Of a stretch of DNA of 64,000 bases, positions 1 to 64,000 are shown in pieces. The DNA comes from Nymphaea colorata (taxonomy: Eukaryota; Streptophyta; Magnoliopsida; Nymphaeales; Nymphaeaceae): contig NC_045138.2 of assembly GCF_008831285.2 (NCBI RefSeq), positions 2,458,143-2,522,142 of the forward strand. The letters are read 5' to 3'. The notes under the pieces are model-generated. The model saw only the letters and a list, made by a program, of their open reading frames with translations. It did not search any database and was not told the DNA's origin. Position 1 is the first letter of the stretch; each line of letters opens with the position of its first letter. The position numbers and the translations under genes were made by a program.

Positions 1-790
1 TGAACTCGTTCACGAGTCGAGCTTTAATGGGTCGAGCTCGAGTAGCTCGGCTCCGGATTGTTTTGTTTTGCTTCTAAAACGCCGTCCAACGCATGTTTGG
101 GTGACTGTCGAAATTAGTGTAAGGCTGCCGAAATTGGGTTTATAAAAAACTCAATTTTGACAAAATAACATTTTCAAATGAGAATGAATAGCCGAACCCC
201 CTATGTTTTATTTATTTATTTATTTATTACAAAAAATGGGGGCCAAAAAGGCGTGTTCAAAAGGAAGCGAATAATTTGACACCCTAAGTTTGTTTTTCAC
301 ATAAAACCCCATTTTGAGTAGGCCTTCATATCAATTCCCAGATTATTTTGAATTCATGTAAATACGGTAAGTAAGTATCTCACAATTTTTTTTGCGGAGT
401 TACAACTTATCCAATAAGTTTTTTTTTTTTTACTCGTATCTGAATTGAGATGAAATTCTTGCAACATAGACACAATAGATCGACAACCAGAGATTTGAAA
501 AAAAATGCATTAGTTAAAAATTTTAAACTTTTAAGGGGCATCAACATATAAATAAGAAAAATTATCCTAAAATGCCAATGTAAAAATAAATATTTATTTT
601 GTGGGTTGCATGACCGAATTAAGAGTGCCATTAGTGAAATTTTAGTTATTTTTAAAATATTTAAAAAATATTCTTATACACTAAAATGTCGCAAATGCCC
701 TTGGGCGTAATGTTGCATCACTTTGGGGAGAGCAACGAGCATGCGTAGTATTTTGACGTCTAATAAAGACTGTAACTGTGACGGGTTTGC
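1..790. other. 5' flank of OPR array, no gene seen
   Basis: The first 60 bases are a fragment of the CTCGAGCTCG-rich hAT-like repeat family that recurs through the window. The rest is AT-rich with homopolymer A/T runs. From about 630 onward the sequence matches the region upstream of OPR copy 3 (from about 15180), so it is the type-A promoter flank. No coding region is recognised. Confidence 0.6.
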
Positions 791-798
791 TATAAAAG
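791..798 (+). promoter_or_regulatory. TATA box of OPR copy 1
   Basis: TATAAAAG lies 95 bp upstream of the chosen ATG. It is conserved in context in copy 3 (15320-15327). A GA-rich leader (about 861-888) follows, as in the other copies. Confidence 0.6.
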
Positions 799-892
799 GA
801 TCGGAGTGCCTCCACTGCGATCTGCATATGCGGACCATTTCCAGTGAGATAGTCGTGAGAGAAACAGGAGAGAGAGAGACAGAGAGGTAGCC

Positions 893-3639
<2,747 letters not shown>

Positions 3640-4799
3640 AGTGTATTACAGATTCTTTGTGAAGTGATTGGTTGTTCTAGTTTGTAATCTTTTTCTGTCA
3701 AAACCTGAGTTGCTATGGGGAAGTTGGGATCTATCGGTTCAAAGACCGGAGCCCAGTGTGGGAGTGGGTTAGGTCGTTATAATAGAGTCATTAGGTTCAT
3801 GTGAATTTGAGCACTATTACCTACAAATTTTTATGTTCTACTCTGTTTCAAGGAGATTCTAACACATGAAATGTTACAGATGAGTTCAGTTCCTATTACT
3901 GTGTAAGAAACTATGCTGTGTATAAAGCATTCTTGTCTCATTAATGGCTACTTAGTACCCATTTAAAACACACTTGGTACTACATGTATTATTTGCGTTT
4001 TCTTCATGTTGTTTGTTTTTCTTTCACATTTTTTTTCCCTAATTTTTAGTTATCAGATATACATTTTCACATTTTTTTTAGTTATTTTTTTAAAATCTCG
4101 CCAAGATTTTCCTGAAAAAAACTCACCTGCAGAATGCGAATTTTGTAATAGCCATATAAACCAAGCCAACCAAGAAGTGATTCTATAATTGCTAATAATC
4201 ATATCATTCACTATCATTCAAATCATGCCTTATTCTTGATTTACAAGTCCACGTTGTTGTCATCAATGTAATGTTCCTAAGGAAACTTTACTACTTTCAC
4301 TAACTAAAGCTCGAGATGAGTCCCATCAAGTGATCTGTTCTTCGAGGTCAAATAGTATTTTTCATGGATTTGAAGGTTACATCAATGGTGACATAACTGT
4401 GCAGGCGCTGATCACCTCCAGACACGTTGCTCAAGTGTAGCCACTTCTGAACTTGTGGATGCTAGACACATGATTTCATGGGTCATTCATCAGTGGTAAA
4501 AGTTTACAATATGGACAGTGACAAATATAAAATTCCGTTTCTGTCTTAGGCAGGATAGTGCATTATTGCGATTGCATCGTGACCAATATTGTCTTTTCAC
4601 ATTCAAACATCACAAAAGATGAACAGCGACCTGGCCACCATAAAGCCATCGTTTCCTACTATAAAAAAAATTGTAGGCCCTTGTTAGGGAATTCAAGAAA
4701 ATGGCGTTGGGTTGGGTTTTTTAGGCAAATACAGGCATATGTTAGAGATTTGATCAACTAAAGAAATTATACACTTGGTGTCATACTGTTAGGGCTGCA

Positions 4800-5163
4800 C
4801 AATAAATTAAGCCAACTTGAATTCGACTCGAACTAGTTCAGTTAACCTTGACCCATTTGTAAGCGAGTCGTTCTCGAGCTTAACTAAAAGCTCAAGCTTG
4901 TAAAGAAATCGAGTTGAAGTTACATGAACGCGACTCGATTAAAATCGATTAAGCTCGTTTAATTTAAGGATTTTTGTAATTTCCAAATTTAAAACCAAGA
5001 AAAAAAAATCAAGTCAAATGGGGAGTTGGTAAACAAGTTTAAATGAGTCAAGTTTGAGTAGGGGACTCAGTCTATCGAGTTTGGCCTGACCTTGTACAAC
5101 TCAACTCGAGCTCGAATCAAGAAAGTTGTGACGGGCTGACGACTTGGCTCTTGTACAACCCTA
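4800..5163. mobile_element. hAT-like non-autonomous element (unit 1)
   Basis: Left end TAGGGCTGCACAA and right end TTGTACAACCCTA form imperfect terminal inverted repeats around a body of degenerate CTCGAGCT/ACTCGATTAAG motifs. The same insertion is found at the same place in the flank of OPR copy 2 (12232-12584), so it predates that duplication. I see no clear 8-bp target duplication. Confidence 0.55.
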
Positions 5164-5521
5164 ATTATTATCTCAACAAAAACTCGACTCAATGTTTTTA
5201 TTTGTCTACTATAAACATAAGCCTTTGTTAGGAAATTAAAATGCAGTGCCCAACAATTTTGATGCAAAGATAGGTATATGTTAGCAAATTATGAAATAAA
5301 AAAGAGTCAATTTCCCTTTCAAGGTAAAGATGCTTGTCATCCACAAATATCCACAAATGTACATGAACTAGATATACAACTAAATTCATTTGCTTGTAAT
5401 CCAAGTCAAATTTATTTGGTTGAATAGACCCCACTGACACACACAACACACACAAATTGTCAGAGGGACTGTGTGGCTTTCCATGCTACTAGAAAAGTGA
5501 CCAGCCACCTACCACCCATTG

Positions 5522-5932
5522 CTTCGAGCTTGACTCGGTAGATATGTGTTGAATTCGAGCTCGACTCGACTCGATTAAGCTCTGACAAACTTGTTTGAAT
5601 ATATGGCCTATTACTTTGCCATAAATCGAGCTCAAATCGATTAAGACTCGGCAAACTTGAATGAGTTTTTGTAAAACTTACATAAATAATTAACGTCAAT
5701 CTACCAATTTTTTAATTTAAAAAAAAAGTCAGATATTTTAAAAATCGCTACACATCATTTTCGAGTCGAGTCGAGCTTTAATAGTTCGCGTTCAGTGAAC
5801 TCCAACGCAACTCGATTATTTGAACGAGTGGACTCATGAACTCGAGCTCGACTCATTAAGCAAATGACTCGGCTCGAACTCATTCATGAGCTGAGCTTTA
5901 ACGAGTAGTCGAGCTCGCGTTGTTCACCCCTA
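5522..5932. mobile_element. hAT-like element, left end eroded (unit 1)
   Basis: The right terminus TTGTTCACCCCTA matches the inverted complement of the TAGGGGTGAACAA ends seen elsewhere in the window. The body is rich in GAGCTCGACTCG. The left boundary is not clear. A sister copy ends at 13289 in the next unit. Confidence 0.45.
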
Positions 5933-8329
5933 ACTAAGGGTCCATTCAAATCATACTTAGAACCTAGTTTTGTTTAATGTTTACATATGAATCCAAATCC
6001 AAAAAAATACTGCTACTTTGATCGAATTCCGATACAAAACAACCACATTTCTTGCTTGAATTGATTGAAAAAAGAATAAAAAATTCTGATACGTAATTGT
6101 TAAGATAACAAAACAAAGAAGAAGGCACCATTAAAGTAGTAGCTAGTATTTGATTGCAATTTATTAGAATACACGCTGGTTGAATTATGAACGATGGTTT
6201 CGAGTTCAACTGGTTTTCCACTTGATTTAAACACAAAAAAGAGAAGCCCAAACGGGTAACTTGTGTTTGATGGTTACATGGGAGGCATGGAAAACTTGTC
6301 TACAAAAGACAAATAATTCTAGCCCTTCAAACGCACCCTGAAACCCGTGAACCAACTTTCGTGAGAACTGCTTTTCATCAAACACACAATCAGGCCAAGC
6401 AAAAAAAAAAAAAAAAAAAAAATCAGAGGTTGTCTTTTCTTTTCTTTTTCAGGGGGCGTTGGGAGAGTTGAAAAGTTCAAATTGATGTGACAAGAAAGAC
6501 CGGTTCAAAGGCAAAGCAGTAAAATGAAAGAAAAAAAAAATTAAAATGGAAGAAAAAAAAACTGAAAATATCCATTTTTTTCAAAATGGCTAAAATACCC
6601 TAAAATGCCATGGAAACATCTTGTCAAAGGTGGTACCTACCGGGCACTGAGAGTATTCAGAAAACTGGTTCTAAATGTTCTCAATCTCTTCAATCACCAT
6701 TTTCGTGCAGAATAAATACACATGAACAAGCTCACAAGGGGTAACTTGTGTCTGATGGTTACGTAGAAGGCATGGAAAACTTGTCCACAAAAGACAAACG
6801 ATTCCAGCCCATCAAACACACCCGAAAAGCCTGAACCAGTTTTCATGAGAGTTGCTTTTGGAGACAACAAAGAGAGAAGACATACAATCTCTGAAGAAGG
6901 TCAAAACCCACACCCAACCCTTCATAGCCGAAGGTATGAGGGTCTGTGTTGGTGCTTCGAGATGTCGCCTTCACAAGTTGACGTGACATGGAAGATCAGC
7001 TCAAAGCAAAAGCAAAAGTGAAGACATTCTTGGCAGCCATTGATCCATCTCCAACCACCCTTAGCTTTTTTTAGTTATCAATAGCATTCGACAAAATGTC
7101 GTCCCAAATAATAAGACCAAGGTAATTTTTTCGGTGCACTTAAAATCAATTCAGGAACAGAATTGACCCATTTGTTGAATCGGCTGAGCTGCGTGTCCGG
7201 GTGAACCAGTAGTGAACCTTGACAAAAAAAAAAAGTTAATTTTTTAAATAAATAAAAAATGACATAAATATAATAAAAAGTTTAAGAAATAGACCTAAAA
7301 ATAGGTTGGAATGTGACAAGTGGTGCCCTTGAATGAGCCATGGAATTGAATAAATTCGCCAACCAATTCAATTTAAATTTTATGAAAACAGTGTTTTTTT
7401 TTGTTTTCCTTATGAAAACTATGCGTGGGTTGAGAGGAAGGCAGAATGTCCTTGTGTTATACCTAACCTTTTCACAAAACTTAAAAACATAAAATTTCAA
7501 GGAGCATCAATATGTAAATGAAAAAAAATGTTTATAAATATCAATATGAAAAATGAAAAGTTTTTTTATAGTCTGTAGCCATATATTTTTCAACAAAGCT
7601 TTGGAACTTGTGTTTAAGATGCTTTTGGGTGACTAAGGACTCGACTCGATACCTGGCTCGACTCCAGCTTAGGCTCGAGCTCGAAGAAAAAGCTTCGGGC
7701 CAGCACAGTGGACGTAATTAAGCTCAGTTTGGTTCGATAAGATTTTTTTAATATATATTTTATTGATTTTTTGTATATAATTATAATATTTTATTATGAT
7801 TAATTAAATTTATATATTATTTTATATTTAAAATATATTTTTTAATTTAATCAAGTCAGACTCGAACTCTAATTTTAAATTGAATGTCAGGCCGATCGTA
7901 TGCCCAAGTCCAAACTAGTTTTAGTTGACCGCCTTTTAATAAAAAAAAAAAAAAAGTACCTGAAACCAAACATGTCTCGTGACACAGTTACAAGAAATAT
8001 TAATTTTCTATAGAAATGAGTTCAGCGGTCTGTGGATCGAATGAACAGATTGAAGCCTACTTTGGCAATAATTTATCGATCAAATCTGATTCGAAGTTGG
8101 TGTTGGCTTGTGATGAACCGACGTGATCCACATAGCGTCACCCATGACACCAGCCAAGGAAAACTTTTCCATTCGTCGTCCTCGAGTGCTGGAAAAGTAT
8201 GAGCTGAAGCCGTGCTTTGACTCAAAACCGCAGAACGGAAGCTTACGGGATTACCGGAATCACCCTCCTCCGTCTGCTGAATTTCTTCGTCCTCTGCCTC
8301 TTCAATGTCCCAACTTTCTCGCGGTTTGC

Positions 8330-8337
8330 TTTAAAAG
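8330..8337 (+). promoter_or_regulatory. Degraded TATA box of OPR copy 2
   Basis: TTTAAAAG occupies the position of TATAAAAG in copy 4 (22876-22883), with matching flanks (GGTTTGCT before, GACTGCATTGC after). One A-to-T change at 8331 separates the two. Confidence 0.5.
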
Positions 8338-8430
8338 GACTGCATTGCCTCTCCACTGCCATCGGCATCTCTGGCAATTTGTAGTGAGAAAGTAGTGAGA
8401 GAAACGGGAGGGAGGAAGAGAGAGGCAGCC

Positions 8431-11215
<2,785 letters not shown>

Positions 11216-12231
11216 ACTGTATACAGATATTCTTTGTGAAGTGATTGGTTGTTCTGGTTTGTAATCTTTTTCTGTCAAAACCGGAGTTGCTATGGGGCAG
11301 TTGGGGTCTATCGGTTTAAATACCAGAGTCCAGTATGGGAGTGAGTTAGGTCTTTATAAAAGAGTCGTTAGGTTCATGTGAATTCGAGCACTATTATTTA
11401 CAAATTTTTATGTGCTACTCTGTTTCAAGGAGATTCCAACACATGAAATGTTACAGATGAGTTCAGTTCCTGCTACTGTGTAAGAAACCATGCTGTGTAT
11501 AAAGCATTCTTGTCTCATTAATGGCTACTCAGTACCCATTTAAAACACACTTGGTCGCCAACCACCACCAACTACATGTATTATTTGCGTTTTCTTCATG
11601 TTGTTTGTTTTTCTTTCACATTTTTTTTCTGATTTTTAGTTATCAGATATACATTTTAACATTTTTTTTAGTTATTTTTTTTAAAATCTCGCCAAGATTT
11701 TCCTGAAAAAAACTCACCTGCAGAATGCGAAATTTGTAATAGTGATATAAACGAAGCCAACCAAGAAGTGATTCTATAATTGCTAATAATCATATCATTC
11801 AAATCATGCCTTATTCTTGATTTACAAGTGATCTGTTCTTGGAGGTCAAATAGTATTTTTCATGGAGTTGAAGGTTACATCAATGGTAACATAACTGTGC
11901 AGGCGCTGATCATGATTTCATGGGTCATTCATCAGTGGTCTAAGTTACCAGTATGGACAGTGGCATATATAAAATTCCGTTTCTGTCTTAGGCAGGATAA
12001 TGCATTATTGCAATTGCATCGTGACCAATATTGTCTTTTCACATTCAAACATCACAAAAGATGAACAGCGACCTGGCCACCATAAAGCCATCGTTTCCTA
12101 CTATAAAAAAATTGTAGGCCCTTGTTAGGGAATTCAAGAAAATGGGGTTGGGTTTGGGTTTTTTAGGCAAATACAGGCATATGTTAGAGATTTTATCAAC
12201 TAAAGAAATTATAGTCTTGGTGTCATACTGT

Positions 12232-12584
12232 TAGGGCTGCATAAGCACAATAAATCAGCCAACTTAGCTCGACTCGAACTACTTAACCTTGACCCATTTG
12301 TAAGCGAGTCGTTATCGAGCTTAACTCAAAGCTCAACTAGTAAGTTCATTTTATTTAAGGTATTTTGTATTTTCAAATTCAAAAAAAAAAACATCAAGTC
12401 AAGGGAGGAATTGGTAAAAGAGTTTAAGTGAGTCAAGCTTGAGCAGGGCACTCAGTCTATCAAGTTCGAGCTCAGTCTATCAAGTTCGAGCTGACCTTGT
12501 ACAGCTCAACTCGCTCTCAAACCCAAAAAGTCGCGACGAGTTGACTGATCAGCTCGAGCTCCACTTGGCTCATGTACAGCCCTA
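12232..12584. mobile_element. hAT-like non-autonomous element (unit 2)
   Basis: Ends TAGGGCTGCATAA and ATGTACAGCCCTA are near inverted repeats; the interior is CTCGAGCT-rich. It is orthologous in position to the element at 4800-5163 and includes a duplicated segment, TCAGTCTATCAAGTTCGAGC, repeated in tandem at about 12450-12490. Confidence 0.55.
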
Positions 12585-12979
12585 ATTATTATCTCACCAA
12601 AAACTCGACTTAAGGTTCTTATTTGACCACTATAAAAAATTATAAGCCCTTGTTAGGAAATTAAAATGGAGTGCCCAGCAATTTTAATGCAAAGATATGT
12701 ATATGTTAGCAAATTATGAAATAAAAAATAGTCAATTTCCCTTTCAAGGTAAAGGTCCTTGTCATCCACAAATATCCTTCATTTCCAACCCCACTATTTC
12801 ATGTACATTTCATGTACATGAACTAGATATACAACTACATTTATTTGCTTGTAATCCAAGTCAAATTTGTTTGGTTGAACAGACCCCACTGACACACACA
12901 CAACACACACACAAATTGTCAAAGGGAGTGTGCGGCTGCCCTTGCTATTCGAAAGGTGACCAGCCACCTACCAGCCATC

Positions 12980-13289
12980 GCTTCGAGCACGACTTGATTA
13001 AGTCTTGACAAACTTGAATGAGCTTTTGTAAAAACTTACATAAATAATCAACGTCAATACACCGATTTTTTATTTAAAAAACGAGTTAGATATTTTAAAA
13101 ATCATTACACATCATTTTAGAGCTGAGTCGAGCTTTAACAATTCGAATTCAGTGAACACGAACTCAACTCGATTATTTGAACGAGTTGACTCATGAGCTC
13201 GAGCTCGACTCATTAAGCAAATGACTCGGTTCGAATTCGTTCATGAGCTGAGCTTTAACGAGTAGTCGAGCTCGCTTTGTTCACCCCTA
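12980..13289. mobile_element. hAT-like element, left end eroded (unit 2)
   Basis: Sister of the copy ending at 5932; right end TTTGTTCACCCCTA is preserved and the body has the same CTCGAGCTCGACTC motifs. The left end is not defined. Confidence 0.45.
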
Positions 13290-14614
13290 ACTAAGGGTCT
13301 ACTCAAATCATACTTAGAACTTAGTTTTGTTTAATGTTTACATACGGATCCCAATCCAAAAATTACTGCTACTTTGATCGAATTCAAATACAAAACAACT
13401 ACATTTCTTGCTTGAGTTGGTTGAAAAAAAGAAAAAAAAAATCTGATACGTAATTGTTAAGATAACAAAACAAAGAAGAAGGCACCATTAAAGTAGCTAG
13501 TATTTGCTATTAGAATACACGCTGGTTGAATTATGAACGATGGTTTCGAGTTCAACTAGTTTTCCACTTGATTTAAACACAAAAAAGAGAGGCCCAAACG
13601 GGTAACTTGTGTTTGATGGTTACATGGGAGGCATGGAAAACTTGTCCACAAGAGACAAATGCTTCTGGTCCATCAAACACACCCTGAAAACCGTGAACCA
13701 ACTTTCGTGAGAACTGCTTTTTCATCAAACACACAATCATGTCAAGCAACATAAAAAAAAAAAAAAAAAAAATCAGAGGTTGTCTTTTCTTTTCTTTTCC
13801 AAGGGCGTTGGGAGAATTGAAAAGTTGAGATTGATGTGACAAGAAAGACCAGTTCAAAGGCAAAGCAGTGGGAAGACTTCTCTTCTCTTCTTGGCAGCCA
13901 TTGATCCATCTCCAACCACCCTCGGCTGTTTTTGTCGTCGATGAAACAAAAGTATTCAAAAGCTTGGACAAAATGTCGCGACATGCTTTGACAAGTGATA
14001 AAAGCGAGGCAATTTCCATGCTATTAACATCAGTTCTGGAACGGAATTTGTCAAGCTGCTGATTTGTTGGATCGGAACATCTGCTTGCTTGGCAAAAAAA
14101 AAAAATTTACTTTTTTAAATAAAAAAACATAAAATTTAATAAAAATTTAACTAATAAATGAAAGAGAGAGGGGGGGAGGCGTAGCCAATAATAATGAATG
14201 AGAGAGAGATCTTGTCCAATAATCAGGAAGTTTTTGTTTTTCTTGGGAAAATCTTGAAGAATTCAAGAAACTTAAACAATTAAAACAAAGAACAACTAAA
14301 AAAAAATGAAGATTTGAGTTTGCAACTGATTTTCTTACAAGAATTAATAAAAGCTTGAAGTATTTTAATATCATGTTGAATGAAACCTGAAAAAATTTAA
14401 ATATGTTAAACAATTTTCCTTTTCCATTTTTCTTTGTTTGAGAGAGAGAGAGTATATAAGTAATGAGAAGAAAAAGAGAGTGAACTACACAATAGAGAGA
14501 ATCAGTGAATTAAATGTGTGAAAGAGAGAGACATTAACGGAATGGGAGAAAAAAATGGCGATTGATTTAAATGTGAGTGAGAGAGATGGTGAAAGAATTT
14601 AAAGGAGAGGGACG

Positions 14615-14774
14615 TGTTCATGATTCACAAACTGGTTCGGCATAAGTCAAGAACAAGTTCATCAAACTCGAGCCAAGTCAAGTTAGGTAATAACATGAAC
14701 GAGACGAGAAAACTCGAACTCGAGTCAAGCTTTAACGAGCCCAGTCGAGCAAACTCAACTGGTTGTTCACCCCT
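14615..14774. mobile_element. Short CTCGAG-rich hAT-like fragment
   Basis: The right end TTGTTCACCCCTA is the same as in the other elements. A degenerate left end (GTGTTCATGATTC) begins near 14616. The short body contains ACTCGAACTCGAG motifs. Confidence 0.35.
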
Positions 14775-15319
14775 AAAAGCAAATCACCAAAGGTAAGGCC
14801 ACAAGAACAATGAAAAATACGTATCTTAAAAACAAAAAAAAAAAAAAACATTAAAAGTACTTGAAAAAGCAATAAAAAAACACAGTGTGGCATGTGACAT
14901 TCCTTTTTCAGTTTATGAATCTCAATAATTTGCAATGCATTCGATTCAATTCAGCCATTTAGAGGGCACTATGAATCAAGGTATGGCTCCACTTGCCTTT
15001 GACTCGGCCCGACTCGCCCTTAACTCAGCCTGGCTCGGCCTTGATTCATCTGACCCACCCGATTCAGTTGCATGATTTATATTATGATTATTCGCATACC
15101 TGATCAACTTGACGACTTAACTCATTGACCCAATCTTGTGCAAGTCAAGTCTGAGTCATGGTTTTGCCAACTGTGGAATTTATGTTTTGGCAACCAGAAA
15201 ATTTATGACTGGTTTCTATATCTGACACTGAAATGTCGGAAATGCCCTTAGTCTTAGTGCAGCATTAGCATATCTTCTAGTTTCGACGTCTCATACGACC
15301 ATTTCTGTGATGTGTTCGC

Positions 15320-15327
15320 TATAAAAG
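15320..15327 (+). promoter_or_regulatory. TATA box of OPR copy 3
   Basis: TATAAAAG in the same context as in copy 1, 95 bp upstream of the ATG, followed by a GA-rich leader. Confidence 0.6.
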
Positions 15328-15421
15328 GATCGAAGTGCCTCCACTGCGATATGCATAGCGACCATTTGTAGTGAGAGAGTCGTGGGTGAAAAGCAAGAGA
15401 GAGAGAGACAGAGAGGTAGCC

Positions 15422-18199
<2,778 letters not shown>

Positions 18200-21100
18200 A
18201 TTGATTGGTTCTTCTGGTTCAGAGCTTTGTTGAAATCGAAACCGAAGCTGCTAAGGAGTGGTTTGGTATTCATTGAATCAAGGATCTGAGCTCATGTGAG
18301 TGACCATGGAGATATAAAAGAGTAATTCATTAGGTTCATGTGAATACGAGCACTGTTGCCTGCTAATTTTTTTATGTGCGACTCTGTTTCAAGGAGATTC
18401 CAACACAATGAAATGTTACAGATGAGTTCAGTGCCTGTTAGGTGTGTAAGAAACTATGCTGTGTATAAAGCATTCTTGTCTTATTAATGGCTACTCGGTG
18501 CCGATTTTAAGACACTTGGTCGCCAACCACCACCTGCTACACGCATTCATAAATGAAAAGAATGATAAAAAGTTGTATAATTAAACTTGGAAAAGGAGCC
18601 TTAAAAAGTCTGCAATTCTGTCCAGACAAAAAGCTTGAACCTGCAAGTTCTGGGTCACGAACACAGACAGCATACTAAAAAAAAATGAAAAAAACATGTT
18701 TTTTTTGGAAAAAAATGTCAAAATAAAAAGGGAAAAAACATGTATTAATCGTGTTTTATTTTTTTTGCAATTTTCATGTCTTTAAAATGTTTTAATTACC
18801 TGATATTTCATTTTCATATTTTATTGTAAGTTTTTTTTTAAATCTTGCTAAGATTTTTAACTTTGGTTATTACACATGAAAAAAAAAACCTCGCCATTTG
18901 GCACTCGAAAGCTAAATTTGTAACAGTGGCAATACTTGTGCAGGCGCAGATCAGCTGCAGACACGTGGCTCAACTGTAGCCACTCCTGAACTTGCGGATG
19001 CTATAGACATGACAAAAATTGTGAATTCATTTGTCAGAGCAAGTTCAGTTCATTCATCTTCAGTCTTGAAGTTTACCAGTATGGACAATGACAAATTTAA
19101 AATTCCGTTTCTATCTCAGGCAGGATAATGCATTACTGCATTTGCATAGTGACCAAAACTGTCTTTTCACATTTGAAAAATGACAAAAGATGAACCATGT
19201 ATATTGTGAACGAGAGTCGAGCTCGAGCTTAACTAAAAAAATTAAGCTGGAGCTTATAAAAGAGTTGGGTTCAAGTTACATGAACTCGACTCGATTAAAC
19301 TGGACCAAACTCATTTGATATGGTTTTCTTTTTGTAATTTTTAAATTTGAAACCAAGAAATGGGACGATGTATGTGACTACATTCGTTTGCTTGTAATCC
19401 AAGTGAAATTTGTTTGGTTGAGCAAAGCCCCACGCAAACAAAAACTAAAACAAGGGTTGTCTAGTCGCTACGCTACTTGAAAAGTGACCGGCCACCTACC
19501 AGCCATTGTCTCGAGCAGGTACGCTGGCACCCCTCTAGACCATATAGAATTTGTTTAGTTTCGAGCTTGTAGACCAACTATTGCTAGATCTTCACGAATT
19601 GAGATGGCCAATTGAAAACACTATATTAGTCTTCGAGTTCGTTGGTGCAACTTTTTGAGGTGGGGCCTGGTAGTCGGCTAGTTTTTATTTTGAGTTTTAC
19701 AGGTGTACACTTCCTATACAACAAATGGTCAATGATGTGCAAAGTGCAACAAAAATGGCTCTTCAAAACATTGGGATGTTTGGAAATAGTAACACTTTAT
19801 TATTAATTTGCCCCTAAAAATGAGGTAAGTTTATGGAAGAATGTGTTATAGAGTGCCATGAATGCACTACCGGAGCCTGAAATTTTTTCTGGTGGGTACA
19901 CTCATTCAATACCTTTAATTTTTTTGAGGCACTTACATGTATAACAATTAAATATATCAAAACATTAACATATATATTAAACTAATTTTGTGAGGTTGGT
20001 ACAGCAACTGCCCATACCAGCCACCATGTGGCTGCGCCACAGCATGAATGTACTCCAATGTCCTAAAGCAGATTCATAAGACAGTAACAATATCTTATTA
20101 TCGCCAAACGACCCTAAAAACAAGGAATAAGGTGACAACTTTTGCTCTTTCCCGGGTGGTGGTGAGTCTCCCCGAATCACCCAAAATTTAAAACACCATA
20201 TCAGTAGAATGTCAGATGCCATAAAGAGTCCGGACTAATCAAACTTAACTAAGTTTTATTTAACGTTTACATCTAGATCCAAATCCAAAAATACTGCTAT
20301 TTAGATGCCTACATCTCTTGCTTGAGTTGAGTGCAAAATGGTTTCTGACGATGCCTAACAGCCAAGTTGACATGACAAAGAAGAAGACGCCATTAAAATA
20401 GTATTTGATGCTGGCAACGTATTAGAATACACGCTGGTTAAATTATTCCAGATTGTTTCGAGTTCAACTTGTTTTCCACTTTGATTTAAAACATGAAAAG
20501 GCGCACAAAGGGTAACTTGTGTTCCATGGTTACATGGAAGACATGGAAAACTTGTCCACAAAAGACAAACGATTCCAGCCCATCAAACACACCCAAAAAT
20601 CTTGAATCAACTTTCATGAGAGCTGCTTTTCAAGACAACAAAGAGAGGAGACATACACTCCACCACCATTGTTTGAAGAAAGTCGAAACCCCCACCCAAT
20701 CACTCTTCGAGATGTCACCCCTGCCACGCTTCAACTTGTGTGTCGGTGGCCTTTGTTCACAGCACAGAGAGTTGGCTCTCGAGGAATCAAAGTAGAACCC
20801 GGTCGCCTGCTAGCCCTTATTCAATCCCTTTGAACTAGGGGTGAACAAAGAGTCGAGCTACTCGAGCTTGACTCATAAAAGCTCGGCTAACGAGTTCGAG
20901 TTGAGTCATTTGCTTAACCAGTCGAACTCGAGTTCATGAGTCAACTCGTTTAAATAATCGAGTTGAATTCAAACTCAACACATAACTATCGAGTCGAGCT
21001 CGAGCCTTAATCGAGTTTGTCGAGCCTTAATCAAGTCGATATAACCATGAATTTCAATTCTATTCAAATGAGTTTGTCGAGTCTTAATTGAGTCGAGATC

Positions 21101-22875
21101 GATCTCAATAAGTAACGATGAATATCAATTCTATTCAAACAAGTTTGTCGAGCCTTAATCGAGTCATGCTTGAGCTAACACATAATGATGAATATCAATT
21201 CTATTCAAACAAGTTTGTCGAGCCTTAATCGAGTCAAGTTCGAGCTCAACACGTAACTGCCGAGTCGAGCTCGAGGTGCTTCCATCAAGCTATCCTCGAG
21301 GTCGAGCCGAGTTAAGTTCGAGGTTTCATTAATTGAGCCGAGCTTGAACTGATTGAACTCGGGCTCAAATTGATGTGACATGAAAAATCAGCTGAAAGCC
21401 AAAGCAAAAGTGAAGACATTCTTGGCAGCCATTGATCCATCTCCAACCACCCTTAGCTTTTTTTAGTTATCAATAGCATTCGACAAAATGTCGTCCCAAA
21501 TAATAAGACCAAGGTAACTTTTTGGGTGCACTTAAAATCAATTCAGGAACAGAATTGACCCATTGAATCGGCTGATCTGCGTGTCCGGGTGAACCAGTAG
21601 TGAACCTTGACAAAAAAAAAGTTAATTTTTTAAATAAATAAAAAATGACATATAAATAACAAAAAGTTTAAGAAATAGACCTAAAAATAGGTTGGAATGT
21701 GACAAGGTGTGCCCTTGAATGAGCCATAGAATTAAATAAATTTTCCAACCAATTCAATTTGAATTTTATGAAAACAATGTTTTTTTTTTATGAAAATTAA
21801 GTGTGGGTTGAGAGGGAGGCAGAATGTCCTTGTGTTATACCCAAGTTTTTCACAAACTTAAAAATATAAAATTTTAAGGAGCACCAATATGTAAATGAAA
21901 AAAAATGTTCATAAATATCAATATGAAAAATGAAAAGATTTTTATAGTCTGTATGGGCCGTTGCCCATATATAACTCACACCTACCTTTTATAAATATCA
22001 ATATAAAGATTTTTAGAGTCTGTACCTGCTTTGCTTTTGTTTTTGTGTGATGCTTTGGGGTGACTAATGTTGGTACCTGATAGGTGGTTGGACTCGAGCC
22101 CAAGCTCAAACTAAAAAAAAAACAGAGTTTCGGGTCAGCCCAAGTAAGTCCGATTAAGTTCGGTTCAGTTGGATAAGATTTTTTTAATATATATTTTATT
22201 GTTTTTTATATATAAATATAATATTTTATTATGATTAATTATATTTATATATTATTTTATGTTTAAAATATATATTTTTTAATTTAATTAAACCGGACTG
22301 AGGTTGGATTTTAAGTAAGTTGAGATCCAAACTGTTTCGGATGTGGGGCCGACCCTAAGCCAAGAGTCGAAACTAGTTTTAGTTGACCGCCCTTTAATAA
22401 AAAAAATACCGAAACCAAACATGGCTCGTGACACAGTTACAAGAAATATTAATTTTCTATGCAGATGAGTTGAGCAATCTGGTGATCGAATGAACAGATT
22501 GAAGCCTACTCTTACAATATTTTATGGATCAAATCTGAGTCGAAGTTGGTGTTGGCTTGTGATGAACCGACGTGATGTCACCCATGACACCAGCCAAGGA
22601 AAACTTTTCCATCCGTCATCCTCAACGAGTGCTGGAAAAGTATGAGCTCACGCCGTGCTTTGACTCAAAACCGCAGAAAATAGCCTGAAGCTTATGGGAT
22701 TACCTGAAACACCATCCTCCGTCTGCTGAATTTCTTCGTCCTCTGCCTCTTCGCGGCAAAAATGGAAAAGTGGTGTTAACGTGGAGCACGCCGGCGGCCG
22801 ACTGGCGCATAATTTTCCTGGAGGGACCGGCGGCAATCTCCGGTCATTAAATGTCCCAACTTTCTCACGGTTTGC
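18200..22875. other. Intergenic DNA between OPR copies 3 and 4
   Basis: 18200 to about 20750 is a diverged form of the 3' flank of copies 1 and 2 (shared patches near 18950, 19500, 20400 and 20540). A CTCGAG-rich element fills 20836-21373. From about 21390 the sequence is the type-B 5' flank shared with copy 2. About 22753-22849 is a GC-richer 97-bp stretch upstream of the TATA box that copy 2 lacks. No gene is supported. Confidence 0.55.
20836..21373. mobile_element. hAT-like element, right terminus missing
   Basis: The left end TAGGGGTGAACAAAGAG is intact. The body is colinear with the complete element at 41617-42131, including an internal roughly 65-bp motif (TTTGTCGAGCCTTAATCGAG ... ATGAATATCAATTCTATTC) repeated about four times. 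The expected right end TGTTCACCC is absent; the sequence passes directly into OPR flank DNA. Confidence 0.55.
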
Positions 22876-22883
22876 TATAAAAG
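22876..22883 (+). promoter_or_regulatory. TATA box of OPR copy 4
   Basis: TATAAAAG, 94 bp upstream of the ATG; it is the intact version of the degraded box of copy 2. Confidence 0.6.
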
Positions 22884-22976
22884 GACTGCATTGCTTCTCC
22901 GCTGCCATCCGCGTCTCTGGCAATTTGTAGTGAGAAAGTAGTGAGAGAAACGGGAGGGAGGAAGAGAGAGGTAGCC

Positions 22977-25422
<2,446 letters not shown>

Positions 25423-28400
25423 AGTCTATACATGTTCATCAAATAAAGTTGCAGGGGAGGTGAGGCTGCTGAGATCAAATCCGTTCACCTTCGTTTAGAC
25501 ATATGAAGATTAATAACATGTACTTTTGTGTAAATCTTGCCCCCACATTGATCTCGTGCATCTTGGGTTCAAGAATTGAAGTGTCCCGGTTGTTGATCCT
25601 GCTACATAGGCTTTTATTAGGCTCCCAAGGATGCTGTATCTGAGGTTCTGAATAGCAGTCTAAGCATTGCAGTTAGGAATCATGAGGTGCGGGATGTTTT
25701 ATCTAATGAGTTCAGAGGTTTAAGTAGACTATGGAATTTTGTTTCAGTGAGAATAAGGAAATTTAATATGCTCCATATTTTTTATTTTTGTTCTTCTTGG
25801 TGAGTTTTGATTATTGATCATGCTGTAGCACTTCTATTTGGCTCATTTCTTGTGAAGGCTTTCTGATCTCTCTTCTAGTTGAGCCAGAAACCATTTTGAC
25901 ACTTGAACAGCATCGTGTCAGTGTACCAAAAAACTTGTGTCTTTGATCGCTTCATACGTGCAATGGGGTTTATATTAGATTTGAACATGTGAGACAGTGA
26001 TTCATGCTTGTCAACCCTGATTAGCTTTTCCCTGACTTGGAAAGTATTTATTGGCAGTGTTTATGTGGTTTCGTCTGATTGGAGAAACCTTTGGCAGTGT
26101 TAAAATTAAAAGTATTTATTGCATACCTTCTCAAAGGACATGCCTTAAGATTGATGCTTTCAAGTTAAACACTAAGAACCTAGCTTGGATTGGTGTTCAT
26201 GTGTTCATGTGTATTTTAGATGTGAACCCAGATTTATTTGCTGGTTTAAATGTTTCAGTAGTTAGAGGTTTCATTCTCTTCATGTGATTATGTCTAATTC
26301 TTGAAATACCATGGGAAAGTTTGGCTTTTTATGATGCCGAAAGATCTACAAAAATCTATTTGAAGATCAAGTCTTCAAAACCTTGTGAAGGTCAAGTCTT
26401 CCAGGTTGAAAAGGAACCAATTTGGGAGATCAATGGGTCAGATTTTTCTGACTACCAGCAGATATCACGACTTTGATAGTTTGATTGGTCAGGTTTGGTA
26501 AAGAAAAGCAAATGTGGTAGGAAAATAATTAATCAAGTTTTGCAGTTTGCTTCCTTTGCTGCATCTGAATATGGTTTCCCACCTGGCTAGCTAATATCGA
26601 GCTTTGTTGGATCTTGAAATATCTTGACCAGACCAGAACTTAAGCCTCAATCTTCTGTGCTTCATGATTTTCCCAAATCAATTTACTTCTTAAAGTTCCT
26701 GTCTGGTGGTAAAACTCTTCTTAATCTATGTCCAGTTTGTGCTTTATCCATTGGCAAACTCTTATATTAGCATGTGCCGCCTGCGGCTTTAATCAAGTTA
26801 GGACTTTTCCGGCTTGTCTTGCACACATTCAACATAAGTTCGAATCCAGACTAAATCCTCTTAAGAGCAACAGTAGAACCAACTGCATGTGCGTCCTTTG
26901 ACACTGTGCTGTGCATAACATTTGCAAAGAGTGATGTCCTTTCGATGTGAATCGCAATTGCCCGAATCACACACAGCCAATTACCAACTCCGTTACACTG
27001 ATTACTTAAACACAAAGATTGGCATTTTATCTGTATCTTCTTTTTCACCTTATTATTAAATTGCCCAACAGCAACGATGTTTGATCTAGTTGTCAATATA
27101 CTCTTATCAGTTCATTGTCAAGCCTCACAGAGTCATATGTGTGGTCTAAGTTGTAGGATAACGCACACACATTTGGTGACCTGAACTCAATTTGAACGAC
27201 GGCCAAATGCCAACTTCACTGTGCCGACTTAACTCTGGCTCGGTGTGAATTCTTTCTAGGCCTGCTGCCTCCATTACTCGACCTTTTCTGCCTTACTTTA
27301 CAGGATGTATAAGACTTCTAGTTGCCAAAGTGGATAAGAGTTTTAGGAACTCAAAACAGATCATTTTCACACAGATTGGAAAAGCCAAAACTGTTCTTCT
27401 CAAGCTTGGACTAAGACGTAAAGATCAAAGTCTCAATGATAGAAGTGATTGGATGTAAAGAGACGAGAACAGAAAAAGAAATGTCGTAAGCTAGGAATCG
27501 TCAGGGCATTAGCATCATTTTCGTCTGTAACACTATTTGACAGTGCTGGTAGTGGCAGAACAAGTCAAAATTGGCAGCAACGAATGTCCTAAAGCTGTTG
27601 AAAAGAAGCAGCATCCTTTCTGCTTGAAAGTTTGTGGGAATCTAATTCCCCAAGCGTACGGGGTTGAGGCAGGAAGGGATTTACTGTACCTTTCTTTTCT
27701 CTTGCATGCATAGGTACATCCATACGTGTGTGTACCAAAGCATGACCGTTGCTTGCACGGGCGTGTGCATTCAAGAGAGACATAGCAGACAAAATGAAAA
27801 TATAATTGCCGAAAGAAGGGGCGACAATGTCTCCAAAAGTTACAAAGAAAGTGGCAAACAAAAGAAGAAAAGAAAATACAAAAATACAAAATTCTGAAGA
27901 GAGAGAGAGAGAGAAAGAGAGAGCTTTGGTTTTGGTTTCTCACGTTAACATTTCATTGGGTAGTTTCCTTATTTAATTGAACCAAATGAATGTTAGGTAG
28001 ATGTGCCGCAAGGGGGCATATAGATAACTGCACAACAAAGCAGCTTACATTCGATACACCCGACATTCGAGTCCGGTTGTGTTACTTTTTTGGACTGCAA
28101 TCAATGGTAAACATGACACCCAAGTTAAAAGAATATCCCGGATGTTCATCCAAGTTCTAAAACAAGTCAAAACCTTATTGATACGAGATTTATGACCTTG
28201 AGGGTTCTATGCTAAAGACGGTTTCTCCTAAATAAACACTAAAAAAAATGTTAGATATATGTTGATCTCCGGACTGTTTTTCATGTTAAACTCATGCTAC
28301 CATACATTAATTTTATTACCACAGAAATGAGTCGCTTAGGGTTTAGGGTTTAAACTAATGACCCAAAAGTGAGTGCAAACCCATGTGTCCATGGTATTGT

Positions 28401-28942
28401 CCTTGTAAGACGGTTTGTGGATTTATTGTCCTTATAAAAGAACCGTATGTTAAAGGCCCGTTGTCACATAAAACGCGTACTATTTAAAAAAAAGTACGTA
28501 TTGTTCGAAAAACAAACACGTATAGTACTCGAGAAATAAGTAAGCCATATAAAACAACAATTAGACACAACTTTTTTAAAAAATTCTAGAAAATAAAAAA
28601 CATGAAAAAATGCATATTGTACATATTTTTTCTTTTTTCTTATTAATTTTTAGTATTTATTAAATGTTTTAAATTTTTTGAAAAATTATCGAGATTTTAT
28701 CAAGATATACAACTTTACTGTATTATGCTCGAGAAATTTCTCGCCTTATAATACCCATACACGATATATGTGACAATTGTTAAAGCTACGTTTGACAGCC
28801 TCGGATATGATATCTACGTTACTAAGCATCCAAGGGGTCCTAAAACAATGTAAGTGTGATTTTATGATGTAATGCAGATTTCAAATATGCAATTGTGGAA
28901 TCCACTGTTCGCTTCAGCAGTGGATTGCACTTAACCAGTGTT
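25423..28942. other. Intergenic DNA downstream of the OPR array
   Basis: The 3' UTR of copy 4 probably occupies the first few hundred bases (AATAAA at 25442-25447). Beyond that I see no conserved coding sequence. A GA microsatellite lies at 27899-27923 and a short TTTAGGG-like run near 28337-28354. Open frames at 26051-26287 and 27533-27943 (- strand) have no recognisable domains. Confidence 0.5.
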
Positions 28943-29291
28943 TAAGGCTGTACATGAGTCGAACCAGCTTGACTAAACAAACTCGAGCTCGGGCTCAACT
29001 TACTTAAGTCGCTTTAACTCTTTTTTGTTAAGATGTCTTGTTTCTTTTAACTCGCTTAGCTCGTCCATGCATTTAACTTAATTATTCAACTATGATGAAC
29101 CGGTTTTACGTAGTTGAGTCTACCCAAGTTCTTATCACTCGAATTCGACTCATTTAACACTGACTCATTTAACACTTCAAGTATGAATTTAAACTTGAGC
29201 TCGGCTGGTTTATAATGAATCGAGCTCGAGTCTAATTTTTTTGAGCGAGGTGGAGTTGAGCCCAAACTGGCTTGATTCTTGTACAGTCCCA
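28943..29291. mobile_element. hAT-like element flanked by a duplicated hairpin
   Basis: Left end TAAGGCTGTACATGAG and right end CTTGTACAGTCCCA are imperfect inverted repeats. The flanking 8-mers CCAGTGTT and CCAGCATC agree at 5 of 8 positions, a possible decayed target duplication. The interior is CTCGAGCT-rich. A roughly 45-bp hairpin-forming sequence lies on both sides (see findings). Confidence 0.5.
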
Positions 29292-31010
29292 CCAGCATCT
29301 AAGATAAGGAATCCACTGTTTGTTTCAGCAGTGGATTTCACTTACCCAGCAGCTGTCAAACATGAACTAAATTTATTATTTTGATTTTATTTTATGACAA
29401 GGAAGCAACTTTTGGCTCATGGAAAAGAGAGAATATATATTTTGGGTGATGAGCCTTTGCAATTCCTTTGGCTTGAATGTTCTAAACCGACCCACAAACC
29501 TCAACTGTGCTCCCGGGCATCAAACTTTGCATTGATTATTTATTTATTTTTGAGAAGACAAAGAAAGAACAACAAAAATTCAACATACATTGTTAGGCTT
29601 CTGGTTGGTGAAACCCTCTTCGATCCCCCGTTACAATTGAATCTACAGATCATGAAAACTCGAGAAACTGAATTCTTATTCATATCATGATCATGTCATA
29701 TTTTAAAATATTTTAAAAATATTTTTTCATTATTTTTATTTTTTTAAGAAAAATGATTTTTTAAATCAACTCATGAGCTAGTGGAGAGAAAAGGAGCTTC
29801 TGGGGACTTGAGATTTAGAACTTCGTGTAAGAACTCACCGGATTCAATGGTTGCCTTTTCATGGGCAATCAATAGTGCAAAGATAAATTTCAAGAAAGTG
29901 ACCTTTTGGCCCTATTTTTTTTATGTAGAATTTAAAAAAGAGCTACCATTTGCATAAAAACAATACTTTTCATGAAAATCATCAAACTACAATTTTTTTT
30001 TTATAGAAAAAATTTCATTAATATGAGCAGCAGAAAAAGTAGCTACAATTTTTTTTTCCCAATCCCATTATCTCTTACCAAACTACATTCTTATTGTTTT
30101 AGCTCACAATAAGTTAACTCTATGATGACCATATATAGAAATTTTTATAACAAATGCATGTCTTTTTTTTCAAAATACAGAAAAAATAGCCCAAAGTGGA
30201 AATTTTCTAGTGTTTACATGTGGCTCCTCCCCTTTGTTTTGTCATCATATATGTGCTAATTACTAGCCTTTTTTTTTTCTCCAACGCAAAGTTTCAACTT
30301 AATTTATTCAATTATTCTAATTGAGCATGAAGAATCCTTTTATTCCACCTTTGAATGCCTTCCACCAAGATGACATATATCCTCCCTTTATTTTTTCTTT
30401 AACAACCCTAGAATCCTTCACTTTGGACACAGAATAAGGCTATGGCTTCCACATGTTCATCTAGGAAGGGCTCAATTCCCATGAGAAGACTGCCAAATGC
30501 AAAGGTGGGGCTCTCCTATTGCTTCAACCAAACACTTAGCTCCCACTTTACATGGGCGTACAAATTTGGGTATCTAAAGATTCTAAACAATGTGTTTTAT
30601 ATATCTGCTAGATGCTCAGCCCTCAAAAAAAAATATGCAAATGAGTGGATTGTCCACATTGGGATCTTTTTCACTATAGAACATCTTTTTTTTTAAGGCC
30701 TTGTAGTCATAGCGGGCTTAAGAAAAAGTAGGAATCTTTTTTTTCAAGAGGGTCCCTTGAGATGATAGAAAAGAACATTATGAATTGAGGGAAGGGAAGT
30801 CATTTATTCCATTCTATTGCCCGGCTAAATGCTGGAGCGCCTAACCAACTCCTTGTCTCCATAGGGTATATGGTCTGCTTTCGGTGTTTCGATGAACTGC
30901 TCCTACTATGCTTCAATTTGTGTATTGGTAACCTTTTTTTTACAGTATAAAGTGTTTGATATATTGGGAATTTGAAACGGAGACTGGTCGCCTGCTAGCC
31001 CCCACACTAC
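29292..31010. other. AT-rich intergenic stretch, no gene recognised
   Basis: Rich in poly-T and poly-A runs. Open frames of 84-98 codons (29394-29690, 30442-30696) show no domain, no splice context and no conservation elsewhere in the window. 30905-31000 is a diverged copy of 20730-20820, both ending GGTCGCCTGCTAGCCC just before a hAT-like element. Confidence 0.5.
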
Positions 31011-31491
31011 TAGGGCTGTTCATGAGCGAGTTCGAGCGAGTTGAGCCAGCTAGAACTCGCTTGTGTGTCTTGAAAGGAACTCAAACTCGGCCCAAGCTCG
31101 ACTCAAGTTCAATTTCATTAGCTCGAGCTCGACTCGGCTTGAGTTCTTAAAACTCGAACTCGGCTTGATTAAGCTCGAGCCGAACATTGGCTTGAGCCAA
31201 GCCAAGCATTTCAAAAATTTATGTTTTAAAGGAAGAGGTCACATGCATACCCATTTGAGCAATCTATTTTTTTTTATAACTTTATGAGACATATTTTACA
31301 TATTTTCTTTCTCGAGCTTAAACCAGTTTAACCGAGCCGAGCCCACTTAACTCGACCTCGACTCGTTTAGGTTGTCGAGTTCATTTCTTAACTTGAACTC
31401 GACTCGTTTAATAAATGAGTCGAGTTCAAGTCAAGTTTATCGAACGAGTTTGAGTCGAAGTCGAGTTAGTTCGACTCGTTGAACAGCCTTA
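31011..31491. mobile_element. hAT-like non-autonomous element
   Basis: Left end TAGGGCTGTTCATGAGC and right end GTTGAACAGCCTTA give 10-12 bp of inverted repeat. Flanking 8-mers CACACTAC and CACATTGT match at 5 of 8, consistent with an old 8-bp target duplication. The interior is GAGCTCGAGCTCGACTCGG-like repeats with no coding capacity. Confidence 0.6.
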
Positions 31492-32679
31492 CACATTGTA
31501 CATTGCTACAACACCCGCTGGCACATTTATTCCTTTCTAGCAACTGCAAAATTTGATAAGGAAACAAGATCAAAAAAGAAATATGACAATAAAGAACTAA
31601 AAGCATGCTACTTGGAACTTTTCCATAGTGGGACATGATGTGCATCACTTGCTTGCCTGGATGGCCAGTAGTTCAAGATGGAAAGCTCGTATCTTAGTGT
31701 TTCATGTGTCATGGTGATTAAAAAGATGTGACCATGGGTGATGCTAGCCAGCTTCTAATGCATGTCCAAAACATTTATTTTTGAGTAGTTGGCATGAGGA
31801 CATTTATTTTTTTTTTTACTTTCACAATTTTTTGTGGCATTTTAATGCAAAAGTCCCCTCGTTTATTGAAATGTTGTAAAAATGCAATGATAGTAGTTGT
31901 CATGTCCACATCAACATGTCTAAGAGCATATTCTATTTGTCATGTTCATGTCATGTTTGGAGATGAACAAGCTTAGACGCTGTTTGGGAATGTAAACAGT
32001 CCAATGAATCTAACTAATTTTTTGGGTTAGATACATGGAACAGTAACATAATGTTCCTATTCCTAAACGGCGTCTTAGGGATATCGATGCATCGAATTTG
32101 GATTGAATATTTAAGATAATTACTACCAAAAAATCAAATATGTTAAATAATTTAACATCCAATTGAGAAATTGAACCAGATTCAAATTTAAGACATGACA
32201 TCTTATCATATTCATGTTTGGATTCGGTTTTAAATAATAAAATATATGCCCACTTGGATTTGGTTTAACTTCAAATTCAGTTTCAAATTAAGTATTGTAT
32301 ACTGATTTCCATACATATTGACAGTCAGCTCCTAATTTATCATAATGAAGTTCAGATTTGGTTGTATACATAAAAGTCATATTCAAATTTGAACATGAAA
32401 ATAAAAATTGGGATTCGGATTGTGAATTTTAAAATTGAATACAAACATGGTGTAGATTTTTTTCTATTGGTATTTGAATCCAAATATGTGAACATCCAAT
32501 AAATCCAGTATGGTAAAAAGTACATCCATAGGGAATTGAATCCATTGGGATCCCTAAAACAAACAATTCATGCATTCAACCCCATCATCTATGTTGTGTT
32601 TAGAGTATAAAACACTATCATAAGGGTTGGAACCCAAATTTTTTCCTAGGGGGATGAGAGTAGTTGACTGTTGGAGGGG
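31492..32679. other. Intergenic stretch with a foldback element
   Basis: Apart from the 99-bp foldback at 31976-32074, this is AT-rich with repeated GGATTTGG/CAAATTCAAAT motifs around 32200-32540, similar to 33030-33370 and 40290-40650. No gene is supported. Confidence 0.45.
31976..32074. mobile_element. Short foldback (MITE-like) element
   Basis: GACGCTGTTTGGGAAT at the left and ATTCCTAAACGGCGTC at the right pair at 14 of 16 positions. TTA lies directly on each side, as expected for the 3-bp target sites of PIF/Harbinger-type elements. 99 bp, non-coding. Confidence 0.5.
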
Positions 32680-33026
32680 CCAATATATTTTCCAAAAGTT
32701 AAGTTTGTACCTGGGCCAAAATAAAAATTCCAAAAAATTAGCATGTAAATTCTAAATTTCCTAAATTTGAAAGGGGCCATTGCCCTAGGTGGGCCCACCT
32801 CGGCTCCGACACTATATTCTTTTGAAAAAAATTGCATCTGGGCCGAAATAAAAAATCCAAAAAAATAAGCATGTAAATTCTAAATTTCCAAAATCTGAGG
32901 GAGGCCATGGCCCCTACTGCCCCCACAATATATTTTTTGAAAATTTGTACCTAGGCTGAAATAAAAATTTCAAAAATTTGACCACATAAATTCTAAATTT
33001 TTATAATCTGAGGGGAGCCATGGCAC
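32680..33026. repeat. Three degenerate tandem copies of a roughly 120-bp repeat
   Basis: Units start near 32680, 32810 and 32926. Each has TATTTT...GAAAA, a (T)GTACCTGGGC or related box, AAATAAAAATTC, CATGTAAATTCTAAATTT, then a GGGGCCATGGCCC-type palindromic block. Related GGGCC...GGCCC sequence occurs near 34230-34340 and 57970-58100, so it is a dispersed family. Confidence 0.55.
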
Positions 33027-34283
33027 TAGGGATGTCAATGAATTGGATTTGATCAAATATACTCTTAATCATATCTGTTTTTTCGGATATTCACATATTC
33101 AAATTCAAATATAGAAAAGTCATATCTGAATCTGAATCCAAAATCTGACTTACAATTTGAATTCATCTGAATCTGATTTTTATATTTATATCTGAATCCG
33201 AATCTGAATTTTGAACCAAATTTTTCCAGTTTTCAGCATTAGATATAGGATATTTGTCTAAAAATAAATCAGATCCAAATGCATATCTAAATCCAATCTG
33301 ATTTCTTAATCAAATATTAATTTTTTTGTGTCATACCTAATTTTTTGGTACCGATTCAGTTAGATATCTGATTCAAATAGGATATATTGGCTTTGCCCCC
33401 TGCTGTTCTTGTATTCAATCCCCTCATAAGATGGTAGCTCATATTCATGAGCCAGAAAAGGTTTTCTTTTTTTTTTTCCTTTTTCTTTTTCTTTGCTGTT
33501 TCCTGATTTATTTTTATGGAGGGGCTTTTTGCCACTGGTTTTCATTGTTTGTGCACATAGTATTTATAGTATGATACTCTCTCTCTCTCCCTCTCTCTCT
33601 CTCATGGGCTTTTGGTGCCAAAATGGGTGGACAGCAACAGAAAGATGAAATGTCCTTGGAGAAATGTATGTTTAGTTCCAAAGCTTCACTCCTGCCAACA
33701 ACCAGGGAATTGGATAAGTAAAAAATTTTGATCTTTCCCTTGCCTTGTGCTTTGCTGACATTTGGATAGGACACTCTTGTTTGTTGGTTAGCACCATACT
33801 GTTCTTGTGCACATTTTTATTATCTTTGTGCAAAAGTATGCATGCGCACACATGCACGTATGCATATCAATGATATAAAAACCGCGATTACGACCAAATC
33901 AGTGGCAAACCAATTCGATTCAGTGGCTGATCTATAGGTGCCATGCTTCATTTTTATTATATCTACAAAGTTTTAAGGATTTTTATTCTCAATTTCATTT
34001 AATTTAATTTTAAGAATAAATATAATAATATCTATTTGGATTCACAAAAGCCCATTCTATTCAAAAACCCTGTTTTTTTATAACATTGGTGTGCATGCAT
34101 CCAAGTATGCGATGTGTGCTTTAAGCTTGCACTAGAGGGATGGGAAAGAAGACAAAAGGATACATTTTGAGGTATGAGACACTTCATACATGTGCAAATG
34201 AGTTTTCAAACATGAGACAAAGTGCCCCAAGGGGTATGGGTGGAGCCAAGGTAGGGCCTGCTTGGGCCTTGGCCCCACCTCAA

Positions 34284-34325
<42 letters not shown>

Positions 34326-36594
34326 TGAAAAATTTCTGGCTCTGCGCCTGCTAAAGAACATAGTTCAAATGGGCAGGCTGAGGGTGCGCGCTGCGCATGC
34401 TTAGTTTGACTTGCGAGGGGCTATGCTCTTATACTAAAAAGGGTAGTCGGTTTTACATGTAATTTGAAGCATGCTATCCCACCACCTAATACTGATGCAG
34501 TATTGGACCCTAGGGGCAGGGGAAAAGGGAAAGCTTTGGCTCTTGTTTGGGTGGTGGGATAACATCCCGCTCACCCAACCATGAGATACAGTTTATTAAT
34601 AACTTAATTACCCAAATTTTGACATACATCTTCCAACTTATTGAAATATAAGAATTTAGAATTATTGTTCATTTATTAAATTTACATACTACAATTGAAA
34701 AGGTAAAACTAATTAGATTTACCTTCTTGTCATCTTCTGCAGTGTATTTATTTCAAGTTATAGAAAGTGGACTCTTTACTTTTGGATTTTTAGATTTATA
34801 TCATATTAACATACAAGTTGAATTTGTTAATGATTAGACAATTGTAAATGTTGAATATATTAATATTAGTGTTTCATTTTCATTGGCTTTGTTTTCTGTT
34901 GATATATTGGTACTTGCCACACAGTTTTTTTTTTTTTTTGAAATATGCAATTATAGATCTTGTTATCAACTCAATTATTGCTTGATGGTATGGATTATAC
35001 ATGTGGTCAAGTCATTTTACAACTTTTTTTTTTATATTTAAATGACAAGTTATGTAGTGTTTTTCTTTCAAAAATAATAGTTAACAAAACCTGGGCCAAG
35101 TCATCGAGTTGACCTGCTGAGTCAGGAGTCAAGAATGAACGAGTCGATTCCCAAGTCACCTTGTTTTAAAACATTGGTTGCAATGAAGGCATTTTTCTTG
35201 TTATGTATTTTCATGATAGCTCATATCATGATTATTAAAGATTCTAGATAGAGCTCGACCCTAATTTGTCAGACATCCTTATTATTAGTTTGATGCCTAT
35301 GGGCATTAATGTCTTTGTGTTAATGAGGTTTGAATATTATATTAGCTGACATACATTGGATTCACACCAGACATTAACGCAGCCCCGGATCCTAAGGCCA
35401 AAGGAAAAGGAAACAACCCAGAAAGGGGGGGTGGGCGGGGGTGGTGTTCTCATTCTGAACAGTAGGGTGAAATACTCCACTCACACTTCGAAATTAGTTT
35501 TTATGTAATTTAATTGGTAAAAATTACTCGGAACAATGTCAAAGCTTCAAGTTTGTTAATAGTATTACAATGTTTGATTTTCATGTCATTCATTGTCCAT
35601 TGCACTTCATTAGCTCTCATGAGAGTCTAGCTCAACATTTGATCTTAACTTTAAAATGGCGCCAAATTACATTATTGAATGAAACTATAATCAGCACACC
35701 AATTTGAGCTTCAGTGGTCCTCAAGCAACTGACACTTTTTTTTTTTTTCTTCTGCAGTTAATTCATCATTTTTTTGGCGAATCAGAATTCAATAGTTCAG
35801 GTTTTCATGGACATTTCACTTGGAAACTGCTCCTTTTTTTCCCTTATTGGTTCAGCAGTTTATGTTAACATCAGGGACACTCAACCCAATGTCTAGAACA
35901 CACTAAGAAAGATATATATTCTTAAATATAATACTCACAAAGCATATATAAAGCATAATGATTGAGCAGTGACATGCATGTACAATCTAATTAAAAAAGT
36001 AAACATGCATTCCTTCCCCAAAAAGTGGCTATATATTCTGAATACTTGGCTAACTGTGATTTGGTCATGTCAATTAATTGGACACATACTCTTGGATCTG
36101 TTTGTTCAGAATTGCAGATAAATTGTTATAGACTCTAAAATCATTGAATCTTTGGTTCTAATAAACAAAATCAACCACTCAAATAAGCCAATATAAGATT
36201 TGATATTATGTTTTGCATGTTTAGAATCTTGAAAAGGAAGTTAGCAAAAAGTTCTCCTAGTGCAGCTAAACAAATGGAGAGAGACAGAGGGGGAGGTGTC
36301 TCACCATGATAGTGACAAATAAAATGACAGCAGCTGGGACCCTAGAGAATAGCCATTCATTGCATAAAGAGGGATAAAGCTTAATATATATATGACCAAC
36401 TTGAAAGAATGTTGATTTGCAAAAGTTGGTCCATAGACTACCCAAAAGTGCTGCTTTGCTATATCAGCCCCCCTAAGGCTTTCTTCTAAGTTGTGAAGGC
36501 AGTGAGAGAGGAAACACAGAAGCAGCAGCAGCAGCAGCAGCCTTGAAGCTAGTCTAAACTAGTGGAAGGTTGTCTGTTAAGACTCCAACTACAT
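33027..36594. other. Intergenic DNA upstream of the MADS-box gene
   Basis: 33027 to about 33370 is a degenerate repeat beginning TAGGGATGTCAATGAAT, related to 40288-40652. There is a CT microsatellite at 33580-33603 and (TA)n at 34287-34322. Two similar stretches near 34480-34570 and 35360-35470 hint at another repeat family. The last few hundred bases should hold the MADS promoter and leader; a (CAG)n run at about 36522-36541 lies in the probable 5' UTR. No other gene is recognised. Confidence 0.5.
34287..34322. repeat. (TA)n microsatellite
   Basis: Uninterrupted TA dinucleotides, inside a copy of the GGGCC-rich dispersed repeat. Confidence 0.9.
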
Positions 36595-39500
36595 ATGGCA
36601 CGCGGCAAGGTACAGCTTAGGCGCATCGAGAACCCAGTGCATCGCCAAGTCACCTTCTGCAAACGGCGAGCTGGGCTGCTGAAGAAGGCCAAGGAGCTCT
36701 CTGTGTTGTGTGATGCTGACATTGGCCTCATCATCTTCTCCACCCATGGGAAGCTTTATGAACTTGCTACCAAGGGGTTGGTACATTACTCTTTTGTGCT
36801 TGACCTTAGTGATTAACTTCTTTGAGAAATTGGGAAATTCTTTAGTATATACTTATCTGGTGACAAGAAGCTAGCAGATAGCAGGTTACAACAGATGTGC
36901 AGAAAATGTCACATTCCCTGAAAATTGTAATATGATCAATAGTTGTTATTTGTATTGACAAGATCATTAATCATGACAGAACCATGCAAGGCTTGATTGA
37001 GAGGTACATGAAGTCAGCACAGGGAGCACATGGGCAAGAAAGTGAAGCAAGTTTTACCAGGGTAAGGGACATTTAGAAGCTATAATTGGATCGTATAATG
37101 AACACTATATCAACTTTTCAACCGATTTTTTTCCTTTTCTCTCTCTGAAAATATGAAAGATTTTATCCTACAACTAAGTTACGTATCTTTTCTTTGGTAC
37201 TTGATCTAAAGTACGCCTTGTTGCTACAGGGGTCTGAGCAACAGATATCCATGATGAACCAAGAGATACAGCTGTTGCAGAAGGGCCTCGGGTAATTTTT
37301 CTGAAAACTTTTCCATTTGTCTTGATGCAATTGAGTTGTAGTACCTTAATGTGGTTAACAGAATTAGACATTTAATTTCCTAAGACTAACTCAAGTTTGA
37401 ATTTCAATCATCATTTTAGCTGGCTATTTTCTTACATAAACCAAATAAAAGGAAGCTAAGCAGATCATTGAACAAGTAGCAGTAAAATCGGAACATAATG
37501 TACCATAATTTCACATCCTTTAGTTGGGGTTCATTTTATTTTGCAAGAAATTGGCATCTAATATTGTCCAACACCAAACATTTCAAATTGAAAGGTTCTG
37601 TAAGGGAAAGAGTGCTGACATTTAAATCCAATCCATGGTACTTGCACGCATTGTTGTATTCCCCTTCTATTTTACACCATCAGTAATACTCAAGGGAGGG
37701 GCGAGACCGAGGGGCATGAACCCCGAGGTGATGCACTAATCAAACTATGAAAAAGCAAAAAAAAAAAAAAAAAAAAAACCTTCATCTTTCTTGAAAAGTC
37801 TCCTTCAAGCTTGTTTTTCAACAACCGACATTTCTTGCAGTTACATGTTCGGAGGGGGAACAGCAAACATGACACTCGACGAACTGCACTTGCTGGAGAG
37901 GCACCTCGAGCTGTGGATGTGTCAGATACGCACAGCCAAGGTGAAATACTACTTAAAAACCTTCAAAACTAGCTAGCCTTAGTCAATGAGATTAAGATCT
38001 TTTTGAAGGCTTACTGGGGGGCAGTCCAGTTGGTGCCAAAAGTGATGTTCTTTGTTATTAACAAGAAAGGCTCCTTCTGCTAAAAATTTTGTTTTGCTGT
38101 CATCTGTTTCTGTTTCAGAATGATATCATGTTTCAAGAGATAGAGCTGCTGAAAAACAAGGTTCTTATTCTTTTCCCATCATCTTCATGAGCTTTACATA
38201 TGTAGACTACCACAATTTTGCAGTTAGTTCATACTGGAATTGCATTAGAATCTGAACAAATTCCTCAATAGCCAATAGGAAACTCTCTGCTACTTGAGAC
38301 TGCATATATCCTGTGACTTGTGATGTTGTGCATTGTTTTACCTGTATCTTCGTGCTCAAGCTTGATCACGCACTACACCTATTCTATGGATGACTTTTAG
38401 CTCATGTTATAAATAAATGAACCAGCCAGATGATAGTTGAGTATGCACTGTCTATCAACATGGTTCACAATTTCATGCTTAGCCACATGTTGATCATAGC
38501 AACCTCCAACTGTATGCTTCACAGCCACCCATTTATGCACATGTTCCTAGCTAAGATGAGCATATTGTACGGCACATCTTATGCCACTAAATATGAAAAC
38601 TTTCAGCAGCACAAGTGGGCTAATCATTACCTCGCACATGCACTACCAATGAAAAATGAACAAATGAAAAGGAAAAGAGGAGTGGAAAGAGATTCATGAG
38701 TTTGATACTTGTGGCTATGGACTGCTACCTATATGTAATGGGCAACATAATAAAAATGTGATTTTCCTACAACAACAGGCGGATCAGATTCGACCAATTG
38801 ACAAAGTGTGCAGGAAAACTGGATTTGGTGCAGAGAAGGAAATGGAAAATTCTCCAAATCTGAAAAACTGAACCTTTTTCTCTCCTATTCAGTTCAGGGA
38901 GCAGCTCAGCTCCATATCTGTCACCATCTTGGCTTTTGGTCTCTGCAATTTGGTAATAGGAAACAGGCAAACAAAAGTAACGCCAAAGGCTAAGGGCCAT
39001 GCCTAGGAGCCATGTGACCAGGCCTCATGTGCAACTTAAAGGGGCACTTGCTTTTGCCAATAAAGGGAAAAAAAGCGGTGTTCCTGAGCCACGTTCTTCC
39101 AGACACCAAAATCTTATGGAATCCCCAAAATCCATAAAAGATAAATCTAAAGGCAGTCTTACTGTGAAAAATCATTCGGCTCTACAGTGAATTCAGGAAG
39201 GCCATCCACCTGTCATGTCTTAATGCAGATCAAGCACTCCCTCCCTCTCTCTCTCTCTCTACAACTGCACACACACAAGCACATGGGCACATAAAAAAAT
39301 TTAAGAACAGAGTATAAAAAAACACATTTTTTTATACTCTGTTCTTAAATTTCTTGCTCTATATGACAACCAAACTGGGGTCACCAGCCAGACCATTAGA
39401 CATATTATGCTAAGCAAGATCCAGCCAGATCTGGAGTATCAAACTCTCGACCTTCTTTAGCTTGATGGTCTTAAGTTCCACACTCTGGCCAGAAGCTGTC

Positions 39501-42295
39501 CTTTGGCGCTCCCCATGATAAAATTATAAAACAGCGGCCCGCCATGAGACTGAATCATCAGTAGATGTGAAAAGATTATAAGAATATATACTTGTATGTA
39601 GCTCTTTTCCTTTCTGCTCATGATTGAACAAGTTAAACCAAGTCAACATGGTGTTCTACACCTGCATTGGAATTTGAGAAACTTCGTCTTGCTTGTTTGT
39701 AGGAGGACGTTCTCAAGGCAACACATGGTTTTCTTCAAGGGAAGGTAAGCCACTGTACTACCCAACTCTTTATCACCCCAAAACTGACCTTTCCGATTCG
39801 CATTCTTCTGTATCGGCCTTAAATACCGCTTTTAAAATTTTTTAAATTAATGTCATAATACTTTTCACTTATATTGGCCAATTCTTTGAGGGGGCTACGT
39901 GAATATCTCCCCGCATATCACATCTGCAGGTACCGATACGCTGCGTATCGGTTAACACATACTGCTGATATTGATAAAACTGGGACTCTCATGGGGGCTT
40001 TTGTGCCATAGGTCCAGAGAATATCTAAAGCTCTAAGCATTGATGATTGTTAGATTTTTTCATGTTTTAATCATCAAGAAAACAGAGAGTCCACGGTGAA
40101 CTTTTTTTATTTGAGAGGGCTCTGTAGATTCAGTCAATTACAACCACGCTTTTGAACCCATGCAATAAGATTATGCCTGTTTGGCTGTTCCTGGAGCAGG
40201 CAGAACAAGAAGTGCTGGATGTTCTGTTGTTTCTGGAACAGGTGGAACATGCTGTCCTCCCAGAAACAAACATAACTCGAAGAACAGTGGGATGTCAATG
40301 AATGTGATTTGAATTGGACATGCTCTTAACTATGTCCGCACTTTTGAACATTCGCATATTGGGGATTCAAATTCGGATTTATACGAATCCAAATATGAAA
40401 TCTGATTTCACAATTTGAATCCGGTCCGTATCCGATCATTGAATCCAATTTTGAACAAATCTAGCTAATTTTTAAAATGTAAGGGTATTAAATATAAGAT
40501 ATTTGTTTAAAACTAAACCGGATCTGAATCTAAAACCAATCGGATGTCATTTCTTATATTTGAATCTGATGTCATTTCTTAATTGGACGTTAATTTTTTT
40601 TTCATATTCGATTTTTTTCAGAATGGTTCGATTGGATATGTGAACATCCCTAAATGCCAACATTCACAGAGTTACTTCACCTGTCCTTGCTCCAGCAGTC
40701 GACATCTTACCGTTGGATGCTGGAGAAGGTTGGGGGAAGTATCTTTTGTGGTGTTCGCGTCCGTCTTGATGGAATGGATTTGTAGCGTTTCGTTCCAACA
40801 CTGGAACAACGAACCAAACACACCCTAAAAGGTTCTTTGCTCCAACCTTTTTCCGAAAACAATGGTTTTAGTATTTTTTTTATAATTTTTTAACAATTGA
40901 ATATCTATTTTGGATTTGACCAATGTTTCTGTAAGAAAATTCATAGGAATGGATTTTGATTTTTTTTTTTTTAAACCTTCCGATCGAGAAAAACCAACGT
41001 CCCATTTTAAATGTTTTAGCGATAGAAAACGTTACTAACGGAGACCCGAGAACAACGTTGGTCCCAATGGTATTAATGATGGAAAGATATGAGGAAAAGC
41101 TTGTGCGTCTTTTAGAATGTTTGGCTTCACTTCAGCTTCATTCTCTAGGAAAACAAAGATCGTGTTTGCCATACCTGGGAAAGTTGAAGTCAAAACTCCA
41201 ACTTTGAGGGGAAAAGCTGGTAATGAATTTCCTGGTGCTGTCAATTGGTGTGCCCTTCTTTCTCAGTCAAACAAGCTTGGCAGGGCCGCAAACAAGTTGG
41301 GGGATACACTAAAGAGGCTGAAGTCTCTTCCTTTTTCCTACTGCTTTCAGGATCTAGGGCTACTTCAGGACATGGGTGGAGAGCATGACACATATCAACT
41401 AGAATGTCGTCTACCTATTATTTGCAGTCCAAAAGAATAGTACCCACGAAAATCGAACTGACCACCAGACTTTTGTTGGTCCACCAGTCCGACTAGTTAT
41501 GTTATGTCCCTCAGAGCAAAGAGGAAGGAGGCAAGGGGACATTAGTTATCATTTTGCTGACATGGCTTGTAGCTCAAAGAAGGACACCACTAGTACTTTA
41601 ACTTACTGGTCTTGATTAGGGGTGAACAATGAGTTGAGCTACTTGAACTCGACTAGTTAAAGCTCGGTCTGATGAACGAGTTCGTGCCGAGTCATTTGCT
41701 TAATGAGTCGAGCTCGAATTCATGAGTCAACTCGTTCAAATAATCGAGTTGAGTTTGAGCTCAACACGTAACTGCTGAGTCGAGCTCGATTCTTAATCGA
41801 GTTTGTCGAGCCTTAATCAAGTTGATATATTCAAGCGAGTTTTAAGAGTTTGTCTCGAGTCGAGTTTGAGCTCAACATGTAAATATGAATATCAACTCTA
41901 TTCAAACAAGTTTGTCGAGCCTTAATCGAGTAGAGCTTTAGCTCAACACGTAATGATGAATATCAATTCTATTCAAACGAGTTTGTCGAGCCTTAATCGA
42001 ATCGAGTTCAACACGTAACTGTCGAGTCGAGCTCGAGCTGCTTCCGTCATGCTATTTTAGAGAGGTTTCATTAGCCAAGCCGAGCTCGAACTGACTGAAC
42101 TAGGGCTCGACTCGGCTCGTGTTCACCCATAGTCTTGATGGGATGTTTTTGCAGTTTAGTTTAAGAAAGAGATAACTAATTAAGTGTTTGTGTCTTTTGC
42201 AGCTGGATGAGCAAAGTGGGTTCTACGATGTGCCCAACATGTTTGAAGGCATTCCATATCCATTAACCATTCCTAACGAAATATTTCAAATGTAA
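36595..42295 (+). CDS. AGL12: MIKC-type MADS-box transcription factor, AGL12/XAL1 clade (seven exons)
   Basis: Nuclear DNA-binding protein of the AGL12 (XAANTAL1) clade, which in Arabidopsis affects root meristem activity and flowering. Exons are 36595-36776, 36980-37061, 37230-37291, 37841-37940, 38119-38160, 39703-39744 and 42203-42295, giving 200 aa. Exons 3-6 (62, 100, 42, 42 bp) have the classic MIKC sizes. MADS domain is residues 1-60 ([20 protein letters not shown] ... GKLYELATK), followed by the I region 61-88, K domain about 89-165 ([32 protein letters not shown]), and a C-terminal tail ending [36 protein letters not shown] and the PLT...EIFQ end are AGL12 hallmarks. Intron 6 is 2.46 kb and full of short transposons; intron 5 holds a perfect palindrome. 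No defect is seen in the coding sequence. Confidence 0.93.
39297..39352. repeat. Perfect 26-bp inverted repeat with a 4-bp loop (AGL12 intron 5)
   Basis: Arms 39297-39322 and 39327-39352 are exact reverse complements around the loop CACA. Each arm contains AAGAACAGAGTATAAAAAAA or its complement. In the pre-mRNA this would form a strong hairpin. Confidence 0.85.
40175..40825. mobile_element. Composite inverted-repeat element in AGL12 intron 6, with a second element nested in it
   Basis: The left end GCCTGTTTGGCTGTTCCTGG and right end CTGGAACAACGAACCAAACA form imperfect inverted repeats. Inside, 40288-40652 has its own ends (GGGATGTCAATG and TGAACATCCCTA) and an ATTCAAAT/GGATTT-rich body like 33027-33370. 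No coding capacity is seen. Confidence 0.45.
41617..42131. mobile_element. Complete hAT-like non-autonomous element in AGL12 intron 6
   Basis: 515 bp. Ends TAGGGGTGAACA and TGTTCACCCATA are 12-bp inverted repeats with one mismatch. The 8-bp sequence GTCTTGAT is present exactly on both sides (41609-41616 and 42132-42139), the size expected of hAT transposition. The interior has CTCGAGCT motifs and repeats of TTTGTCGAGCCTTAATCGAG. Only 71 bp separates it from AGL12 exon 7. Confidence 0.85.
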
Positions 42296-42490
42296 TGAGT
42301 CTTAACTAACTTAGGTCTGGGTGATAAGGGACACCATTTATATATATATATATATATTGTGTTTGACTACATCATGTATTAGCATGGCGCGGACTGATCA
42401 TATATAGCCAGTAGTGTGCCTTATGTAATTTGAAATTTGAATATGCTTGATTGTCACTTTGCGTGCATGTAATATTAATCTCAACATTTG

Positions 42491-42529
<39 letters not shown>

Positions 42530-44172
42530 GTTTGCCTATTCTCTCTTTCTCTCTCTCTCTCTCTCACACACACACAAACACACACACAATAGTTTGCCTA
42601 TTCTCTCTTTCTCCCTCACACACACATAATAGTTTGCCCATGTAATTTTGATTAAAAACGTCATTATCACTCGTGTACTGCTCCTAATATTAACATTCTC
42701 TCTCTTTCTCTCTATGTTGTTTTGTTTGCATGTCTGTTAAGTTTTGAACGCACCCTATCTTTCTTTCTCTCTCCTTGTATATTTTATTCTTCTATTTTGT
42801 TTTTGCGGTTTGTTTTTGTATGTAAGAGACTTCTTGTCCCTAAATTTTGTTATGCATTCTCATTTTATAGGATCTTTTTTTTTGTCTCTCTTTCTCTCTC
42901 TCTCTCTCTCCCCTCTATATATATATATCCCTTTGCACATTTTTTTCCCAATCTCTCTCTTGGTTATATTTGCTTGCCACTTTTTTGTATTTTTTTTTTA
43001 ACACCTTGTTACCTACTTCATGTTTTTAAAACACATGAATAAAACAATAGTAATACAATACTTTTGTTTCAAATTAAAACATGGTATGATTATAAATTTG
43101 TTTTTAAATATACCAATCAATCTCACATAATCATGCAATGAGTCCTTTCCTAGATCAAGAACATATGTAGGGCAGGTTTGGATGACACCTAAAAGAAAGC
43201 TGTTTTGAAAAAAAGAATATTGCGAAAAACATGTTTCTCAATCATTTTCTAAAAATTGGTTTGTGTGTTTGAATGACACATCCAAAATACAACCAGGTTA
43301 TTCATTCCCTTTTTTGAAAACCAGGTTTTCTCAAAAATGAGTTTTGCTACCAAACGGGGTCTACAATCAATGTATACAATCAACTACCAAATCTCCTCAC
43401 ATGCTTCAAACATCACTAACACGCATGTTGTCTACCTGCAAGCCCCACCTGGAACCTGCAATGACTGCCAGCAATACCTTTTTATCTTGTAAAATTATGT
43501 AATTATTTGTTCATGTGCGGTGCTTAATTATTTGTACATATACCCATTCAGAGTGAAAGAAGAATGTATATAGAGTTATCTTTTCTGCTCTGTCTTTTAT
43601 CTCTGTTCTTAGCTCTATTCTTCTTTACCACCATCTTTTTCTTCGACTACCAAATCTCCTCTCCATTACTTGGGATTTTACGCAGATCAAATAAGTAGAA
43701 CATGTTTTGGAATGGTGATGACTGATGATAAATGGTAGTTTTCTGTCAGCCATCTCAGATTCCAACCGCTTTGAACAGCATATTAGATTAAATTGAATAA
43801 CAATTCGCTAAAATGCCAAAATAATCAAAACTCAAATTGGTTTCTCTGATCTCAAGAAGAATGAGATGCATTTTTCTGCATAATATGCTGCAACAGTTCA
43901 ACTGTTCTTTCAAAGAAAGCTGCAGAAAATATCTTTTACTGGTTTGCTGGACAACTATGAAATTTGAAAATTACTTACCAAATACCAGCCATACATAATC
44001 TCCAGACATGTAAAAAGTCTTTGTTACTGCTTGGAATTGCATTCTGCTTCGAATAATCAATCAAACATAAATGCAGCAACAAATTCAGTAACCATGATGA
44101 CAAAAGAAAACAGCTGCATGAGATGGCTACTTTTATCAAGAAACCTGCTGCGTTGTTTAATGATCATGTGAC
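42296..44172. other. 3' flank of AGL12: simple repeats, no gene seen
   Basis: The AGL12 3' UTR should lie at the start. (TA)n lies at about 42339-42357, with (CT)n runs at 42490-42529, 42541-42564 and 42883-42910. A MITE-like stretch at about 43170-43365 starts GGTTTGGATGACACC and ends near GCTACCAAACGGGG. Open frames here are low-complexity translations of CT repeats. Confidence 0.5.
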
Positions 44173-44541
44173 TGTTAACAGAAACACCAAGAAGGCTCTC
44201 AATGTGTATTACTTGGGAGATGAAAAGTCATATCTCTTGAGAGATGAAAAGTCATGTCTGTTGGAAGATGAAAAGTCATGTCCCTTAGGGAATGAAAAGA
44301 CATGTCTCTTGAGAGATGAAAAGTCATGTCTCTTGAGGGATGAAAAGTCATGTATGTTGAAAGATGAAAAGTCATGTCTCTTGGGAACTAGAGACCCCTT
44401 ATGTAACTCCTCTATATAAATGAGTCTCTCCACCAAAAGAAGGCAAGCAAGAAATGATAGACTAGTGGACGTAGGCCTATTGGCTGAACCACTTTAAAAA
44501 TTTTTGTCCCTTTAATTATTTCTTCATTTTGATTTCTTACA
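44173..44541 (+). repeat. 5' LTR of copia element
   Basis: 369 bp, TG...CA. Contains seven tandem 24-bp units (44217-44384) and a TATA box TATATAAA at 44413-44420, the likely promoter of the element. Differs from the 3' LTR only at 44425 (T against C at 48999). Confidence 0.93.
44217..44384 (+). repeat. Seven 24-bp tandem repeats in the 5' LTR U3 region
   Basis: Consensus GAGATGAAAAGTCATGTCTC plus TTGA, seven contiguous copies with few substitutions, ending 28 bp before the LTR TATA box. The same array is at 48791-48958 in the 3' LTR. The position fits a transcriptional enhancer array, by analogy with repeated LTR boxes in other plant copia elements (inference). Confidence 0.85.
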
Positions 44542-44553
44542 TGGTATCAGAGC
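44542..44553 (+). other. Primer-binding site (initiator tRNA-Met type)
   Basis: TGGTATCAGAGC directly abuts the 5' LTR and is the usual plant copia site complementary to initiator methionine tRNA. Confidence 0.9.
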
Positions 44554-44621
44554 CACTGGTCCTTGTTAGTGTTGCTGCTAGATCCTAAGGATTACATCTT
44601 TTGTTGCCGCGTTTCATTCTC

Positions 44622-47600
44622 ATGGCAAATCAAGAAGCATCATCAAATACAAGAGTCAACTCTGATACGGGTATGAATTTTCTTGCTTCTCCTCTTCAGT
44701 GCCCAAGCAATTTACAGCATTTCCTCACCATCAAGTTAAATGCTGAAAATTATCTTATTTGGGAATCTCAATTCACTTCAATTTTGATCTCATTTGGTCT
44801 TATGGGATATATTGATGGAAGCAAACCTGCTCCATCAATGTTTAGAAGTGGAACAACTGAAATTAGTTCAGAATATATTGAATGGTTGAGAAATGATCAA
44901 CTACTTTTGAGTTGGATTAAGTCCTCTCTATCTGAAGCAATACATACCCAAATTATTGGTTTAAAAACCTCTCTAGAGGTTTGGAGCGCTCTTAGGCAGT
45001 CATATGCCACTCAATCTAGGGCTCGAATAATGCAGTTAAAATCACAGTTTCAAGATTTGAAAAAGGGGTCTAGTTCTATGGATGTTTATATAAACAAAGC
45101 AAAATCTATTGCTCATCAATTAGCCATTGCATCCAAACCTGTTGATGAAGATGATCTTGTTCTTCAAATTCTTAGAGGATTGCCAAGTGAATATCTTGCT
45201 TTTAAAGTCAGTATGGAAACTCGAAAGGACCCTGTCTCTTTGAACGAACTTCATGGGCTTCTACTCATACAAGAAGCCAACTTAAAAGAAGATGATTCTC
45301 AAACTTTTGAATCTATTATGCCGGCTGCGAATATTGTCTCAAAACAAGTTTACAACAACCAAACCAACTACAGAGGTCGTGGTAGAAACAACTATCAATC
45401 TAGAGGAGGAGTCCGGAAAAGTGATCAATACAAAGGTGATCGTTTTGTGTGCCAAATATGTGGAAAAGTTGGTCATATTGCAAAGTTTTGTTGGTCATAT
45501 ACTAACTTGCTTAAAGAAAAAGAGACAACGCCTCCTCAAGCATATCATGCAGTTTCTTCTAGCACTCTGAATCAAGACATTGGAGATGACAATTGGTATC
45601 CTGACTCCGGTGCGACTCATCACATCACCAATGATATCAATAACTTGTCCATTCATGCCAAATACAAAGGTGGAGATGCAGTAAAAATTGGAGATGGATC
45701 AGGTTTGAGAATTTTTCATATTGGTTCTTCAAAGACATCTCAAAATTTAGTTTTAAATGATCTCCTTCATGTGCCCAAAATAACAAGAAACTTGTTATCT
45801 GTACAACGTTTTTCTAAGGATAATGGAGTCTATTTTGAGTTTCATCCTAATATGTGCTATGTTAAGCAGCAGGAAACGGGAAAAATTCTTCATCAAGGAA
45901 CGAGCAGTGATGGGCTATATAAGATAGACCTTAGTAGCAAAAAAAAGGAAGTACAACTTGGAGAAAGACATACTATTGGGCAGTGGCACAAAAGACTTGG
46001 TCACCCTTCATTTTCCATTGTTAAGAAGGTTTTGAACAAGTATGATTTGTCTTATTATGATGATTGTTTAAATTATTTGTGTGAAGCTTGTCAAAAGGCT
46101 AAGAGTCATAAACTTCCATTTAATGCTATTTCAAGTAAGGTGAAACGCCCGCTTGAACTCATTTATTCTGATGTATGGGGTCCAGCCCCAGTGGAGAGTG
46201 TGAATGGTTTTAAGTACTATGTGATTTTTATGGATGCGTTTTCAAGATATACTTGGATTTATTTGATGAAAAAAAAATCAGATGTCAGTCATGTTTTTAA
46301 AGCTTTCAAGGCACTTTCTGAAAATCTCACTGGGCACAAGATAAAATATTTTCACTCAGATTGGAGAGGAGAATTTCAAGGGCTTCAATCATATCTTGTC
46401 GATAATGGGATTGGACATAGAATATCATGTCCTCATACCCCTGAACAAAATGGAGCAGCTGAAAGGAGACATAAACATATTGTTGAAACAGGTTTATCTC
46501 TAATGGCAGAAGGTAATATTCCTAAGAACTTTTGGTCATATGCTTTTTGTACTGCTGTATATTTGATTAACCGAATGCCAACCAAGATTCTTGATTTTGC
46601 TTCTCCTTTGGAAAAATTGTTCAAAGAGAAACCTGACTATGGCTTCCTCAAAATCTTTGGATGTGAATGCTTTCCTTGTTTAAGAGCTTATCAGAAAAAT
46701 AAATTAGATTACCGTTCTGAAAGATGTGTTTTCTTGGGTTATGCTCCTCAACATAAAGGATATTATTGTTTGGGTGTACGAACCCGTAAAATCTATATTT
46801 CGAGACATGTCCAATTTAATGAGAAAAAATTTCCTTTTATTGATACTCAAGAAACTAGAACTCAAGATCTAGAAACTCAAAACCAAGCCATAATTTTAAC
46901 CTCCCCTCATGAATATCAGTTCTCAAACCCTACAATACCATCATCTAGTACCTCCACAACTTCAGAGGAACCCTTACTTCAGTCTGAAACAAATAGTGAA
47001 TCTCAACCTGAAACTCTTGAAAATGAGGAGCCTACCCAATCCAATGAAAATGAACCAAATCAAGAACGAGTCCATCCTATGACTACTAGATCTCAAGTGG
47101 GAATCTTCAAACCTAATTCTAAATACAATGAGTTCCATACATATTTTTCTAGCAAACACTCTCTTCCAAGAGCTCTTGTCTCCACTCTTCTTGAAGACAA
47201 AGAACCCTCAAGTTTTAAGGAAGCATATGAAGATGAAAATTGGAGGAAGGCCATGCAAGAAGAATATGATGCTCTTATTCGAAACAATACTTGGAAACTT
47301 GTTCCAAAGAAAGAAGCCAAACACATTGTAGGATATAAATGGGTGTTCAAAATCAAGCGAAAGGCAGATGGATCATTGGAAAGATACAAGGCTAGACTCG
47401 TCGCCAAGGGATATAGTCAAAAAGAAGGAATTGACTATACTGAAACCTTCAGTCCTGTTGTGAAGCCTACTATAATTCGAACAGTATTGACTATTTCTAT
47501 TAGTCACAAATGGAAAATACATCAGCTGGATATTCAAAATGCATTCTTATATGGATCTATTTCAGAAGAAGTTTATATGGCTCAACCACCCGGATTTCAA

Positions 47601-47717
47601 AATCATTCTTTCCCAAATCATGTATGCAAGCTTGAACGTGCTTTATATGGTTTAAAACAGGCTCCTAGGGCATGGTTTGCCCGTCTTAGTCTATTCCTCC
47701 AAAATCTTGGTTTTTAA
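44622..47717 (+). CDS. Copia gag-pol polyprotein, N-terminal part up to the reverse transcriptase frameshift
   Basis: The open frame runs from 44601; the ATG at 44622 (MANQEASS) is the more likely start, the first ATG being seven codons upstream. Numbering from 44601: gag region about residues 25-270, CCHC zinc knuckle CQICGKVGHIAKFC at 284-297, protease WYPDSGATHH with the catalytic D335, integrase zinc region (HKRLGH ... CEACQKAK), integrase core acidic residues D524 (YSDVWGP), D587 (HSDWRGEF) and about E621 (NGAAERRH), and the first half of reverse transcriptase (LDIQNAFLYG). The frame stops at 47715-47717, immediately after a T5 run (47711-47715). Domains resume in the next frame, so this is a one-base insertion relative to an intact element. 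Confidence 0.9.
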   Translation: MANQEASSNTRVNSDTGMNFLASPLQCPSNLQHFLTIKLNAENYLIWESQFTSILISFGLMGYIDGSKPAPSMFRSGTTEISSEYIEWLRNDQLLLSWIKSSLSEAIHTQIIGLKTSLEVWSALRQSYATQSRARIMQLKSQFQDLKKGSSSMDVYINKAKSIAHQLAIASKPVDEDDLVLQILRGLPSEYLAFKVSMETRKDPVSLNELHGLLLIQEANLKEDDSQTFESIMPAANIVSKQVYNNQTNYRGRGRNNYQSRGGVRKSDQYKGDRFVCQICGKVGHIAKFCWSYTNLLKEKETTPPQAYHAVSSSTLNQDIGDDNWYPDSGATHHITNDINNLSIHAKYKGGDAVKIGDGSGLRIFHIGSSKTSQNLVLNDLLHVPKITRNLLSVQRFSKDNGVYFEFHPNMCYVKQQETGKILHQGTSSDGLYKIDLSSKKKEVQLGERHTIGQWHKRLGHPSFSIVKKVLNKYDLSYYDDCLNYLCEACQKAKSHKLPFNAISSKVKRPLELIYSDVWGPAPVESVNGFKYYVIFMDAFSRYTWIYLMKKKSDVSHVFKAFKALSENLTGHKIKYFHSDWRGEFQGLQSYLVDNGIGHRISCPHTPEQNGAAERRHKHIVETGLSLMAEGNIPKNFWSYAFCTAVYLINRMPTKILDFASPLEKLFKEKPDYGFLKIFGCECFPCLRAYQKNKLDYRSERCVFLGYAPQHKGYYCLGVRTRKIYISRHVQFNEKKFPFIDTQETRTQDLETQNQAIILTSPHEYQFSNPTIPSSSTSTTSEEPLLQSETNSESQPETLENEEPTQSNENEPNQERVHPMTTRSQVGIFKPNSKYNEFHTYFSSKHSLPRALVSTLLEDKEPSSFKEAYEDENWRKAMQEEYDALIRNNTWKLVPKKEAKHIVGYKWVFKIKRKADGSLERYKARLVAKGYSQKEGIDYTETFSPVVKPTIIRTVLTISISHKWKIHQLDIQNAFLYGSISEEVYMAQPPGFQNHSFPNHVCKLERALYGLKQAPRAWFARLSLFLQNLGF

Positions 47718-48993
47718 AGGGGCTCAAACAGATTCATCTCTTTTTATTTTGAGAAAAAGAGAAATACTTCTATATGTTTTGGTATATGTGGACGACATGA
47801 TCATAACAGGAAGCTCACCAGAATATATTCATAAAATTATTTGTCAATTCAAAAGTGAGTTCGCCATTAAAGATTTGGGTGAGCTTCATTTTTTTTTGGG
47901 CATAGAAGCAAAAAGAATTGACAATAAGCTAATATTATCTCAAAGGAAGTACATATTCGAGCTTCTCAAAAGAACAAATATGCTTGGAGCTAAGGGAGTT
48001 TCAACTCCCATGGCATGCTCCCCTGCTTTATCTGCTCAAACTGGATCAAATTTTTATGATCCAACTCTTTATCGCAGCATTGTTGGCGCTCTTCAATACT
48101 CTACTGTGACTCGTCCAGACATCTCTTATGCTGTCAACAAAGTTTGTCAATACATGCATCATCCTACTGATGCCCATTGGGATGCCGTAAAGAGAATCCT
48201 AAGATATTTGAAGCACACTATTGATTATGGCCTTGTTATTAGACCTAGTTCAGTTTTAAATGTTAATGCTTACAGTGATGCAGATTGGGCAGGATGTCTT
48301 GATGATAGACGCTCTACAGGTGGATATGCAGTGTTTATTGGATCCAATCTAGTTTCATGGAGTGCTAAAAAGCAGTCAGTTGTCTCTCGTTCTAGCACTG
48401 AGGCTGAGTATCGATCCATTGCCAACACTACTGCTGAAATCATGTGGTTACAATTTTTATTAAAAGAACTTTGTGTTGATCAATCACAACCTCCCATATT
48501 ATGGTGCGACAACATCGGCGCAGCCTATCTTGCAGCTCATCCTGTGTATCATAGTCGCAGCAAACACATAGAGATTGACCTTCATTTTGTTCGAGAAAAA
48601 TTGGCTAAAGGAGATTTGAAAATTCAGTACATCTCTTCCAAAGATCAGGTTGCTGATATTTTAACTAAGCCACTTAGTAAACAGCACCATTATCAAATAA
48701 TTAACAAGCTCAATCTCATTGTTGGAGCATTGAGCTTGCGGGGGGATGTTAACAGAAACACCAAGAAGGCTCTCAATGTGTATTACTTGGGAGATGAAAA
48801 GTCATATCTCTTGAGAGATGAAAAGTCATGTCTGTTGGAAGATGAAAAGTCATGTCCCTTAGGGAATGAAAAGACATGTCTCTTGAGAGATGAAAAGTCA
48901 TGTCTCTTGAGGGATGAAAAGTCATGTATGTTGAAAGATGAAAAGTCATGTCTCTTGGGAACTAGAGACCCCTTATGTAACTCCTCTATATAA
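47713..48993 (+). CDS. Copia pol, C-terminal part (reverse transcriptase remainder and RNase H), shifted frame
   Basis: An open frame (from 47677 in this phase) picks up reverse transcriptase directly after the break: YVDDMIITGS with the catalytic DD pair, FAIKDLGELHFFLGIE, then RNase H (YSDADWAGC, SRSSTEAEYR, LWCDNIGA, HIEIDLHFVREK). It runs past the purine tract and ends 247 bp inside the 3' LTR, so its last 80 or so codons translate LTR sequence, including the 24-bp repeats as 8-residue DEKSCLLR-like units. Without the frame break it would be continuous with the upstream part. Confidence 0.85.
   Translation, partial: FKGAQTDSSLFILRKREILLYVLVYVDDMIITGSSPEYIHKIICQFKSEFAIKDLGELHFFLGIEAKRIDNKLILSQRKYIFELLKRTNMLGAKGVSTPMACSPALSAQTGSNFYDPTLYRSIVGALQYSTVTRPDISYAVNKVCQYMHHPTDAHWDAVKRILRYLKHTIDYGLVIRPSSVLNVNAYSDADWAGCLDDRRSTGGYAVFIGSNLVSWSAKKQSVVSRSSTEAEYRSIANTTAEIMWLQFLLKELCVDQSQPPILWCDNIGAAYLAAHPVYHSRSKHIEIDLHFVREKLAKGDLKIQYISSKDQVADILTKPLSKQHHYQIINKLNLIVGALSLRGDVNRNTKKALNVYYLGDEKSYLLRDEKSCLLEDEKSCPLGNEKTCLLRDEKSCLLRDEKSCMLKDEKSCLLGTRDPLCNSSI
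48738..48746 (+). other. Polypurine tract of copia element
   Basis: A purine-rich stretch (GCGGGGGGA) immediately before the 3' LTR, the plus-strand priming site for reverse transcription. Confidence 0.75.
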
Positions 48994-49115
48994 ATGAGCC
49001 TCTCCACCAAAAGAAGGCAAGCAAGAAATGATAGACTAGTGGACGTAGGCCTATTGGCTGAACCACTTTAAAAATTTTTGTCCCTTTAATTATTTCTTCA
49101 TTTTGATTTCTTACA
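48747..49115 (+). repeat. 3' LTR of copia element
   Basis: 369 bp, matching the 5' LTR except at 48999. Includes the seven 24-bp repeats at 48791-48958. Followed by the GTGAC target duplicate. Confidence 0.93.
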
Positions 49116-49144
49116 GTGACATCACTCAACTACTGCAAGCAAGT

Positions 49145-49232
49145 GTCACATGGGTACTGCTGTAAAGGCTACGTACCCGTATCAGTTGGTCACATGGGTA
49201 CTGCTGTAAAGGCTACGTACCCGTATCAGTTG
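49145..49232. repeat. Two perfect tandem copies of a 44-bp sequence
   Basis: 49145-49188 and 49189-49232 are the same, each starting GTCACATGGGTACTGC and ending CCGTATCAGTTG. They begin 30 bp after the right LTR. GTACCCGTGTCCG-like sequence nearby (49530-49575) suggests an older repeat family in which the copia element landed. Confidence 0.85.
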
Positions 49233-52200
49233 GGTACGACACTGGTACTGGTCCTGTCTTATATCTTAAGTACTTCTTGGGTACCCTTCAACCAGTGCCA
49301 GATACAGTCAATGTACTTGGGATCCTATCCATTTTAGGACTCAATCAAAATTGACTGAGTCCTTTCTTATCCAAAATTTAGGATTTCAGTTTTTTTCTTT
49401 ACACATCATTTATACTCATTAAACGCATAGAGCTACGTTTTCATATGTTGTTTAATAGTTTCTTCCTTAGAATGTTTGTTTGTTTATATATATATATATA
49501 TACCCAAGTTTTTTTAACATATTTGGAACTTGTACCCATACCAGCACCGGGCACTCGTGTCCGCACCTATGTGACATATCAAGAAACTTTGTTGATGCTT
49601 TGTTTCTGAACTTTTAACACCAGTAAATTCTATAAGCAGACAGAATACAAATGCAGAGACCGAACGCCACTTGGATGCCATTAAAATTCCAAGTTATTAC
49701 AGTTCCTCAAGCTGTGGAAGAAAACCATCTAAAGGTAGATGGTCACTTTGAAAACAGAAATTGATGATTTTAGGAAGAACTCAAAAAAAATTTGGAAACC
49801 TTCTTAATGCCCAGCATGTTTCTCCTGACCATTTCTTTAACCGGTTATGCTTATTATCACTGTCATTCATCTTGGGTAAATCCTATTTTTGGATATCTGC
49901 GTTGCAAATCAGCTTTTGTAAACATGAATACTATCCTTTTCTACTAGGAACTCTTAAAAGTCATTAGTCATCACACAGTGATCAGTTTAGAAATTAACCT
50001 AAAGAAGACGACGGAGGGAGAGAGTAAATCGGCTTTTAAGGTCCACAAGGAATTCTACCTTGTTATTACAGAAAAGGAAATCTGGACAGGGGTCAGTTTT
50101 CTGCTCTGATGACGTGATACTTGGTGATTTTCATGGCGGTTGGCATCATTTTTTGAGTGTTTCCATATAACATATATACGTCTATCACATATTTACCAAA
50201 AGATCTTCTTTTTTGACTGGACCACCAAACCATGAATGCGCTGCTGCTTTGTTTTTTTCCTTTTCTTGGATAATCTTCTTCTTGTGATTAACTTTTCCTG
50301 GTGTTCCGCAAACAGCTACTGAAAGTTTGGATACCTACTACCACGGTGTGTCAACCACTTTTTTCAAGGTTCTTCAACATTTTTAGCTTTGTCTTAAATA
50401 TTTTCTTCTCTTCAACATTACTATAATTGTAAGTATATATCTTTTTATTAGTAAAATGAAAGATGAGTTAAGTTACATAGTGTACATTGGCCTTTCTGTC
50501 CAACTTTTCTTTTGTTGTCGTAAATGTTATACAGTTTATATGTATAGAGCAGGTAAGCAATATTAATTAAGTCACATGGTTGCGGACACGGGTTTGGTTA
50601 TATATAAATGTGCCTACCAGTGTTTAATTCAACCTCATCCTTGCTATTAAGCCAAGAAACCCCACTGGCACTAGAAAAGGGAATGCGTATGTAAATCAGA
50701 GCAAATAAATTATAATTTTTTTAAGGCTCTGTAACCATAGTTAATTTTACCTCATTTACAAATTTTAATGGACATAGCAGGCACGGTTTAATCTAACTTA
50801 CCACTGTTTAGAAAGAGATCCTTACCAAAAGGATATGGAACATATGCCATTCAATGCAAAACAAGAAAAAAATTGACTAGAAAGGAGATTATGCTTGGCT
50901 GGCTACTATTGACTGCGAAAGATATTATGTTTGGCTGACTAATTCAGCCTTCCGCTTAAGTCAATACTAGTTTAGTAAGTTATATATGTTGGCTTGATAA
51001 ATGTTGATTCGTGACGAATGAAAGCTTATATCAACTCTCAAGCATGAGAGGAGAAATTCTGGGTCATCCTACCACATTAGATTATTGGAGGAAGTAGACT
51101 GCAAAGCAGGTTACTGACCCCATTTGCATGCAGAGGCACAGGCATTAATAACATGTTTGCAAACATGAAATATAAGGAAACAGTCCACAAATTCATAACC
51201 ATAAACATCAAAAGTTCAATTGGGAGTAACCACAGCATGTGCAGCCAATGTTACTTTTTGTCTAGAACAAGATAAAGCTTATTCACTCACTGTGGTTCAC
51301 ATTAACATTTTATCTTTACGTTTAATATGCCTTATATATCTTTTCACTTTAGCTTGCCCTAAATGGCAAGTACTCTGCAGGTCAAAATGTAGCGGCTGGA
51401 CTGATGAAAAGTTGCAGATTTTCCTCACAAATAGTATCATGTGCAAGGGATCCATCAGATCTCTGCTGATGAAAGCAAAGACAGTAAATACCCAGCTAGT
51501 ATGATCATTAAGAGCTGTAACTGAAGACACGGTCTACTTGAAGCCTTGTCACACAAAAGGATGTTTAGACTGCAATCAGTTGAGCAACTCAAAGCAGCAT
51601 GGGCATCTTCATTTATAATGCATACACTTGATAGATTGAGAATGAGCTTCAAAGTCTTAGTCTCATTTTGTTAGATGTTTAGTCCTACCATTGAAATACA
51701 TCTGTCTTCTACACCAATAGGTATTTATGTGAAGAGCTCAAGGTGAATTATTCACATCAATGTCCTGAGCTCTAGCAGAAACCAGCTCATTGACCATTCA
51801 ACCTTAGATCAACTGAGTTCATGGAATAGCAAAATCTGAAGATTCAGATAGTTACTTATTCATGTTATATGATCCCACCATTCGGTTCTGAGACTAGGAT
51901 ATGTAGTATCTCTCTCAATGGCTCTAGGAAGATAATGAATTTAATGGTGTGTGCTGGGAATGTCAAGGAGGCCAGGAAAGCCTCTTCCTTAAAGACATGG
52001 CATTAAATTGGCTGGAAGTTTGGACCTCACCTGGTTTTCCTTTTCTCCTGTCAATGGCTTTCTCTTTATTTTTAGCATAGAATCATAAGTGCAAGCAATT
52101 ACAGGGCTTTAATGCATTCAGTCGTCTCCCAACTGTACCAGTTAATGATGGGCGGTCGTGCATTTATTTCCCCTCCTTCCTACTTCCCTCTGCCTTTTAC

Positions 52201-52695
52201 TTATTTACTTATTTAGTTTTTACCACTGTAAAGTCGGATCCTGTTTTTTAGTGGATAAAATGGGCTGCAGACAGAGAGAAATTAGCCGCGTGTCAACATT
52301 ATTACTGTAACAATATATCTCTATGCATGTCTATTTAAACTAATCAAATCCTGTTCTTTACTGGCTAGATTGGGCTGCAAAGTGACTGAAGGAAGCATGT
52401 TGTTTACTTTATTACAGAAACAATCTTTCTTTTGTTCAGCAAATGGAACTATGTAAGTAATAAGCATGGATGCTGACCCTTCGACGCATAAATTTCAAAC
52501 AGCTTTTCCATGGAGAAGCAGCAAAAGGGTCTCTAGCTTCTTGATGAAGAACATGCAGTCTTTCTATCTTCATAGGTGGAAAGCAGGTAGTAGTGAGGGA
52601 ATTCTGAAGGACGTTGAAGTCAAGATCGTGGATCAAATTTGCAGCCCTGCCATTTTGTATCCTGAGCTGTACACACTTAGAAGACACCATTTACC

Positions 52696-52700
<5 letters not shown>

Positions 52701-52753
<53 letters not shown>

Positions 52754-52778
52754 TGTGTGTGGGTGTGTGTGGGTGTGT
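52701..52778. repeat. (TA)25 followed by (GT)-rich microsatellite
   Basis: 52701-52750 is pure TA; 52751-52778 is GTGTGTGGGTGTG-type sequence. Confidence 0.9.
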
Positions 52779-53751
52779 TCTCTGTTTCCAAATCTTGAAT
52801 TTTTCGTACCTACCACCAAGCAAGCGGTCCGTTAAATGCAGTCAAACATACTAATGAATCAATGCCTGAAAAGGTTGACACACAGACTATCCATCCCAAC
52901 AAACATATGAGGTTGTCTAGTTATATCCTAACAACCATACCATGGACTTGGTGCTTCCATTTCTCTTCCATTTCTTGTCTCTCTCTCTCTAATATATATA
53001 TATATATATTCATCACGGGTGTACTGCCCTGAAATCTGACTTGAAACTTCTTCCTTAGAAAAAAGCAAATTGATCTCAATATTCCACCTATAATTTGGCA
53101 CTAGCATATGCCACAGGAAGACTGTTTTAACTTGTTTTCTTTGTTCCTGTATACATGTTATTAACAACTAATAGCATTATTTCAGGTGAAAGTTGTAAAG
53201 ATTTTTTTTCCCGTTTCCTTTCATTGGCAAGTGGGGATTACGCAGAAACCTACTTAAACCATTACAAGAGACATATTTTTTAGTATTTGGAACCTGTGTT
53301 GCCGCTTGAAGGCTCCATGTAGATGGATCATGAAATCGGTTTTGTTGACATGTGGACAATGTTCTGCTATGTGGCACTGAAATGCGATCATAAAATAAAG
53401 TGCTGTTTGGAGACTGACAGCAGCAACGAGGTCTCTCTCTCTCACTTTTTCTATAAGAAATTGACAGTTTCCAAAGAACTTTCTCCTTCCTCACACCTGC
53501 ACGTTACATTAATGAAGTGCACGCCGTGGGTGGCTTCTCTCAGCTAACCCCTTCAGCAGCTAGCACGCTTACCCATCAGTGGCAGACGCTCGGAAGTTTC
53601 TCTCTCTAATCAGATAAATAACCTGAAACTGAAGCCATTGGGCACCTACCCAAGTGGCAAAAGACATTTTTCTTAAAAGCATATATGCATTTATATGGTT
53701 ATAGGTCTCTCTGAACCTACGGTCTTGAATCCACGAACAGTCTCTCTCTCT

Positions 53752-53753
<2 letters not shown>

Positions 53754-53819
<66 letters not shown>
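53754..53819. repeat. Long (TA)n microsatellite
   Basis: About 33 uninterrupted AT/TA dinucleotides preceded by a short CT run. Confidence 0.9.
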
Positions 53820-53823
<4 letters not shown>

Positions 53824-54878
53824 TGTTTATTTTTTACATATGAATGTCGACAAGTGTTGATGCGTTTTTTACTGTCTGAAAAAGCAAACAAGAAGGTCGT
53901 TCGAAAGAAAAAGATGTTGTCAATAATCCACCACATTAATAAGAGTCCTCATTATCATTACAGTTATGGAGGCTTTGTTACTTTAATGACAAAGATTCAT
54001 ATGCCTTGCTGCTTCTCTAAGTTCTAAGGAGGCACTTTGATAGCCAATACTTATTAATCAAATTGAGTTCTTTCAAATATCAGGTGCTTGTTTCATAATT
54101 TTACGGGTGAAATGGCGGAGTCTTCACGTGCATGAACTCGAAACAGGCAATCAAAGGATTGGATGTCATCCATTATCCTGATAAGTCCGATTCATAAAGC
54201 AAGTTTCACCCAATCCTGACATTTTATGCTTTAAGCATCTGAAAATTCAGATTCAGTAACACCATTTCGCGTTTGATTCTGAAATATCCAGTTAGCTGAC
54301 ATCTGTTTAAATCTTGTATCTGATTATAATAATATCTACATCTGAAGTTAAACCCGCTTCATCTGAAGTCCCACCAAGAAAAGTGTGGGCATGAGTAGAT
54401 CAGAGAGTAAATACTGCAGCAAAATCTGTCAGAGCGGAGGGATAAGAAAATATGGGGTTTGGCTCAAAGTACTGCAACAGCGACACTTGGTCTCGTTTGT
54501 TTAGTCTCGCGGGAAGAGAAATGTTTTTTCATGAGTGATAATGAGCGCAGGAAGCAAGGAATTAATTTTGCCAAGAAAGCAGAATCATTGAGACATTATC
54601 TTTGTTACCAAAGTGGGCATGCAGAGAAAATGGAGTGTATTTAACAGTGGGAACCCACAGAAAATGGTTCTTATATTTGTTTAACTAAGCAAAGAAGATA
54701 ACTGTCTTCCTCACAAAGTAATGAATTTTAATGAGATAGTGGGTGAAACTAAACCAAGCCTTAATTAAGCATAACAGAACAAAAGTCTATAATTCACTTC
54801 CAAGTTTCTAACTGATAATTGCAGTACCGAATCGTTGGCAGACTCGATCGAATCGCTCTGTCTCGGATTCTGATGGGC

Positions 54879-54886
54879 TATAAATA
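54879..54886 (+). promoter_or_regulatory. TATA box of GDSL gene A
   Basis: TATAAATA lies 126 bp upstream of the chosen ATG, followed by a CT-rich leader (about 54921-54958) typical of plant 5' UTRs. Confidence 0.6.
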
Positions 54887-55004
54887 CTACCCGAGCGTGC
54901 AAATCTGAGAAAGCAAGCCCACCCTCCTTCCTTCTTCGCTTACTTCTTCAGTTTCTCTGTTGCTACTTTTATTGTTTTCTTTCTGCGCTACCTGCTTGCT
55001 AGAG

Positions 55005-58000
55005 ATGATATCACCAATGGCGAATGGGGCTTCCTTCGCCTTCTCCTTCACTTTCACGTTCGTCTTCTTCTTTATCTTGGTGGTGGTCGTCTGGATGCCA
55101 TGTGCAGTAGTTGAGGGTCAGCCTGCAGATGGAGAGTCAAGGAGACCGAGGCAGGAGATGGTGCCTGCGCTGTTCGTCTTTGGTGATTCTCTTATTGACA
55201 ACGGCAACAACAACAACCTGCCCTCACTTGCCAAGGCCAACTACTACCCCTATGGGATTGATTTCAGAGGCGGTCCTACTGGAAGATTCTCTAATGGCTA
55301 CACTATGGTCGATGAGATTGGTAAGTACACCGAACATCTTTCAAGTAAAACTTTCTTCCTCTTCTTCTTCTCATTTTGGTACTTCATCTCGACCATTATG
55401 AACTGCCAGGCCGTGCTTGCTGCTAACATAATCTTCATTTTAGTAGTTCACTAGCTTTTCTGTTGTTTGTGTGCGTTGTTCATTTTGGCATGCGCTCTTG
55501 ATTTTAGTTCATCATTCTTTTCTTTGAATAAGAAAGTTAAATCCTGCCTTTTACCTATTGTGCTGTCAATACTTTTCCTAGGAAAGTTAATAGAAAATAA
55601 AAGCATGTCAAAAAACAAGTAAGAACAGAAAATAGCTTATATGGATGGTGCAAAGACTGTTGTGAAAAAAAATAATAGTGAGAAACAACTGATCAACCTT
55701 TGCAAGTTTGAGTATGTAGAGCATTAACCTTCCAAATATATATATATATGTGTGTACATTGTAAATATTAGTTAGCATTTCTGGATTTTGAAATATTACC
55801 GAATGAAACATCTGATTGCAACACCATAGGCATGCATGCAAGTACATATTGATGAAAAATTGGTGTTGTCTAAGTTCTGAAAACTAGTTATAAGCATCCA
55901 TGCTACCTGCTCAATATCACCATGTCAGTTGCTTAAATATATTCATTCGGGTGTGCAGCTGAGCTCTTGGGCCTTCCCCTGGTTCCGCCCTTCTCGGAAG
56001 CTTCCGGCAGCGACGTGCTTCACGGCGTCAACTATGCTTCCGCCGCCGCCGGAATCCTCGACATCACCGGACGTAACTTTGTGAGTTGTGTGAAAAAAAA
56101 GTTTGGTTTGAATCAAACGCATCATTTATCAAGTAGCTAACTTGATTTCTAATTTCCTCTTATTTTTTATATTCATTTGTTCTCTTTGATTTTAGATGGG
56201 TCGAATTCCATTCAATCAACAGATCGAGAACTTCCAAGGCACTCTGGATTCTATCACCACTCAATTGGGCGGCGTTGATCGGCTCTCTCAGTCGATCGGA
56301 CGGTCCATATTCTTCGTGGGGATGGGCAGCAACGACTACCTCAACAACTACTTGATGCCTAACTATGTGACGAGGAACCAATACACCGGCCAACAGTTCG
56401 CCTCGCTTCTTGTCGATGAGTATGCTCGTCAGCTAACGGTCAGTAATGTAACGTTAAATTCACCTGTTTTTTCAATTTCTTTCTTTCATGGAGGAAAAAT
56501 CATTTTAACGTTAAGTTCATGTTTATCGTTATCCAGCTTTTATATGTTGGTAGTCATTTTAAATTGAAGGTGTTTGGAACACAGTGTCCGTTTTACAAAT
56601 GTGGACAAATTCATTTCATTCCAAAGAATGCGGTATTTCTTGGAGGTTGATTTCTTTTTCCCCGTTTTTAAAAAATTTCAAAAATACACCTACAGTTTGG
56701 ATACTATTAAAAACAAGCCTAAGTTTTTTTTTTTCAGTATTTTCAAAAAAATAACTTTCTGCAAAAACTGACTCTGGGTTATCTAGTTGTTAATTAACTG
56801 TGACAAAAAGTCTAAAATACCCTCAAATAGAAAAATCTAGCTTAATCGATTTGCATTAAATCTTTTCAAACATACCAGTAAGAACACAGGCGCAGACCAT
56901 CAGCTGTCTTCATCAGCTATTTAAACGTTTTAGTCAAGTTAGGTGAAGAATTTATTTTACTTTTCTTTACTTCAGAAAAATTTTGGCATATTTTTCATAT
57001 AATGTTAAAGGGCACAAGAGTAATTTCCACTGACCTATGGCAAATAAAACTTGAGAAATATTTTTTTGATTAACATGACTACCATTGATCTACTTTCAAC
57101 CAAAAAGTTCAAACTTTCATGAGGTGGACAGATTAATAAGGTGCATGGAGGTGATTTATTTTAATTTGATAATATGGGGTGGGGGGGGGGGGGGGCAAAA
57201 CAGACATTGTACAACTTGGGGGCAAGGAAGTTTGTGCTGGCGGGGGTGGGGATACTGGGGTGCATCCCGAGCATACTGGCGCAGAGCCTGAACAGCAGCT
57301 GCGACCTGGACGTGAACAAGCTGGTCTTCCCCTTCAACGCAAACGCCCGCTCCATGGTCGACGGCCTCAACGCCAACCTCCCCGGCGCCCGCTTCGTCTT
57401 CCTCGACGTCTACTCCATGTTCAACCACGTCCTCTCCAACCCTACCTCCTACGGTACTTCTTTCTTCCTCCATTACATTTTTCCTACTATTATTATTATA
57501 TTAGACTGCGCATTTTTCCATTGGTTTGATTTGATTTTTATTTGAACTGTAAAAAGATGCGGATGTTTGGTTCCTGTTCATCCAAAAATCTCATGGGTGG
57601 TCTTTTCTACGAAAGAAAAGGGTATTTTGGTCATTTGATAATAAATTTTTTATATGGGTAATTTGTCATTTTATCTGAAAATTGGGTACTTTGTCTTCAT
57701 CTTGGTTTCACTCTTTGCCCTTATGAAAGGAAATTGCATTCCATTGCCAGGGCATTTTGGTCATTTGAGTTTGAAATGCGTTTTTTCCATCTTTTTTTTA
57801 CCCTAGTCTTTCTCTTTATAAGGGCACTTTGGTCATTTTGTTCAAAAGGGTATTTTGGTCAACTAAAAATAGTTATTCCATACTTACCCTTGCAGTATAA
57901 AGTGCAAGGGCGTTCGGTCATTTTATTTTGAGAAAATAGAATTAATTGCCGATAGTTATTTCTATTATTTTGGGGGACGGACTCAAAGGGGGCCGTATGG

Positions 58001-58405
58001 ACCTTAACCTCTTTCAAACAAAATTACAAAAAAACATGTAAATTTTAAAAAAAATATTTGTTTTATATAAAAATTTTAAAAAAATAATATTTTAACTTTG
58101 TTAAAATTTAAAAACTTTAATTCGTAAAAAATTTATTGTCTAGATTACTTTTCAATGAAATTTGAGTTGTGGACTGCACTGCAGGGTTCAGCGTGGTGGA
58201 TCGTGGGTGCTGCGGGGTGGGGAGGAACGCGGGGCAGCTGACGTGCCTCCCGTTCCAGACACCCTGCACGGAGAGGGAGTCCTACGTGTTCTGGGACGCC
58301 TTCCACCCCACGGAACGCATCAACGTTCTGCTCGCCCGGATGTCCTTCACCGGTCCCGCCTCCATCGCCTACCCCATCAACATCCAACAGCTTGCCTTCC
58401 TTTGA
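55005..58405 (+). CDS. GDSL esterase/lipase, gene A (five exons)
   Basis: Secreted plant SGNH/GDSL hydrolase, of the group containing Arabidopsis At1g29670-like enzymes; hydrolyses ester or lipid substrates, in vivo substrate unknown. Exons are 55005-55320, 55959-56080, 56196-56438, 57204-57453 and 58185-58405, in phase, giving 383 aa. Seen: hydrophobic N-terminal signal peptide ([19 protein letters not shown]), block [15 protein letters not shown] with catalytic S62, block [11 protein letters not shown], block [14 protein letters not shown] with oxyanion N192, and block [10 protein letters not shown] with D348 and H351. A second ATG at 55017 could also serve as start; the open frame extends to 54960 but that codon is TTG. 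The intron 3 acceptor is preceded by a 15-G run in place of a pyrimidine tract. Gene B lies tail to tail 570 bp downstream. Confidence 0.9.
57181..57195 (+). repeat. 15-G homopolymer just upstream of the exon 4 acceptor of GDSL gene A
   Basis: GGGGT then 15 G, then CAAAACAG at the splice site. The run ends 8 bp before exon 4. Confidence 0.9.
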
Positions 58406-58524
58406 TCAACTGCACAACAGTCCCCAAATGCCAATACCCCATCTTGTTCCAGAACGACTCTCTCTTCTTCTAACATGTATGTCTCAGACATCCTCGTGTT
58501 AGAATGACCAATGGCATGCATGAT

Positions 58525-58555
<31 letters not shown>

Positions 58556-58975
58556 GTGTGTGTGTTTGATCCATGCGCATGCATGAATAATCGTTGAAAC
58601 AGTGTGTGTGCGTGTTTGATCCATGGGCATGCATGACTAATCGTTGAAACAGTGTGTGTGTGTGTTTGATCCAAGCACACGCATGACTAATCGTTGAAAC
58701 AGTGTGTGTGTGTGTGTTTGATCCATGCGCATGCATGACTAATCGTCAAAAACACAAAAGGAGTGTTTGGTGTTTGGGTGGTACCATTGTTGTCCAACAA
58801 CATATCTGATTATTCGCTTGGATACATAGTTTTCAAGTACCAGCAGAACACAAATAAATCGTTCAAATGTGAAAGAAGAACCATTCTGTACCGATCAGCT
58901 GACAATGTTTGAGAATGTGATCGTCTAGAAACATAAAATTAAGAACAACCTCTCTGTCTCTTTCAATCTCTGAGA
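58406..58975. other. Gap between the convergent GDSL genes
   Basis: Holds the 3' ends of both genes, a (CT)n(TA)n run at about 58525-58554 and a minisatellite. No further gene is seen. Confidence 0.6.
58555..58749. repeat. Minisatellite, about four copies of a roughly 50-bp unit
   Basis: Each unit has a (TG)n run of variable length, TTTGATCCATG(C/G)GCATGCATGA and CTAATCGTTGAAACAG. Units differ mainly in TG number and a few substitutions; the third has CCAAGCACACGC in place of CCATGCGCATGC. Confidence 0.85.
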
Positions 58976-62848
<3,873 letters not shown>

Positions 62849-62910
62849 GACTGTGTGGGCAGAACAAAGGGACAGTGATACTGATAGGAATGAGTTTTTG
62901 ATCGAAGAGA

Positions 62911-62918
62911 ATTTATAG
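62911..62918 (-). promoter_or_regulatory. Possible TATA box of GDSL gene B
   Basis: On the - strand the sequence reads CTATAAAT about 63 bp upstream of the ATG at 62848. A second candidate (CTATTTATGAG) lies near 62985-62995, giving a longer leader. Confidence 0.35.
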
Positions 62919-63588
62919 AGAAAAAAAAGTGTGTGCAGAGTGGATGGAGATGCAGAGGTGAGTCATGCTTAAGGTCGATGGGCTCATAAATAGAATGGCT
63001 GGAAACAGATGGGGAGGGCGGTGAAAGAAGGCATGGTTGGATCACCTTTTATCTTTTTTCAAAGAAAGTTTTCAACTTCATATATGTGTGTGTGGACTGA
63101 TGGCGTCCTTCATGTGCGTGTATGTGTGTGTGTGTACCAGTCCTTCATGTGTGTATGTAGAAAAAATGAAATCAGCCGGCTATTTCTATGGCCAATTTTT
63201 TTTTTTTCACGAGTTATATGTATATATTGGAAAAAGCCAGATACCTAGGTCAGGAATAGAAACCAGACCTTTTAATTTTTTATTAAAAAATTATTTTAAA
63301 GAACATATAAACATCCTCATATGTTTATAAAACCTATTTTGATATTAAACATACTTTAAATCAAGTTGTTTTTATGAAAAATGTTGATTTTTTATTATCA
63401 AAATGTTGATGCTATGAGAGCCATTCATTTTTGTTTATTATAAAAACACTACTAAAACCCAAAAAATCATCAACTTAATAGACATTTTGCATTAAGTTAT
63501 CCTTAAGATTTGGTAAGGTTACAATTCAAAAAAAAAAAACACTTTAAATATTATGGTTTTTGTTCTTGACCTATTGGTCTGGTTACTA

Positions 63589-63592
<4 letters not shown>

Positions 63593-63636
<44 letters not shown>
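63593..63636. repeat. (TA)n microsatellite
   Basis: About 22 uninterrupted TA dinucleotides. Confidence 0.9.
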
Positions 63637-63638
<2 letters not shown>

Positions 63639-64000
63639 AATTTGCCACGAATTCGATTTGAATCAGGCCGATCAAAACCGATTTTCATTACAGATATTTT
63701 GGTATCAGATCTGGATACAGATAAAGCTTTGAATGTCACGAAAGGCACCTGCCCACTTTGAGACAGGTGTGCCTCTACCAGTATTCACAGATCATGAGCA
63801 TGTATGAGGATGTTTAAAATGAATGGACCAAAAAAGTTCATTCCCCATTCAACTTTGGCACATGAAAGATAAACTTTTTACCACATGAAAACAATAAATG
63901 GGATATTTAATGAGCTAAAAGATAGTTTCCTTGACATTCGAGGAAAGGAATGTCTCATAAAATCCTGCTTTATTGACAATTAATCCTTGTTCTAATCAGG

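Follow-up and report, generated by a model that had tools for sequence, protein, structure and literature searches.

Copy 2 of a tandem OPR array in Nymphaea colorata is very probably a hybrid gene, joined out of register inside intron 1

Tandem genes that resemble one another invite the question of whether each has a single history. Here we ask how one gene of an OPR array came to resemble one neighbour in its promoter and first exon and another in the remainder, and by what kind of event its two parts were joined. The window, by which we mean the whole 64,000-nucleotide stretch of DNA analysed, contains four tandem OPR genes, all on the + strand; every one has five exons separated by GT-AG introns, and its frame is open:

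893-3639, + strand: copy 1, 367 aa
8431-11215, + strand: copy 2, 363 aa
15422-18199, + strand: copy 3, 367 aa
22977-25422, + strand: copy 4, 371 aa

Any two copies differ by 22 to 47 residues over 362-366 codons. We refer to copies 1 and 3 as type A and to copy 4 as type B. In the two of the four copies that were scanned, PF00724 (Oxidored_FMN) extends over nearly the full length (copy 2, 285.6 bits; copy 1, 290.7 bits; cut-off 27), and among the best 60 of 99 matches to solved structures copy 2 scores 615.9 bits with Arabidopsis OPR1, 585.3 with tomato OPR1 and 430.7 with the best OPR3. Judged by these similarities, copy 2 is an OPR1-type (group I) 12-oxophytodienoate reductase / old yellow enzyme, nearer to the OPR1 than to the OPR3 structures, and copies 1, 3 and 4 can be put in the same OPR class by their similarity. 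The H-x-x-H-x-Y motif, which we take to be the active-site motif of OPR enzymes, reads HGAHGY in copies 1, 2 and 4 and HGANGY in copy 3, as in Arabidopsis OPR1. The copy 3 version sits in exon 5 (17613-18199), and the whole copy 3 protein departs at 18 alignment columns from the state common to the other three copies.

The window also holds an apparently recent retrotransposon at 44173-49115, Ty1/copia-like as judged from its translation, with end repeats of 369 bp (44173-44541 and 48747-49115; 99.7% identical) and two long frames that overlap (44589-47717 and 47656-48993). Inside the end repeats lie short tandem units, DEKSCLL-type when translated (44212-44387 and 48786-48961). Reading frames at 54909-62962, on both strands, appear GDSL-lipase-like from their translation.

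A sequence-only reading of this DNA had proposed that copy 2 is chimeric, with a junction in intron 1, and this is borne out by a sharp switch in identity and by the quartet sites. The gene is laid out as follows:

8431-8498, + strand: exon 1, copy-4 type, 22 codons and 2 bases
8499-9355, + strand: intron 1, chimeric, 857 bp, GT...AG
8697-8859, + strand: shared intron block, first version, copy-4 type, 2/163 differences from copy 4
8856-8859, + strand: junction, TCTC common to both parents
9145-9355, + strand: shared intron block, second version, A-type, reaching exon 2
9356-11215, + strand: exons 2-5 (9356-9496, 9661-9791, 10133-10294 and 10626-11215) and introns 2-4, A-type, with an intact 363-aa reading frame
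11216-13869, + strand: 3' flank, A-type, copy-1-like, with gaps

BLAST within the window places copy 2 8301-8859 at 97.3% identity to copy 4 22847-23405 over 559 bp, and 6974-8303 at 82.3% to 21366-22752 with gaps counted; in gap-free 100-bp windows the latter match reaches 91-98%, except for 65-83% at 7590-7890 and 86% at 8000-8099. To the right of the join, 8856-11829 matches copy 1 1299-4248 at 92.8%. The non-parental register is at chance identity on both sides: 32 of 100 bases agree with copy 1, in copy-1 register, to the left, and 25 of 100 with copy 4, in copy-4 register, to the right. Quartet sites, scored as (1,2)/(3,4) : (1,3)/(2,4) : (1,4)/(2,3), switch across the same point. They stand at 0:47:0 between the TATA box and early intron 1 and at 0:17:0 for the first block, and all 16 from the TATA box to the end of exon 1 pair (2,4)/(1,3); on the other side the second block gives 6:1:0, the interval from intron 2 to exon 4 gives 13:1:1 and exon 5 gives 14:2:1, with too few sites to decide in exon 2 (1:0:2) and intron 4 (2:1:1). 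On the strength of these alignments, copy 2 is very probably a real hybrid gene, with promoter and exon 1 from one paralogue and the remainder from another.

Some of the proposed limits have to be moved. The copy-4-type stretch, put at 6970-8855, does match copy 4 but starts at 6720 and ends at 8859, and the copy-1-type stretch, given as about 8860 to 11300, continues with gaps to about 13869. Of the sequence TCTC(A/G)AACA said to be shared at the join, the TCTC holds, while the next base is at odds with copy 1 (A vs G), the A being that of copy 3. A MaxChi recombination test, run on a forced collinear alignment, detects a switch (none of 5000 permutations reaches it) but places it at 9209-9232 instead of 8856. 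The position is an effect of the alignment, since forcing collinearity shifts copy 4 between the two blocks of copy 2, from the first to the second between 23330 and 23335.

The register of the join says most about its origin. Copy 4 23405 is homologous to copy 1 1719, yet in copy 2 it is joined to the equivalent of 1299, so that the intron 1 join lies about 420 bp out of register. This explains why the intron carries a block twice, as had been claimed (one version at about 8697-8859, the other at about 9145-9279; GGTTGGAAAAGCTTGAAAAC occurs near 8788 and again near 9208), and it favours end-joining over an in-register crossover. The intron is 857 bp long, compared with 823 bp in copy 1, 824 bp in copy 3 and 423 bp in copy 4. 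The longest identical run between the two parental introns, 22 bp, falls in the shared block, and the join lies elsewhere, using 4 bp. Of random joins, 2.3% share 4 or more bases, or 0.6% when each possible joint is counted once; the overlap by itself argues weakly for end-joining, and a longer homology may have been lost through later change. Taken together, the out-of-register position and the 4-bp overlap favour end-joining without proving it.

Copy 1 aligns with copy 3 straight through 1299 (38/60 in the window just before 1287, then 49/60 and 53/60), and copy 4 aligns with copy 3 through 23405 (50/60, 53/60 and 56/60). Copies 1, 3 and 4 thus keep the unjoined arrangement at the equivalent points, and copy 2 alone has the derived joint. 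As expected of a chimera, its parts have different closest paralogues, its joint can be defined, and the parental arrangement is retained elsewhere.

Based on these observations, we consider it likely that copy 2 arose by illegitimate, microhomology-assisted end-joining of two genes, one of type B and ancestral to copy 4, the other of type A and ancestral to copy 1. Breakage close to the end of type-B intron 1 (the equivalent of 23405) would have left an end that was joined via TCTC to the middle of type-A intron 1, at the equivalent of 1299, a position 420 bp out of register. Both ends lay in one phase-compatible intron, and for this reason the five exons and the open frame would have been retained while the gene exchanged its promoter, its 5' UTR and codons 1 to 22. 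The array would later have been edited again, by a second join upstream (6520/filler/6720), by A-type copies converting each other and, probably, by homogenisation of copies 2 and 4 in exon 1 and intron 1 up to the junction.

The second join can be read directly at the far end of the type-B piece:

6244-6520, + strand: end of copy 1's A-type 3' flank, with repeat 's' and the truncated start of distal element 'D'
6521-6719, no strand assigned: filler at the left junction, 199 bp
6720-8300, + strand: copy-4-type upstream region, with repeat 's', distal element 'D' and promoter

The flanks behind copies 1 and 2 run in step up to 6520/13869: 6244-6520 is colinear with 13597-13869, behind copy 2, and 5626-6520 matches 12983-13869 at 90.3%, the match stopping at 6520. 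After the 199 bp of filler, for which the best 8 matches in the window are, itself apart, short (47 bp at E 8e-4, or weaker), sequence from between copies 3 and 4 (20491) starts at 6720. On alignment, then, the type-B piece is one that spans 6720-8859. Repeat 's' is present twice, at 6244-6375 and 6728-6859 (83.5% alike), and element 'D' is truncated at 6478-6520 and complete from 6974 onwards, occurring also at 13830-14156 between copies 2 and 3. Within the upstream region, 56 bp of copy 2 (6918-6973) correspond to 666 bp of copy 4 (20700-21365, mostly repeat). Of these 666 bp, 20836-21365 resembles 41617-42107 at 78.7%, and inverted pieces lie at 5808-5932 and 13160-13289.

One exchange alone does not explain the left junction. 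This pattern would result from a crossover or fusing deletion if an intervening A-type gene was then lost, and likewise if a 2.1-kb piece was copied into an A-type copy. The latter route, a templated insertion or gene conversion in which a copied type-B piece (6720-8859) replaced the 5' end of an older A-type copy and was sealed at both ends without homology in register, is a variant of the chimera reading that leads to the same product by another path. We regard it as possible, though clearly the less probable route. It needs no additional gene deletion and accounts for out-of-register joins that bound the type-B piece on both sides; ordinary conversion, however, requires homology at the ends.

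Divergence bears on both routes. Between copies 2 and 4, K in the promoter is 0.063 (6974-7589), 0.25 (7590-7890) and 0.086 (7891-8300), falling to 0.047 from the TATA box to exon 1 and 0.014 in intron 1. Between copies 2 and 1 it is 0.081 and 0.093 in intron 1, 0.006 and 0.012 in introns 2 and 3, 0.107 in intron 4, and 0.079, 0.028, 0.122 and 0.081 along the 3' flank. The type-B part of intron 1 (5/357) is less diverged than A-side intron 1 (39/479; p 6e-6), as a templated insertion would have it, and also less than the promoter (68/992; p 3e-5). The promoter, at 6.9% without 7590-7890, is not clearly below the A-side non-coding sequence (287/3379 without introns 2-3, 8.5%; Fisher p 0.10), which speaks against that route; 7590-7890 alone has 62 differences in 295 sites, and with it the promoter stands at 130/1287. 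Because type-B intron 1 is so much less diverged than either the promoter or the A part, no single date fits without later conversion. There was probably one old event, after which copies 2 and 4 would have converted each other in exon 1 and intron 1, conversion being unable to pass the junction. Constraint is a less likely cause of the low intron 1 divergence, as early intron 1 differs by 0.31 between copies 1 and 3.

An ordinary unequal crossover between copies 4 and 1, homologous and in register, would be at home among same-strand tandem paralogues with signs of conversion, and type A before the chimera with type B behind it is the order that such an exchange produces. Its joint should lie inside aligned homologous sequence, and instead it is found 420 bp off and away from the 22-bp longest identical run, in introns whose alignable parts are about 70-80% alike. 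A single in-register crossover is disfavoured by this register, and we hold the whole explanation to be improbable.

Similar tandem genes are also prone to misjoining during assembly, by which reads of copies 4 and 1 could have been fused. Against copy 4, however, copy 2 differs at 14 of 556 bases in 8304-8859, by a 97-bp indel and by the 666/56-bp difference, and against copy 1, over 8856-11829, by 7.2%, with values of about 0-1% confined to the surroundings of 9600-10007. Neither half is therefore a mere copy of its present neighbour, and an assembly error is very improbable. Least credible of all is that copy 2 kept an ancestral double-block intron of which copies 1/3 and 4 lost different parts: the doubled block by itself would fit, but differential loss is rejected by the switch in quartet pairing across the join and by the copy 2-copy 4 distance, which is 0.014-0.086 to the left (0.25 in 7590-7890) and 0.20-0.47 in the later intron segments to the right.

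With end-joining as the preferred origin, the A-type side still has a mixed history. That the right part derives purely from copy 1 was partly right: 14 of the 17 quartet sites in exon 5 pair (1,2)/(3,4), but copy-3-like patches lie near the join. There the distances of copy 2 to copy 1 (0.081) and copy 3 (0.092) are almost equal; the window 8851-8950 is copy-1-like by 11 sites to 1, and 8951-9250 leans to copy 3 with 19 sites against 11 copy-1-like. Up to 11215, 137 informative sites are copy-1-like and 58 copy-3-like, and their clustering (3/5000 permutations as extreme) rejects a single clean copy 1 origin. One tract stands out:

9600-10007, + strand: probable tract of conversion between copies 1 and 2, running from intron 2 into intron 3, with 23 agreeing variable sites in an unbroken run

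Among copies 1-3, no permutation of 5000 reaches this run, nor a copies 1-3 run of 9 at 10442-10464, and 12/5000 reach a copies 2-3 run of 7 at 10272-10345. With copy 4 included, over 9145-11215, we find a copies 1-2 run of 110 (0/5000), a run of 24 at 9965-10004 for copies 1-3 and another for copies 2-3 (9/5000 each) and a copies 3-4 run of 8 at 9310-9339 (10/5000), with no signal in that interval for copies 1-4 (3369/5000) or 2-4 (1006/5000). As the permutations treat exon and intron sites alike, uneven constraint can inflate such runs. These tests covered the right side; for the left, the case for probable conversion between copies 2 and 4 comes from divergence.

The claim that a type-B promoter now drives a type-A enzyme holds for the layout and fails where it implies identity with the promoter of copy 4. 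Upstream of the TATA box, copy 1 has nothing beyond short, weak matches to type B, and copy 3 has in common with type B only the distal element, which is about 65-78% alike and lies >1 kb away from the start. Since the A-type copies share so little with type B there, the promoter swap is real as architecture, and the type-B part also provides the first 22 codons. Two differences from copy 4 lie close to the start. The TATA box is TTTAAAAG in copy 2 and TATAAAAG in copies 1, 3 and 4:

8329-8338, + strand: TATA region, CTTTAAAAGG in copy 2 and CTATAAAAGG in copies 1, 3 and 4, with a substitution at 8331

Beside it, copy 2 is without 97 bp that copy 4 has (22752-22848), a difference that may be a loss in copy 2 or a gain in copy 4. 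AACGTG, described elsewhere as a MYC2-binding T/G-box (PMC6021540), occurs once in the scanned upstream region of copy 4, at 22778 and inside these 97 bp, and was not found on either strand of the scanned upstream regions of copies 1-3. About 0.8 occurrences are expected by chance in 1.6 kb (an estimate), and so nothing is built on the motif. We predict that copy 2 is transcribed from the type-B-derived promoter, and that the differing TATA box and the lack of the 97 bp weaken or retune that promoter. It is a tentative and rather unlikely further step that loss of the TATA consensus and of the 97-bp proximal piece would give this A-type OPR an expression pattern found in neither parent, and thereby a neofunctionalised OPR via promoter swap.

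The protein is intact in frame, with a copy 1-copy 2 dN/dS of 0.24. Eight residues are unique to copy 2, and at five of them (columns 16, 28, 213, 346 and 370) the state in the other three copies is also that of both Arabidopsis OPR1 and tomato OPR1; N213K and P346H, in alignment columns, replace residues kept in the other copies and in 5/5 aligned structures. Because these changes fall on conserved residues, the predicted enzyme could be impaired.

Copy 2 can be viewed as a clean example of promoter exchange between tandem enzyme genes, in which the intron location lets the join tolerate misalignment and signs of conversion remain visible on both sides. Whole-gene OPR trees from such arrays mix histories, and the array offers natural combinations of promoter and coding sequence that can be used for expression comparison. 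A study of the plant OPR family describes expansion chiefly through tandem duplication, with intron positions conserved and indels inside the introns (PMC2688005), and the array here is likewise tandem, with conserved intron positions and intron indels. The terms gene conversion, chimer-, recombination and crossing are absent from the main text of that paper. Searches of the open-access OPR literature, one spelling per search, found no report on chimeric tandem genes, unequal crossing over or gene conversion, with reports in print not excluded.

Comparable genes are known outside this family. The human CYP11B1/CYP11B2 chimera of glucocorticoid-remediable aldosteronism (PMC8750845) places the promoter and 5' part of one paralogue on the coding part of the other, as in copy 2, with fusion at intron 2 in 16/36 samples. 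Its crossovers lie in high-similarity stretches, whereas the copy 2 join is out of register; its product came under a different hormone's control, which illustrates the possible effect of a promoter swap, whereas any such change in copy 2 is a prediction.

The closest precedent is the chimeric Myb gene p2/p1 of the maize P1-wr cluster, which has nearly the same anatomy and proposed origin (PMC2686159). There too, the 5' part and regulatory region come from one tandem paralogue and the 3' part from another, and the ends lie at different positions of one intron, giving imperfect direct repeats; the authors ascribe the join to non-homologous end-joining and describe conversion elsewhere in the array. 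The maize intron join has 50 bp of filler and repeats of >2 kb, whereas that of copy 2 has no filler and 4 shared bp. In copy 2 the filler belongs to the second join, and the product is an OPR instead of a Myb protein. By analogy with these systems, a misaligned intron join is an already known way for tandem genes to change, of which copy 2 is a further case.
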